Shown piece after piece: positions 1 through 64,000 of a stretch of 64,000 nucleotides of DNA; position 1 is the first letter of the stretch; each line of letters opens with the position of its first letter. The notes under the pieces are model-generated. The model made no database searches. It was not told the DNA's origin and saw only the letters and a program-made list of their open reading frames with translations. Where the stretch lies: assembly GCA_009885955.1 (NCBI GenBank), contig VFJS01000068.1:1-64000 (forward strand), read 5' to 3'. Source of the DNA: Spirochaetia bacterium. GTDB taxonomy: Bacteria; Spirochaetota; UBA4802; UBA5550. The position numbers and the translations under genes are program-made.

Positions 1-1896
1 CGGCACGGGTTTTTGTACGGTTAATACGGCTGCGTTTGATTGATTTACTTTTTCGCGATCATCAGGATGAATCGCCCGGGCAATCACTTTGTTAAGGTCG
101 CCATCGAAGCCAGCCGGATCCAGGCCAAAGATACGCTTCATTTCATCCGACCAGGTGATGCGATTGGTAACGGTATCCCACGTCCAATGCCCCACATGTG
201 CAACTTGTTGGGAGAATTTCAGACGGGATTCGCTCTCGCGCAGCGTATATTCCGCCTGCTTGCGGTCGGTAATGTCCATGAAACTAATTAATATTTCTGA
301 TATTTCACCATTGTTATCTAAAACAGGAGAGCCATTGACCAGAACCCAGACAATATCATTGCTAGCAGGGCGTGAAATCCCAAGTACCTGATTTTTGATT
401 GGTTTTTTACTGTCTGCAATTTGGATTACTGGATATTCTTCAAGCTGAAGTGGAAGGTTTTTTTCGCTTATGAATTTCCAATGAGGATCGGCGGCAATTT
501 TTCCTTTTCCCTGATCTTCACATAACCCGAGTAATTTTGATGCTTTTCGGTTACATATTTTAATCGATGTATCCGGCGCATGAACAACCACCCCCGTATC
601 AAAATGATCTATCAAGTATTGGTATCGTTCAGAGCTTTTCAGCAGCGCCTCCTCTCTCGATAAAATTTCCTCGTTTGAACAGAGCAATTCTTCGTTGGCC
701 GCTTCGAATTCTTCGTTCGTCTGCTTCAGTTCTTCATTGGCCTTCTGTAATTGTTCTTCCACTTGCTTGCGCACGGTGAGATCAGTCAGGAAAGAAATGC
801 TCACTGTTTTATCTGTGAGCTTTATCGGTGCGACAGCCAGATGCACGGGGAATTCCGTGCCGTCCTTATGTAAAAGTGCTGCTTCATATTCGTTTGGTAC
901 GGGAAGGCCTTGGAGGCGGCGCCGGGTCCGTTCTTTGCTTTCTTCTCGGTATTGAGGCGAGAACAATTCGAAAGCCGGTCTCCCGACTAACTCTTCTATG
1001 CCCTGCAGACCAATCGCTTCTAAAAATTTTTGATTTGCATATACGCATGTTCCGTCAAGCTCCCATACGCCGATGGACACCGGAGATTGTTCGATAAAAG
1101 ACCGGAATCTGGAATTGGTCGCCTGGAGCGCTACCTCAGCCTTCTTGCGCCCGGTGATGTCATTAATGCTCGATAATATAAAACGTCTATTTTCTATTGT
1201 TATAAAAGAAGCTGAAAACAAACCTGTAATGATTTCGCCAGTTTTCTTTTTGAACAGAAATTCCTGTCCTGCCACTTTATTCCCACTCATTAGTTCTTGA
1301 ACGACTCGATTACGGTCTTCTCCATTCACCCATAAGTCAAGGCTGATCGAAGAATTCATTAGCGCTTCATCGCGAGTATAACCGCTGATTGAGAAAAAAG
1401 CATCGTTGACATTGATAAATCGGCCATCTTCCGGGGATGTGATGGTGATGGCATAAGGTGATGTTAGAAAGGCAGCGAAAAATATCTCTTCGCTTTTTGC
1501 AGTTTTCTCATTCGCTTCAAAAAGCTTAAACGCCATTTTTATGGATGCATCAAAAACGGTGAAACTGGAACTTTTTACAACATACCCATAAGAAGTTATC
1601 TTCTCTGTCTTTCCAACAATTTCGGGCTCTGTGTGACTGGATACAAATAGCAAAGGGATATTATGATTTTTTAAGATTATCTCAGCGGCTTGAGTTCCAT
1701 CTATTCCTTTTCCCAGGTCAATATCCATGAGGATAAGATCGATTCCCGGAGTTGCTTTCGCAACCTCAATTGCCTCATCACCGGTATTCGCGGTGATGAC
1801 GGTATACCCGTATTCTTCGAGATTTTTTTTCTCAGCCATGGCAAGGATAACTTCATCTTCCACAAGGAGGATCGTTTTTTTATTTTCATTGTTCAT
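1..1896 (-). CDS. Response regulator receiver domain followed by several PAS/PAC domains (sensory hybrid protein); C-terminus truncated by window edge
   Basis: Minus-strand reading from ATG at 1896: MNNENKKTILLVEDEVILAMAEKKNLEEYGYTVITANTGDEAIEVAKATPGIDLILMDIDLGKGIDGTQAAEIILKN..., then PAS-type segments (ITGRKKAEVALQATNSRFRSFIEQSPVSIGVWELDGTCVYANQKFLEAIG; TDRKQAEYTLRESESRLKFSQQVAHVGHW). Absent from the ORF track because no stop falls inside the window. Confidence 0.85.
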   Translation of the reverse strand, partial: MNNENKKTILLVEDEVILAMAEKKNLEEYGYTVITANTGDEAIEVAKATPGIDLILMDIDLGKGIDGTQAAEIILKNHNIPLLFVSSHTEPEIVGKTEKITSYGYVVKSSSFTVFDASIKMAFKLFEANEKTAKSEEIFFAAFLTSPYAITITSPEDGRFINVNDAFFSISGYTRDEALMNSSISLDLWVNGEDRNRVVQELMSGNKVAGQEFLFKKKTGEIITGLFSASFITIENRRFILSSINDITGRKKAEVALQATNSRFRSFIEQSPVSIGVWELDGTCVYANQKFLEAIGLQGIEELVGRPAFELFSPQYREESKERTRRRLQGLPVPNEYEAALLHKDGTEFPVHLAVAPIKLTDKTVSISFLTDLTVRKQVEEQLQKANEELKQTNEEFEAANEELLCSNEEILSREEALLKSSERYQYLIDHFDTGVVVHAPDTSIKICNRKASKLLGLCEDQGKGKIAADPHWKFISEKNLPLQLEEYPVIQIADSKKPIKNQVLGISRPASNDIVWVLVNGSPVLDNNGEISEILISFMDITDRKQAEYTLRESESRLKFSQQVAHVGHWTWDTVTNRITWSDEMKRIFGLDPAGFDGDLNKVIARAIHPDDREKVNQSNAAVLTVQKPVP

Positions 1897-1952
1897 AATT
1901 TATCCCTCTTGTATCTGCAACCTTTTCTTTGCCTGTGCTTTTTGGCAACCGC

Positions 1953-1983
1953 TACTCTGAGCTATGCCGAAGTGCTCAGAGTA
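1953..1983. repeat. Perfect 10-bp inverted repeat (hairpin) upstream of the REC-PAS gene
   Basis: TACTCTGAGC (1953-1962), loop TATGCCGAAGT, GCTCAGAGTA (1974-1983). Confidence 0.8.
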
Positions 1984-2024
1984 AACTTTTGCCGGCTCTT
2001 CCGAACCGGTTGGCGCGGGTTTTC

Positions 2025-2150
2025 GTCTAACGCCTTTCTTGCCCGTCGTTGTTCGGCCTTTTTCGCAATGTGCCTTCATGGCCAAGCGAGGTACTCCGAG
2101 TGTAGCGGATATGATTTGTTGTCTGCAGTTCCCCCCGCCGTTCGGTAATG
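2025..2150 (-). repeat. attC-like / palindrome-rich intercistronic segment (putative integron recombination site)
   Basis: Minus strand, immediately 3' of the TA operon: CCGAACGGCGGGGGGAACTGCAGACAAC...GGCCGAACAACGACGGGCAAGAAAGGCGTTAGACG. GTTAGAC matches the attC GTTRRRY core; the partner RYYYAAC core is poor (AGACAAC). Confidence 0.3.
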
Positions 2151-2519
2151 TTATATAAACCGTTCTACTGATACATTAAATATTCTTGCTAATTTCTTAG
2201 CTGTAATTTTACTGATTGGCCTTGATCCATTTTCCATGTTTGAAACATGCTGCTTCGGAATTCCTTCCAGCATTTCACCAAGCTTTTTCTGAGTTATTTT
2301 ATGAATCTTTCGATAGATTTTCATATTATCCCCAGGAGTTTTTTCGGCTTTAATTTTTTTATACCAATCAGTTTCAATAATATCTACATATTCATCATCT
2401 GCATCTTTCGTAATATGTACTTTCTTCCCATATTCTTCTTTCAATAAAACTAATATTTTTGGTGGTATTTCGCCTTTGATATTGATTTCAATACGGGGCG
2501 TTTTCACGACTGCCTGCAT
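2151..2519 (-). CDS. XRE/HTH-domain antitoxin (HigA-like)
   Basis: C-terminal HTH: MKIYRKIHKITQKKLGEMLEGIPKQHVSNMENGSRPISKITAKKLARIFNVSVERFI; overlaps the toxin ORF upstream. Confidence 0.8.
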   Translation of the reverse strand: MQAVVKTPRIEINIKGEIPPKILVLLKEEYGKKVHITKDADDEYVDIIETDWYKKIKAEKTPGDNMKIYRKIHKITQKKLGEMLEGIPKQHVSNMENGSRPISKITAKKLARIFNVSVERFI

Positions 2520-2751
2520 AATATACCTCGATTATTACTGAATCATTTTCATGATACCAACACGCTACCCATTTATATGCTAAGTGGCAGTGGTATTCAT
2601 GTTTACATAATGTACTGAAGTTCGGCCATTCTTTTCTTATTGGTCCTTTCTCTCTTAAGTCATCGATGAGAGAATCCAACGTGAATTGAATATCCTTCGG
2701 CAACTTGTGAATATTTTTTAAAACGCTTTTTTTAATTATAACTTTGTACAT
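2488..2751 (-). CDS. RelE/HigB-type toxin
   Basis: 87 aa, MYKVIIKKSVLKNIHKLPKDIQFTLDSLIDDLREKGP...CHLAYKWVACWYHENDSVIIEVYYAGSRENAPY; paired with XRE antitoxin. Confidence 0.75.
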   Translation of the reverse strand: MYKVIIKKSVLKNIHKLPKDIQFTLDSLIDDLREKGPIRKEWPNFSTLCKHEYHCHLAYKWVACWYHENDSVIIEVYYAGSRENAPY

Positions 2752-3194
2752 TAATCAAAGTAATCATTTTGTGGTTAGTCGTCAATAAGTTTTTTACACT
2801 TTTAGTAATGAAGGAAATAAAAAAAATAACATGGCACGGGGCGGGAGGAATTGTAGATAATACAAATTAAATGAATAAATAGCGATATTTTTCGGATATG
2901 ATATTTTATCTGAATTATTCAAAACAACTCCCTGTGGAAATTTATAAATTTTAGTTTTAAATATAATGAACACTTAAGATTATGATTTTCAATTAAAAAT
3001 TGTAATGGAAATAATAAAAATCAAGATGAAATACAATAATCAAAAAATCTATTGACTTTCTTCATATATTCAATAGACATATGGAAGAAATATTCCACCA
3101 AAAATGTAAAACAAAGGAGGAGGCAGGAAAGGCAATATATGAAGAGTTTTAAGGAATAAAAAGTTGCTAAACCTTGCGTCCACAAAATCGGGTC

Positions 3195-3310
3195 AACCCC
3201 AGAACGCTATATGAACAGAAGATCAGCATGCTCGATAAAAAATTGATGAACTTGTCTATAAGCTATATGGTTTACCTGATGCAGAGATACAGATTGTCGG
3301 GGGTTCATAA
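3195..3310 (+). pseudogene. C-terminal remnant of an N6-adenine DNA methylase/R-M subunit, frameshifted
   Basis: RTLYEQKISMLDKK / (A-run frameshift) / IDELVYKLYGLPDAEIQIVGGS*, resembling the common methylase C-terminal motif IDxLVYELYGLTxxEIxIVEG; no upstream coding body. Confidence 0.6.
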
Positions 3311-3436
3311 ATGAACTATAAAATTGAATTTAAACCGAAGGCTATAAAAAATTTAAAATCTCTTGAAAAAAATGACATAAAAAATATTAAATGTTATTAC
3401 TATTTATACAATCAGTCACCGGAAAGACGCTTATAA
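3311..3436 (+). pseudogene. Truncated RelE-like toxin N-terminus
   Basis: MNYKIEFKPKAIKNLKSLEKNDIKNIKCYYYLYNQSPERRL*; 41 aa only, adjacent to an antitoxin-like ORF. Confidence 0.5.
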
Positions 3437-3452
3437 ATAAAAGGAGAAAAAG

Positions 3453-3650
3453 ATGATAAATTTACACCCTGAATATTTATCTAAAAAAGGTAAAAAGGAA
3501 TTCGTTATACTACCATATGAAGAATTCAGCTTGTTAAAAGAATATCTTGAACAGATGGACGATTTACTGGATTTAAGAAAAGTAAAAGAAAAAGAGAAAA
3601 GTAAAAAATCCATCTCTCTTGATGAAGTGAAGATGAAACTGAATTTATGA
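3453..3650 (+). CDS. Phd/YefM-like (prevent-host-death) antitoxin
   Basis: MINLHPEYLSKKGKKEFVILPYEEFSLLKEYLEQMDDLLDLRKVKEKEK...; start shortly after AAAAGGAG RBS. Confidence 0.6.
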   Translation: MINLHPEYLSKKGKKEFVILPYEEFSLLKEYLEQMDDLLDLRKVKEKEKSKKSISLDEVKMKLNL

Positions 3651-3684
3651 TAAAGAATGAAAATTCTGCAATGCTTGAATAACA

Positions 3685-5343
3685 ATGAAAGACAAAGATC
3701 TTCAAGACATATTAGAAAAACTGATCAGTCTTCCTGCGGAGAATGAAGTTGTTGAATTCAAAGAAGCAAAGAATGATCATAGTTTTGATAAAATCGGTAA
3801 GTATTTTTCTGCATTGAGTAATGAGGCAAATCTTAAACGAAAGCCATATGCCTGGCTTATTTTTGGTATTGAAGATAAACGTCATATTATTGTGGGCAGT
3901 AATTATCGTTTTGCGAGAAAAAAACTGGACAGCCTTAAAGAGGAAATTGCCAATAAAATAAATAATCGCATCACATTCATGGAGATATATGAATTAACCC
4001 GGCCGGAAGGACGGGTGGTTATGTTTCAGATTCCTGCTGCTCCCGAGGGTATTCCCGTAAGTTTTGAAGGTCATTATTATGGCCGTGATGGTGGAACTCT
4101 TTCTCCACTGAATATAGTAGAGTTAGAGAGAATAAGAAATCAGGCTACACTTGAAGATTGGAGCTCTGAAATTATTACAAGTGCTTCTGTTGATGACCTT
4201 GATAATGAAGCAATAAAAACAGCAAGATTGAACTTTAAAAATAAATTTCCGGATAAAGCTGCAGAGGTTGATTCCTGGGATACTATAACATTTCTCAATA
4301 AAGCAAAATTAACCATTAAAGGTAAGGTAACCAGAACAGCTATTTTACTCCTTGGGAAAGATGAATCTGAACATTTCCTCCAACCTGCAAATCCTAAAAT
4401 CCGCTGGTTATTAAAAGATGCACGCAGTAATGATAAAGATTATATAATTACTGGCCTTCCCGTGTTACATGCTGTGGATAAAATTTATTTAAAAATTAGA
4501 AATCTGAAATACAGGTATATTAAAGACGGTACTCTTTTTCCTGAAGAAATTGACCAATACGAACCATTTACCATCAGAGAAGCAATAAATAATTGCATAG
4601 CACATCAGGATTATACGAAGAGTGGTATGATAAATATTGTTGAAATGGATGATCAATTAGTTTTTTCTAATTTAGGAAGTTTTATCCCAGGTGAAGTCGA
4701 ACGTGTAGTAAAAGAAGATGCTCCTGAAGAGTATTATCGAAACCGTTTTCTTGCAACAGCTATGTTTAATCTTAAGATGGTTGATACAGCAGGTGGCGGT
4801 ATACGGAAAATGTTCAATTTTCAACGGCAAAGATTTTTTCCAATGCCCGATTATGATCTTTCAAATGAAAAAGTAAAACTCACAATAACGGGTAAAGTTC
4901 TTGATATTGAATATGCCCGATTGCTCGCACGAGACCCTGATTTATCACTTGATGAAATTATACTACTCGATAAAGTTCAGAAACACAAACCTCTCTCTAA
5001 ATCAGAAGAGATGTATTTAAGATCTAATGGGCTGATTGAAGGGCGAAAACCTAATTATTTTATCTCTTTAAAAGTTGCTCAGAATACAGGTCAAAAGGCA
5101 ACATATTCAAAAAATAGAGCCTTTGATAAAGAGTATTATCTCGATTTTATAATTAAAGCCATTGCTCAGCATAGTTTCATGGAAAGAAAAGATATTGATG
5201 ATCTTCTATGGTCAAAACTTCCCGACTGGATGAATAGCAATCAGAAAAAAAATAAGATAACTAATCTTTTATCTGAATTAAGAATCACTGTAAAAATAAA
5301 AAATAATGGGACTGATACTAAACCAAAATGGGTTATTTCATAA
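3685..5343 (+). CDS. AlbA_2/Schlafen-type ATP-binding protein with C-terminal GHKL-like ATPase region (RecG-related 'putative transcriptional regulator')
   Basis: N-term ENEVVEFKEAKNDHSFDKIGKYFSALSNEANLKRKPYAWLIFGIED; central REAINNCIAHQDYTKSGMINIVEMDDQLVFSNLGSF. Confidence 0.8.
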   Translation: MKDKDLQDILEKLISLPAENEVVEFKEAKNDHSFDKIGKYFSALSNEANLKRKPYAWLIFGIEDKRHIIVGSNYRFARKKLDSLKEEIANKINNRITFMEIYELTRPEGRVVMFQIPAAPEGIPVSFEGHYYGRDGGTLSPLNIVELERIRNQATLEDWSSEIITSASVDDLDNEAIKTARLNFKNKFPDKAAEVDSWDTITFLNKAKLTIKGKVTRTAILLLGKDESEHFLQPANPKIRWLLKDARSNDKDYIITGLPVLHAVDKIYLKIRNLKYRYIKDGTLFPEEIDQYEPFTIREAINNCIAHQDYTKSGMINIVEMDDQLVFSNLGSFIPGEVERVVKEDAPEEYYRNRFLATAMFNLKMVDTAGGGIRKMFNFQRQRFFPMPDYDLSNEKVKLTITGKVLDIEYARLLARDPDLSLDEIILLDKVQKHKPLSKSEEMYLRSNGLIEGRKPNYFISLKVAQNTGQKATYSKNRAFDKEYYLDFIIKAIAQHSFMERKDIDDLLWSKLPDWMNSNQKKNKITNLLSELRITVKIKNNGTDTKPKWVIS

Positions 5344-5517
5344 GTTTTTAATATTTTGATTTAAAAGAGATTTAAAAGAGATTTAAAGTAATGTCAGAAG
5401 AATAAAAAACATTCCTAAACAACCAAATACAACATGCAATAAAACATTTGACTTTCTTCTTACATTTAATACATTTATGCATAAGAAAATAAAGAGATTT
5501 TTAGAGCCATAAAAACC

Positions 5518-6918
5518 ATGGATGACAGAAACAGTTTATTACGAAATATCCCCCAGATAGAGAAGCTTCTGAACAATGAGGAGATTGTAAAATTTATCCC
5601 GGCCCTGGGTCATGATACTGTTGTTGATGTCATACGAAAAGTAACTGAACTCTTCAGGAAAAAGATAGACCAGGGGGAAGAATTTCCCGCGGAAAAAATT
5701 ATACCTTCCATTGTGAAAAACTGCCAGAATAAAAAGACGCACAAGCTCCAGCGCGTCATAAACGGAACCGGGGTCATTATCCACACCAACCTGGGGAGGT
5801 CCCCCCTGGGGAAAAATATTTTAAAGAATCTGGCTGATGAACTTTCGGGTTACTGCAACCTGGAGTTTCACCTTCACACCGGGAAGAGGGGGAAACGGGG
5901 AGGCTTTGCCGAGGAGCTCATCTGCAGGCTTACCGGCGCTGAGGACGCGCTCATTGTAAATAACAATGCCTCTTCGGTTTTCCTTATTCTCAACCAGTTT
6001 GCCAGGGGCAGGGAGGCCGTTGTTTCAAGGGGCGAACTGATCCAGATAGGCGGCGGGTTCAGGATTCCCGACATCATGGAGCAGAGCGGGGCCATCCTTG
6101 TCGAGGTGGGCACAACAAATATTACCGAAATTGAAGATTATGCCTCTGCCATCACGCCGCTGACTTCCATGATATTCTCCGCCCACAGGTCGAATTATAA
6201 AATTGAGGGATTCACGAAAACCCCCGCCCTTGGAGAGCTTTCTGATCTCAGGAATGCATCCATCATACTGGTCCGCGACCTCGGCAGCGGCAACCTGGTA
6301 AGCGGCGCGTCCCTTCCGCAGCCCTTTGAGCCGTTAGCCGGAACAGAGCTGTCTCAGGGTGCGGACCTTGTCTGCTTCAGCGCGGACAAGCTTCTGGGAA
6401 GCTGCCAGGCCGGAATTATCATAGGCAAAAAAGTGCTCATCGAAGAGTTGAGAAAAAATCCGCTCATGAGGATGTTAAGGGTTGATAAAGTTACCTATTA
6501 CATCATCCAGGAGAATCTGATCCATTATCAGAATAACGAGATAAAAAACATCCCGCTCTGGGATATCCTGTTTCAGGATAAAAAGGATATCTCTGCGAGA
6601 ATAATAAAGATTATTAAAAAGGTGCAGGTGAAAGGCTGGAAGGAGTGCCTGAAAAAAATTGAAACTGAATGCGCCTATGGGGGAGGTTCACTCCCCGGCG
6701 CGGTTATAGGGAGCTACGGGCTCCAGATCGATATACCGGGGCTGGGCCCTGAAAAAGTGTATTCCCACTTTATTTCCCATGACGTCCCCATTGTCGGATC
6801 AATCATCAACGACAGATATGTACTCGACTTCATGGCGGTTTTTGATGATGAGGTGCCTCACGTAACCGCTGCCCTGATGAATTTGCTCAACACCCATGTC
6901 AATCAGGATTCTGCATAG
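5518..6918 (+). CDS. selA: L-seryl-tRNA(Sec) selenium transferase
   Basis: KLQRVINGTGVIIHTNLGRSPLG... VRDLGSGNL ... GADLVCFSADKLLGSCQAGIIIGKK; followed by selB. Confidence 0.96.
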   Translation: MDDRNSLLRNIPQIEKLLNNEEIVKFIPALGHDTVVDVIRKVTELFRKKIDQGEEFPAEKIIPSIVKNCQNKKTHKLQRVINGTGVIIHTNLGRSPLGKNILKNLADELSGYCNLEFHLHTGKRGKRGGFAEELICRLTGAEDALIVNNNASSVFLILNQFARGREAVVSRGELIQIGGGFRIPDIMEQSGAILVEVGTTNITEIEDYASAITPLTSMIFSAHRSNYKIEGFTKTPALGELSDLRNASIILVRDLGSGNLVSGASLPQPFEPLAGTELSQGADLVCFSADKLLGSCQAGIIIGKKVLIEELRKNPLMRMLRVDKVTYYIIQENLIHYQNNEIKNIPLWDILFQDKKDISARIIKIIKKVQVKGWKECLKKIETECAYGGGSLPGAVIGSYGLQIDIPGLGPEKVYSHFISHDVPIVGSIINDRYVLDFMAVFDDEVPHVTAALMNLLNTHVNQDSA

Positions 6919-6973
6919 TGGTTCACCGTTTTTCTGTCGCATTCCATTGTCCATGAAGGGCATCTCTGCGCCA

Positions 6974-7014
6974 TCAGGGGAACGGCATACGGTGATGAGC
7001 CGGGGTTCCCCTGA
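6974..7014. repeat. Perfect 10-bp inverted repeat in selA-selB intergenic region
   Basis: TCAGGGGAAC (6974-6983) / 21-nt loop / GTTCCCCTGA (7005-7014). Confidence 0.75.
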
Positions 7015-7088
7015 CACTCTTCCGGATTTGCTATGCCGGATGAAAGAGTAAAAAGAATTAAAAGTATCATTGATTATGGAGATCAGCA

Positions 7089-8912
7089 ATGTATATCGTA
7101 GGGACATCGGGGCATATTGATCATGGGAAAACTTCGCTCATCAAGGCACTTACCGATATAGACTGCGACAGGCTCCCGGAGGAGAAGGAGAGGGAGATGA
7201 CGATTGATATCGGGTTTGCCTCCATCAATTACCCGAAATTCGGCACCGTCAGCATCATCGATGTCCCCGGGCATGAGCGGTTCATCAGAAACATGGTTGT
7301 GGGAGCCTGGGGGATCGACCTTGCCCTTCTCCTCGTATCCATTGATGACGGATGGATGCCTCAGACCGAAGACCATTTCATGGTGCTTCAGCTCCTGAAT
7401 ATAGAAAGAATCATCGTAGTGCTGAACAAGATCGATCTGGGCGACAGGGAACTGATTGATATGGTCAGGGAGGATGTGGCGGAAAAATTTTCCGGCACAA
7501 AATACATGGGCTCATCAATTGTTGAAACATCGGCGAGAACCGGAGCCGGCATTGAAAATCTGAAAGCTGAAATTCTCGCGAATTTAAAGAAACTGAAAAA
7601 AGCCCCTGCCACGGACAAGCCCTACATGTATATCGACAGGGTCTTTGCCTCAAAGGGTTACGGGACCATCATCACCGGCACCCTGAAAAACGGGACATTT
7701 AATGATGATGACACGGTGAACATCCTCCCCGTAATGAAGAATGCGAGGATCAAAAGGATAGAGAGCCACAACAGCACCCTGACCGAGGGGAACCCGTCGC
7801 AAAGGACCGCGCTGAACCTTTCCGGCATGGCAGTGGATGAGCTCAAGCGTGGATATATAATCTGCAAAAAGAATTTTTTTTCCGAATCAAAGGATATCCT
7901 TGCAGAGATACAGCTTCTTGTGAAGGGTAAGATCATCAAGAATAATCTTGAGATTGAGCTTCTCATCGGAGCTTCAGCCATCAGGGGAAAGATCATACTT
8001 CTCAGGGATGTGAAGGAGGATGTCATGAGGTTTCCCGTGAGGCTGAAATTCAGCAGCCCCTGGCATTTTTATCCGGGCGAGCCTTTTGTCCTTACCAGTC
8101 CCGGCGGATTCAGGATCATTGGAGGAGGGAGGGTGCTTTTCCCGGATTATTCCCCGGACAGGCATAAAGTCCATGTAAAGGAACTTCTGAAAAAAATAGA
8201 TTCAGGGCCTGATTACAATATCTATGAACTTGTGCTGGATATTTATCAATGGATTAAAAAGGATGATTACCTGTCACTTTTCCCCGAGGGCAATAAGACG
8301 TTAACCGGCAAACTCGCTGAACTTGAGGAAGGAAATAAAATTCTTGTAAAAGAGGAGTTTATTTTTAATCATGATTTTTATTTCAAATCGCTTGATGTGA
8401 TAAGGGATATAGCAGATAAAAATATCGGGCTTAATCTAAAGGAAATTTCCGATCTTGCCGGCATTGATTCCATGGTCTGCAGGGTTTTGCTGGGTGACAT
8501 TATAGAGGATAACGGCATCCTGGAAAAGGACGGGCGCTACTTTGCCGGGCGGTCTATTACCGAGGACACCCTGTCCGGGCCGAACAAGAAAATTTTAAGT
8601 GATGTCCTGAAAAACGGCAAGATGGGTATTGAACTTGACAGGGCCGAAAATGATCAGATGAAAAAAGGAATCAAGGAATTGATTAAACTCGATTTTCTCG
8701 TGAGCCTGGACGGGAATATTATTTACCATAGAAGTATTTATGAAGAGATGAAGAATGATATCATGAAGGCGCTGGAAAAGAGCGACAGGCTTTCAATGCC
8801 CGATGCAAAGGAGGCGGCAGGCGTATCGAGAAAATTCATCATACCGCTGCTCAACAGGATTGAAAGAGACGGCCTCATTAAAAGAATCGGCGATTTCAGA
8901 ATGAAGGCATAA
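7089..8912 (+). CDS. selB: Selenocysteine-specific translation elongation factor
   Basis: [44 protein letters not shown]...[28 protein letters not shown]-terminal winged-helix-like region. Confidence 0.96.
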
Positions 8913-8938
8913 AACCGGCATCCCGGTCAGGTACATTC

Positions 8939-11122
8939 ATGGAAAAATATTATAAACAAAAAATTACCATGCTGATTCCGGTGATTATCATGCTGCTGAT
9001 GTTAATAATATTAACATTTGCAGGGTTCTATTATATCAGCAAAACAAGTATTTTTGATCAGGTGCATTCAAGAATTAATAAGGTTAATGATCTGTACCGG
9101 AATGAAATTAATCTTGACGCGGAAACATACAGCGGCCTGTTATACTTTCTTGTCAGGGACCCGGACCTTATTAATTCCTGGATACAAAGGGACAGAAGGT
9201 CCCTGCTTGATGCCTCGGGGAAAATTTTCCGCGATCTGTCTGAAAATTATAAATTAACCCACCTCTATTTTCTTGACATTGACCGCGTCTGCTTTCTGAG
9301 GGTTCATAATCCTCCTGCCTTTGGCGATAAAATTGAGAGGTTCACCCTGCTCCGGTCAAAGGCGACCGGGGAATTGAGTTACGGGCTGGAGCTCGGGCCT
9401 TACGGCACATTCACGCTGCGGGTTATAAAACCATGGATTATCAATAACAGGCTGTCCGGATATATTGAATTAGGGGAGGAGATTCACCATATAACACCAA
9501 GGATAAAAAAGCTTCTGAATGTTGATATGGTCCTTCTTATATCAAAGGCGTATCTCAACAGGGGGATGTGGGAAGAGGGGAACAGGCTGATGGCCAAACC
9601 GTATACATGGGATGACCTGCCGGATCATGTTATTATCGACAGCACCTATGATAAAATTCCGCAAAGCATCATCAGCAGGCATGCCGATTTTTCATTGTTA
9701 CACGATGGTACCCGGGACAGGGATCAATTGAGGCTTGAATTTTCCCATGACCAGAAAAAATACCAGGGTGGGACAATACTTCTCAATGATGCATCCGGGA
9801 ATACTGTCGGCACATTATTAATAGTAACCGATATTACCATGGTTGAAAAGCAGTTACAGGGGATCGGGAATGGCATATTGATAATCTGTATTATCCTTTG
9901 CGGCCTGCTGATTCTGTTTTTTTATTATTACCTGAATAAAATTGAAAAAATAATATTATATACCCAGACAGAGCTAAGCCTGGCAAGGAAAGAGGAGAAA
10001 TTATTCAAAGAGAACAAGATTGAGTCCCTTGGAATTTTTGCAGGCGGCCTTGCCCATGATTTTAATAACCTTTTAACATCAGTTATAGGAAATATTACTC
10101 TTGCACTTGGGAATATACATAAAGATCATACGATCCATGATGCATTAAAAGATGCGGAAAAGGCATCACTGAGGGCGGTGAATCTGACCCACCAGCTCCT
10201 CACGTTCTCCAAGGGGGGCGCTCCTATCAAGAAGGTTGTTTCCGTGGAAATCCTTCTCAGGGAATCGGCGGAACTTGTTCTGAGTGGAACTGATATCGGC
10301 TGTTCATTCAGCATTGCCGGTAACTTATATAATGTAGAGGTCGATGAAGGGCAGATCAGCCAGGTATTTCATAACATCCTTCTCAATTCCAGGCAGGCCA
10401 TGGAAAAGGGGGGGAGGATAATAATTTCTGCGAAAAATCACTTGCATGCGCAAAGACATATGGCTGATTCAAAAGCCGGCATGTATATCAGAATTCAATT
10501 TGAGGACAATGGAATAGGAATCAGCGCGAAAAATCTGAAAAATATTTTTGATCCATATTATACCACGAAATCTAACGGTTCGGGCCTGGGGCTCTCAATC
10601 TGTTATTCAATCATAAAAAAACATTTCGGGAATATCGAAGTTTCTTCAAAATTAGGTGAGGGTACTGTTTTTGAAGTATTCCTCCCTGCCACTGATAGGG
10701 GCGCCGTATCAAGGATTGAGGAGAGGATGCCTTTAAAAAAAATTTCAGGCGGGAAAGTCCTGATAATGGATGATGATGACCTGGTTTTAAAAGTCTGTTC
10801 GGCCATGCTGAAGCAGATCGGATTTCAAACAGTTACCGCAGTAGAAGGGAATGAGGCCCTGGAATTATATAAAAAGGCAAGTGAATTCGGGGAGCCATTT
10901 GATCTTGTAATACTTGACATTACAATCCATGGCGGGATGGGAGGGAAAGAGGCAATCATGCATTTAAAATCCTATGACCCCCATATCAGGGCGGTTGTGT
11001 CGAGCGGTTATTCTAATGATGAGTTAATGTCCGAATATAAGAGTTATGGTTTTTCAGGGGTTATTGCCAAACCATACAAATTTGAAGAATTGAAAAAGGC
11101 AATTGAGAAAATTTTATTTTAA
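8939..11122 (+). CDS. Hybrid sensor histidine kinase with C-terminal receiver domain
   Basis: Two predicted TM segments around an extracytoplasmic sensor region; LGIFAGGLAHDFNNLLTSVIGNI (H-box), DNGIGI...GSGLGLSI; terminal REC: VLIMDDDDLVLKVCSAMLK...VILDITIHGGMGG. Confidence 0.93.
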   Translation: MEKYYKQKITMLIPVIIMLLMLIILTFAGFYYISKTSIFDQVHSRINKVNDLYRNEINLDAETYSGLLYFLVRDPDLINSWIQRDRRSLLDASGKIFRDLSENYKLTHLYFLDIDRVCFLRVHNPPAFGDKIERFTLLRSKATGELSYGLELGPYGTFTLRVIKPWIINNRLSGYIELGEEIHHITPRIKKLLNVDMVLLISKAYLNRGMWEEGNRLMAKPYTWDDLPDHVIIDSTYDKIPQSIISRHADFSLLHDGTRDRDQLRLEFSHDQKKYQGGTILLNDASGNTVGTLLIVTDITMVEKQLQGIGNGILIICIILCGLLILFFYYYLNKIEKIILYTQTELSLARKEEKLFKENKIESLGIFAGGLAHDFNNLLTSVIGNITLALGNIHKDHTIHDALKDAEKASLRAVNLTHQLLTFSKGGAPIKKVVSVEILLRESAELVLSGTDIGCSFSIAGNLYNVEVDEGQISQVFHNILLNSRQAMEKGGRIIISAKNHLHAQRHMADSKAGMYIRIQFEDNGIGISAKNLKNIFDPYYTTKSNGSGLGLSICYSIIKKHFGNIEVSSKLGEGTVFEVFLPATDRGAVSRIEERMPLKKISGGKVLIMDDDDLVLKVCSAMLKQIGFQTVTAVEGNEALELYKKASEFGEPFDLVILDITIHGGMGGKEAIMHLKSYDPHIRAVVSSGYSNDELMSEYKSYGFSGVIAKPYKFEELKKAIEKILF

Positions 11123-11185
11123 TCCATGTCCATCGATGAATCTAATCCCGGGAACAGGCGCCCCTGAATTTACTCTTCGCAGTAA

Positions 11186-14100
11186 TCAGAATATTAGAGA
11201 AAAATTAAAACCCACTTCATAAGATATAATTTCCTTACTGATGGCTGAAGTTTCCCTGTTTCTGAACCTCTCAAGAACCCATGTCGTGAAAATTCCGCCC
11301 TGTATATATTTATGGAGATCGAGCATGAGCTTGTTTCTAATGAGAAATTGGTCATAGGGTTCCGGTGTGACTGTTTTTGAATAATCATACCGGTTCAGCA
11401 GCATCGAATATTCGATTGAAAAAATAGGAAAGGCTGTCAGCTTGTATATATTCGAAAACAGATTGTACATCCAGGCTACATCTGTTTCATAGAGGACGGA
11501 GAATTTATATCCGAAATCCTGCTCTTTAAAAGATGCTTTTTCAGGCATGTTCCGGATATAGATGTCATCCTCTTTTGAACGCGTTGAATCGGCAGTTGAT
11601 ATAAACTCCCTGTCCATCTTCATCCGGTAATCAAGTCCGGCATTAAAGCTGACATGCGACCTGTCCCATTTTAATGTAATCCCGGTATAGGGGGAGTGTA
11701 CATTTTCCTGAATATTTGATGTTATGAGAAGGTTGTTCGCGAAATTGTACCCGATAGTGAAATTGGCGGAATGGTGGGGGATATCGAATCTGTTTGCCCT
11801 GAAAAAGCCTGTGTTGAAAAATTTCATTAAATCAAAGTTGAATTTTGTATTGATACTCCTTGTCACAACCTGCTGCGGTATACCGTTTATATTCATCCTC
11901 TCTGCCACCTGATTGATGCTGAAAGCGGTATCCACGGAAAAAATTTTAAAGTCATGGTTCCATGCAGTAGTAAGGGTATCAATCAGTCTGAGCTGATTAT
12001 TATAGTCAGGAACATTATCTCCAGATGGAAATGTGATACGGGCATTACCGTTGCGGAATGCGTAGTCTCTGCCATTCCCGTAATTATGACGTCCCAGGAA
12101 AAATACCCCTGGATAATACCTGTTGTAGTTCATACCCACATCCATGTACCTGAACAGGGAGTGTTTAATGCCGTATTCCTCTCCAAAGGAATCGGAGTGT
12201 TCGCCTTCAAAGGGAATATCCGTTTCCAGGAAATAGAGGGACCTCATGTAGGTTATATTAAGATTTTTAAAAAGGTTCAGTTCCCTTGAACTGCTTAAGG
12301 AAACGGGGATGTTGATTTCTGATAATATAAAACTCCTGGCATCCCTGGATCTCTTGAAAATATCGGCTGCGGATTTTTCAATTTCATCGTAGTCTTTGAA
12401 CCTGTTCTCAATGTAACTGAGTTCCAATTTGTATTTCGGCGCGACTATATAGCTGTCTACGAGGCCGGCAGATATAAGGGATTTTCTGTTCCTTCCGGTA
12501 AATCTGAAGGAGTCATTATATATAAAGGGGAAGTGAAAATCACCGTTAACGTTTGTCAGGATTTCTGCGTCATTCATTCCGGTTTTTCCTGCAAGTTTTA
12601 CTATCTCCTCGGAACCCATTCCTATCTCGGGCTTAATAAAAAATATTTTGTTTGTATAATTCATGCTGAAAAGGGCATCTGATTTCTGCCTTTTCTCCTG
12701 CTCCGATGCGGGAGTCAAAGTTGAGAGGCTGCTCTTCGCAATGTCTCCGGAATCGCGGTTTATTTTTTCATTTTTAAAGGACATATCAATATAAACATTA
12801 GTCAATAATTTTCCCGAGAGGAAATTATTCAGCTCGTCCTTTACCGTAATAACAGGTGTATGAGTGCTTTTTTCCGTTTCTTTAAATATGCCGTTGCCCG
12901 AAATGTACTGGTCGGATTTATTGCTGTAGTTGTCGTGCTTATATGCGATTTTTATGCTCGGGACCCCGTTATTCAGTGACATGAAATCGGTTATAAACTG
13001 ATAGGTATCCTTTACTGTTTTCCCCCTTTTTTCAACCTGTATATTTTCGTTAAGGCTGTCTGTTGACGATTCCTCGCGGATAAAGTCCATCTGTGTATCC
13101 CAGTTCGGGAGTATTTTCATGGATGAAAGAAATTCTCTGTAATTCTCGCTGACATCGGAAAATGTTTTTCCCACGGTACTGAATTGCGCTCCATGGCCTT
13201 TCCGGATATACTTGAGGTTGATATCCGACATGATCGGTGTACCTGAAGCGGTTGTATAGAGCGGTTTTGTAATTTTTATTTCTCCCTCAATCCAGTGCGC
13301 CTTGCTCACAAGGTCCTCGGGTTCTGTAACATACATTTCATTAATCCATATCTTCCCGTTGCTCCCGGTGTTTCCGGAAATGATCAATTTAATAAAATTT
13401 ATCCTTTTCAAGTCCGGCTCTCCTGTCACGGAACTCATGTCATAATCTCCATGAGAATTAGGCTTAAGTTTCAGTTTAATCTCCCTCCATACTTTCAGAT
13501 AGTCAGCAGGTACAGTGTAGGTGATATAATCGTTTTCGGAAGATCCAAGAACAATGCCGATTTTTTCGCTTCCCGATATTTTCCGGTAATTGAACCATAC
13601 ATTCAGTGTTTTATAGAATCGTAAATCCATGGGCTTTAAAAATTTTCTTGTGACAGAAACGTAGTTCCCGGCTGTTATTGAATAATCCAGCTGCAGCGCT
13701 GATTCATTTGTTTTCGACAGTTCCTTGTCGGTTTTATCGCCGTAGAGTGAATTATACAGCTCCTTATTCTGCAATAAAAATGATTCAGCCCTGTATTCAC
13801 TGTCATTGAGACTGCTGACGATTGTCATGGAAAGGCTGGCCGGACCTGCCGGGGACCCGTTCATCTCAACGTTCCTGTATCTCATTGATACAAATTTGAT
13901 TGTATCGATATAGATTCTTCCTTTCGCGCTCACGGAATTCTGAATGCTTATCCTCACGGCCTCTACCTGCTTCAGTATAGCTATATCGCTCTGCGCCAGC
14001 GCGCTCTGGTCAATGTAGATCCTTTTCACCTTCCATGATGCCGGATCAGATGTAAGTGAAATGGAGCCAAATGAATAGCTGCTCTCAACGGTATCGAGGA

Positions 14101-16906
14101 TGCCGTTTCCGTTTATGTCTTCCGTATTTAAAATGCCGTCGCCTTTTGTCATTGAGTTGAGTCTTGGCCCTGAACCGACCCTGGTGGGAATATTTCCGTT
14201 AAATGAATATCCTGTATCCTCTGAATACCCCGCATTGGGGTTGCTGTCGATGAATCCGTTATTATTGATATCCTCGGTATCAATAATTCCATCGCCGTCG
14301 GAATCCTCGTTTATCCTTCCAACATCAATACTCATATTCACTGCCGAGGTCCCTTCATACTTATACCATATTTCAATATAATGGAGCCCGGAGAAATCCA
14401 CGGCCCCATCGGACAATTTTCTTGTTGCTATGGAGATGCTGCTGCCGGTTGAAAAGTCGAAATCCAGGGCCAGTGACCGCTGCGAGGTCTCCTTTTCAAA
14501 AGAACTGTCGACATGGCCAGTGGCCACATTGAAGGGCCCGGGCTTCACCGCGTAATCAATTTTTGCGGCATTATGAGAGAGGCCTTTCAATGTTTCCGGG
14601 CTTGACAGACTTCTGTAAAAATAATAATATAACAGGCCCCTGTCGGCCTGGGTGTATAGCGGCGGCATGGATGAGAGTATCCAGTCCTTTTCCGATAAGG
14701 ATATGTGGATAATCTCATCCGTTGATTCCATATTATCTATGAGGCCCTTGCCGAACGTATTGACTTTTTTTATGCTCCTGGCATACTCACCGTAGGCATG
14801 TATCTGAACTGGCAGGGAACTTCTTTTCGCATCGGTAAAATTATTCGTGAAGCCGGCCAGCCTTTTTCCGTCCAGGTGAAGCGACATGTCCCCTTCATAG
14901 ATAAGTGTCTGTGTCGGCGTATCGCCTATATTGGGAATTATTTTTACAGGGGCGTCCCGGCTGTACATAAGGGTGCCTCCTATGTTAAGGCTCCTGTTGA
15001 TTTCATAATCGCCCCTTAACCCTCCGATGAAAGACTGGCCAGTTGTTCCAAGGGGTAAATATTCATATTTAATTTCAATTTCTGTCTCCGGCCCAATCAG
15101 GGGGTTGCCGGAATCGTTAAAGACAAGGAGGCCCGAGGTAAGGTCAACGGTGAACAGGTTCTCTGATATATCCCTTTTGTTGACTTTGACTTTTACGCTG
15201 TTGGGGATGATATTGAAATGCTTTAATTTAAAGCTCCTTGCATCCCTGAAGTAATCGGCCAGTATTGAATAATGTGAATCGGTAAAAACACCCGCGGTCT
15301 GTTTCTCCGCGTATACGTTTGCCGATACTGCCGATGAATAATTTGTTTTCAGCAGACTTTTGAAAGGCTCTCTCAGGGTGAATTTTACAAGGCCATTTTC
15401 ATAATCAATGGCATACTTCCCGATTGACTGGATATCGCTTTTTGACAGCTCCTGGTTTTCTCTGAAGAAATGGATCTGAAAGTTGTTCTGGAGAAGTTGT
15501 CTCTCCCCGATGCTGTAAATGGATCTCATTTCATATATGTCAAGGTTCAGTTTTCCATCATTATTCCTGTCTTCCGATGCGCCGAGGGCCAGGTCTTTAT
15601 TGATGTCCTCATCCATTGAATATCCGTATTTGATAAAGACTATGAGTTTTCCGGAAAATGCCCCTCCCGGATGCGCCGTATCTCCCGGGGATATTACTCC
15701 CGGGTCTGAAGTTGCTCCGCTTTTAAGATTGTACGCGGCGAAAATTCTCGCGCTTTCCGGGACAATGCTGATAAAAGTCACAACGCCTGTGGAAAAGTTA
15801 ATTGAATAATCCTTCCCCTGTACCAATTTGACATATAGTCCTTTGTCAATGGGAAGAGTTATGGCATTGAAATTATTATGGGCATTCTGGTCATCCATAT
15901 AAAGATCAAATCCGTTCGGGTCGATGTCTACCGGATACAGGCGGTAATTCTCAGGGGAGGACGGGTATGATGACAGGGCAGTAAGCGTTGTATATCCGGA
16001 GGAACCGGTCGGGACTGATGAGGAGTTATCATACCGCCTGAATGGTTCTATCTGATAATAGTTTCTTTTTATATATTGAAATTCCGATATTTTAAATGAG
16101 CCGGCGGAAGAATTCCCTTTAAAAAGCTCAACCTCTGTTTCACCTCTGATGACGCTTCCGAAAGCCTTGATTTTAAACTTATCTTTTTTTATTGTAAGAT
16201 CAAGGCCCATTCCTTTTTGTGAATTACTGTCATACACAGCGTATTTTGAGTGATCAAATTTTATGTCAATCTGCCCCGCATTTATTTCTCTTATGACCTC
16301 GTCATCGTTAATGGCTTTATACTGCATCTGATATATATTATCCTGTCTCCTGCTGTCATGGTCAATGAACAGGGTCATCCTCTGGCCTACCGTCCCTTCA
16401 ATGTGCAGAAGAGTTATCTGTTCAGGAGCAAGGCCGTCTTTTACTACCCGGGACACCGGTTTATCCTCATCAAACTGCTTATACTTTTTATCGGTAAAAG
16501 AGGAATGGCCGTATTTGACATTGAAGATCATGGAACCGTAAGACTGTACCTGGATATCCTCACTTTCATAAATTTTCAGAAGGCCGCCTTTATCCTGAAC
16601 GGAGGTGTATTGAGGGGAAATAACATACCTGTCCCAGTCGCCCCGTGTATATTCCGGTACTATGAATAATTTCCCTGTTGATAGAAACAGTCCCGGCCTG
16701 CTTCTGCTCCCGGCAGCCTTTACCTGGACCTTATCCGGCGATATCGGATCTTTTTCTGTTTCAGGCCTGGTATCCTGGAAATTTTTTTTGATGTATTCGA
16801 GCAGCAGGGATTTATTGCCGTCATAATATGAATATGCGGCAGTTGCCAGATATGTTAAACCGGCTGCGGCCGCCAGTTTCAGATAAGGAGAGAAAAATTT
16901 TAACAT
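11186..16906 (-). CDS. SprA/Sov-like very large outer-membrane protein
   Basis: 1906 aa; LHIEGTVGQRMTLFIDHDSRRQDNIYQMQYKAINDDEVIREINAGQI, LIDNMESTDEIIHISLSEKDW, DTEDINGNGILDT calcium-binding-like repeats, GKIWINEMYVTEP, beta-strand-rich C-terminus: pattern of the SprA/Sov family. Confidence 0.7.
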   Translation of the reverse strand: MLKFFSPYLKLAAAAGLTYLATAAYSYYDGNKSLLLEYIKKNFQDTRPETEKDPISPDKVQVKAAGSRSRPGLFLSTGKLFIVPEYTRGDWDRYVISPQYTSVQDKGGLLKIYESEDIQVQSYGSMIFNVKYGHSSFTDKKYKQFDEDKPVSRVVKDGLAPEQITLLHIEGTVGQRMTLFIDHDSRRQDNIYQMQYKAINDDEVIREINAGQIDIKFDHSKYAVYDSNSQKGMGLDLTIKKDKFKIKAFGSVIRGETEVELFKGNSSAGSFKISEFQYIKRNYYQIEPFRRYDNSSSVPTGSSGYTTLTALSSYPSSPENYRLYPVDIDPNGFDLYMDDQNAHNNFNAITLPIDKGLYVKLVQGKDYSINFSTGVVTFISIVPESARIFAAYNLKSGATSDPGVISPGDTAHPGGAFSGKLIVFIKYGYSMDEDINKDLALGASEDRNNDGKLNLDIYEMRSIYSIGERQLLQNNFQIHFFRENQELSKSDIQSIGKYAIDYENGLVKFTLREPFKSLLKTNYSSAVSANVYAEKQTAGVFTDSHYSILADYFRDARSFKLKHFNIIPNSVKVKVNKRDISENLFTVDLTSGLLVFNDSGNPLIGPETEIEIKYEYLPLGTTGQSFIGGLRGDYEINRSLNIGGTLMYSRDAPVKIIPNIGDTPTQTLIYEGDMSLHLDGKRLAGFTNNFTDAKRSSLPVQIHAYGEYARSIKKVNTFGKGLIDNMESTDEIIHISLSEKDWILSSMPPLYTQADRGLLYYYFYRSLSSPETLKGLSHNAAKIDYAVKPGPFNVATGHVDSSFEKETSQRSLALDFDFSTGSSISIATRKLSDGAVDFSGLHYIEIWYKYEGTSAVNMSIDVGRINEDSDGDGIIDTEDINNNGFIDSNPNAGYSEDTGYSFNGNIPTRVGSGPRLNSMTKGDGILNTEDINGNGILDTVESSYSFGSISLTSDPASWKVKRIYIDQSALAQSDIAILKQVEAVRISIQNSVSAKGRIYIDTIKFVSMRYRNVEMNGSPAGPASLSMTIVSSLNDSEYRAESFLLQNKELYNSLYGDKTDKELSKTNESALQLDYSITAGNYVSVTRKFLKPMDLRFYKTLNVWFNYRKISGSEKIGIVLGSSENDYITYTVPADYLKVWREIKLKLKPNSHGDYDMSSVTGEPDLKRINFIKLIISGNTGSNGKIWINEMYVTEPEDLVSKAHWIEGEIKITKPLYTTASGTPIMSDINLKYIRKGHGAQFSTVGKTFSDVSENYREFLSSMKILPNWDTQMDFIREESSTDSLNENIQVEKRGKTVKDTYQFITDFMSLNNGVPSIKIAYKHDNYSNKSDQYISGNGIFKETEKSTHTPVITVKDELNNFLSGKLLTNVYIDMSFKNEKINRDSGDIAKSSLSTLTPASEQEKRQKSDALFSMNYTNKIFFIKPEIGMGSEEIVKLAGKTGMNDAEILTNVNGDFHFPFIYNDSFRFTGRNRKSLISAGLVDSYIVAPKYKLELSYIENRFKDYDEIEKSAADIFKRSRDARSFILSEINIPVSLSSSRELNLFKNLNITYMRSLYFLETDIPFEGEHSDSFGEEYGIKHSLFRYMDVGMNYNRYYPGVFFLGRHNYGNGRDYAFRNGNARITFPSGDNVPDYNNQLRLIDTLTTAWNHDFKIFSVDTAFSINQVAERMNINGIPQQVVTRSINTKFNFDLMKFFNTGFFRANRFDIPHHSANFTIGYNFANNLLITSNIQENVHSPYTGITLKWDRSHVSFNAGLDYRMKMDREFISTADSTRSKEDDIYIRNMPEKASFKEQDFGYKFSVLYETDVAWMYNLFSNIYKLTAFPIFSIEYSMLLNRYDYSKTVTPEPYDQFLIRNKLMLDLHKYIQGGIFTTWVLERFRNRETSAISKEIISYEVGFNFSLIF

Positions 16907-16997
16907 TGGGATAATTGTATTCTAATAAAAAAGTATTGTCCCCTATGTTTAAACTAAAATCACAATGAAGTCAATATGAAGATGAGGCGTGCTATAC

Positions 16998-17993
16998 TTA
17001 CCAGATCCTGCTCATGTAGGGATAGGGATTTATAGGAATGCTTCCGAGCCTTATCTCATAGTGGCAGTGATTTCCGGTTGCATTTCCTGTTTGTCCCACG
17101 TATGCGATAACTTCGCCTTTCCTGACATTCTGTCCAGTCTTCACCGCAAGGGATTCACAGTGGCCATATACTGTTTCAAAGCCGTATTTATGCTGCAATC
17201 TTACGCTGAAACCGTATCCTCCGCTCCAGCCCGCAGCAAGGACAATTCCCGGTGCCGTGGCCCTGATAGGTGTCCCGTTCGATGCTGCTATGTCAATACC
17301 GGTATGAAAATCCCGTCCATGGCCGAAGGGAGATCTTCTCCATCCGAACAGCGAAGTTATGTGCCCCTGATTTGAAACGATTGATGGCGTATCCTCGATT
17401 ACCTTGCTTCTTACATCGATGAAGTTTTTTAATGCTTTAATTGTATTCGTTGAGCATATGATATCTTTTTGTATGTTTTTTATGGTGAATATCTCCTGGG
17501 GAAGGATGTCTTTTATCTTCAGCATTTCATTGAGTTCTTTTTTTTCAAATTCCTCCAGGCTCCAGATGTACTCAATCTCCTCGGTCCCTGCGGCAAGTCC
17601 ATAGAGTTCTTCAATTTCAGGCTTTAATTCTATGATAAGGTCATCAACATTTTTAGTCAACTTTTCGAATCTGAGAAGATGCGATCTGATATCGTTATAG
17701 GTTGTCAGCAGACGCTGCTCTTCTCTTTTTACAGCGGAATTTTTTATTATCGCATAGGAAGAAGTAATAAGGATAACAATGAAAAGCGCAACAAAAAAGA
17801 GTATGATAAATTTTGAGATCTGAAAGTTGAATATTTTTTTTTCATTGTGGGGGATGAACATGATTGTCATTTTTTCATGCCCGATTTCTATAAACCGCTC
17901 CCATAAAATATGTAATTTTTTCCTGTATATATAGAAATATTCGGAAAATTTTATTTTCATTCTATTCTGATATTGTTTGATATTATATTTCAT
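16998..17993 (-). CDS. M23 family metallopeptidase (LytM/murein hydrolase-like) with N-terminal TM and coiled coil
   Basis: ITSLFGWRRSPFGHGRDFHTGIDIAASNGTPIRATAPGIVLAAGWSGGYGFSVRLQHKYGFETVYGHCESLAVKTGQNVRKGEVIAYVGQTGNATGNHCHYEIR. Confidence 0.95.
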   Translation of the reverse strand: MKYNIKQYQNRMKIKFSEYFYIYRKKLHILWERFIEIGHEKMTIMFIPHNEKKIFNFQISKFIILFFVALFIVILITSSYAIIKNSAVKREEQRLLTTYNDIRSHLLRFEKLTKNVDDLIIELKPEIEELYGLAAGTEEIEYIWSLEEFEKKELNEMLKIKDILPQEIFTIKNIQKDIICSTNTIKALKNFIDVRSKVIEDTPSIVSNQGHITSLFGWRRSPFGHGRDFHTGIDIAASNGTPIRATAPGIVLAAGWSGGYGFSVRLQHKYGFETVYGHCESLAVKTGQNVRKGEVIAYVGQTGNATGNHCHYEIRLGSIPINPYPYMSRIW

Positions 17994-18113
17994 ATTGGCT
18001 AAATGAGTTTAAACATAGTATACTATCATTATCGCTTTTATATATATTTTTAGCAACTAAAATTTATACTGCTCCATTCAATGTTTTAGTCAAGTATATT
18101 CCTGATAATATTA

Positions 18114-18899
18114 TTATATTGACAGCGTGGCGCTGAATGTGGAGAAAGTCCTGAACTTGTCTTCCACCGAACTACCGTTGCTTACCTGTACCTTGTAAAA
18201 GTCCTGACTGGGAACCCATACAAAATTAAAACTGCCGGAGAAAGTTACATTGGTTATCGTCGCGTTAATACCCAATGTTGTCGTAAGGTCGCTAAGCCCG
18301 CTTTTATTCAGCGTATTTGCATTAAAATAACCGAGCATTGCCCCGATGGTTAAACCCCCATTTCTTATTTCAAATTCCTTGTTCATGCCGAATTGAATGT
18401 AAAAATCCATTTTTTTCTTTGAATCGATATAGTAATCATGGCTGTATTTGATTGTCGGTTTAAATGGAATCCCGTCAAAAGATAAAAAAATGCTCCCTGT
18501 GGCGGCATCTTTTTTATTTACATTCAGGAGATGAAAATACCATACGCCGGCTCCAAGTGTCAGGGACTGCCTGAATGTATGGGAGAAATCAAGGCCGAAA
18601 TCGGCTGTGTGTTTTTTATCAGAGAGCCTCGAATCGGTATCAGCTTTATCCTTCCTGGTCATATAATCTTCACTGTACTCTCCCATGTATCCAAGTTTGA
18701 GGTCGGCCAACTTGAGTGAAGCAAAAGGAAAAAATGCTCCGTCATGGTTAAACCTGTACATGCCCCTCCATATATAATCGCTGGTATAATCCATACCCAT
18801 GGAAAATCCCATGGAATCAGTTGCTTCATTTTTCGCAAAAAGCGGGCCGAGCCCCAGGGCTAAATGGATAAATAATAAAATGCTGATAATTCTGTTCAT
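18114..18899 (-). CDS. Putative outer-membrane porin (TorF-like)
   Basis: Signal peptide, MGFSMGMDYTSDYIWRGMYRFNHDGAFFPFASLKLADLKLGYMGEYSED; beta-barrel-like alternation. Confidence 0.6.
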   Translation of the reverse strand: MNRIISILLFIHLALGLGPLFAKNEATDSMGFSMGMDYTSDYIWRGMYRFNHDGAFFPFASLKLADLKLGYMGEYSEDYMTRKDKADTDSRLSDKKHTADFGLDFSHTFRQSLTLGAGVWYFHLLNVNKKDAATGSIFLSFDGIPFKPTIKYSHDYYIDSKKKMDFYIQFGMNKEFEIRNGGLTIGAMLGYFNANTLNKSGLSDLTTTLGINATITNVTFSGSFNFVWVPSQDFYKVQVSNGSSVEDKFRTFSTFSATLSI

Positions 18900-19022
18900 G
18901 TATTTACTGCTCCTGTTCTCTTTTATGGAGATCTCTTAAACTTTCAGGCTCATGTATGTTATAAATTAAAAAGAAACAAAATTTTTCAATACTATTATAT
19001 ATCTATACTGAAAATTTATCCC

Positions 19023-20357
19023 CTAAAATATTTTATCAAGCGCTTCATGGATATTTCTGACACCGATGATATTTCCCTGAAATCCCCCTTTTTCAGCCTC
19101 TTTCAGGTCGCTTTCCGGCAGGATGATTGTTTCAAAACCGGAATGCCGGAATTCCTGCACCCTGCGCAGGCACTGGGTTACAGGCCTCACATCCCCGGAA
19201 AGGGAAAGTTCTCCCAGGATACCAACTCTTTCAGGAATTGATTTTTCCTTCAGGCTCGATGCGATAGCCATGGCAACGGCCAGGTCTGCCGATGTTTCTG
19301 AAATGGAGAATCCGCCTGAAACATTAATAAAAACATCGCTGCCGCCCAGCTTCAGGCCGCCGTGTTTTTCGAGGACGGCGATAATGAGGATCAGCCTGTT
19401 CAGATCAAGCCCGTCGGCCATTCTCCTGGGATTGGAAAAATTGGTGAATGTGACAAGAGACTGCACCTCAAAGAGGATGGTCCTGCTCCCTTCCAGGGCT
19501 GCTGAAACCGCGTTGCCCGGGGATTTTGCCGAAAAGGAGTTGAGGAATATCCTGTTTTTATCCCTGACCTCTTCGAGCCCCTGTCCGGTCATCCTGAAAA
19601 GCCCTATTTCATTTATTGAGCCGAACCTGTTTTTAAATGCCCTCAGTATCCGGTATTCTTTCGCGCTGTCGCCTTCGAAGTAGAGTACGGTATCGACAAT
19701 GTGTTCAAGGAGCTTCGGCCCTGCAATGCTCCCCTCCTTGTTTATGTGCCCGATCAGCATGATTGATATATTGAGCTTTTTTGCAAACCGGGCAAGCCGT
19801 GATGCCGATTCCCGAATCTGGCTAATTGAGCCGGGCATTCCCGGAACATCATGGGAATAGACCGTCTGTATTGAATCTATGATCATGCACTGGATCTGTT
19901 TTTCGTCGCCCGGTATGACAAGTTCCACGATCTCTTCAACGGAAGTGCAGGTTGAAACAAATATTTTTTCTTTTTCGATGCCTAACCGCTCAGCCCTCAT
20001 CCGTATCTGGGCCGGCGACTCCTCCCCGGATATGTACAGGGTTCTCATGCTCCGGGCTATCTGAAGGGCCATGGTGGATTTTCCTATACCCGGTTCGCCT
20101 CCCATGAGAATTATGGATCCCGGGACTATTCCGCCGCCGCATACAAGATTGAATTCGCTATTTTTTGTGTCGATCCTGGGGAGATCCTTTATCGCAATTT
20201 CACCAATTGGAATGACTTCCCCCTTTTCACGGGGTGTTGTTTTATTATCTATTTCAACAATGACATCCCACTGGTTGCACGAATAGCACTTGCCCGACCA
20301 TTTTGAATATTCCGCGCCGCATGATGTGCAGAGAAAGAGTTCCTTTTTTTTTGCCAT
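19023..20357 (-). CDS. radA: DNA repair protein RadA
   Basis: MAKKKELFLCTSCGAEYSKWSGKCYSCNQWDV zinc finger; GGEPGIGKSTMALQIA Walker A; LKEKSIPERVGILGELSLSGDVRPV Lon-like domain. ORF track start (20381) extends upstream of the likely ATG. Confidence 0.96.
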   Translation of the reverse strand: MAKKKELFLCTSCGAEYSKWSGKCYSCNQWDVIVEIDNKTTPREKGEVIPIGEIAIKDLPRIDTKNSEFNLVCGGGIVPGSIILMGGEPGIGKSTMALQIARSMRTLYISGEESPAQIRMRAERLGIEKEKIFVSTCTSVEEIVELVIPGDEKQIQCMIIDSIQTVYSHDVPGMPGSISQIRESASRLARFAKKLNISIMLIGHINKEGSIAGPKLLEHIVDTVLYFEGDSAKEYRILRAFKNRFGSINEIGLFRMTGQGLEEVRDKNRIFLNSFSAKSPGNAVSAALEGSRTILFEVQSLVTFTNFSNPRRMADGLDLNRLILIIAVLEKHGGLKLGGSDVFINVSGGFSISETSADLAVAMAIASSLKEKSIPERVGILGELSLSGDVRPVTQCLRRVQEFRHSGFETIILPESDLKEAEKGGFQGNIIGVRNIHEALDKIF

Positions 20358-21235
20358 TATTGTGTTCTCTGGCCGGACCATATTTTACTGGGGTCCTTGG
20401 ACAGGGTTCTCATTAAATCTCTTGCGGATATGGAAGCATCTTTCAGGTTGTTGTAGATGTCCTCTTCGGTTAAGAGTTTGCCCAGCGTCCCTCTCCCTTT
20501 TTCAAGCCTGAAGATTATTTTGTTCAGGCTGTCTGAGGATTCTGACAGATTCCTCATTGCCACTGAGAACTCCTCCTTATTTTTTTCAGACATGACGGCA
20601 AGGTTGCCGGTGAATTTATTCAACTGAGAGAGAAGCTGTTTGCTTTCACTGTCCAGGTTGGAGAATACCGATTTAGCGCTGAGAACGGACTGCCGTATGT
20701 CGTTCCTGTTTTCACCGGTGAGCCTATTCAGGGTTTCTACAAAATTTTTAGAATTCTGAAAAATATTGGCCAGCATTTCCCCGCCGCTCTGGTCCTGCAT
20801 AAATCCCTGGAATATGAGCATCATCTGGTCAAAGCTCGCAGGGTCAACGGCAAAAATCTTATCCCCGTCCTCAAGAAATTCATCAACGTTTATTGACGGC
20901 GGGACAAAAACATTTACGTATTTTTCACCGATGAGACCTGTTGTAAAAATGGCAAATTTAGTAGTTCTTATAAGTGAGTATTTTTTATCCACCCAGATTT
21001 TTACTTCTGTCTTTTCATCGGATTGTGTTATCTGTTCTACACTTCCTATCTTTATCCCCCCGGCAATCTTTACCGGTGCGCCGGCCTTGAGCCCGTTCAA
21101 AAAACCGAAATAGAGCCTGAGGCTGTACCCTTTCTGTGATATGCTCACCTTGGAAAGAACGGCAACAAGAATAATAAATGCCGTAATGCTGAAGGTTATC
21201 ATGAACCCGACTTTTGTTTCATTGTTCAGCTTCAT
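20357..21235 (-). CDS. MlaD family / MCE domain protein
   Basis: N-terminal TM then YSLRLYFGFLNGLKAGAPVKIAGGIKIGSVEQITQSDEKTEVKIWVDKKYSLIRTTKFAIFTTGLIGEKYVNV; TAATG overlap with radA start. Confidence 0.88.
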   Translation of the reverse strand: MKLNNETKVGFMITFSITAFIILVAVLSKVSISQKGYSLRLYFGFLNGLKAGAPVKIAGGIKIGSVEQITQSDEKTEVKIWVDKKYSLIRTTKFAIFTTGLIGEKYVNVFVPPSINVDEFLEDGDKIFAVDPASFDQMMLIFQGFMQDQSGGEMLANIFQNSKNFVETLNRLTGENRNDIRQSVLSAKSVFSNLDSESKQLLSQLNKFTGNLAVMSEKNKEEFSVAMRNLSESSDSLNKIIFRLEKGRGTLGKLLTEEDIYNNLKDASISARDLMRTLSKDPSKIWSGQRTQ

Positions 21236-21466
21236 TGAATTCCTCCGGGATGTATTAATTCATATAATATTTTTTTTATATTCATGATACGGATTTTAAA
21301 ACGGCAGCATGAATATAGTACTGAATAACATAGTGACATAGCGCGCTTTTTTTTTAAAGTAAATAAAATTAAAAATAAAAAATATTTAGTATTGATAAAT
21401 TACTTGATAATCTTTGTCAGGTAATTTACTGATGCTGGTATATAATTTTACAGGGCAGATGAAAGA

Positions 21467-22210
21467 ATGAGGATTGCACTTTTTGCTGATATCCATGCAA
21501 ACCGCGAAGCAATGGAAGCGTGCCTGAAACATGCCGGGTCACAGCATATCGATCAGTATGTATTTCTGGGTGACCATATAGGCTATGGAGCTGACCCGAA
21601 TTGGGTACTTGATATGGTTATGGCGTATTACGAGAAAGGGGCCATCGCTATCCTGGGAAACCATGATGAAGCGGTGATGAAAAAGGAATACAGCTCAATG
21701 TACGATGAGGCCGGGGATGTTATCCTGTGGACCAGGTCCCGGATGACTGCGGCGCATATCCAGTTCATCTCGGTATTGCCTTTATCAGTTGAAAAATCCG
21801 ATATGTTATATGTCCATGCCCATGCTGCAGACCCCAAAAAGTGGGAGTATATAAAATCGGAATCCGATGCGAAGAGGAGCCTGTCATCAACACTGTCCAG
21901 GGTAACATTCTGCGGGCACCTTCATGAGCCCGGATGTTATTACCAGGGGTTCACCGGTAAGGTGGTGCCGTTTAAACCTGTACCCGGCGTGGATATCCCT
22001 TTCGGTATTCACCGGCGGTGGGTCGCGGTAATCGGTTCTGTGGGGCAGCCGCGTGATGGAGACCCTTCGGCATCGTATTCCATATATGATAAAAAGCGGT
22101 CAACCCTGACCTATTACAGGGTTCCCTATGATGTTGAATCTGCGGCAAAAAAAATTAGAAAGGAGGGGCTGCCTGAATGGTTTGCCGCCCGGCTGGAGAA
22201 AGGCGCGTAA
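21467..22210 (+). CDS. Metallophosphoesterase family protein
   Basis: MRIALFADIHANREAMEACL...VFLGDHIGYGADP...AILGNHDEAV...TFCGHLHEPG. Confidence 0.92.
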   Translation: MRIALFADIHANREAMEACLKHAGSQHIDQYVFLGDHIGYGADPNWVLDMVMAYYEKGAIAILGNHDEAVMKKEYSSMYDEAGDVILWTRSRMTAAHIQFISVLPLSVEKSDMLYVHAHAADPKKWEYIKSESDAKRSLSSTLSRVTFCGHLHEPGCYYQGFTGKVVPFKPVPGVDIPFGIHRRWVAVIGSVGQPRDGDPSASYSIYDKKRSTLTYYRVPYDVESAAKKIRKEGLPEWFAARLEKGA

Positions 22211-22225
22211 TCAACGGGACAGGGA

Positions 22226-22954
22226 ATGGTAACCATATCGACAATTCAGTTTAAGCCGGAACATGGCCGGCCTCATAAAAACCGTGAAGCAATACTGGAG
22301 ATATGTTCAGGCAGGGATGAGGCCGGCACCGGTATTTTTATTCTTCCGGAAATGTGCCTCACCGGTTATATATGGACCGAAAGGGATGACCTGCTATGCC
22401 TTGCCGAATGTGCTGCAGGGGAAAGCTACATGGCATTTTCCGAACTGTGCGTGAAAAATGGTGCTTACCTTGCCTATGGATTTGCTGAACTGGATCCCGT
22501 GAATAGCCTGCTTTATAATTCACAGAATCTCATCGGGCCCGACGGCTCGCTCCTGGCAACGTACAGAAAAACGTACCTCTATGACCTGGATTATACCTGG
22601 GCAGAGCCCGGGGACTCAGGGTTTATTGCCGTTGATACTTCAATAGGGAGGATAGGCCTGGGTATATGCATGGACCTGAACTATGATGACTTTGTTGATT
22701 TTCACAAGTATAATAATACTGACTGGCTTCTCTTTTCAACAAACTGGCTTGAGCAGGGGATAGACGTCCATGACTACTGGTTAAACAGGTTCAATGGATA
22801 CAGGGGAACCGCCTTCATGGCCAACACCTTCGGATTTGAGTTCAACATTGAATTCTGCGGCCGGTCTTCAGTGTATGAGAACGGGAGATTTATTGTACGC
22901 GGGCCGAAAAATAACAGAACAATAATAAAAACCAGCCATATTGCCAGGAAATAA
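22226..22954 (+). CDS. Carbon-nitrogen hydrolase (nitrilase superfamily)
   Basis: FILPEMCLTGYIW ... YRKTYLYDLDYTWAEPGDSGF ... RIGLGICMDLNYDDF. Confidence 0.88.
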   Translation: MVTISTIQFKPEHGRPHKNREAILEICSGRDEAGTGIFILPEMCLTGYIWTERDDLLCLAECAAGESYMAFSELCVKNGAYLAYGFAELDPVNSLLYNSQNLIGPDGSLLATYRKTYLYDLDYTWAEPGDSGFIAVDTSIGRIGLGICMDLNYDDFVDFHKYNNTDWLLFSTNWLEQGIDVHDYWLNRFNGYRGTAFMANTFGFEFNIEFCGRSSVYENGRFIVRGPKNNRTIIKTSHIARK

Positions 22955-22964
22955 AAATAATTTT

Positions 22965-24611
22965 ATGACAACTAAAAAATTGAAATTTTTTATTGTGGAA
23001 GATTCTGCCGTTGACATGCGTTTTCTGGAAAAAATTCTGACCAAGTCGGGCCATATCGTAATCGGAACTTTTGTGACCGGTGAAGATGCCATTGCAAAAG
23101 CCGCAGATTTAAGGCCCGATATGATATTCATGGATATTGAGCTGGGCGGGCAGATTTCAGGGATAGATGCATCAAGTGAATTAAAATCAAAATATTCCAT
23201 TCCTGTTATTTATATCACTTCTTATACGGATTCAAAAATCCTGGAACAGGTCAATGAACTTAGCCCATATGGGTATATCGTTAAGCCCTTTCATAAAAAA
23301 AATCTTCATATTACAATTGAAATAGCAATCAACAGGTTCAACTTTGACATGAAGCTGGAAGAGAGTGAAAAAAAATACCGCCGCATATTTGAGGAATCAG
23401 AAGATGCCATTTTTATTAAAGGCTGCGATGGAAATTTTATTGATTTCAACAGATCCATGGAAACCATTTTCGGCTATAGCCGGGATGAATTATTAAAAAA
23501 GTCCCTGTATGGCCTGGCCATGGAGCCGGAAGATGTGGATGCTTTTGAATCCGCCCTGGAGCAATCGGAGTATGTAAAGGATTTTGAAATTAATTTTATC
23601 GGGAAGGACGGAAAGGTAATTACCCGTTACATTACGGCCAATTCCATTAAAAACAGTGAAGGGGCCTCCACCGGCTGCCAGGCAATAATCAGGGACATTT
23701 CAGAGAAAAAGCTCCTCGATGAAAAAATAAAAATGTCCGAAGAGAAGTACCGGATCCTGATAGAAGGGTCCAACGACATAATATTTACCCTTGATGAAAA
23801 TATGAATTTCCTCAATGTCAATAAATCTTTGTATCGGCACCTGAATTATAAACCCGAAGAGATCCTGTCGAAATCATTCTTTGACATTCTTTTTGAAAAT
23901 GAAGATGCAAATGCAGTTTCAGTACGTTTTATCAGATCCAAACTTGCCAGTTTCAAAAAAATGAAATTACCGATTAATTTCTCAGCCCAGTTTAAATCTT
24001 CAATCAGCACTGAGCCTAAGGAACTGCAGGTTAAACTTGAATATGTGAATATTGAAGGCAAAAATGAAATTCTCGGCAAGGCTTCAAAAGTAATAGAGGA
24101 TACCCTGCTTAAATATTTCATATCGGAAAAATTGACTTATAAAATGGAGAATTATCTCTTCTCAGCCGAGGATGTGAGCCATCGAATCACAAGGAACCTG
24201 GAAAAATACATGGACCAGAAGGACATTAATATTCTCAGAATTGCGGTAAGGGAAATTATCATAAATGCCATAGAGCATGGAAATCTCGATATAACATTTC
24301 AAGAGAAGACCGATGCGCTGGAGAATGAGAATTATATTGAACTCCTCACTGCGCGGCAGCATGATGAGGAGATCATGAATAAGAAAGTTACCATTGAATA
24401 TTTGTTAAAACCGGACAGGGTGATATACAAAATTTCCGATGAAGGTAAAGGATTTGACTTTAAAAAAATTATACATGAGCTGGATAAAGTCAATGAGAAC
24501 TATATTGCCCATGGACGTGGAATAAAAATGGCCGCTAATATTTTTGATAAGATAGTCTTTAACAGAAAAGGGAACCAGGTACTTCTGCAGAAAAATTTCA
24601 AAAAAATATAG
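22965..24611 (+). CDS. Response regulator with two PAS domains and C-terminal RsbW-like HATPase
   Basis: REC (FFIVEDSAVDMRFLEKIL...MIFMDIELGGQISG), PAS (YRRIFEESEDAIFIKGCDGNFIDFNRSMETIFGYSRDELL), HATPase_c_2 (LRIAVREIIINAIEHGNLDIT...ISDEGKGFD). Confidence 0.88.
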   Translation: MTTKKLKFFIVEDSAVDMRFLEKILTKSGHIVIGTFVTGEDAIAKAADLRPDMIFMDIELGGQISGIDASSELKSKYSIPVIYITSYTDSKILEQVNELSPYGYIVKPFHKKNLHITIEIAINRFNFDMKLEESEKKYRRIFEESEDAIFIKGCDGNFIDFNRSMETIFGYSRDELLKKSLYGLAMEPEDVDAFESALEQSEYVKDFEINFIGKDGKVITRYITANSIKNSEGASTGCQAIIRDISEKKLLDEKIKMSEEKYRILIEGSNDIIFTLDENMNFLNVNKSLYRHLNYKPEEILSKSFFDILFENEDANAVSVRFIRSKLASFKKMKLPINFSAQFKSSISTEPKELQVKLEYVNIEGKNEILGKASKVIEDTLLKYFISEKLTYKMENYLFSAEDVSHRITRNLEKYMDQKDINILRIAVREIIINAIEHGNLDITFQEKTDALENENYIELLTARQHDEEIMNKKVTIEYLLKPDRVIYKISDEGKGFDFKKIIHELDKVNENYIAHGRGIKMAANIFDKIVFNRKGNQVLLQKNFKKI

Positions 24612-24726
24612 CAGGTAAGGCAGAGTTTTCAATTAATAATTCTTGCCTTTAAATACACGGGGTGCTAATATGACATATTACGGTCTTTCTGTACAGACTC
24701 GGTAACTGAAATGAAAGAGGAAAGAT

Positions 24727-25185
24727 ATGAATGAATATGACATCTATTCAAAGGTAATTTCAAGATCTGTTGACCACATATTCAAAAATTTTCTTGAGGA
24801 TAATTCAATAAAAGAAGTGAATGAAACCCAGTCCAGGGTTAAAGATCCCCAGGTTGCCATTGAAATCGATGGATCGCTGAAAGGCGAGATTATCATCAAC
24901 CTTCCCGTTGATACACTTAACCTTATAACAAAAAAATTCATAGGTTCTTCCAACCAGAAACTTATTAAGAAGAATTTTCCCGATGTGGCCGGAGAACTTG
25001 CCAACCTGATTACAGGCACAATTGCCAACCAGCTCCAGTATACGAACAAGCATTTAACCCTTTCTCCCCCCGAATTCAACAGTGACTCAATACTGATGAA
25101 GGCGCTTTACGAAAACATAAATCTTTCCTACACTTCAAGATATGGCGGGTTTGATATCGATTTTTATTATAAAAGCAACAGTTGA
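24727..25185 (+). CDS. CheX-like chemotaxis phosphatase family protein
   Basis: VAIEIDGSLKGEIIINLPVDTLNLITKKFIG...FPDVAGELANLITGTIANQLQ. Confidence 0.72.
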   Translation: MNEYDIYSKVISRSVDHIFKNFLEDNSIKEVNETQSRVKDPQVAIEIDGSLKGEIIINLPVDTLNLITKKFIGSSNQKLIKKNFPDVAGELANLITGTIANQLQYTNKHLTLSPPEFNSDSILMKALYENINLSYTSRYGGFDIDFYYKSNS

Positions 25186-25670
25186 AACTTTTTTTCCTTT
25201 TAATAATAATTCCCTTTTTCATGATGCCTGTAACATACCTCATTCATGGAGATACAAGGGAGGCAGCTCTTTTTCATTCAGCAATAGCCAGGGAGGTTTT
25301 ATTCACAGGTAATCCTGTCAGCAGGCCTGCATGTATGTTAAGCGGCGGAGAGACAACAGTAGAAGTTAAGGGTAACGGCAAAGGGGGCCGCAACATGGAA
25401 TTCGCACTTCATGGAGCTTTGGAGATTGCCGGATATGAAATTTTTTTGGTAGCAGGCACCGGCACTGATGGAATAGACGGGCCAACAGATTCGGCCGGGG
25501 CCCTTTCAGATGGAGATACTTTGAAAAGAGCCATTAATATGAATCTGGACATTAAAAATTATATCAGCGACAATAATTCATATAATTTTTTCAAAATGCC
25601 TGGTGATTTGATAATTACAGGGCCGACACAAACCAATGTCATGGATATTAGGGTGTTAATAATCATATGA
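25182..25670 (+). pseudogene. C-terminal (MOFRL-domain) remnant of glycerate kinase
   Basis: HGDTREAALFHSAIAREVLFTGNPVSRPACMLSGGETTVEVKGNGKGGRNMEFALHGALEIAGYE...GTDGIDGPTDSAGALSDGDT...DLIITGPTQTNVMDIRVLIII; N-terminal half absent, TTG start overlaps the cheX-like stop. Confidence 0.75.
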
Positions 25671-25824
25671 TATGACATAATCCTGAAAATTAATAAATTT
25701 ATTTTAGAAAATAGAAAAAATTTGTTGCCTATTATGAAATGATAATATAAAATATCTAATATAAGTAGTGAAATGGGGCATGGATGCCTTTGTTGCAGTA
25801 AATTGTACTATTAGGAGATTGGTC

Positions 25825-26661
25825 ATGAATATGAGAAAATTAATATTTTCCGGAATGATTTTTGTATTGTGCGCGGGTTTATCTATTTCTATTAACGCGC
25901 AAACTGCCGGGGGAGGAGACGCAACCAGTAAAGAGTATAAAGACAAACTGGATGATTCAACTAAGAATGCAGACGGTTCTTATTCAAGTAAAACTCTGGA
26001 TCCATCAAAAAAACCTGAAGATTCTTATCTTGCAAAATTCCACGCCATTGAAGTAATTCAATTATTGATGAAGGAAAATCTGGAACAGATATATCTCCTG
26101 AAAGTTATTGTCAGCAACAATAAGGAAAAACCATGGGGAGATGGCTTTAAAAAAGCGTATGAAGGCTATAAGCTTGCCATGGAGCTTTATTACAGGAGAA
26201 ATGTTATATATGCCAGGCTTAATTTCGAAAATAATAGAAAAGATATCAGTATTCTTCTCGAAATAATTGCCAAAGAATATAGAAAAGAGACCGATGACTT
26301 GCTCTCTAACTGCGCAGCCAGGATCATGGAACTCCATTTAAATGAGCAGACCAAATCTGATCCAAATAAAACTGAAGAGTTATTTAAAAATCAGATGAGG
26401 CTCAGAATTTCCTATGGTCAGCTTGATGACGGAATAGTATCTTTTGATAATAAAAATTTTGTAAGCTCCATTCTGCATTACAGGGTTGCAAAAACCTATG
26501 CAATTAAGATACTTGAAGATTTATCTAAAAAAGAGGAATCTGAAAAATTAAGTAAAGATATGCAAAAGGTCAAAGCTGATAATTTAAACAGGATATTTGA
26601 TGTGTCTGACAACAAGGATACAAGCGGAACAGGCGGAACTACTAAAAAAACAGGCCCTTAA
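25825..26661 (+). CDS. Hypothetical secreted/periplasmic alpha-helical protein
   Basis: RBS TAGGAG before ATG 25825; signal peptide MNMRKLIFSGMIFVLCAGLSISINAQT. Confidence 0.7.
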   Translation: MNMRKLIFSGMIFVLCAGLSISINAQTAGGGDATSKEYKDKLDDSTKNADGSYSSKTLDPSKKPEDSYLAKFHAIEVIQLLMKENLEQIYLLKVIVSNNKEKPWGDGFKKAYEGYKLAMELYYRRNVIYARLNFENNRKDISILLEIIAKEYRKETDDLLSNCAARIMELHLNEQTKSDPNKTEELFKNQMRLRISYGQLDDGIVSFDNKNFVSSILHYRVAKTYAIKILEDLSKKEESEKLSKDMQKVKADNLNRIFDVSDNKDTSGTGGTTKKTGP

Positions 26662-26724
26662 GCGATTTCATTCATGATGGCTGTGTAATTGGTTGTCATA
26701 AACAGTTTCAATTATATGCAATAA

Positions 26725-26757
26725 TAAAAAAAAGGGGATTATATCCCCTTTTTTTTA
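26725..26757. terminator. Bidirectional Rho-independent terminator
   Basis: AAAAAAAAGGGGATTATATCCCCTTTTTTTT: GC stem flanked by A-run and T-run. Confidence 0.85.
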
Positions 26758-26930
26758 TTAACAGAACCCGATTAATATATTAGTGAATAACACCATTGCT
26801 GTATGTATAAATTAGGCTTGCATATATTCAATCTCAATAATTATGCTTACATAGGAATAAGTGACTAATCAATAATTCCGGTTCCATGATTTTTCATCAT
26901 AAATGCAGCCGGGAAATTAATGTTGTACTG

Positions 26931-28253
26931 ATGAAGACGATAAATTTTTCTATGTTCAGAATATCCCGAATAGTATTGTGTATAGCAATTTTTTTATGCC
27001 TTTCACATGTAACCTCGTACTCAAATCCCGATACTATTAATCATTATTTCATTAATGCAGCTCGTATTGCCAGGCCGTCAGTTGTGAGCATAAGCGTATA
27101 TGTAAAAAAAATTTCCGATGAGAAGCCGGTTTACAAAAAAGTTGCCGATGCTACCGGAACCTTAATGTCATCCGATGGACTGATAATTACGAATTATCAT
27201 GTGGTGAGCAAGGGAAATTATTTTGAAATTACCGATTACAATGGAAACGTATATTCAACATTTCCTTTTAATGCAACTGAACAGTTTTTAGCTGATATAA
27301 AAACGGATATCGCAATTCTGAAAATTGATAATAGGATAAACATTGATCTTATTCCGATAAAAACAGGTAATTCCAATGATCTGGCAGTTGGGGAATGGGT
27401 ATTGGCAATTGGAAATCCCTATGGGCTTAACCAGTCAATTACGGGCGGAATAGTTTCATCGAAGGGGAGGGATAATGTCGGGTTTACTGACATTGAGGAT
27501 TTCATCCAGACCGATGTTTCGATAAATCCCGGGAACTCCGGCGGGCCTCTCGTAAATTTGAATGGGGAAATGGTAGGAATAAATACGGCAATAAGGACCG
27601 TCTCAGGAGGATACCAGGGGATAAGTTTTGCCATACCATCAAATATAGTCCAGCGGACCTATAATGATCTGATTGCATATGGGAGGGTAAGACGCGGATG
27701 GCTCGGGTTCATTGCCAGGGAGAAAAAAATTTCGGGGAGAAGCGGCGCTTCTATTGTTGAAATTATTTCTGTGACAAAAAATTCACCTGCAATGGCTGCG
27801 GGTATAAAGAAGGGTGATATAATAAAAAAAATTAATGGGGCTGAAATAAATTCGCTTGGGGCCCTTATTAAATATGTTGCAAATATGCAAATCGGTTCAA
27901 AGATGTATCTGGCCACTGCAAGGGACGGAAAAATTATTGATTTCAAGTTTGTGCTGCGTGAACAGAATGAATATAAAAAAATCCGCAGCAGTCTCATCAG
28001 GCTCTTTGAATTATATGGTATAGAAATTGAGGAAAATGCCGAATCAGACAACCTGATAATTTCTTATATTTCCCCTAATAAGTTGACCTATATGCTGAGA
28101 AATGGCGATATTGTGTATTCAATAAATAACTTCAGGGTTTATACCCTCGAGGATTTTATTGAAAAATTCAACAGGGCGGAGATGAAAATATTAAAATTTC
28201 AGATAATAAGAAATTTTAAAATGTTTGAAATTAATCTGGATGATTATAATTGA
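26931..28253 (+). CDS. HtrA/DegP-like S1C serine protease with PDZ domain
   Basis: TGTLMSSDGLIITNYHVVS, TDIAILKID, IQTDVSINPGNSGGPLVNLNGEMVGINTA, PDZ-like KNSPAMAAGIKKGDIIKKINGAEI. Confidence 0.93.
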   Translation: MKTINFSMFRISRIVLCIAIFLCLSHVTSYSNPDTINHYFINAARIARPSVVSISVYVKKISDEKPVYKKVADATGTLMSSDGLIITNYHVVSKGNYFEITDYNGNVYSTFPFNATEQFLADIKTDIAILKIDNRINIDLIPIKTGNSNDLAVGEWVLAIGNPYGLNQSITGGIVSSKGRDNVGFTDIEDFIQTDVSINPGNSGGPLVNLNGEMVGINTAIRTVSGGYQGISFAIPSNIVQRTYNDLIAYGRVRRGWLGFIAREKKISGRSGASIVEIISVTKNSPAMAAGIKKGDIIKKINGAEINSLGALIKYVANMQIGSKMYLATARDGKIIDFKFVLREQNEYKKIRSSLIRLFELYGIEIEENAESDNLIISYISPNKLTYMLRNGDIVYSINNFRVYTLEDFIEKFNRAEMKILKFQIIRNFKMFEINLDDYN

Positions 28254-28257
28254 TATC

Positions 28258-28887
28258 CTACTTCCTTTTCCTTGCATATTCCTTCATGTATTCATCTATA
28301 AGGCTTTTATTTTTTTGTTCCTTATTTTCATCATCTTCTCTTACAGGTTTCAGTTTTCTGTTGAAAAAGTTTGAAAACGTTTCAGCAGGTTTTATAAAAA
28401 TTTTAATTAACGAACTGAAAAAACCGCTGAGGCCGTTTACAATTTTTTTTAGAATTGAAACTTTGCCACCCGATGCCGATGTGGATATATATGCCTTTGT
28501 GGATGATATTGTTGAATCCAGTGTTGACATGGTGGCAGAGGCAACTTTCCCGGCAGCCATCGATAATTGCCTTCCATACATGGCAGGTATGGGATTGGGT
28601 TCATTGCTTAATATAACTGAAGGGGCGCTCGATACTCTTTTCGGCAGTCTTTTCCAGAAAATTACTGTTGACCTGGACTCATCTGCCCCCCTGTCAATTG
28701 CATACAATATAATGTAATACATGTACATGAAGAAATTATAAAAGATAAGGTAGAAGGCGGCCCAAATTTCAAAAAAGGCCCATAATGCTTCATAGAGGAT
28801 TTTAAAGAAATCAACTATCTTAAAAAAAAATTTAAATATATTATCAACTGCAGAATTGTAAAATTGTTTTACAATAGTATAATTCAT
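28258..28887 (-). CDS. Hypothetical membrane protein
   Basis: Aromatic-rich hydrophobic N-terminus and polar tail; antisense ORF 28250-28717 less plausible. Confidence 0.55.
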   Translation of the reverse strand: MNYTIVKQFYNSAVDNIFKFFFKIVDFFKILYEALWAFFEIWAAFYLIFYNFFMYMYYIILYAIDRGADESRSTVIFWKRLPKRVSSAPSVILSNEPNPIPAMYGRQLSMAAGKVASATMSTLDSTISSTKAYISTSASGGKVSILKKIVNGLSGFFSSLIKIFIKPAETFSNFFNRKLKPVREDDENKEQKNKSLIDEYMKEYARKRK

Positions 28888-29028
28888 ATTTTACTCCGGA
28901 TTGTATAATTGCTTATATTAAATTTTTCGGTAAAAAGCGTAAAGAAAAATTAAAAAATTTTTGTAATTAGTTGAAAATTTCATATTATCTGATTTTTTAT
29001 TTTGGATACAAGAGAACTACTGATATTG

Positions 29029-30381
29029 TTATAAATCAACTAGTTCATCCAGCTCTTTCAAAATCGATGAATTTGAGATAACAGCCTTTTCATTGTTATG
29101 CTCTGGAATTACCTCCATATCAGTATCTTCAACATCCATTTTATTAGCAGTTTCTTCAGCAGCAGGTTTTGCCGGTTCCTCTTCAAGATAAAGGTTATCT
29201 CTTGACCTGTAAAATCTTGCCTTTGCCGATATTGCACTTGGGTCGTTTATTATAATCTGCCCGAAATTGAATTCAAGATTGCTGTCATTAAGTAGATTTT
29301 TCATGATGTTTTCGGTTTTTACATGAACAAGGTCGGTCATATTCAGGAGCTCATCGATCCCGAAACTGAATGTATGCGGCTTATTGCTTTTCAGAGAAAT
29401 ATTATCTTCAATAAGTTTATTTTCCAGAAAGGCATAAATTTTTGTAAACGGTTTTTTATGAGTAAGGGCTTCAAGCCTTATGTAGGTAAACCAGACTCTT
29501 TTACTTATGGATAGGAAGATCCGGTTTAAAATTTGAGGTGTTTTGTCAAAAAGGCTTAAAAAGCTGTTTTTATTTATCGGCAGGATTACTGACACTCCAT
29601 AGCTGATTGCTGTTGCATTTCTCGGTTTATTGGATACAATAGCAAGCTCCCCGAATATATCGCCTTCTTTCAACACTGAAAGCATGATTTCCACATTATC
29701 TTTGTTTTTTACAATTTTTACCTTCCCCTTTTTGATAATGAACAGCTCGTTCCCGGGTTCATTTTCACAGAATATTATCTGCTTATCCACATATTCGTTG
29801 TATATACCGGTTTTCATGGGCTCAGATATTTTTCTCAGGCCGGTACTTTCAATTTTTAAAATTTTATCCCTTGCCTCTTTAACAAATTTGTTTTCCGGAT
29901 ACATTTGTATAAATCTATGAAAGATATAATATGAATTGGAATAATTATTTTCGTTATAGTAATATTCTCCAAGTTTATAGAGCTTGAAGTCTGTGGAAAA
30001 TATATCCTTTGACTGTTCAAGCGAAAATATAAGGTTATCATAAGCCCTCAGCTCATCCGCATAGTAATTGAGGAGCTTGAATGCTATTTCGGAATTTTTC
30101 TGAAGCAATGTGATGAACCTGTTTTTTGGAATTATTATTACCGATGTGTCAACTTTTGCCCTTGATGTTTCATTACGGGGACGGTTTATTAAAGCGGAAA
30201 TAAATCCGAATATATCACCCTTCTTTGCCGATTCCTTGTTTAATTTGATATACTGGTTTGAACTGCTGAACTCCACCTCTCCATTTTCAATAATGTAAAC
30301 ACTATCGCTATCTTCTTCGCCTTCGATATAGATATATGTTCCTTTCTTGTAGAAAGTAATATTTTTATTTTTTCCGAACAT
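29029..30381 (-). CDS. Protein with two cyclic-nucleotide-binding (CRP-like) domains
   Basis: KGTYIYIEGEEDSDSVYIIENGEVEF...KKGDIFGFISALINRPRNETSRA and FCENEPGNELFIIKKGKVKIVKNKDN...LKEGDIFGELAIVSNKPRNATAIS. Confidence 0.88.
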   Translation of the reverse strand: MFGKNKNITFYKKGTYIYIEGEEDSDSVYIIENGEVEFSSSNQYIKLNKESAKKGDIFGFISALINRPRNETSRAKVDTSVIIIPKNRFITLLQKNSEIAFKLLNYYADELRAYDNLIFSLEQSKDIFSTDFKLYKLGEYYYNENNYSNSYYIFHRFIQMYPENKFVKEARDKILKIESTGLRKISEPMKTGIYNEYVDKQIIFCENEPGNELFIIKKGKVKIVKNKDNVEIMLSVLKEGDIFGELAIVSNKPRNATAISYGVSVILPINKNSFLSLFDKTPQILNRIFLSISKRVWFTYIRLEALTHKKPFTKIYAFLENKLIEDNISLKSNKPHTFSFGIDELLNMTDLVHVKTENIMKNLLNDSNLEFNFGQIIINDPSAISAKARFYRSRDNLYLEEEPAKPAAEETANKMDVEDTDMEVIPEHNNEKAVISNSSILKELDELVDL

Positions 30382-30390
30382 GAGAAAATA

Positions 30391-30939
30391 TTACATCCAG
30401 TATACTTGCAAATTTTTTTTGAGCTGTGACGCTGTTTCCGCATTGACAAACACTTCAACAAGTTTCAGAGAAAAGGGTATGGCGCAGCCCGGCCCCTTTC
30501 CGGTTATGACCCTGTCATCGGCAACCACAGTATCCGGGAGGTGGATGCCGTCGTTGATTTCATTTTCATATCCGGGGAAACAGGTAAATTTTTTTCCTTT
30601 CAGAACACCGGCTTCATTAAGGGCGATGGGGGCTGCGCATATTGCAGTCGCATATCCTCCTTTGCCGTAGATATCCCTGATGGCTGAAATTATCTTACCA
30701 TTTTCCTTCAGGTTTTTGCTACCGGGCATTCCCCCGGGAAGGACTATTGCCCCGAAATCGGCTGAACTGATATCATCCATGGATTTGTCAGCAAAAACCT
30801 CTATATCATGGGATCCCCTTACCGGATTTTGACTGATATGAACTGTTGTAACATGTATCTTTGCTCTTCTCAGAACATCAATTATTGTTATTGCCTCAAT
30901 TTCTTCAAACCCTTCTGCAAGCGGTACCAGCACTTTCAT
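30391..30939 (-). CDS. DJ-1/PfpI family protein
   Basis: MKVLVPLAEGFEEIEAITIIDVLRRA...AIVLPGGMPGSKNLKEN...ATAICAAPIALNEAGVLKGKKFTCFPG. Confidence 0.93.
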   Translation of the reverse strand: MKVLVPLAEGFEEIEAITIIDVLRRAKIHVTTVHISQNPVRGSHDIEVFADKSMDDISSADFGAIVLPGGMPGSKNLKENGKIISAIRDIYGKGGYATAICAAPIALNEAGVLKGKKFTCFPGYENEINDGIHLPDTVVADDRVITGKGPGCAIPFSLKLVEVFVNAETASQLKKNLQVYWM

Positions 30940-31018
30940 GATTGTCTCTCCCGATGTTGATAAAATATATCATATACAGAATTAGGACTAAACCTGATAT
31001 AAAAATTAAAATTTTCTC

Positions 31019-32128
31019 TTATTTTCCTGCCTGATTGCTTTTTATCTGAACCAGCTTGTTCTTCAGATCTTCCTCAAGTTTTTTAAGTTCAACTTCAGCA
31101 TCTTTCCTTTTTATCTTGCCGTCTTCCTGAATTTTTAGTGTCTCTTCAATTGTCTCTATAAGATTTTTATGAACGGTTTTAAGGGTTTCAATTTCAACGA
31201 TGCCCCGCTCAGATTCCTTAGCTACTTCAATGCTGCTGACTTTGAGCATCTCTGAATTCTTTGTGAGAAGGTCATTGGTTGTTTGTGAGACCTCCTTCTG
31301 GAGCTCAACTGCCTTTTTCTGCCTGAACAGGCTTATGGCAATGACAATCTGGTTTTTCCAGAGAGGGATTGTATTGAGGATTGAGCTCTGGATTTTTTCA
31401 ACAAGGGCCTGGTCATTATTCTGTATGAGCCTTATCTGCGGAAGGGCCTGGATTGCAACCATCCTGCTCAGTTTGAGGTCATAAACTTTTTTCTCAAACC
31501 TGTTTATAATCTGGCTCATATCCTGAACCTTCTGGGCGTCCAGAGCGTCCTTGGATGTCTCTGCCTTTGTTCTCAACTCGGGGAGTACTTTTTCACGGAG
31601 CTCTTTGAGCTTCACTTCCCCGGCAATTATGTGGAGTTCAATTTCCTTGAGATAATCGTGGTTTTTATCGTATAGGGTATCGAGCAGTGTTATGTCTTTT
31701 AAAAGCTGCATTCTTCCCTTTGTCAGTTCATCGGTAATTTCATCAATATGCTCACTGATTGTTTCAAACTGGGCTATAAATTTTTTTATTCCGCCGAAAA
31801 GAGATCCAATGAGTGGAATGTTCGCAAGAAATCCCTCGGAAGAGAGAGATTCCACATTCAATCCCTTTACGTTAAGCATGAGGTTAGTCAATGCCTGCCC
31901 GGCAAATCCGGCGTCCTTGGCTCTGACTTCGTTTAAAATAGTATCAGCGAAAGCAGAAACGTTGCTCTGAGCTGCAATTCCGTACTGCACAAGGGCCTGT
32001 GAATCGGTCACATCTATCTGGCCTGCAATATCCTGTATCCTTTTTTTCTCAGCTTCTGAAAATTTATCAAGATTAACTTCATTTTTGGCATCAATTTTTT
32101 CAAGCCCAACAGTTTTTTCCGCTTCCAT
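31019..32128 (-). CDS. TelA-like toxic anion resistance protein
   Basis: YGIAAQSNVSAFADTILNEVRAKDAG...IPLIGSLFGGIKKFIAQFETISEHIDEITDELTKGRMQLLKDITLLDTLYDKN. Confidence 0.9.
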   Translation of the reverse strand: MEAEKTVGLEKIDAKNEVNLDKFSEAEKKRIQDIAGQIDVTDSQALVQYGIAAQSNVSAFADTILNEVRAKDAGFAGQALTNLMLNVKGLNVESLSSEGFLANIPLIGSLFGGIKKFIAQFETISEHIDEITDELTKGRMQLLKDITLLDTLYDKNHDYLKEIELHIIAGEVKLKELREKVLPELRTKAETSKDALDAQKVQDMSQIINRFEKKVYDLKLSRMVAIQALPQIRLIQNNDQALVEKIQSSILNTIPLWKNQIVIAISLFRQKKAVELQKEVSQTTNDLLTKNSEMLKVSSIEVAKESERGIVEIETLKTVHKNLIETIEETLKIQEDGKIKRKDAEVELKKLEEDLKNKLVQIKSNQAGK

Positions 32129-32322
32129 ATTCCTTCCTCCTGTATTTTATCAAGAAATTGATTTTCATATTAATATTTCATAATAATAATCATTTTACAG
32201 GATGATAAAGAATTTTTCAACAATTTTAAAATGAAAATCCGTTAAATGAACCATTTTTACGTACTTCCGGTGAATTTAACGGGAAATGTGATATAAAAGA
32301 GTTATCTTCTACATTCTTCTTG

Positions 32323-32445
32323 TTAGATAGCATTCATTACTAAAAAGTAGTATTCATAACAAATCAGAGATTCAACCAGAAGATCTGTCTTAATCAATGT
32401 GCCATCAAGGTCACAAAATAAATATTGTATAGTCTTACTGGTCAT
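32323..32445 (-). pseudogene. N-terminal fragment of a HAD phosphatase (UbiA-HAD-fusion-like)
   Basis: MTSKTIQYLFCDLDGTLIKTDLLVESLICYEYYFLVMNAI*: intact DxDGT motif then stop; 40 aa. Confidence 0.6.
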
Positions 32446-32629
32446 TCCATTATATTTTCATATATTTTTTTTTACTTCTATAATTGGGAACATTTGATAA
32501 TATGAAAAAAGTTTTCTAAGTTTTTTCATTACAATAGAAGATTTATACATTAGCATTTTTTTTATTACGATTATCATATGAATCTGAGCTTACTTGAGTC
32601 TAAACTTGAAATAATTCAAATTAAAATTA

Positions 32630-33895
32630 TTACTCAGAGACATCCTTGTTTAACCGAGTCATAATTAATTTATTACTGGGGTCTTCAGAATATATAAATA
32701 ATTTATATATAAAAAATATATAGTATATAATAATAAAAAAAGAAAATCCAATTGTTATATCAAAATTAAGTAACATTCTGATTTGTTGCGGTATTCCATT
32801 CCCATCGTACCCATAAAAAATGAAAAGATTAATATTATAAAATAAACCAGTTATAATTAGAATAATAAGATTATTTTTATCAAGATAATATAAAAACAAG
32901 CTTATCAATACTAATATATGCATATGATTTTCATGGACTCCTTTATTAATCACAAAGTAAGTTAAGAAAGCCCCGTATAGGAATAGTAAAAATACTTCAA
33001 ATTTTTTTTCCTTCATATAAAAATATTTGATTAATAATACTAAATATAAAATTGCAAAGGATATTTTTAAAATAGTATGAAATATTGTTTTATCCCAAAT
33101 GACTGTTGCTAATATTAAATTTTGGCCTGCAATTTTTTCTGGGGAAACAAGTTCTATAATATAAGTTATCACCCATCCGATATTCATTCCTTGTCCTGAT
33201 AAAGGAGTATTCCCGAACGCCCTTTTAAATGATTTAATATAGGGCATTCCATAGACTACGAAAATAAATGAATGAATAAGAATAATTGGAATTATAACAT
33301 TAAATAAAATCTTTTTAATTTTGATCAGGGTGACATTATAAATAGAATCGATTTGTATCAGATGAATTACAACAAAAGGGAATAGAATAAAAACCTGCAT
33401 TTTAATTAATGATGCAATAGAAAAAAACAAAATAGCCATTTTACAATTATTTTTATTGATAAAATGAAAGCTAAGAATTAGAAAGGGAGTATAATATATA
33501 TCATGATACTGCAAAGCAACACTATTCAAAATGAAAAATACATATAATAAAATAGCAATCCAGAAATTACGAGTAACAAAATAAATAATTATTACTGATA
33601 AAAATAGAAAAAAATACATCGATAACTTTATTCCCATAAGAGGTGATGAAGCAATCGAGGAAAAAAGAAAAAAAATCAAAGAACCGAATGGAGGTTGTAC
33701 ACTTCTATCAATAGCATATCCTTTAATTATACCATGTGTTTCAACATTTTTTATCCATGATAACCAAATGCTGACATCTATAGTTCCTGAAGTATTAAAA
33801 AAAATTAGACTGCTAAATGATAATAAAATAATTAAAAATATTTTTTCACTATTTTCTTTAGCTAAACTAAAAATCATTTTCATTATCCGTTTCAA
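32630..33895 (-). CDS. Polytopic membrane protein, GT-C/DUF2029-like glycosyltransferase
   Basis: Many TM segments; IDRSVQPPFGSLIFFLFSSI, CKMAILFFSIASLIKMQVFILFPFVV motif style of GT87-like mannosyltransferases. Confidence 0.55.
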   Translation of the reverse strand: MKRIMKMIFSLAKENSEKIFLIILLSFSSLIFFNTSGTIDVSIWLSWIKNVETHGIIKGYAIDRSVQPPFGSLIFFLFSSIASSPLMGIKLSMYFFLFLSVIIIYFVTRNFWIAILLYVFFILNSVALQYHDIYYTPFLILSFHFINKNNCKMAILFFSIASLIKMQVFILFPFVVIHLIQIDSIYNVTLIKIKKILFNVIIPIILIHSFIFVVYGMPYIKSFKRAFGNTPLSGQGMNIGWVITYIIELVSPEKIAGQNLILATVIWDKTIFHTILKISFAILYLVLLIKYFYMKEKKFEVFLLFLYGAFLTYFVINKGVHENHMHILVLISLFLYYLDKNNLIILIITGLFYNINLFIFYGYDGNGIPQQIRMLLNFDITIGFSFFIIIYYIFFIYKLFIYSEDPSNKLIMTRLNKDVSE

Positions 33896-34200
33896 AATTC
33901 AGGGGCAAGGGTGAAAATATTCGAATTGAAAAAATAAAGTACTATCCTGAAACAGAATGTGTATATATAAACAAAGACAAATATTTTGATGGGATAACCG
34001 GTGAGGTCTGGAATTATCATATAGGGGGTTATCAGGTTCTTGAAAAATATCTGAAAGGCCGCAAAGACAGGTTGATGGATGACCCAAGGCATTATTGTTA
34101 TATGGCCATAGCCATTGCAAAGACAATGGAAATACAGCTGGAAATTGATAGATATTATGAAGATGTTGAAAAAAATATTATTATGTTTCCGAATCCCTGA
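33871..34200 (+). pseudogene. C-terminal remnant of type ISP-like R-M enzyme
   Basis: RGKGENIRIEKIKYYPETECVYINKDKYFDGITGEVWNYHIGGYQVLEKYLKGRKDRLMDDPRHYCYMAIAIAKTMEIQLEIDRYYEDVEKNIIMFPNP*; no start codon or upstream body. Confidence 0.65.
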
Positions 34201-34231
34201 AAAAAGTTTCGCTATAAATTAAAAGGGGCCT

Positions 34232-34783
34232 TTATATTTTTCCGTAAATTTTAATATGTTCCTGTTCAATTTGATATAGAATAATTGCAAAGAGTCCTAT
34301 AACTTCTTTCATGCAAGTTTTATATTCATCTGGGGAATTAATTAGCCTTTCTTTATGAAATCTAAGTGAACGGTATATGGTGGCTCGAAGATTTATTTCT
34401 ATATGGTCGAATGATTTATCGCTATTTATCAGTAAAGCAAACCCTATATTTAATGCAATAATCTCATTTATTATTTTTGAAATAGCAATTCGCTCGCTTA
34501 GATGTTTGCATTCTACCGGTGGATAATTAAGTATGTAGTGTATCGTAATGGCTGCAACTTTATGACGATCAATGAGGTCGGAAATTCCAAAGTGTTCCTT
34601 CCAGGAAGATAAATCATTATAGTACTGATTAACTGCCTTTTCTATTTGCTTAGGTTTATAATGAAGATATTCTGATGAGAATGTTTCAGGTGATACAATA
34701 GGATCGAGTCCGCTTCTAAAATGTTCTAAAATATCTAGAACAATCTGATCAAGACAATGGAATCGTACATTAATCTTTTCCAT
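34232..34783 (-). CDS. Hypothetical protein (second gene of two-gene unit)
   Basis: 183-aa ORF overlapping upstream 68-aa ORF by 14 nt; no recognised motif. Confidence 0.6.
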   Translation of the reverse strand: MEKINVRFHCLDQIVLDILEHFRSGLDPIVSPETFSSEYLHYKPKQIEKAVNQYYNDLSSWKEHFGISDLIDRHKVAAITIHYILNYPPVECKHLSERIAISKIINEIIALNIGFALLINSDKSFDHIEINLRATIYRSLRFHKERLINSPDEYKTCMKEVIGLFAIILYQIEQEHIKIYGKI

Positions 34784-34976
34784 TGTTAAGGAACACTCCG
34801 ATGGCTTTCTCGGCTTCCATAATTTCGCTTTCTGCTATACTTTTAGCATTCCGAAGCCAACGATCTTCATCTATTCTGCCATCTGTATTGGGAATATTCA
34901 TTTCATTGAGTTTGTGGATTTGATCATCGCTTAAATTTGTATAATGTAATTTATATGACATGTTTTTATCCTCCAA
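34770..34976 (-). CDS. Small hypothetical protein (first gene of two-gene unit)
   Basis: MEDKNMSYKLHYTNLSDDQIHKLNEMNIPNTDGRIDEDRWLRNAKSIAESEIMEAEKAIGVFLNNGKD; GGAGG upstream of an ATG. Confidence 0.6.
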   Translation of the reverse strand: MEDKNMSYKLHYTNLSDDQIHKLNEMNIPNTDGRIDEDRWLRNAKSIAESEIMEAEKAIGVFLNNGKD

Positions 34977-35176
34977 TCAAGAGAATTATTATAATACATT
35001 CTGAATAAAATTAATAAAAATATTTTAAATGAATTGTATACCATAATAATATCAACATAATCAGAAAGTAAATACTTTTTTATTATATAACTTATAAAAA
35101 ATGCATATATTTGTTAATGCTTAAATAAAAATTATATTTTCCCTATTAGAATATCATTTTTTAATAAATTTATTGC

Positions 35177-35201
35177 GGGAGAGACAATGGTTGTCTCTCC
35201 C
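35177..35201. terminator. Strong hairpin (11-bp stem, 3-nt loop), probable terminator downstream of glnK
   Basis: GGGAGAGACAA TGG TTGTCTCTCCC. Confidence 0.65.
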
Positions 35202-35224
35202 TTAAGACCGGATTAAAACCAGCA

Positions 35225-35566
35225 TCAGCCTATGGCGATACTCCCTTTTTCTCCGGTCCGTATCCTTATGCATTCGGCAAGGTCGAAAATGAATATTTTT
35301 CCGTCTCCTATTTCTCCTTCCCTTGCGCCCCTGGTAATTGCCTCGATGGTTCTGTCAAGGAAATCATCATTAACGGCAATTTCGAGTTTCACCTTTCTCA
35401 GCAGGTTGCCCACTTCCTTGACTCCGCGGTACACTTCAGTCATACCCTTCTGCCTTCCGCATCCAAGTACATCGACAACTGTCATGAGATGCACTTCGGC
35501 CTTTTCCAGTTCTTCCTTAACGTTCTCAAGCTTATGAGGCTGAATTATGGCTATTATATATTTCAT
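35225..35566 (-). CDS. glnK: P-II family nitrogen regulatory protein
   Basis: [48 protein letters not shown]...[22 protein letters not shown]. Confidence 0.9.
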
Positions 35567-35618
35567 AGTTTAATCTCCAGATGTTTAATTTTTTTATCAA
35601 TATCAACCGGTTCATGCA

Positions 35619-36860
35619 TCAGTCCATTAATGTATAACCAGTTTCATGATGCTGTGTCAGGTCAAGGCCGATATGCTCATCCTTCCTTTCAACACGTATG
35701 CCTACTATTTTATCGACGAGCTTCAGGAGCAGGTAGGTGCCGATTCCAGAATATACAATGGCCACAAGAACGGTAATTGCCTGGATGCCAAGCTGTCCCG
35801 GATTTCCATAGAATAACCCGTCCGCTCCATCGGGATTAATTGTTTTGGTGGCAAAGAGGCCGGTTGCAAGGGCCCCGACAATACCGCATACGCCATGAAT
35901 CCCGAAGACATCAAGAGAATCATCATACCCGAAATATTTTTTTACCTTCGTGACAAAAAAGAAGCCGGCCATGCTTGCCATCGCGCCGATTGCAATTGCA
36001 GAGAGGGGAGTCACATATCCGGCAGCCGGTGTTATTGCGACAAGGCCGGCGACAATACCCGTTATGACTCCCAGAACTGTCGGGACGCCGTTAATCTTTC
36101 TGTCGAGAATCATCCACATTGTTCCTGCCGCGGCTGCGGCTGTATTCGTGACAAGGAACGCGCTTACTGCTGTTGCCCCGGCTGAAAGAGCGCTCCCTGC
36201 ATTGAATCCGAACCATCCGAACCATAGAAAACCCGCGCCGAAAAGGGCCAGGGGAAGATTATGCGGAGATGAATGGGCCTTGTGGTTTATTCTTTCGCCC
36301 ACATACATTGCCATGACCAGTGCCGCAACTCCGGCATTGATATGAATAACCGTCCCTCCGGCAAAGTCGAGCGCGCCCAGCTTTGCCAGCCAGCCCCCGT
36401 TTCCCCAAACCCAGTGGGCCATGGGATCATATATTACCGTTGACCAGAGTAAGCTGAAAATAATGAACCCGGAAAATTTAACCCTTTCCACGAATGCACC
36501 GATGATCAGAGCCGGTGTGATTATGGCAAACATCATCTGGAAAATCATGAATAGCTGGTGGGGGATTGTGGTTGCATAGATTTTACTGGGCTCAAGGCCG
36601 ACATGTGCCAGGCCGGCCCATTCCAGGCCTCCGATCAATCCGCCCTTGTCAGGGCCGAAAGCCAGGCTGTATCCGAAAAGAATCCACTGTAGTGAAATGA
36701 TGCATAAGAGTGCAGTACACTGCATCAGGATTGACAGGATATTTTTTTTCCTGACAAGCCCGCCGTAAAAAAAAGCAAGCGCCGGTATCATCATCATGAC
36801 CAGTGCTGATGCGATGAGCATCCATACGGTATCTGCCTGATTAATCATAAAATCCTCCAT
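35619..36860 (-). CDS. amt: Ammonium transporter
   Basis: ADTVWMLIASALVMMMIPALAFFYGGLVRKKNILSILMQ...FAGGTVIHINAGVAALVMAMYVG...FGIHGVCGIVGALATGLFA; actual start may be 36848. Confidence 0.95.
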   Translation of the reverse strand: MEDFMINQADTVWMLIASALVMMMIPALAFFYGGLVRKKNILSILMQCTALLCIISLQWILFGYSLAFGPDKGGLIGGLEWAGLAHVGLEPSKIYATTIPHQLFMIFQMMFAIITPALIIGAFVERVKFSGFIIFSLLWSTVIYDPMAHWVWGNGGWLAKLGALDFAGGTVIHINAGVAALVMAMYVGERINHKAHSSPHNLPLALFGAGFLWFGWFGFNAGSALSAGATAVSAFLVTNTAAAAAGTMWMILDRKINGVPTVLGVITGIVAGLVAITPAAGYVTPLSAIAIGAMASMAGFFFVTKVKKYFGYDDSLDVFGIHGVCGIVGALATGLFATKTINPDGADGLFYGNPGQLGIQAITVLVAIVYSGIGTYLLLKLVDKIVGIRVERKDEHIGLDLTQHHETGYTLMD

Positions 36861-36960
36861 ATAAAAATAAATTTAATATAATCATAAATAACAGAAATTA
36901 ATTTTTCATGTCAATGATTAAGATCCATCTACCTTTCAAATTTTCAGAATTTTACATTCC

Positions 36961-36993
36961 TGTAACAGGGCTGTAACAATATTGTAACACTGC
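36961..36993. promoter_or_regulatory. Three TGTAAC direct repeats at exact 11-bp spacing upstream of amt-glnK (Pho-box-like operator)
   Basis: TGTAACAGGGC TGTAACAATAT TGTAACACTGC. Confidence 0.5.
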
Positions 36994-37267
36994 ACATAAA
37001 ATAGAGATACACAGATGTTAAAATATTGTATGTGCATCCATGAAGATGAATTCCATGCAGGACAGTATCATTCTCAACAAGCAGACATATGACCTGCTGT
37101 GGATGCTCTTTACTTCTGTAAAAAATATTTTTTATAAAAATGGACATATGGCGGGGAACAGAAAGCTTAATATTGCGGCAAAAAAGTCCATTTTTACTTG
37201 ATAAATTAATAAAGAATAAATTATATTGATACTCAAAGGATAAAAATTATTTGGACGGGGGTTAAAT

Positions 37268-38062
37268 ATGATAATCTATACCATTATTGCATGTATACTG
37301 GCATTTACCGTAAATCTGCTTGCAGCGGAAGACGTTTTGATTAAAAAAACAGCAGAACATGTCTGCGCTTTATCATCGCAAAAGAAAAAATCGCGTATTG
37401 CCATACAGCCATTTACTGATGAAAAGGATCAGGAGTCTCCCGATTCTAAAAAATGTACAACATATATTATCAATTATATATTGAATTGCGGCAATATTAA
37501 AATAATCGATCCGGGTAAAGTAAAGAAAGTTCTTGAGGAGCAGGAAAAAGGGATGACCGGAATCATTGACGATGAAACAGCGCCTGCCGCGGGAAAGCTT
37601 CTCGGGGCCGATGCAATCCTATTCGGCCAGGTGGATGGCAAAGTCATACAGATCAGGATGGTAGATGCCGCGACAGGGGAAATACTTGGAGCAAAAGTTG
37701 AGGAAACGGGTGGAAACAGCACCACAGTCACGAAAGAAAATTTCAGCGACGATACATCAAAGGTGGCATTTAGAAATGAACAGCATAGAAAACAGCTTAA
37801 CTATCTGTTTAACAACCGGCCCCTTATCTTCATCCTCATTACTTCGACCGGGGATGAGCTGGCCGCTTTCAAGCAGCAGTATCCCAGGAGATACGAAAAG
37901 GCCCAGAATCGGCTGGATAACAACAGTGAAGAGAAGAAAATGAAATTCAAAAAATCGAGAAATTTTTTTCTTGATGCCAGGATAAAGGATAAAAAGTTCG
38001 ATGAGAAGATAATTGAGGAACAGAGAATGGTGCTGTCAAAATTTAAACATAAGGAACAATAA
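37268..38062 (+). CDS. CsgG/FlgO-like exported protein
   Basis: KSRIAIQPFTDEKD...YIINYILNCGNIKIIDPGKVKKVLEEQEKGMTGIIDDETAPAAGKLLGADAILFGQVDGK...VDAATGEILGA. Confidence 0.6.
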   Translation: MIIYTIIACILAFTVNLLAAEDVLIKKTAEHVCALSSQKKKSRIAIQPFTDEKDQESPDSKKCTTYIINYILNCGNIKIIDPGKVKKVLEEQEKGMTGIIDDETAPAAGKLLGADAILFGQVDGKVIQIRMVDAATGEILGAKVEETGGNSTTVTKENFSDDTSKVAFRNEQHRKQLNYLFNNRPLIFILITSTGDELAAFKQQYPRRYEKAQNRLDNNSEEKKMKFKKSRNFFLDARIKDKKFDEKIIEEQRMVLSKFKHKEQ

Positions 38063-38094
38063 AGCATAAAAGATAATATCGGGGAAATAATTAT

Positions 38095-38658
38095 ATGGCT
38101 CATGATACACTCGAGGGATTGGAATTGCTGAAAAATCTTGATCGCGAGGAGTTGATCAGAATAATAATCGATGATGCAAAGAACTGGCTTGCCCATGACG
38201 GCCTATGGTTTCAGGCTGTTGAGAAAGACCATGGGCTCCAGGCTGCCATAAAAGCAGATCGTGATGCCTGGGAAAAATTTACCGTGATTGAAGCCCGAAG
38301 GATCATGGAGAGGCTGGGGTTAAGTCCGGGCGGCGGGATTAAGGCCCTGACTGAATGCCTTAAGCACAGGCTCTATGCCAGGCTGAATATACAGGAATGT
38401 ATTGAGGTGACCGACAGAAGGGCTGTTTTCAGGATGAATGACTGCAGGGTCCAGTCAGCCAGGAAGCGGAAAGGCCTTGCTGACTTCCCGTGCAAACCTG
38501 TGGGTATAATTGAATACACGAATTTCGCGCTTACCGTTGACCCGAGGATAAAAACGGTGTGCATCGCATGCCCGCCCGACAGTCACACCGATGAATTCTG
38601 GTGCGCATGGGAATTCACAATCGGGGAGGGATCGGGGGAATCATATGAAAAAACATGA
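38095..38658 (+). CDS. DUF6125-like cytosolic protein
   Basis: LAHDGLWFQAVEKDHGLQAAIKADRDAWEKFTVIEARRIMERLGLSPGGGIKALTECLKHRLYARLN. Confidence 0.6.
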   Translation: MAHDTLEGLELLKNLDREELIRIIIDDAKNWLAHDGLWFQAVEKDHGLQAAIKADRDAWEKFTVIEARRIMERLGLSPGGGIKALTECLKHRLYARLNIQECIEVTDRRAVFRMNDCRVQSARKRKGLADFPCKPVGIIEYTNFALTVDPRIKTVCIACPPDSHTDEFWCAWEFTIGEGSGESYEKT

Positions 38659-38803
38659 TGAGAATAAGGAGCTCATAAAAAAAATCCGTACGGGCATAAG
38701 GTTAAAGACGAAAGCGCCCAAGGTTGAAAAGACAGGCAAAACGTACAACAGAAAAGGGAAGCACAAAAATAATTTAGATGAAACACAGATTAATAGAAAT
38801 TGA
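38645..38803 (+). CDS. Small highly basic protein
   Basis: MKKHDENKELIKKIRTGIRLKTKAPKVEKTGKTYNRKGKHKNNLDETQINRN*; GGGGGAA upstream of ATG, overlaps flanking genes. Confidence 0.5.
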   Translation: MKKHDENKELIKKIRTGIRLKTKAPKVEKTGKTYNRKGKHKNNLDETQINRN

Positions 38804-39281
38804 TACATTAAAAGCCCATCCCGATTATGCCCCGATCCTGGCCCATTGGTCATATGATGAATGGTATAAAAATAGAGCCATGGAATTTGATCTTATTCTT
38901 AAATCCTATAAGGCCCGGACATTAAATGATCATATACCCATTTCACTCGTTGCCATCAATGTAAATTTTCCTGTTGGAATGGTTTCACTGAAAGAGAATG
39001 ATCTCTGGTCTCGAAAAGATCTCTCCCCCTGGCTCACAGCGCTTTATGTAATGCCAGAATACAGGGGTATGGGAATAGGAAGCATACTCATAGATGGGGC
39101 TGTCCAAAAGGCAGCCCGGCTCGGTTATGAAAGGATTTTTCTTTTTCTCGGCAAAAATAATACTTTTGATCTGGAAAATTTTTACAAGCATAAAGGCTGG
39201 TTGTTTTTCAGCAAAGCCTGTGATAATGACGGGGAAGATACTTCTATTTATTATACGTTAACTCAAGGGAATCCCAAATAA
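38778..39281 (+). CDS. GNAT family N-acetyltransferase
   Basis: LTALYVMPEYRGMGIGSILIDGAVQKAARLGYERIFLFLGKN. Confidence 0.9.
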   Translation: MKHRLIEIDTLKAHPDYAPILAHWSYDEWYKNRAMEFDLILKSYKARTLNDHIPISLVAINVNFPVGMVSLKENDLWSRKDLSPWLTALYVMPEYRGMGIGSILIDGAVQKAARLGYERIFLFLGKNNTFDLENFYKHKGWLFFSKACDNDGEDTSIYYTLTQGNPK

Positions 39282-39300
39282 TTAATATTATTAGAATTGC

Positions 39301-40659
39301 CTATAAATTATTAAAAGAATACCCGTCTTCCCTGAAAAGGGCAATACATGACTTCACAACATCATCGTCATAGTATTTACCGCTGTTTTTGGATATCTCA
39401 CTCAATGCAAGTTCAATACCGAGAGAGGCCCTGTAGGGCCTGTGCGAAGCCATTGCTTCTACAACATCGGCAACTGAGATGATTTTTGATTCGAGGCGGA
39501 TTTTATCCCCGGTGAGCCCCATGGGATATCCGGAACCGTCTAACCTTTCATGATGCTGGAAAACAATTTCGGCGATAGGCCATGGGAATTCAATTGATTT
39601 TAATATATCAAAACCAACCTGGGGGTGATGTTTTATGAGGTTAAATTCAATATCTGTTATTTTCCCCGGTTTGCTTAGAATTTCGGCAGGTATGGATATC
39701 TTCCCCAGGTCGTGTATAACCCCGGCCATCCTGATTCCGTCAATAGTGTCATAGGGGAGGTTCATTTTATTTGCTATCAGTCTGGCCAGGTTAGCAACTT
39801 TTTTCTGGTGTCCGGCAGTGTATGGGTCTCTTGTCTCCACGGTATATGCCATTGCCTGAATAACGCCGCCCATGGCCTTCCTCAGCTTTTTGAGGCTTTC
39901 ATGAAGATTGTCCTCGGATTTTATACTTTCTGATATATCCCTGAAAACTGTAACGGTTCCTATTAAATTGCCGGTTGTATCCAGCTGGGGGGACGTCCTG
40001 TAGTCAATCGGGACTTTAATCCCCGTGGCTGAAATGAGGTATTCCCTGTACTTGTCGTTATGATGGATCTCTGTTTCGCTTTGGTGCCTGTTCATGTGCT
40101 CAATTTTTATTATAGTATTCAGATTGCTGCCAATAGATGATTCTTTGATGCAGCCGGTCATCTCTTCAGCAACCGGATTCATGTACGTTATCATCCCTTC
40201 ATGGTCTGCAACGATAACTGCATCGCTTATGCTTTTAAGGATGCCGGAATATTTTTCCTCCTCGTCTTTCAGCATCTTTTCCATTGAATATTTCATGAAA
40301 GCCATTTCTATTGCTGCCTTCAATTCATTTTTATCTACCGGCTTGATAATGTAACCGAAGGGATTGGTTGTCCTTATCCGTTTAAGAACTGATTCCTCAG
40401 ACGAGTAGGTAATATAGATGACAGGAATTTTAAAATTTTCGTAAATATACCTGGCCGATTCAATTCCATCCATTTCTCCTTCAAGGGTAATATCCATGAG
40501 GATTATATCGGGCTTTGTTTTTTTTGAAAATTCAATTGCTTCCTCGCCTGTTGTTACAGATGAAGCGACAGTATAGCCAAGGTCATGTAAATAACTTCGT
40601 ATAAGCCTGGATGTTTCTCTATTATCTTCAACTATCAGTATTCTGCTTTCTTTTTGCAT
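39301..40659 (-). CDS. Response regulator with PAS and HD-GYP domain
   Basis: REC (RILIVEDNRETSRLIRSYL...DIILMDITLEG), PAS, HD-GYP (VIHDLGKISIPAEILSKPGKI...HHERLDGSGYPMGL). Confidence 0.95.
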   Translation of the reverse strand: MQKESRILIVEDNRETSRLIRSYLHDLGYTVASSVTTGEEAIEFSKKTKPDIILMDITLEGEMDGIESARYIYENFKIPVIYITYSSEESVLKRIRTTNPFGYIIKPVDKNELKAAIEMAFMKYSMEKMLKDEEEKYSGILKSISDAVIVADHEGMITYMNPVAEEMTGCIKESSIGSNLNTIIKIEHMNRHQSETEIHHNDKYREYLISATGIKVPIDYRTSPQLDTTGNLIGTVTVFRDISESIKSEDNLHESLKKLRKAMGGVIQAMAYTVETRDPYTAGHQKKVANLARLIANKMNLPYDTIDGIRMAGVIHDLGKISIPAEILSKPGKITDIEFNLIKHHPQVGFDILKSIEFPWPIAEIVFQHHERLDGSGYPMGLTGDKIRLESKIISVADVVEAMASHRPYRASLGIELALSEISKNSGKYYDDDVVKSCIALFREDGYSFNNL

Positions 40660-40795
40660 CTTTATACCGTATTTTTGATCATTTAGTAATTATTTAAGGG
40701 ATTTGTCATTCATATGATAAATACAAAAGATAAATAATTCAAGAAAAAAATTGAAAAATTGACATTTATAGGGGTAATGATTAATTTTTTTAAAA

Positions 40796-41482
40796 TTATG
40801 TAGTAACTTTTGAAATTAATTTTGCCAGTGAATAATCATCGCCGGTTGTGATTTTGAAATTTGAATAACTTCCTTCTACCATGCCGACTTCATAACCCCC
40901 GCTGATTGCTATTGAGATATCATCCGTGGCTTCTGTAATACCTTTTTTCATTGCCTTTTCATGGGCGTCCCTGATAATTCTGTAGCGGAAACCCTGGGGT
41001 GTCTGGGCATAGTAGAGGTTTTCTCTTGGCCTGATTGATTTTACGATTTCCGATTCAATTTCAGCCACGGTGTCAGTGACCCTGACATAGGTCCCTGCTG
41101 CGCCGTATTTTTTTACCGCAGCAATAATATTTTTGATGATTTTAGGGCTGATAAAGGGCCTTGCGGCATCGTGAATGATTATAAGGTCCCCGGCATTAAA
41201 ACTGACTGATGTAAGGGCATTATATACAGAACCCTGTCTTGTAGCCCCCCCTTCGACAACACGGACAATCTTGCGCCACTTGCTTCTGTCAATTTCTGAA
41301 TCAATGCTGTCGAGATATTTTCCGGGCAATACCGGTATGATGAGATCGATATCATTCAGCATCTGAAAGATCTCTATGGTTACGGTTACGATGCTTTTCC
41401 CTTTCAGGGGAAGGAACTGTTTCGGCAAGTCGCCTCCAAACCGTTCCCCCTTTCCCCCGGCAAGGATAATGGCGTAATTCAT
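40796..41482 (-). CDS. ispD: 2-C-methyl-D-erythritol 4-phosphate cytidylyltransferase (IspD-type)
   Basis: AIILAGGKGERFGGDLPKQFLPLKGK...IIIHDAARPFISP...QTPQGFRYRIIRDAHEKA...TEATDD. Confidence 0.88.
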   Translation of the reverse strand: MNYAIILAGGKGERFGGDLPKQFLPLKGKSIVTVTIEIFQMLNDIDLIIPVLPGKYLDSIDSEIDRSKWRKIVRVVEGGATRQGSVYNALTSVSFNAGDLIIIHDAARPFISPKIIKNIIAAVKKYGAAGTYVRVTDTVAEIESEIVKSIRPRENLYYAQTPQGFRYRIIRDAHEKAMKKGITEATDDISIAISGGYEVGMVEGSYSNFKITTGDDYSLAKLISKVTT

Positions 41483-42555
41483 CTTACCTCATAATTTTTT
41501 TCAATCCACTTCCGGTAATCCCCGCTGCGGACATTGTCTATCCACTGTTTGTTATCCAGGTACCACCCCACAGTAAGTTCCAGTCCTTTTTCAAAATCAA
41601 GGGAGCGTTTCCATCCGAGTCCCTGTTTAATTTTATCGCAATTGATCGCGTATCTCCTGTCATGGCCTGGCCTGTCCCTGACATAGGTAATAAGCTTTTT
41701 ATAGTAATCTTTTTCTTTTCCGGTATGCAATGCGACTTTTTCACAGAGTGTATGTAATAGCGTGATATTCTGCAGCTCATTTTCACCGCCGATATTGTAT
41801 GTTTCACCGGATTCGCCATTTTTTATGATAAGCCAGACACCGCTGTTGTGGTCATCAACGTAAATCCAGTCGCGGACATTTTTCCCGTCGCCGTATACCG
41901 GGAGAGGTTTTTCATCGAGCATATTTGATATCATTATCGGTATGAGCTTTTCAGGAAACTGGTAGGGGCCGTAATTATTAGAGCAATTGGACATGGTCAC
42001 CGGGATCCCATAGGTGTGGTTATATGCCATGACCAGGTGGTCTGATGATGCCTTTGATGCTGAATAGGGGCTCCTGGGATCGTATGGCGTATTCTCATAA
42101 AAAAATCCCTCATCGCCAAGGGATCCGTAAACTTCATCGGTGCTTACATGGTGGAATAGAACATCTTTTCTCTCCTTCCACATCTCTCTTACAGTTTCAA
42201 GAAGGGTAAAAGTCCCTATTATATTTGTCTGGATAAATTCGCCGGGCCCGTGAATTGACCTGTCAACATGGGATTCCGCCGCGAGGTGGACAATCGTGTC
42301 AATTTCAAATTTTTGTAACACTTCTTTCATTGAGGTGAAATTGCAGATGTCCATTTTTGTAAAAATATACCTTTCACCGCATTGTTCCCCGATGCCCTTC
42401 AGGTTTTCCTGATTTCCGGCATAGGTGAGCTTATCTACATTGATAATGCGGCCCTTAAAATCATTTTGCCCTAACAGGTACCGTATAAAATTTGATCCAA
42501 TGAATCCAGAACCGCCTGTTACCATTACATTTTCAAGTTTTCGCATACAATACAT
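41479..42555 (-). CDS. rfbB: dTDP-glucose 4,6-dehydratase
   Basis: MVTGGSGFIGSNFIRYLL...HLAAESHVDRSI...HVSTDEVYGSLG...SPYSASKASSDHLVMAY. Confidence 0.96.
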   Translation of the reverse strand: MYCMRKLENVMVTGGSGFIGSNFIRYLLGQNDFKGRIINVDKLTYAGNQENLKGIGEQCGERYIFTKMDICNFTSMKEVLQKFEIDTIVHLAAESHVDRSIHGPGEFIQTNIIGTFTLLETVREMWKERKDVLFHHVSTDEVYGSLGDEGFFYENTPYDPRSPYSASKASSDHLVMAYNHTYGIPVTMSNCSNNYGPYQFPEKLIPIMISNMLDEKPLPVYGDGKNVRDWIYVDDHNSGVWLIIKNGESGETYNIGGENELQNITLLHTLCEKVALHTGKEKDYYKKLITYVRDRPGHDRRYAINCDKIKQGLGWKRSLDFEKGLELTVGWYLDNKQWIDNVRSGDYRKWIEKNYEVR

Positions 42556-42574
42556 TTCCTGATATATTAAATTT

Positions 42575-43447
42575 TTATTTTTCTATATTCTTAATCGAAG
42601 ATAAAAATGAATCAAGCATTTCCTCCCAGGCCGGTACCCTGATATGAAGCTCTTTTAAAATTTTTTCCTTTGAAAGATAGGAGTTGAAGGGCCGCTTTGC
42701 CTTTGTGGGATAATCCTTTGTTTCAATGGGAATGATGTTGACATTGGTATCAATGATATGATAATTTTTTGCTTTTTCATATACAGCCATGGCAAAATCG
42801 TACCAGGTGATTTTTCCTTCGCCGGAGTAATGATAGATCCCGTATTTGTCTGAATCAGTTGTGATAATATGATACAATGCCTTTGACAAATCCCCTGTAT
42901 AGGTTGGACTGCCCCACTGGTCATTCACAACCTTTACCGTATCCTTTTCCCTGAACAGCTTCAGCATGGTAAAAACGAAATTATTTCCGTTTTTACCAAA
43001 GAGCCATGATATTCTTAATATGAAATGTTTGTGCCACTCCTCAGATAAAAGCCTGTCCCCGCTGAGCTTGCTTTTCCCATATACCGTTACCGGTTCCGTG
43101 TCATCATTTTCATTGTAGGCCCCGCTTTTTAACCCGTCGTACACATAGTCCGTTGAAAAATGGATAATTTTCGCATTGATTTCTTTTGCAACTCCCGCTA
43201 TATTCTGTACACCGGCGCTGTTCACCAGGAAGGCCCTGTCGATGTCATCTTCAGCCCTGTCGACCGCGGTATAGGCTGAGCAGTTTATTATCCATGAGAT
43301 ATTTTTGCCTGCGGCGAATTCCCTGAGCCTGCCGGAATCGGTTATATCCACATCCATATCTGATGTATAACAGCTGACTCCCCGTGTTATGAAAAGTTCC
43401 TCAATCTCACTTCCAAGCATTCCCCTGTTGCCGATGAGCCATATCAT
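42575..43447 (-). CDS. rfbD: dTDP-4-dehydrorhamnose reductase
   Basis: MIWLIGNRGMLGSEIEELF...NCSAYTAVDRAEDD...HFSTDYVYDGLKSGAYNENDDTEPVTVYGKSKLSGD. Confidence 0.95.
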   Translation of the reverse strand: MIWLIGNRGMLGSEIEELFITRGVSCYTSDMDVDITDSGRLREFAAGKNISWIINCSAYTAVDRAEDDIDRAFLVNSAGVQNIAGVAKEINAKIIHFSTDYVYDGLKSGAYNENDDTEPVTVYGKSKLSGDRLLSEEWHKHFILRISWLFGKNGNNFVFTMLKLFREKDTVKVVNDQWGSPTYTGDLSKALYHIITTDSDKYGIYHYSGEGKITWYDFAMAVYEKAKNYHIIDTNVNIIPIETKDYPTKAKRPFNSYLSKEKILKELHIRVPAWEEMLDSFLSSIKNIEK

Positions 43448-43499
43448 ACTTTTCTCATATTTTTTACCGGTGATATTTTTTTATGTTTGTGTATAGAGA

Positions 43500-44045
43500 T
43501 TAAAAAATTTCTGCATTTTTCAATAAGGGGAGTAAGTTATCTTTTGATGAAATGATTGGATTCTTCACAGGCCAATCCACTTTTATCCCGGGATCATTCC
43601 ATATAATTCCGGAATCGAGTTCGGGAGAATACTCACTGGTGCATTTATAAACAAGATGTACATCATTGCTCAGAGCAACAAATCCATGGGCAAAGCCGGC
43701 GGGTATGAATAACATTTTTCTGTTTTCTTCTGATAATATTACTGAGACCCATTTCATGAACGTTTTCGATTCCCGGCGGATATCCACCATAACATCCCAC
43801 ACCTCGCCCTTTATGACCCGTACAAGTTTTCCCTGGGCCTGCGGATTTTTCTGATAATGGAGCCCCCGTAAAACATTTTTCCTGGACAAAGAATGGTTAT
43901 CCTGGACAAATTGTCCGGGGATGCCATTCTTAATGAATTCTGATGCTTTATACGATTCAAAAAAAAATCCACGGTCGTCAAAAAAAACCTGCGGCTCAAT
44001 GATGATCAGTTCCGGAATTTCAAGTTTTTTAAAAATTGGCGGCAA
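43500..44045 (-). CDS. rfbC: dTDP-4-dehydrorhamnose 3,5-epimerase
   Basis: QVFFDDRGFFFESYKASEF...FVQDNHSLSRKNVLRGLHYQ...IPAGFAHGFVALSNDV. Confidence 0.96.
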   Translation of the reverse strand: MPPIFKKLEIPELIIIEPQVFFDDRGFFFESYKASEFIKNGIPGQFVQDNHSLSRKNVLRGLHYQKNPQAQGKLVRVIKGEVWDVMVDIRRESKTFMKWVSVILSEENRKMLFIPAGFAHGFVALSNDVHLVYKCTSEYSPELDSGIIWNDPGIKVDWPVKNPIISSKDNLLPLLKNAEIF

Positions 44046-44918
44046 TCAGTATTCTCTCCTTAAAATATCAAGTAAATATTCACCATATCCTGATTTAAGC
44101 AGGGGTCCAGCCAGTTTTTTAAGCTGTTCTGAATCAATATATTTCATCCGGTAAGCTACCTCTTCTATGCATGAAATTTTCAGTCCCTGCCTGTCTTCAA
44201 TTGTCTTAACGTAGAGTGCGGCATCTATCAGTGAGTCATGCGTACCGGTATCAAGCCATGCGAAACCACGGCCCATTATCTCCACCTTTAATTTACCCCT
44301 TCTCAGATACTCCATGTTTACATCGGTAATTTCAATCTCACCCCTGTGCGACGGCTTGATATGCGCTGCTATGTCAACTACATCATTGTCATAGAAGTAC
44401 AGGCCCACAACGGCATAATGTGATCTGGGATTTTTCGGCTTTTCTTCAATAGAAATGGCTTTTCCCTCACTGTCGAATTCAACAACCCCGTATCTTTCAG
44501 GATCATGCACATAATAACCGAATATTGTGGCGCCCGATATCTGCATTGAGGCCCTTGTCAGCATATCAGGGAGGCCGTGGCCATAGAAAATATTGTCGCC
44601 GAGTATAAGGCAGACCGAATCTTTTCCGATGAAGTCCCTTCCAACAATAAAAGCATCAGCAAGTCCGCGGGGGGTCTCCTGCACTTTATATTGAAGGGTA
44701 AGCCCCAGTTGTTTCCCATTTCCCAGAAATTTTTCAAAATTGCCCGTGTCTTCGGGAGTTGAAATGATGAGGATGTCCCTGATGCCCCCAAGCATCAGGA
44801 TTGACAGGGGATAATATATCATGGGTTTGTCATATATGGGCAGAAGCTGTTTGCAAATGGTTTGCGTTATGGGGTACAGTCTTGTTCCTGACCCGCCTGC
44901 TAAAATAATACCCTTCAT
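44046..44918 (-). CDS. rfbA: Glucose-1-phosphate thymidylyltransferase
   Basis: [57 protein letters not shown]. Confidence 0.97.
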
Positions 44919-45351
44919 ATAGATTCCTCTAAAAAATTATTTAATCCGGTGGTTTATTTTTAAAATCTATCAGCCACATGGTAATTAGTAATATACTTTC
45001 CTGTTATGTAGTTAAAACACATTAATAATTAATGAAATTATAAATCAATTTTTCAAATTAATAGTCAAATAGGCCAATATATTGTGAAAATTGTAAGTTT
45101 TGTAAATTGAACCTGAAAAATAATTATAAAGTATAAGTAGAATCTAATATTTGGTGAATCATTAATAGTCAAGAAAGTTTTTAATTAATTTCTGATGTCA
45201 ATGTGTTTATTAAATTTTCCTTGCTATTTGGTACTAAACTTTCAAATATTGTATAAAAATAATGAGTTGAACATATAATTTCATTAATAAAATTTAAAAA
45301 TTGGAATTGCAGGTAATTTTCAGGAAAAATAATTTTTTTTAAAAAGGGTTA

Positions 45352-47316
45352 TTGAGTAATAAAATTACACAGGGATATTGTATGACACTTTTATATTCCA
45401 TCATGGGAAGAAAATATTATTATCTTATTTTTGATATTATTCTAATTATTTTATCATATATCTTCTCATATATTATCAGGTTTTACCCGAATCTTGAATC
45501 CGGGTTAAATTTTTTATCAATCAAATATTTTTTAATTTTTGTCCCTTCTTTTATCATATCATTTTATTTTTTTCAGATCTACCGCATCATGTGGACTTAT
45601 TCAAACATCAGTGATGTGTACAAGCTGATGGCTGCAAATTTTATAGGATTTGTAATCTACATATCGTCATACAGCCTGTTTAAATTTGAATATTCAAGAA
45701 TGATCGTTATTCTTTCTTTTCTCTCTGTTTCAATATCCACAATATTTTATCGAATTATTCTGAGAGATTATTTTTCAAGAAAAAGGTATTATGAGACTTT
45801 TAAAGATAATTCTCATAATAAGGATAACAAAGGCCAGAAAGAGAAAAAAATTTTAATAATCGGGGCAGGGGAAGCTGGAAGAATAATTCTGGCTGAATAT
45901 AAAAAAATGGGAATCGGCCGGCAGATAACCGGATTTGTTGATGATGATAAAAGAAAAATAGGGAAAATATTCAACGGGAAGATGATTTTTGCCTCAACGG
46001 GCGATGTTAATGCGGTAATAGAAAAACAGGGTATTAATGAAGTAATTATTGCCATGCCCTCTGCTGATGCTGATATCATAAATATTATTGTCAATACCAT
46101 CAAGAAGGAAAATATTCTTATCCCGATAAAGACGGTCCCTCCAATCAGAGAACTCATCGATAAGGACCATTTAACGGTATCGCTGCGAAATGTGACCATA
46201 GCCGACCTGATTGGAAGAGAGGAATTCAGGATTGACAGCAGGGTGATTGAGGAAAAATTTTCCAGGAAAGTCATATTAATTACCGGGGCCGGGGGAAGTA
46301 TCGGCTCGGAGATATGCAAACAGCTCCTTAAATTTAAAATAAGGAAGATTATCTGTATCGGCAGGGGAGAGTTTTCTATCTATAGCCTGATCAAAACCCT
46401 GAATGGCTATTTAACATACATGGATGAAAAACCTGAACTCATTTATAAAATAATCGATATCAAAGATTTCAATCTCCTGAACAAGACATTTCAGGAACAC
46501 ATGCCCAATGTGGTTTTTCATGCGGCTGCCCACAAACATGTTCCCCTTATGGAATTCAATGAAATAGAAGCGATTCAGAACAATGTGCTCGGTACATGGA
46601 ACGTCCTTGAACTTTCCAGGAAGTATAACGTAGATGAATTTATTCTTATTTCAACTGATAAAGCTGTAAATCCGGCGAATATCATGGGAGCAACGAAGCG
46701 GCTTGGAGAACTCATCACAGGTTATTTCAGCAAGTATCATGGATTAAAAACAGCAATAGTGAGATTTGGAAATGTTCTCGGCAGCAGGGGTTCCGTAATT
46801 CCGCTTTTCAGGGAGCAGATAGAAAGCGGAGGCCCCGTGACTATTACTCATCCTGATATTACAAGGTTTTTCATGAGCATTCCCGAGGCTTCCCTCCTGG
46901 TAATCAATGCCGCTGCCTATTCCAGGGGAGGGGATATCTTTATTCTTGATATGGGCAAACAGTTTAAGGTTATTGATATCGCGGTAAGGCTTATAGAACT
47001 CTACGGGCTGCGGCCCAATGAGGATATTGAGATTGTATACACCGGGTTAAGGCCCGGTGAAAAAATGTTTGAAGAATTGTATTATAACATCGATTCTTTA
47101 TCTAAAACGGAAAATTCCAAGATTTTCATGCTTACTTCAGACAGTGTGTATCTGGAAAAGGATGATGTTGAAAAATTTATTAATGAAGAGATACATACTA
47201 TCATGAACCTTAATCAGCTGCAGATAAGAAAAATGATTGTGCGGTTCATCCCGGGTTATACCTATGATGAAATAACCTGTAATGATATTGATTCATGCTC
47301 ACGGCTGGTTAATTAA
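45352..47316 (+). CDS. Membrane-bound nucleotide-sugar 4,6-dehydratase/epimerase (CapD/WbpM-like)
   Basis: N-terminal TM helices, ILIIGAGEAGRIILAEY, then VILITGAGGSIGSEICKQLLKF...HAAAHKHVPLMEFNEIEAIQNNVLGT. Confidence 0.93.
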   Translation: MSNKITQGYCMTLLYSIMGRKYYYLIFDIILIILSYIFSYIIRFYPNLESGLNFLSIKYFLIFVPSFIISFYFFQIYRIMWTYSNISDVYKLMAANFIGFVIYISSYSLFKFEYSRMIVILSFLSVSISTIFYRIILRDYFSRKRYYETFKDNSHNKDNKGQKEKKILIIGAGEAGRIILAEYKKMGIGRQITGFVDDDKRKIGKIFNGKMIFASTGDVNAVIEKQGINEVIIAMPSADADIINIIVNTIKKENILIPIKTVPPIRELIDKDHLTVSLRNVTIADLIGREEFRIDSRVIEEKFSRKVILITGAGGSIGSEICKQLLKFKIRKIICIGRGEFSIYSLIKTLNGYLTYMDEKPELIYKIIDIKDFNLLNKTFQEHMPNVVFHAAAHKHVPLMEFNEIEAIQNNVLGTWNVLELSRKYNVDEFILISTDKAVNPANIMGATKRLGELITGYFSKYHGLKTAIVRFGNVLGSRGSVIPLFREQIESGGPVTITHPDITRFFMSIPEASLLVINAAAYSRGGDIFILDMGKQFKVIDIAVRLIELYGLRPNEDIEIVYTGLRPGEKMFEELYYNIDSLSKTENSKIFMLTSDSVYLEKDDVEKFINEEIHTIMNLNQLQIRKMIVRFIPGYTYDEITCNDIDSCSRLVN

Positions 47317-47355
47317 AATCTTCACCTGTCGATACCGAAAACCCGGCAGTAAAAT

Positions 47356-48408
47356 TTATTTTTTAATTTTTTTTTCTATTTCAGGATAGAGCTCCATCAT
47401 CTTATGTTTTTCAAATAAAAAGAGTATGCCGTCAGTTACAGGAAATTTTCTCCTGCATGCCGGGCATGACAGAAGATTTTTTTCTTTTTTAAGGGCGGTT
47501 TCGATTCCCTTCCGGGGCCTGCATTCCGGGCAGATTAGCGCCTCCTGTATTGCTTTAATGCCCCTGGTATTCTCTCCGTCCTTGCCGCAAGTGCCGCTGA
47601 TGCTCCCGCCCAGAAGATACGAGGCGAAATATTTAGCATATGATTTTGGATGGTACAGCTCTGAATTAATTTTCAGTGACAGGAGGTCTATATTTCTTCT
47701 GCTGAACATTTCAAGGGATTTTCTCCAATCATGAAGCGATATGTCATGATTTTCTATTATGTTAAAATCAGTTTCATTGCATAATTTTTCTGCAAAAAAT
47801 TTTTCCATTATTTTTTTTATGATATTTTTTTTCTTCAGTGATTTGTTTGAATACATTTTGTCGCTTTTATACAGATTAAAATGGAGTACCTGCCTGTACG
47901 GCTCCTCCCCGATGAAAAAATTGCCTCCCGGTGAAAGTACCCGGTAAATTTCCTCTATAATGGGATCCGGTTCCGGGAAATGGTGCAGGGTTTGATAGGT
48001 ATAAATGAAAGGAACAGAACCGGTTCTGAACGGAAGATTATATGCATCACAGCAGATTCTCATGGGGATTTTTTTCTTTCCAAAGACTTTTTTGTAATGG
48101 TCTCCTGTTTTAAGGATATGAAATGCCAGGTCGGCTCCTGCGCCGCTCTCCCCCATATCATTTTCCATGATCATGGCACGCTGGCATCTCTCCGCTCCTA
48201 TCTCCAGGTAGGGGGAAAGGGGGATACCATTTTTTTTAAGCAGCTTCATATCGGAGAGGGTCTCATCCATCCTGTTCTTCAGAATCCCGTTTATCCCCTC
48301 TGCGTCATATTCATCTTTAATGGAGTCTTTGCCTTCAATCTGTTTTTCAATAAGTCTTTCCTTGAATTTTATTTCACCAATCTGGTTGTCAATTGTCTGT
48401 TTTTTCAT
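47356..48408 (-). CDS. SAM-dependent methyltransferase with C-terminal Trm112-like zinc-binding region
   Basis: PFIYTYQTLHHFPEPDPIIEEIYRVLSPGGNFFIGEEP; CPACRRKFPVTDGILFLF. Confidence 0.82.
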   Translation of the reverse strand: MKKQTIDNQIGEIKFKERLIEKQIEGKDSIKDEYDAEGINGILKNRMDETLSDMKLLKKNGIPLSPYLEIGAERCQRAMIMENDMGESGAGADLAFHILKTGDHYKKVFGKKKIPMRICCDAYNLPFRTGSVPFIYTYQTLHHFPEPDPIIEEIYRVLSPGGNFFIGEEPYRQVLHFNLYKSDKMYSNKSLKKKNIIKKIMEKFFAEKLCNETDFNIIENHDISLHDWRKSLEMFSRRNIDLLSLKINSELYHPKSYAKYFASYLLGGSISGTCGKDGENTRGIKAIQEALICPECRPRKGIETALKKEKNLLSCPACRRKFPVTDGILFLFEKHKMMELYPEIEKKIKK

Positions 48409-48854
48409 CGGCCGCTCCGGTTATCATACAAATTCATAGTATATATATTTTAAGGCATCACTAAACATTCATATTCTTTTCAATGTTTGCGCCTTTAAGG
48501 GAACCGCATATTTTAAATATTTAATGTTCACATAAAAATAGATTTACAAACAGGTTGAAAATTACAACTCTTTTTTCATATTTTTCAAGGCGGTAATTTG
48601 AAATCAATATTCTCGTGAAAAAGTCAATATAATGTATTTGTAATAATTATTCGGTGAAATTGTAAGAAATAAAATTGAGATTTATCCAGCCGGTATTTAG
48701 AGTTGGTTAATAATTATTATAGTATACGGGCTTTTCATAAATTATGCATGAAAATATATCTTGTAAAATTCCCATTTGTTTTAAAATGATAAATTATTAT
48801 CAGACATATAATTTATTCAATTTATTATGATAGATGATGGTGAAGGAGATTAAA

Positions 48855-49718
48855 ATGGACAGGAAATGCATAGCCTGTGGAGCGCTGTTTAAACCGGTAA
48901 GAACCATCACTGCCAGGGATTATTCGTCAGGGAATACAATTTATCCGGTAGATTTCTGTCCGTGCGGCCTTGGGGTGACAAGAATTAATGATCAGAGAGA
49001 ATCGGATGCTGTAAATAAAAGTTCCTATGACAATTTAACAGGCAGGATTGATATATACTTTAACAGGTTGAAAAAACATTTTTATAAACGGCACTCTGAG
49101 ATATTGGGGAATATCAGAAAATTTTCTCCCGGCGGGAAGGCACTTCTAGAAGTTGGTTCCAACCTCGGGTATACGGCACATATGGCAGTTGAGAAGGGCT
49201 ATGATGTAGTCGCATGTGAACTGAATGACAGGTGCAGAAATTTTTCAGAGCTGGTATTCGGTCTTACCGTGTCAAAAGACCTGTACAAAGTGAAAAACAG
49301 ATTTGACATTGTCACCCTGAACGATGTACTGGAACATTTTCCCGAACCAGTCAGGGCCATACGGAAAATACATACACTCCTGGTTCATGATGGCATTGTC
49401 TTTATACAGCTTCCCAACTGGGAGAGCAGCGTCGCAGAACGGCATGGCGGTGAGTGGCACTGGTACAATCCTCCCGACCACCTGTTTCATTTTAACATCA
49501 ATTCTATGAAAAAATTTCTTGCGGGGAACGGATTCTCACTTCTCTGGATGAGGACAGTTGATATGGCCGAAGACCTGCCGCTTTTCAGGCTGTTTCCCGG
49601 GAGATTGAAGGGCAGGATATTTCAGGTGATCAACTATTTTTTTTCTGTGGGCCTCATTGAAAATAAAAAGGAGAGGGGCGGCTTAATCCAGCTGATTGCA
49701 AAAAAAAATGATGATTAA
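48855..49718 (+). CDS. SAM-dependent methyltransferase with N-terminal zinc-ribbon
   Basis: MDRKCIACGALFKPV...LLEVGSNLGYTAHMAVEKGYDVVACELN...LNDVLEHFPEPVRAIRKIHTLL; RBS GGAGAT. Confidence 0.88.
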   Translation: MDRKCIACGALFKPVRTITARDYSSGNTIYPVDFCPCGLGVTRINDQRESDAVNKSSYDNLTGRIDIYFNRLKKHFYKRHSEILGNIRKFSPGGKALLEVGSNLGYTAHMAVEKGYDVVACELNDRCRNFSELVFGLTVSKDLYKVKNRFDIVTLNDVLEHFPEPVRAIRKIHTLLVHDGIVFIQLPNWESSVAERHGGEWHWYNPPDHLFHFNINSMKKFLAGNGFSLLWMRTVDMAEDLPLFRLFPGRLKGRIFQVINYFFSVGLIENKKERGGLIQLIAKKNDD

Positions 49719-49743
49719 CAGTTCACGGAAATTTTGAAGAGAT

Positions 49744-50949
49744 ATGAAGATTAAAAATGCAACCATGATATTCAAACAGCTTGAACTTGTTCATGTGTAC
49801 AAGGATATCGGCATGATCCCCATATACCTGTCCAGAAAATTCAGGTTAAAGAGTTCAATAGTCTGTTTTGATGAAGCCATGAACAGTGACGTGCCTGAGG
49901 AAATTGAGACGGTACGTATTGTTAAGATAAAAAACTGGCTCAGGTTATTCTCCAGGGTACCGGTTTTGAAAGAACTGATATGCATCCCCATTTTATTATA
50001 TATCATTAAAAATGCGAGGAAAATCGATCTACTGATATTATTTCACCTGACAATTGAAAATTTCATTTTTATTTTTTTTTACAAGTTGTTGAGGAGAGAC
50101 GGATTTGTCTATCTCAAGCTTGATATGGATAAAAGAAAATTAAAATGGTCAGCGGCAATCACCGGAAAGTTTATGGTTAAATTGAATCCATTGAAATTCA
50201 TATCCTATAAATTGCTTCAAAGGGTTCTCATTGTGGCGGACCTGATCAGCATAGAGACAAGGGATATGTACAATGAGATTAAAGATAACTGGCTTAATAT
50301 TAATCTGACAGATAAACTGGTCATAATTCCCAATGGCTTCGACAACACATTTTTTGATGAATCGGGAATCAGGATATTAAATTACCGGAAGAGGGATAAC
50401 ATTATTATTACCGTTGGGAGAATCGGGATTTTTGAAAAAAATAATGAGATGCTTCTTGATGCCCTGATCGGTATGGATCTTAAAAACTGGAAGTGCTATT
50501 TTATCGGGCCCATTGACCCTGGATTCAATGACAAAATAATGAAATTTTATTCGGCAAATCCTTCACTGAAGGAAAAAATTATTTTTACCGGGCCGATTAA
50601 TGATAGATTAATATTGTTTGATTACTACAACAGGGCAAAAGTATTTGTTTTGACGTCAAGGTCCGAGTCATTCGGGATAGCCCTGGTTGAGGCTGCATTC
50701 TTTGGAACGTATATTGTTACCACCGGTATGGGCGTTGCTCCTGAAATTACACGTAATGGGAAGCTGGGGAAAATAATACAAAGCGGTGATCCGGGCGCAT
50801 TAAAGGATGAATTACATGACATCATTCATAACAAAAAAGATATATCAAAATTTTCAGAGGCGCTCATGAAAAATTCGAGAAAAAGCTTCATGTGGGAACC
50901 GATAGTAAACAGGCTTCATGGCGAGATAAAAAAGAGAGAAAAGCAATGA
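49744..50949 (+). CDS. Glycosyltransferase (GT4-like)
   Basis: VIIPNGFDNTFFDE...TVGRIGIFEKNNEMLLDAL...RAKVFVLTSRSESFGIALVEAAFFGTYIV. Confidence 0.88.
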   Translation: MKIKNATMIFKQLELVHVYKDIGMIPIYLSRKFRLKSSIVCFDEAMNSDVPEEIETVRIVKIKNWLRLFSRVPVLKELICIPILLYIIKNARKIDLLILFHLTIENFIFIFFYKLLRRDGFVYLKLDMDKRKLKWSAAITGKFMVKLNPLKFISYKLLQRVLIVADLISIETRDMYNEIKDNWLNINLTDKLVIIPNGFDNTFFDESGIRILNYRKRDNIIITVGRIGIFEKNNEMLLDALIGMDLKNWKCYFIGPIDPGFNDKIMKFYSANPSLKEKIIFTGPINDRLILFDYYNRAKVFVLTSRSESFGIALVEAAFFGTYIVTTGMGVAPEITRNGKLGKIIQSGDPGALKDELHDIIHNKKDISKFSEALMKNSRKSFMWEPIVNRLHGEIKKREKQ

Positions 50950-50965
50950 GACGAGGTATGATAAC

Positions 50966-52615
50966 GTGTCAATAGCCAAGAATAAATTATATAGCAGCAA
51001 GAGAAATGAATATTTCAATATGATAAGGGAGGATATTATATCCCTTGTCCCTACCGGCCCCAACAGGGTGCTTGAAATAGGCTGCGGCAACGGTTCAACT
51101 CTTTTAAAAATCAAAGAGACAGGCAGGGCTGCTGAAATAGTAGGTGTTGATATAGTTGAATTTGATACTGAAATAGACAGGTTTATCATAGGCGACATTG
51201 AGGAGATTGATCTGGATTATCCCCATGAATATTTCGATGTCATCATATGCGCAGATCTTTTTGAGCATTTAATTGATCCATGGACGGTATTGCAGAAATT
51301 AAAAAACTATCTGAAACCCGGCGGCGTACTCATAACCAGTATCCCCAATATACGGGAGATATGGACACTTTCAAGGATATTTTTCAAGGGCGATTTTCGC
51401 TATAAGAAACACGGGGTACTGGACAGGGCCCATTTGAGATTTTTCTGTAAAAAAAATATAGTTGAATTCCTGAAGACCGGAGACCTGGACATTAAAAATA
51501 TTAAATTCTCTCTTGGTCCAAAATGGAAATTTATTAATACGGTGTTTTTCGGACTTGTTGAAGAATTTCTTGTTGTGCAGTACGTGGTTCTTGCTGAAAA
51601 AAAAGCTTTGGTGAATCCGGGAAAAACTCAAAAAATATCCGGCAGCAAAGTCAGGTTTACCTGCAGAATATGCAAAAATAGTAAAAAAAATATCATGCAC
51701 TTCCCCAGGGAAATGATGTTCGGTTTCAGGGAGCAGTTTGCGTATGTTGAATGCAGCAGGTGCAATACCCTCCAGTTGAGGGATATCCCCGAGGATGTAT
51801 CGAAATATTATCCTGCTGATTATTATTCCTACCAGGAAAAAAACTCACAATATGACGGATTTATTGTAAATTATTTTCGAAAGTTAAGGTCAAGGAACCA
51901 TTTTTATGGCGACAACCCGGCAGGAATGGTTATTCAAAAACTTTTCGGCAAACCGGAGTTATACGAGTGGACGCGCCTGGCCGGCATTGGTCAGGATGCT
52001 TCGATACTTGACGTTGGATGCGGATCGGGAAAGCTTCTGTTTTTCATGAGCAAAGAAGGATTTTCAAATTTAACAGGCATTGACCCCTTTATTGAAAAAG
52101 ACATCGATAATTATAAAAATGTAAAAATATATAAGAAGTACCTTTCGGAGCTTAATGAAAAATACGACTTCATAATGCTCCATCACTCTTTTGAGCATAT
52201 GGCTGATCCATATCATGTCCTCAGGGAATTGTATCGTCTGTTAAAACCCCGGAAATATATCCTGATTCGGATCCCTGTTATTCCATCATATGTATGGGGA
52301 AAATACGGCATTAACTGGTTTTCCCTTGATGCACCCAGGCATTTTTACATTTATTCTGTAAAAAGCATGAGCCTCCTAGCTGAAAAATCAGGATTTAAAG
52401 TAAAAAATATAATTTATGATTCCCGGGATGTGCAGTTCTGGGGGAGTGAACTCTATAAAATGGATATGCCATTTATGAAAAATGTTACAAAGGACAAAAT
52501 GCCAAAATTGGGTTGTTTTACAAAAAAGGAACTCCTTGAATTCAAAAACATGACAGCCGAGTTAAATGGAGAAGGGCTTGGTGATATGGCCTGTTTTTAT
52601 CTCTATAAACAATAG
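50966..52615 (+). CDS. Fused two-domain methyltransferase with central zinc-ribbon
   Basis: Domain 1 RVLEIGCGNGSTLLKIKETG...; cysteine cluster FTCRICKNSKK...CSRCNTLQL; domain 2 SILDVGCGSGKLLFFMSKEGFSNLTGIDPF...HHSFEHMADPYHVLRELYRLLKP. Confidence 0.88.
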   Translation: MSIAKNKLYSSKRNEYFNMIREDIISLVPTGPNRVLEIGCGNGSTLLKIKETGRAAEIVGVDIVEFDTEIDRFIIGDIEEIDLDYPHEYFDVIICADLFEHLIDPWTVLQKLKNYLKPGGVLITSIPNIREIWTLSRIFFKGDFRYKKHGVLDRAHLRFFCKKNIVEFLKTGDLDIKNIKFSLGPKWKFINTVFFGLVEEFLVVQYVVLAEKKALVNPGKTQKISGSKVRFTCRICKNSKKNIMHFPREMMFGFREQFAYVECSRCNTLQLRDIPEDVSKYYPADYYSYQEKNSQYDGFIVNYFRKLRSRNHFYGDNPAGMVIQKLFGKPELYEWTRLAGIGQDASILDVGCGSGKLLFFMSKEGFSNLTGIDPFIEKDIDNYKNVKIYKKYLSELNEKYDFIMLHHSFEHMADPYHVLRELYRLLKPRKYILIRIPVIPSYVWGKYGINWFSLDAPRHFYIYSVKSMSLLAEKSGFKVKNIIYDSRDVQFWGSELYKMDMPFMKNVTKDKMPKLGCFTKKELLEFKNMTAELNGEGLGDMACFYLYKQ

Positions 52616-52685
52616 AATTCAGCTTTTGTTAATTATTGATTTGAATTGTGTTCCCTCAAATATAAAAAATCATCGGCCGTTGTCT

Positions 52686-53783
52686 TTAATCCCGTGAGTT
52701 TTCTGTTAATAAAAGACCGGCAAGTAATTTCATGTTCTTTTCAATGTCATGTTGTTCCGCTGCATATTTCAAGGCATTGGCAGACAGTCTCCTGTACATT
52801 GATTCATTATCAAGCATTTCTTTCAGACTTTTTTTGATCAGCTGCATATCATCGCCGCAGAAGAAGCCGCAGTTGTTCTTGTTTATAAAATCATCAGGAT
52901 TGACATTGAGTGAGAGAATGGGGACTCCGTTTCTGCAGGCCTGAATGAACGTATTGGGAAAGCCCTCGCTTTCCGAAGTGTTGACAAAAACTTTTGCCCT
53001 GGAGAAATATTCATCAATGCTGCTGAAGGGGACAAAAGGTATTATTTTAATATTACCGGCTCTCTCAGCTGCTTCGTACACTGACCTGCTGTAAAGTTCA
53101 TATCCTTTAATTGCAGGAGCTATCATGATAAAAGCATGATTTTTGAAATTCATGGCAATTTCAATAAATTTTTCCGGCCTTTTCCATGGTTCAATCCTTC
53201 CAACCCAGAGGATCTCTGTTTTCACTGCGTTGATTATTTTTTTTATCTCATAGCCGCTCTGGATAATCTCGGAATGGACGTCAAAATTATCCATGAGACG
53301 GTTTTTCTGGAATTTACTCTGAGCAATCAGCCGGGATGAATTTTTCAGCAGCATGCTGAATACCGGGCATTTCCTGTTATTTTTCTGATACCTGCCGTGC
53401 ACCTCCCTGTCATGGGCAAACATGAAGATAAATTTTATACCGGCAATTCTGCAATACAGGGCCAGAAGACATGAAAAGAGAGTGAGCCCCCGCTGCAGCA
53501 TGAAATCGGGCTTAAGGCTTCTCAGAACCCTGTGATAGATGAATATTTTTTTTACCGCATTGCTATTGTTTTTAAATGTTTTGATGAATGTAAATTTATC
53601 ACTATCGGGGAAATTAATTTCCTGATAATCACTTATTATTGAATACACCTTCAGTTCAAGGTGTTTTGAAAGTTCCCTGGCAATGTTGTACATCTGCGCG
53701 GTTGCGCCTCCGAAGGTGGCCGTGGATTTAATATTGAATACTGCTTCGGAGTCTTTGGGAAAGATAATTGCAATTTTTTTCAT
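52686..53783 (-). CDS. Glycosyltransferase (GT4-like)
   Basis: ILWVGRIEPWKRPEKFIEIAM...AKVFVNTSESEGFPNTFIQACRNGVPILSLNVNPD. Confidence 0.9.
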   Translation of the reverse strand: MKKIAIIFPKDSEAVFNIKSTATFGGATAQMYNIARELSKHLELKVYSIISDYQEINFPDSDKFTFIKTFKNNSNAVKKIFIYHRVLRSLKPDFMLQRGLTLFSCLLALYCRIAGIKFIFMFAHDREVHGRYQKNNRKCPVFSMLLKNSSRLIAQSKFQKNRLMDNFDVHSEIIQSGYEIKKIINAVKTEILWVGRIEPWKRPEKFIEIAMNFKNHAFIMIAPAIKGYELYSRSVYEAAERAGNIKIIPFVPFSSIDEYFSRAKVFVNTSESEGFPNTFIQACRNGVPILSLNVNPDDFINKNNCGFFCGDDMQLIKKSLKEMLDNESMYRRLSANALKYAAEQHDIEKNMKLLAGLLLTENSRD

Positions 53784-53802
53784 GGAGATTACCGGCCAGC
53801 CG

Positions 53803-55011
53803 TTACTGCTGCTTTTTTAAAAGCATGATACAAAGCTCATCAAGCATCCGCCGCTGTATTGATGATATCTCCCTTGATTTCATCAATGATTTTTTTGAAT
53901 AGCTGCTGTAAATCTCCTTATCATTCAGCAGCATGAGGATCCGGTTCATAATTTCATCTATCCTGAAGGGGTTGAAGTATATTACGGCATCGCCGCAGAT
54001 CTCCGTAACTGAAGATATTGCTGAACAGGCTGACGGGATCCCGTATTTCATTGCTTCCAGCGGCGGGTATCCGAAGCCTTCATTCAGTGTTGGGTACAGG
54101 AATATACTTGAATTCTTATAAAGAATTTCAAGTTCATTATTCTCCACATAATCGGTAAATATGAACATGCCGGGGTTTTTTAATTTCAGGAAAATGGATC
54201 TAAGGCTGCTTCCGCCCACAATCAGCGTCTTGTGTTCAATGTTTTTGTGATCCGAGTAAATGGAATCCATGGCCCTGATTCCCCGGTAGGCGTTTTTAAT
54301 CCAACGGTTCCCGCTGATCATTAAAATATATTTTCCGCCGGTAACCCGGAATTTTTTCAGAATATCTGCGGGATTTATTTTCTCACTGCTTTTATGTATA
54401 TGCTTTTCAGGCGGATAAAGAACACGTATGCTGTTTTTCTCAAGATAGCTGTAGGTATTAATAAGACTGTATTTTGTATGCAGAGAGTCTGCGATTATCT
54501 GGTTTTTCCCGATATTTTTTTTTAAAAGTTTTTCAATCCTTCCTTTTATGAGATTCTCATAAAAGGAGGGGAAAATATTCTTGATGAACCATTTCATCAG
54601 GGTGTCGATATTTCTTCTGTAAAGAAATTCATACCTGTCCGTTGGCATTTCAATATCGCGCAGGCCGTGAATAGTATAGACAAAATCAGCCGATTTAAAG
54701 TCAGCATTAAAATAGTCATAGGATAGGGCAGTGTAGAACCTGTCAAAATTCCGGTTTTCTACAATCATTTCTATCTCTTTAATGTTTTTTGCCGGTAATA
54801 ATTCTATCTTATGTTCATCGGTAATTTTTTTTATATCAGGGTCGAGCCATTCCCCGGGGTTGTACACTCCGCAGAGAACCTCACTCGTCCGGATTTTGAT
54901 TAAATGGATATACACTGCCTTGGCATACTCCCCGGCACCATGGAACTTTCCCTGGCTGGGCTGCGTGGCAGTGAGATCAAAAAGTAATGTTACCGGCTTA
55001 ATTTTTTTCAT
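53803..55011 (-). CDS. Glycosyltransferase (GT4-like)
   Basis: KYILMISGNRWIKNAYRGIRAM...NSSIFLYPTLNEGFGYPPLEAMKYGIPSACSAISSVTEICGDAVIYFNPF. Confidence 0.92.
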   Translation of the reverse strand: MKKIKPVTLLFDLTATQPSQGKFHGAGEYAKAVYIHLIKIRTSEVLCGVYNPGEWLDPDIKKITDEHKIELLPAKNIKEIEMIVENRNFDRFYTALSYDYFNADFKSADFVYTIHGLRDIEMPTDRYEFLYRRNIDTLMKWFIKNIFPSFYENLIKGRIEKLLKKNIGKNQIIADSLHTKYSLINTYSYLEKNSIRVLYPPEKHIHKSSEKINPADILKKFRVTGGKYILMISGNRWIKNAYRGIRAMDSIYSDHKNIEHKTLIVGGSSLRSIFLKLKNPGMFIFTDYVENNELEILYKNSSIFLYPTLNEGFGYPPLEAMKYGIPSACSAISSVTEICGDAVIYFNPFRIDEIMNRILMLLNDKEIYSSYSKKSLMKSREISSIQRRMLDELCIMLLKKQQ

Positions 55012-56036
55012 ACTGATTTCTTAATATTTTTCATAGCATTCCACATTGTCTTTATTAAAACAGGGAATTGTTTGAATGTACCCTTTTTAATCCTTCTGAA
55101 TATTCCCCTGATGATTCTGCTTGTAACCGGGATTAAAGCGAGAAACCCCCAGTGCTTGAAAAAAAACCTGACGATTCCCCTGCTTGTCTGAATATCCCCA
55201 AAATTACTGTTATCTTTTATGGCGCTTTTTGCAGCAGTATTATGCTTATGGTATAATATACTTTTTTCTGCAACTTCAAGGCCCCATCCCGATTTTTTTG
55301 CCCTCATGCTGAAATCCGCATCCTCCCAGTAAAGGAAAAAGCCTTCATCAAGGCAGCCGACGGATGTAAGGATACCGGCAGGAATGAGAAGGCTCGCTCC
55401 GGTAAGATAATCCACATTCCCCGGGGCTGTGAGGTGCCTTGTTGTTCCTGAAAAAAAATTAATCCTTCCTCCTCCCCATGCCTGCACCTTCGACGGGTCA
55501 TTGGCATAGTATAATACTGAACCTGTTATTTTGCTGTTGCCTGATTCATTAGATACCCTGACAAGTTCATTCAGTGAATCCTTTGTGATAAGTGTATCAT
55601 TGTTTAGAAGCCACACATAGTCGGAATTTTCCTTCAAAGCCAGTTGTATCCCATGATTTATTCCCCCTGCAAATCCGAGATTTGCGCCTGTCTGGATCAG
55701 CGTGAGCCGGGGTATTTTTTTTCTTTTTTGTATCTGATTAATTTCAGATGTGTTAAAAAATTCATATGATACTGGTTTTTTTACCGGAGGATAAAAGAGA
55801 TCATTAAGGGGAAAATCTTTTTCTGCTCCGGGTATGATTTTACCTTCGGCCCAGGAACCTATGTGATCCATGGAATTGTCAGCGGAACCGTTGTCAATTA
55901 CCGTGACGATATAATTTTTATAGCTGTTTCTGAATATGCTTTCAAGGCAGTTTATTGTGTCCTTCCATCCGTTATAGTTCAATATCAGGATATTGACAAG
56001 CTGCCTGTTGTTGCTGAGGTCATTATTTTTTTTCAT
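55008..56036 (-). CDS. Glycosyltransferase family 2
   Basis: VNILILNYNGWKDTINCLESIFRNSYKNYIVTVIDNGSADNS...NLGFAGGINHGIQLAL...YVWLLNNDTLI. Confidence 0.95.
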   Translation of the reverse strand: MKKNNDLSNNRQLVNILILNYNGWKDTINCLESIFRNSYKNYIVTVIDNGSADNSMDHIGSWAEGKIIPGAEKDFPLNDLFYPPVKKPVSYEFFNTSEINQIQKRKKIPRLTLIQTGANLGFAGGINHGIQLALKENSDYVWLLNNDTLITKDSLNELVRVSNESGNSKITGSVLYYANDPSKVQAWGGGRINFFSGTTRHLTAPGNVDYLTGASLLIPAGILTSVGCLDEGFFLYWEDADFSMRAKKSGWGLEVAEKSILYHKHNTAAKSAIKDNSNFGDIQTSRGIVRFFFKHWGFLALIPVTSRIIRGIFRRIKKGTFKQFPVLIKTMWNAMKNIKKSV

Positions 56037-57315
56037 CTTGAAGCTGTGATTCCGGGAAAAAATTTATCATCTTCAAACTTTCAGGATTTTTCAGGGCATT
56101 GCAGGGGATCAGAATAATTATTGTAAAAAATATGGATTCGAGCCATAGGGATGAATTGAGGAGCTTGTCTTCAAAGAGGTTCTGGATAAAAAATCCCAGG
56201 GGAATCATAAATATTAATCTGTATTCAATAACTTTATAATTTGTTTTCAGCAAATGATAAAAAAGGATTATTATCAATGTTAACCCAATGAGGCCATATT
56301 TCGCCCAGGTTGTAAAAATAATGCTATGAAGCTGATATTCAAAGAAGGTCCCGACCCATGCAGGGTTTATTACACATTTGAAACTTTTGCCGAAGAAGAA
56401 GATATCCGGTGAAAAAGAGACAAAAAGATCCTTAACAAATAAACTCCAGTGTTCAAACCTGCCCGATGACACGTTGTTGAACTTTGTCATAAACCTGGTG
56501 ATATAGTCCAATTTATAGAGTATTGCAAACATCACGAGGATTACCGGCAGAATATAAAATAAACTTTTCAATTTAAAAATTCTGATATTCTTGATTTTCA
56601 GGTAAGCCAGGGTAACAGAAAGATACGCCACGCATCCCAGAAAAGATCCCCTTGCCGATGACATGATGATTCCATACATGCAGAATAATAAAATAAAAAA
56701 ATATGGTATGCTATATTTCCACCGGCCGGCTTTGATGCAGTATATATACAATGTAAAAGAGCATGTTACCCCCATCAGCATGCAGTTTGCAAAATTGTTT
56801 GGATTGTCATAGAGGCCGGTGACATAAAATCTGTCACGGGAAAATGTATTGATCCAGAAATTGAATTCAGGGAAGCCTTTGAATACATCCAGGGAACCGA
56901 GAAAAGCAAATAGGAGGTGGATAACAGAATAGATAATGAATATATTCAGAAGATTTATAATGAAATTCATATCAATTTGTTTTATCTTGATGTATGAAGA
57001 AATCCCGAGATATGCTATTCCGAAGGATATGGGGACGATAAAGTTCATTTTGTGATAATTATTCTGCAGAAAAGCCGGTACCATGGCTGATGCAGCAAAC
57101 AGCAATACAATTTTTTCATCAAATGTCAGGGCTGTTTTTTTATGAATATACAATCGAATGAAAATAAAAAATACCAGAATCAATAAGATGACACTATTTA
57201 AAATCCTGTTTACTGCAAAATCGTTCTTAATATATTGAATTACTATTATTCCAGATAATAAAATCATTATTTGAAATAGGATATCGGCAGATTTTTCAAG
57301 TGATATTTTCTTCAT
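56023..57315 (-). CDS. O-antigen ligase/polymerase (Wzy-like) membrane protein
   Basis: Polytopic; YVTGLYDNPNNFANCMLMGV...MYGIIMSSARGSFLGCVAYL. Confidence 0.75.
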   Translation of the reverse strand: MKKISLEKSADILFQIMILLSGIIVIQYIKNDFAVNRILNSVILLILVFFIFIRLYIHKKTALTFDEKIVLLFAASAMVPAFLQNNYHKMNFIVPISFGIAYLGISSYIKIKQIDMNFIINLLNIFIIYSVIHLLFAFLGSLDVFKGFPEFNFWINTFSRDRFYVTGLYDNPNNFANCMLMGVTCSFTLYIYCIKAGRWKYSIPYFFILLFCMYGIIMSSARGSFLGCVAYLSVTLAYLKIKNIRIFKLKSLFYILPVILVMFAILYKLDYITRFMTKFNNVSSGRFEHWSLFVKDLFVSFSPDIFFFGKSFKCVINPAWVGTFFEYQLHSIIFTTWAKYGLIGLTLIIILFYHLLKTNYKVIEYRLIFMIPLGFFIQNLFEDKLLNSSLWLESIFFTIIILIPCNALKNPESLKMINFFPESQLQDEKK

Positions 57316-57428
57316 AGCTGGTTTCCCTGTGAAAAATTATTCAATAATCAGGACCATTATTTTATAATTTTTTCAATAGTGTACAAGTAATCTCTTTTTT
57401 TATTGAATTTTGTCAAGTTTAATAAAAA

Positions 57429-58901
57429 ATGTCTTTGATAGGGGAAATAATTAACTATTATGATAAAACCATGAGCAGCATAAAAAAGAGAATATTCATT
57501 GATTCGGCTATTGTATCCTTTGCAAATATCCTGGATAAATTAATTTTTTTTGCAATTAACGTCATCGTAGCCCGCTACCTGAATGTGAACGATTTCGGTG
57601 AATACTCCACGGCACTCGGGTACGCTACATTTTTTTCAATATTCACCAATGTCGGCATAAACCAGGCCCTGATACGGGCCGTGAACCTTGAATCAGGAGG
57701 CGAAGATGAACATTTCGGCAACACCCTGTTTGCCAAGACCATCCTGTCGGTAATCGTTTATGCAGTCATGTCCCTGTCCCTGCTTTTAGCCAATTACAAT
57801 GCAAATACAATCTATCTTATCCTTATTCTCGGTATCGTGAGAATCGGGAATGAATACATGGCAGCTTTTTACTCGCTCTATGACGCGAAGGAAAAGTTCA
57901 AGCTGTCGTCTTTCTTTATGATCCTCTTTGCGCTGACCCTCCTCGCCGCCACGGTTATTGTGATAATGTCCAGGGGAGATTATTTTGCCATTGTGGAAGT
58001 ACGGATGGCAATTGTTCTTTTCATCATTGTACTTCTCATCCTCTTTACCCTGCGTGACTTCAGATTGCGGTACAGGCTCAGAACGGTGAAAGAACTGATA
58101 AAGCAGTCTATTCCTTTCGGGCTTTACATTATCTATTTTAATTTAATTCAGAGGCTGAACATCATAATCCTGTCCATGATGCATGGGACAATGTATGCCG
58201 GTACATTCAGCAACGGATATATTTTTTTAATCAGCCTGGTCTTTGTGCCTGCAGGATTCAACAGGGTCATTGTCCCCTTTCTCTACAAGCTCTCTCATGT
58301 GAATGACAGGAATAAATATCAGTTTGCCTTTGATGTGTTTAACAAATTATACGGTGTTATATCATTCTATATTTTTATCATATTTTTTCTGTTTTCAAGG
58401 GAGATCATAATAACTTTTTTCAGCGATAAATATATTGATTCCATCAATATCCTTAAAATCATATCTTTTGCCGTGCCGTTCCTGTTTAACTTTGCATCAA
58501 TTATTATTACAACAACAGATAACCAGAGGGAAAATTCCAGAATATTAAGGAATTCCATTATCATCAATACAGCTCTGAATTTTATCCTGATTTATTTCTA
58601 TAAATCCGAGGGCGCTGCTGTGGCATCTGTCATCACCTTTGTGTATATTTATATTCTTTCATACAGGTATCTTTTTATTCAAAAGATTTTTTCACTGTCG
58701 AATTTTTTCTATCTCTTTAAATGGCTTACAATAATTTCAGCGGTATCTATTTCAGCTCACAGGTTCCTGTTTACATCTGTACACTGGATAATTTCCCTTG
58801 TCCTGGTCTCCTTACTCTATGCTATTCTACTCACTGCTGCAGTCATCAGGAAGGACGATATACGGATAATCAGGGATATTTTGCGAAAAAAAGCGGACTG
58901 A
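57429..58901 (+). CDS. Oligosaccharide flippase (Wzx/MATE-like)
   Basis: DSAIVSFANILDKLIFFAINVIVARYLNVNDFGEYSTALGYATFFSIFTNVGINQALIRAV. Confidence 0.88.
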   Translation: MSLIGEIINYYDKTMSSIKKRIFIDSAIVSFANILDKLIFFAINVIVARYLNVNDFGEYSTALGYATFFSIFTNVGINQALIRAVNLESGGEDEHFGNTLFAKTILSVIVYAVMSLSLLLANYNANTIYLILILGIVRIGNEYMAAFYSLYDAKEKFKLSSFFMILFALTLLAATVIVIMSRGDYFAIVEVRMAIVLFIIVLLILFTLRDFRLRYRLRTVKELIKQSIPFGLYIIYFNLIQRLNIIILSMMHGTMYAGTFSNGYIFLISLVFVPAGFNRVIVPFLYKLSHVNDRNKYQFAFDVFNKLYGVISFYIFIIFFLFSREIIITFFSDKYIDSINILKIISFAVPFLFNFASIIITTTDNQRENSRILRNSIIINTALNFILIYFYKSEGAAVASVITFVYIYILSYRYLFIQKIFSLSNFFYLFKWLTIISAVSISAHRFLFTSVHWIISLVLVSLLYAILLTAAVIRKDDIRIIRDILRKKAD

Positions 58902-58949
58902 TTATTATTTATTGATTGAAAAAAAGAGCTCACCTAATACCCTGTGAAT

Positions 58950-60017
58950 ATGAAAGATTCCTGCGTTACCGGCGGCAAAAATACATTAAGGCTTACCGAA
59001 TCTGTATCGGGCTCGGGGTGAGCATCTAAACTCGGTCCGGCGGACCTTGTCAGGGTAATAAAAAATCTTCAGGTCACATACGACAAAAATGTCCTTGTAG
59101 GATTCGACAGGAGCGACGATGCCGGGGTGTATAAAATATCCGATACCCTTGCCCTTGTTCAGACTGTGGATTTTTTTACTCCTATCGTTGATGATCCCTT
59201 CACCTTCGGGCAGATTGCAGCTGCAAACGCCCTCTCGGACATCTATGCCATGGGGGGCGCCCCGCTCACTGCCATGAACATTGCCGCGTTCCCGGTAAAA
59301 AAATTTCCGCTGGAAGTGCTGACCGAAATACTCAGGGGGGGGCTGGACATTCTTGAATCTGCCGGTGTTCAGCTTCTCGGAGGGCATACCATTGAGGACA
59401 ATGAGCTCAAATACGGGCTCGCGGTAACAGGCACAGTCCATCCCGCAAGGATAGTAAAAAATTCAGGGATAATGGATGGAGATCTGCTGATATTGACAAA
59501 GAGCCTGGGAACGGGAATAATAGGGACAGCCATAAAAGCAGATATGGCCGGCGCCCGGGAGATTTCGGCATCCATTAAAAGCATGACTTCACTGAATAAA
59601 AGGGGAGGGGAGATCATGCTTCTGCATGGTGTCCATGCCTGCACAGATGTGTCGGGCTACGGGCTCTCTGGCCATTTACTGGAGATGGTGGGGGATGAAA
59701 ATATTCAGGTTATCATTGAAGCATCCTCGCTCCCGGTACTTCCTGGAGTCAGGGAGTATGCAGAGACTGGGCTGATCCCTGCCGGGCTGTACAGGAACAG
59801 GGACTTTGCTGGTGAAAGATGCAGAATCGGGCAATCAGTGGTACAGTACCTGGCTGATATATTTTTTGATCCGCAGACTTCAGGCGGGCTTCTTTTTTCC
59901 ATGGCAGAAGGTGATGCTGAAAAGGCATTAAAATCTCTTCATTCCGAAGGGATGGCAGATGCGCGGATAATCGGCAGGGTAAGGACTGGAAATGGTTCCG
60001 GGATTAATATTATTTAG
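58950..60017 (+). CDS. selD: Selenide, water dikinase, Sec-containing (355 aa; UGA-encoded Sec at residue 24)
   Basis: ATG 58950, in-frame TGA 59019-59021: [103 protein letters not shown]...; ORF track starts at an internal GTG (59127). selA and selB are in the same window. Confidence 0.92.
59034..59046 (+). promoter_or_regulatory. Putative bacterial SECIS hairpin within selD
   Basis: GGTCC-GGC-GGACC: perfect 5-bp stem with G-starting 3-nt loop, loop 18-20 nt after the UGA. Confidence 0.65.
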
Positions 60018-60115
60018 GATGAACTATTTCTGATTGCAGGAATGAATGGGGCCGGTAAAAAATATAACGGCACGCTTGATGCAGCAATAAGAGATACAGG
60101 AAAAGAGGTCCGGTT

Positions 60116-60373
60116 TTGAGCAGAGAGAGTTTCAGAAATTGTTTATTCAGGGTTGTTGAATATCTGAATAAATATGAGCTGTCAGACCAGGCAAAGAAAC
60201 TGATCCTTCATTATTTCAATAAATCCAAGCTGCAGTCATCAGAGCAGAAGGCCATGGAAGCGGTTGAATTCTACCTGCAGATCAAGATCCCCGTCATGGA
60301 AGAGCGCTCGCCATATCTCAAAAAATTAATTGATGAGATGCTCAGGGAAGCGGAGTCGTGGGACAGGGATTAG
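60116..60373 (+). CDS. Small hypothetical protein
   Basis: 85 aa from TTG start; helical, charged: NKYELSDQAKKLILHYFNKSKLQSSEQKAMEAVEFYLQIKIP. Confidence 0.5.
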   Translation: MSRESFRNCLFRVVEYLNKYELSDQAKKLILHYFNKSKLQSSEQKAMEAVEFYLQIKIPVMEERSPYLKKLIDEMLREAESWDRD

Positions 60374-60378
60374 GCAAT

Positions 60379-63300
60379 TTACTGCAGCGCAATGAATATG
60401 GGTACAAGGTCAATTGACCCATCAAGCATGCCCAGCGCTTTCCCTGCAACGGTCCCTATTTTATCAAAGGAATCTATTTTACCCGCAAACCCGCATCCCG
60501 GGGTATCCGATGTCATGATGAGATCTCCGGGGTTCACCGGTTTTTTTCTGGCATCAATTCTGCAAAGGGCCTTTCCCGCAAGGCATACCGGATATACCTT
60601 CACCTCTTTCCCGGAATTATTTATAATAAAGGCCGGGTTGCCGGAGACAACTCCTATTACACCTCTGCTGTAGGGATTTCTTGCTTTGGAAAGCATTGAT
60701 TTGCCCTGGCTGCTCACAACAAGAAGATCTCCCGGCGATACGTATTCAACATCATCAATCTCAAAATATTCAACAATATTAGCTGGATAATCAGTGCCGT
60801 CTGCCGGTTTTTTCAGAATCATCTGGCCGATAAATTCTGATTTTCCTTTAACAAACAATGCATCGCCGTTTCCGATTAAATTAATATTTTTATCGAATTT
60901 CTCCGTGTCTCCGTATCCGTCAACAACAAGGGAATAATTATGTTCACTGGAAAAAACTCCGCCGGCTCCGAATCTTGATATTCCAAGGACACCGCATCCA
61001 TAAAGATTTTCCCCGCCGGTTGACTGCCCCCGTACCCCTACATGGCTGCTGTGGCCCACCAGTCCGTAGGATTGAACCGGTTCCCTGCTCAGTATACCGG
61101 CTATCCCCGCGATTCCGATTGACCCGTCACCGCCCGCGCTGTTGAATCCCAGTATGACTGCTGAATTATCTGATGGAGGGGTTATGCCATTGAATATTTC
61201 CCTCTTGTCAGCTTTGATGCTGATGGTTCCGGTATGGCTGTTGAAGTCGTGGTCCACATGGGCATATTCATGGTTGTGCGGCAAGGGTTCCCTTGCGTCT
61301 CTCAGCCTTTTATCGCCGGCCTGAACGGCCAACCCGCTTCTCCCGTCTCCATCTTTTGCAAACCTCACTATTCCGGGATTATCTTCTGAAGCAGCCATAA
61401 GCCTCCGGTCGTTTCCCTGGACGGCCACGCCTGATATTGACTCTCCGTCCCCGGCAAGTTCCACAATTCCCTTGGACAGAGTGGTTGCCTCTCTGAGCCT
61501 TTTATCATCACCCTGAACTGCAACTCCGCTTCTTTCTTCTCCATTTTCGGCAAACTCTACTATACCTTTCGATGTTGTTGTCGCTTCTTTGAGCCTGCTG
61601 TCGCTGCCCTGGACCGCGCAGAGAGAGGAGGTATCGGAGTCTTCTGCAAAACGGAGAATCCCCTTGATTGAGGTTGTTGCCTCCCTGAGCCTCCGGTCAT
61701 TTCCCTGTATAACAACACCTGGCCTGTCCTCGCCATCTTTAGCAAGCCTTACAATTCCTACAGATTCAGCCGTAGCTTCTTTGAGCCTTCGGTCATTTCC
61801 CTGGACAACAACCCCCCGCGCCTCTTCACCGTCTTCTGCCAGCTCAACTATTCCCATAGACAGGGTTGATGCTTTTTTAATCCTCCGGTCATTACCCTGC
61901 ACAGCGGTAAGGGGATTTTCCTCTCCGTCCAGCCCGAACCGCATGATTCCCATGCTTGTTTCAGTGGCATTTCTGAGCCTCCGGTCATTTCCCTGCACGG
62001 CTTTGCCGATGAGCTCTTCACCGTCATTTGCCAGCATGACTGTGCCGCATGTGGCAGTTGTGGCATCTTTTAGACGGTCATCGTTTGACTGGACCGCGGC
62101 ACCGGGTTTGACCTCCCTGTTTTCAGCCAGTTCCACAATCCCCTTTGATTCAGTTGTTGAATCTCTGAGCCTCCGGTCATTTCCCTGGACAGCCACTTCC
62201 GGGCTTTCCTCTCCGTCTTCTGCAAGTTCCACAACGCCCCTGGACAGGGTAGTCGCATTTTTAAGCCTCCGGTCATTCCCCTGGACAGCTACTTCCGGGC
62301 TGTCCTCCCCGTCCCCGGCAAGTTCCACAATCCCCTTGTAATCTTCAGTCGCATCGCGCAGTCTCCTGTCATTTGCCAGTACCACGGAATCAGTACCGGT
62401 ATCCCCGTTTTTTGAAAGCCTGCATATTCCATATGAGGTTACCGAGGCTTTTTTCAGCCTGGAATCGTTTCCAACCACAACGCCGTTTTCCGATTCTACC
62501 ATGTCAGGGCAGAGCTTTACAATGCCGAAGCTGTCTACTGTGGCATGCTGGAGCCTGGAGTCATTGCATTGAACAGATACGCCCGATTTTATTTCCCTGT
62601 CGTACCCCAGTCTTACAATGCCCGGTTTCAGCTCGGTTGCGGGTTTAAGCCTGGAATCCGATGCCTGCACTGCCGCTCCCGGTTTGTCCTGGCCGTCATC
62701 GGCTAACTGGACGATTCCCCTGAATATCGTTGTTGAATCCTTAAGCCTGCTGTCGCTGGACTGGACTGCGGTTGCAGCCGAAATATCCCCGTCCTTTGCC
62801 AGTTTTACAATCCCTGCCTGGAAAATTGATGAGTGGGGCACCATGTTCCCGCAGTTATGGGTATGGGTCCGGCTTGAGAGCGAGGAATATATTTCCAGAA
62901 TGGCCATTCTTATACAAAAATTTCCGTCATTCGATTTTACTGCCCTTGCGCTGATTTTCAGGTACCTTGCGTTGAATACATCAAAATTCCAGTTATACCG
63001 TATGTTTTTTTCCGCAATAAAATTCCTGGCCTCCATGAGTTCGGTCCAGATGCTGTTATCGATGCTTATCTCTATTTTAAAATTTTCCGGGAACCCTGAC
63101 TGCGAAGAGGCTGTAATAATACGGTGTATAGGAGTTATTTTTCCCAGGTCGATGTTGAGGGATTCCATTTCCGGAGAAGACTTTTTTTCTGATTCCCAGA
63201 AGGTGCTGATAGTATCATCAAACAGCAGTTCAGGGCCGTTTTTAGCATGAGAACTCGAAGCCTTAATTTCCCTTATCCCGGCGATACCGGCTGATATCTT

Positions 63301-63708
63301 TCCTATTTCGGAATAATACGCTGAGTTAACAGGCCGCATTTCGGTTATTATTATTTTAAGAAATTTCATCCTTACCAGGGGCAGATCAAGCCTGAATGAA
63401 GACGTATCAAGCTCCAGATTTTTTTCAGTGTGGATAATTTCCCAGGTCTCTGCATCAATGCCCGCTTCTATCCTGAAACTTAAAGGAAAGGTCATTGCCC
63501 CATTGGGTGAAGGCTCAATTTCGATGGTATCGATAAATTCGATTTCATCCAGTTCAAGTACAACATATTCAATTTCAGGGGCTTCTCTCCTGGCGCTGCT
63601 CCAGTAACCGGTTATTTTTAAGAGGTTTTCGGCCGCTGAGACCCCGTCAAACTGACTCGAATAATCTGCCAGTTTGTAATTGTATTCTCTCTTCGAACTG
63701 ATCTTCAT
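60379..63708 (-). CDS. Tail-fibre-like adhesin: N-terminal tandem discoidin-like domains, 16x32-aa repeats, C-terminal tail-fibre/peptidase_G2-like region
   Basis: Discoidin-like ELLFDDTISTFWESEKKSSPEMESLNIDLGKITPIHRI; repeat GIVELAxDGExxxxxAVQGNDRRLxxATxxxx; C-term VEYVSPGDLLVVSSQGKSMLSKARNPYSRGVIGVVSGNP...KKPVNPGDLIMTSDTPG. Confidence 0.75.
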   Translation of the reverse strand: MKISSKREYNYKLADYSSQFDGVSAAENLLKITGYWSSARREAPEIEYVVLELDEIEFIDTIEIEPSPNGAMTFPLSFRIEAGIDAETWEIIHTEKNLELDTSSFRLDLPLVRMKFLKIIITEMRPVNSAYYSEIGKISAGIAGIREIKASSSHAKNGPELLFDDTISTFWESEKKSSPEMESLNIDLGKITPIHRIITASSQSGFPENFKIEISIDNSIWTELMEARNFIAEKNIRYNWNFDVFNARYLKISARAVKSNDGNFCIRMAILEIYSSLSSRTHTHNCGNMVPHSSIFQAGIVKLAKDGDISAATAVQSSDSRLKDSTTIFRGIVQLADDGQDKPGAAVQASDSRLKPATELKPGIVRLGYDREIKSGVSVQCNDSRLQHATVDSFGIVKLCPDMVESENGVVVGNDSRLKKASVTSYGICRLSKNGDTGTDSVVLANDRRLRDATEDYKGIVELAGDGEDSPEVAVQGNDRRLKNATTLSRGVVELAEDGEESPEVAVQGNDRRLRDSTTESKGIVELAENREVKPGAAVQSNDDRLKDATTATCGTVMLANDGEELIGKAVQGNDRRLRNATETSMGIMRFGLDGEENPLTAVQGNDRRIKKASTLSMGIVELAEDGEEARGVVVQGNDRRLKEATAESVGIVRLAKDGEDRPGVVIQGNDRRLREATTSIKGILRFAEDSDTSSLCAVQGSDSRLKEATTTSKGIVEFAENGEERSGVAVQGDDKRLREATTLSKGIVELAGDGESISGVAVQGNDRRLMAASEDNPGIVRFAKDGDGRSGLAVQAGDKRLRDAREPLPHNHEYAHVDHDFNSHTGTISIKADKREIFNGITPPSDNSAVILGFNSAGGDGSIGIAGIAGILSREPVQSYGLVGHSSHVGVRGQSTGGENLYGCGVLGISRFGAGGVFSSEHNYSLVVDGYGDTEKFDKNINLIGNGDALFVKGKSEFIGQMILKKPADGTDYPANIVEYFEIDDVEYVSPGDLLVVSSQGKSMLSKARNPYSRGVIGVVSGNPAFIINNSGKEVKVYPVCLAGKALCRIDARKKPVNPGDLIMTSDTPGCGFAGKIDSFDKIGTVAGKALGMLDGSIDLVPIFIALQ
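61279..62814 (-). repeat. 16 tandem 96-bp coding repeats (32-aa phage-tail-fibre-type unit)
   Basis: All 16 units are 32 residues, from GIVKLAKDGDISAATAVQSSDSRLKDSTTIFR to GIVRFAKDGDGRSGLAVQAGDKRLRDAREPLP. Confidence 0.92.
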
Positions 63709-63787
63709 GCGTAACTCCTGGTTTGTTGTTTTGTACAGCCGGCTTGCAGAGACACAGAGAAAAAAAACATATTTTCAGCAATAAACA

Positions 63788-64000
63788 TCAGATTAATTCC
63801 AGCTTGATAACAGGCTCAAAATATCCTTCAGAATTTGTTCCGTCTATGATTATCCTTTCGGGCTTTATAACCAGTTGTTTTTTCTCTTTATCTTTTAATC
63901 CGGATTTGAAAAGAAAAAAGGACTTCTGTGTTTTTATGAAGCCTGAATTGTAATTGATATTCTGGAGCGAATCCTCATTTTTCATTTCAATGATATTAAT
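63788..64000 (-). CDS. C-terminus of an edge-truncated hypothetical protein
   Basis: Frame is open through the window end: INIIEMKNEDSLQNINYNSGFIKTQKSFFLFKSGLKDKEKKQLVIKPERIIIDGTNSEGYFEPVIKLELI*. Confidence 0.5.
   Translation of the reverse strand: MNIIEMKNEDSLQNINYNSGFIKTQKSFFLFKSGLKDKEKKQLVIKPERIIIDGTNSEGYFEPVIKLELI

Follow-up and report, generated by a model that had tools for sequence, protein, structure and literature searches.

A SprA-family translocon homologue outside the FCB superphylum, in spirochaetes without a detected PorU sortase

Introduction

The Type 9 secretion system (T9SS) has been reported as restricted to Bacteroidetes (PMC4793230) and, in 2024, as possibly occurring in several FCB phyla, with T9SS genes absent from all other phyla (PMC11285876). 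CTD proteins without a known secretion pathway have been described from Poribacteria (PMC3909097). In F. johnsoniae the CTD binds the extracellular loops of its carrier inside the SprA pore, and the release of carrier and cargo is the energy-requiring step, which is powered through GldLM (PMC10994853). We found no description of SprA in Spirochaetota or Elusimicrobiota in the open-access literature that was searched.

The stretch of DNA analysed here (the window; 64,000 nucleotides of contig VFJS01000068.1, from a Spirochaetia bacterium) carries a very large gene whose product had been likened in a first-pass annotation to SprA/Sov, apparently outside Bacteroidota, and which was thought to be perhaps a stand-alone export channel. 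We find that a SprA-family translocon really does occur beyond the FCB superphylum, and does so in the absence of a sortase. We hypothesise that it is a vertically inherited outer-membrane translocon which, in the window's order, belongs to a reduced system without a sortase, with a CTD-only protein as its client and a barrel as the carrier; we consider this account probable, although with considerable room for doubt.

Results

The sprA-like gene lies on the minus strand at exactly the positions first assigned to it (11186..16906) and is a single uninterrupted ORF of 1906 aa, running from a signal peptide to a C-terminal Phe that is invariant within the window's order. The signal peptide, probably of the Sec type, was read from a hydrophobic stretch at approximately residues 1-27 (16826..16906). 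Every motif quoted in the first-pass annotation is found in this ORF and is kept across 24 orthologues, which are 41-49% identical to the window protein. Specifically, from the N- to the C-terminus and all on the minus strand, these are; a GTVGQR...DDEVIREINAGQI block (residues 171-213; 16268..16396), which is near-invariant in the 24 orthologues and aligned to the matching block of SprA 6h3i; GKGLIDNMEST (residues 719-729; 14720..14752), the counterpart of the SprA motif IDDMEGS / VDDFEGS; two calcium-loop-like ED-DxNxNG-xLD repeats (residues 867-887 and 922-938; 14093..14308), whose acidic positions are invariant and which wide alignments show to be kept in SprA-like proteins across phyla; and WINEMYVTEP (residues 1187-1196; 13319..13348), in which W1187 is invariant in the orthologue alignment. 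The remainder, from approximately residue 1215 to 1906 (11189..13264, minus strand), is predicted to form the C-terminal part of a barrel from long antiparallel strands, as judged from the AlphaFold2 model and Foldseek. Directly upstream of sprA is a gene for an M23-family peptidase (16998..17993, minus strand; PF01551, E=6e-33), an orthologue of which adjoins sprA in 11 loci, including that of G058, a SprA-bearing genome outside the order.

The SprA model NCBIfam TIGR04189 matched the window protein at E=1.1e-27 with 95.8 bits, which misses the equivalog cut-off of 200, and it matched 19 of the 24 orthologues, the best at 7.8e-49. Elsewhere the same model gave 1015 and 462 bits for two FCB homologues (L105 and L063), 149 bits for an Elusimicrobiota homologue and 105 bits for that of the Spirochaetota genome G056. 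When a profile of 64 proteins headed by the window protein was used, F. johnsoniae SprA in the PDB was matched at E=3.7e-186 over profile positions 4-1212, but as this profile contains FCB members the match is a transitive link; the wider profile was required, a PDB search with the order-only SprA profile having given no match. The direct test of homology is provided by hhalign, where a profile built from spirochaete proteins only was aligned with the FCB SprA profile over 1023 columns with a probability of 100 (E=1.2e-51). The SprA_N domain (PF14349) was found in L105 and L063, but not in the window protein or its genome, nor in Elusimicrobiota L049 or G056, and since the region concerned does align to SprA, this missed match is probably a matter of profile divergence.

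Predicted structure gives the same picture. AlphaFold2 was run on two overlapping parts of the protein, residues 86-1285 (pLDDT 82.9, pTM 0.61) and residues 985-1906 (pLDDT 89.2, pTM 0.69), and both models were compared by Foldseek with 350,542 PDB chains. For the first part the four SprA chains ranked 1-4 (E=8e-48 to 2.2e-32), the next hit being an unrelated protein at 1.1e-5, and for the second part the four SprA chains again ranked 1-4 (E=9e-17 to 9e-13), with the next hit at 8.9e-5. Query-normalised TM scores to the SprA chains were 0.41-0.50 across both halves. Profile, profile-profile and fold comparisons thus bear out the likeness to SprA/Sov, and it is near certain that the window protein is a homologue of this family. 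Compared with SprA/Sov of F. johnsoniae and P. gingivalis (TIGR04189; PDB 6h3i, 6h3j, 8gl6, 8gl8), it is of the same length class, shows co-linear homology over residues 123-1215 and is alike in both predicted halves and the C-terminal barrel. However, it is shorter than the F. johnsoniae protein (1906 versus 2403 aa), and differs in scoring about 95 bits where the equivalog cut-off is 200, in the undetected PF14349, in the calcium-loop-like repeats and in having a host outside the FCB superphylum.

The window genome (G000) is 4.77 Mb in 117 contigs and 98.35% complete. Its placement agrees with the original impression of a sprA gene outside Bacteroidota, as a member of the same family (G009, whose sprA shares its contig coordinates with that of L033, Spirochaetes bacterium ADurb.Bin218) is assigned by NCBI to Spirochaetota. 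Among relatives from the window's family and order, 43 of 45 carry sprA, and the two that do not (G012 and G029) belong to genera whose other members are sprA-positive. In a tree of 70 SprA homologues (FastTree, midpoint rooted, with some weak inner supports), Spirochaetota from six lineages, Elusimicrobiota with Firestonebacteria, and the FCB phyla form separate groups, a pattern more readily explained by long-standing vertical inheritance than by acquisition from Bacteroidota. These bins do include a few other contigs that look like contaminants from Bacteroidota (G018:C38, G034:C118 and G004:C307), and one might ask whether sprA itself is a contaminant or a recent acquisition from Bacteroidota. 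However, its presence across the order with synteny kept, the clade of its own that Spirochaetota SprA occupies in the tree, and a GC content of 0.43 for the gene against 0.40 for the window make this extremely improbable, and we have set it aside. There are two irregular records among the homologues. A MAG named Bacteroidetes bacterium ADurb.Bin145 (L040) has a sprA of the spirochaete type (51% identity), flanked by genes that are likewise spirochaete-type, and is either mislabelled or a mixed bin; and in G048:C1 the SprA homologue is in two parts 1.1 Mb apart (L208 and L209) beside masked stretches, perhaps owing to a scaffolding error.

It had also been remarked that no CTD-bearing cargo or other Por genes were visible, a remark that is correct for the 64-kb window taken alone but does not extend to the genome. 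Contig C26 of G000 encodes a PorV/PorQ-family protein at 124-125 bits, above the cut-off of 90 (NF033709), and a two-gene unit located between tlyA and folP-cdaA-ybbR-pdxJ (gene names as read from the sequence) encodes first a 125-aa protein, which is no more than a signal peptide with a lone CTD-like domain, and then a 349-aa PorV/FadL-like barrel. With these genes found elsewhere in the genome, the idea of a stand-alone channel was rejected as unsupported. The 125-aa protein scored 25.9 with TIGR04183 (cut-off 23), 27.4 with FlgD_ig (PF13860; cut-off 27) and 24.5 with Por_Secre_tail, just under the cut-off of 27, which its counterpart in G025 passes at 27.6. Its strongest NCBIfam matches are to the CTDs of PorU and PorZ, and an alignment of such CTD-like proteins found the PorZ CTD as its best PDB match (E=1.2e-6), ahead of FlgD (0.007). 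Type A CTDs of PorZ and PorU (NF052228, NF033707, TIGR04183; PDB 5m11) are therefore its closest sequences, although unlike them it has no cargo or catalytic domain ahead of the CTD, which stands alone after the signal peptide. The likeness to FlgD lies just above the Pfam cut-off, whereas the flagellar hook-cap context of FlgD is lacking.

The profile of the PorV-like barrel matched a single PDB protein, the PorV of the SprA complex, and did so weakly (E=0.0063). Against T9SS carriers of the PorV/PorQ type (NF033709, NF033711), the C26 protein is the one above cut-off, and the pair resembles F. johnsoniae Type B cargo with PorP/SprF in having the carrier gene directly 3' of its own CTD gene (PMC12618676). 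The dedicated barrel of about 345 aa is unlike such carriers in scoring 32.5 bits and in being fused to the CTD in genus g4, where three genomes read directly have signal peptide, CTD and barrel in one ORF of 431-442 aa. The CTD gene of the pair is present in 37 of 46 genomes of the window's order; in G028 it has decayed while the barrel gene is intact.

No CTD-tagged cargo longer than 125 aa was recognised in the window genome, nor a Type B CTD (TIGR04131) above cut-off, so that the search for CTD proteins yielded this one small protein and nothing larger. Larger CTD cargos met with in the order are on the three suspect contigs named above, which are short, carry typical Bacteroidota CTD proteins and probably represent contamination. 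Outside the order, two SprA-bearing Spirochaetota are much richer, with 43 TIGR04183 matches in G056 and 20 in G047, including a glycoamylase-domain protein and FG-GAP proteins. Within each of these two genomes a CTD gene is followed 11 times by a PorV-family gene on the same strand (22 in total), where the chance means are 0.14 for G056 and 0.04 for G047 and 11 was never reached in 4000 random placements. This order of cargo then carrier resembles that of F. johnsoniae Type B substrates with SprF-like carriers (PMC12618676). SprA-negative Spirochaetota (G052, G054 and G057) also have CTD/FadL-like pairs or lone CTD lipoproteins, with an apparent lipobox that is not conserved in the proteins of the order, although the cases are few. 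In G052, one cluster (L204:2988-7001) holds lptF-lptG, a CTD-like lipoprotein and a FadL/PorV-like barrel.

Many genomes of the window's order encode proteins of about 880 aa (for example L151:7355-10039, L150:6920-9562 and L148:7071-9710) in which a PorV/FadL-like N-terminus is followed by several FlgD_ig/CHU_C repeats and, at the C-terminus, an OmpA domain. We considered the FlgD_ig/CHU_C domains of these and of a 1666-aa protein as sorting tails and rejected them, because they are internal repeats ahead of the OmpA domain and not C-terminal.

PorU (Peptidase_C25) was found in none of 11 Spirochaetota and neither of two Elusimicrobia, yet the same search detected it in 19 of 20 FCB genomes. 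GldM (TIGR03517, PF12081) was above cut-off in no genome, FCB included, and this search accordingly has no positive control.

Discussion

Alongside the observed homology, predicted fold, gene content, synteny and absence of PorU, we infer that the spirochaete SprA homologue would translocate protein, with the CTD-only protein and the PorV-like barrel as its client and carrier. In such a mechanism, the pore of the giant barrel would admit a Sec-exported protein with an Ig-like CTD, this CTD would dock at the side opening of the barrel, where it meets the loops of a PorV-type carrier, and cargo and carrier would exit together. The parts seen in the spirochaetes fit the docking step. G047 and G056 may have a full-looking version of the system, with dozens of CTD cargos, many of them encoded with their own PorV downstream, whereas in the window's order it would be reduced to one PorV/PorQ-like protein and one dedicated pair, the 'cargo' of which amounts to a signal peptide plus CTD. 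In some species the pair has become a single polypeptide. As PorU is absent from the Spirochaetota searched, anchoring would have to differ from that of Bacteroidota, and the energy supply may differ too, given that no GldM-type motor was found in a search without a positive control. With likely partners present but the sortase missing, the channel appears to predate the other components of the known machinery. A tentative extension, which we think has perhaps one chance in three, is that the sortase and motor were later additions in the FCB/Bacteroidota lines and that all that is left of the system in the window's order is a client made up of a CTD alone, which is bound to its own carrier or fused with it.

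What the channel of the window's order carries is uncertain, because CTD/FadL pairs occur without SprA too; the CTD-only protein could be the remaining client, a PorZ-like fixed partner of the barrel or part of an unrelated FadL-type transporter. On the last of these readings, SprA would be a translocon for clients with an unrecognised sorting signal, and the pair would be a FadL-type transporter with a FlgD-Ig-like periplasmic domain. The pair beside lptF-lptG in G052 and the CTD lipoproteins of G054 and G057 show that such proteins do not necessarily rely on SprA. In the g4 fusion the CTD precedes the barrel, whose N-terminus would be expected to face the periplasm, whereas in T9SS it is the extracellular loops of PorV to which CTDs bind. 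Both this arrangement and the SprA-negative pairs favour the transporter, to which may be added that the G000 protein passes the cut-off of no Pfam model other than FlgD_ig and that the CTD gene of G028 has decayed. However, the profile of these small CTDs prefers PorZ and PorU to FlgD, the apparent lipobox separates the few SprA-negative forms from those of the order, and the real CTD cargos of G047 and G056 share the cargo-then-carrier order, so that we regard the unrelated-transporter reading as rather unlikely, if still to be taken seriously.

A channel for outer-membrane biogenesis, for example in the handling of lipid or LPS, and not for protein secretion, is also conceivable, given that sprA is retained order-wide with few recognisable clients and that LptF/LptG genes stand divergently beside sprA in 24 loci of Elusimicrobiota, Latescibacterota, Fermentibacterota, Caldithrix and others (L048, L049, L070 and L094 among them; PF03739 was confirmed for four proteins). 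In the window's order, however, the neighbour is the M23 peptidase and there is no Lpt gene beside sprA, the predicted fold matches SprA far better than LptD, and CTD cargos abound in the SprA-bearing G047 and G056; we consider this alternative improbable.

The view that T9SS genes are confined to FCB phyla contrasts with the separate clades formed by SprA homologues of Spirochaetota and Elusimicrobiota, and with the Spirochaetota tested, which lack PorU but have CTD proteins and carriers of the PorV type. Should the channel work as a translocon, the translocation step could be uncoupled from the sortase and possibly also from the motor, so that it would become testable how Type 9 secretion arose and which parts it minimally needs. 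These data also suggest a possible route of surface-protein export in uncultured spirochaetes.

Other features of the window

The window contains no tRNA gene. SelA- and SelB-like genes and a SelD-like gene are located at 5518-8912 and about 58965-60017, and an in-frame TGA in the SelD-like gene (SGSGUASK) suggests a selenocysteine-containing SelD. From the sequence, dTDP-rhamnose genes and glycosyltransferases at 40796-57315 probably form a surface polysaccharide cluster. At 60379-63708 is the gene of a 1109-aa protein with many imperfect GIVELAEDGEESPEVAVQGNDRRL-type repeats, tail-fibre-like by eye, within which lies a tandem repeat at 62168-62373.
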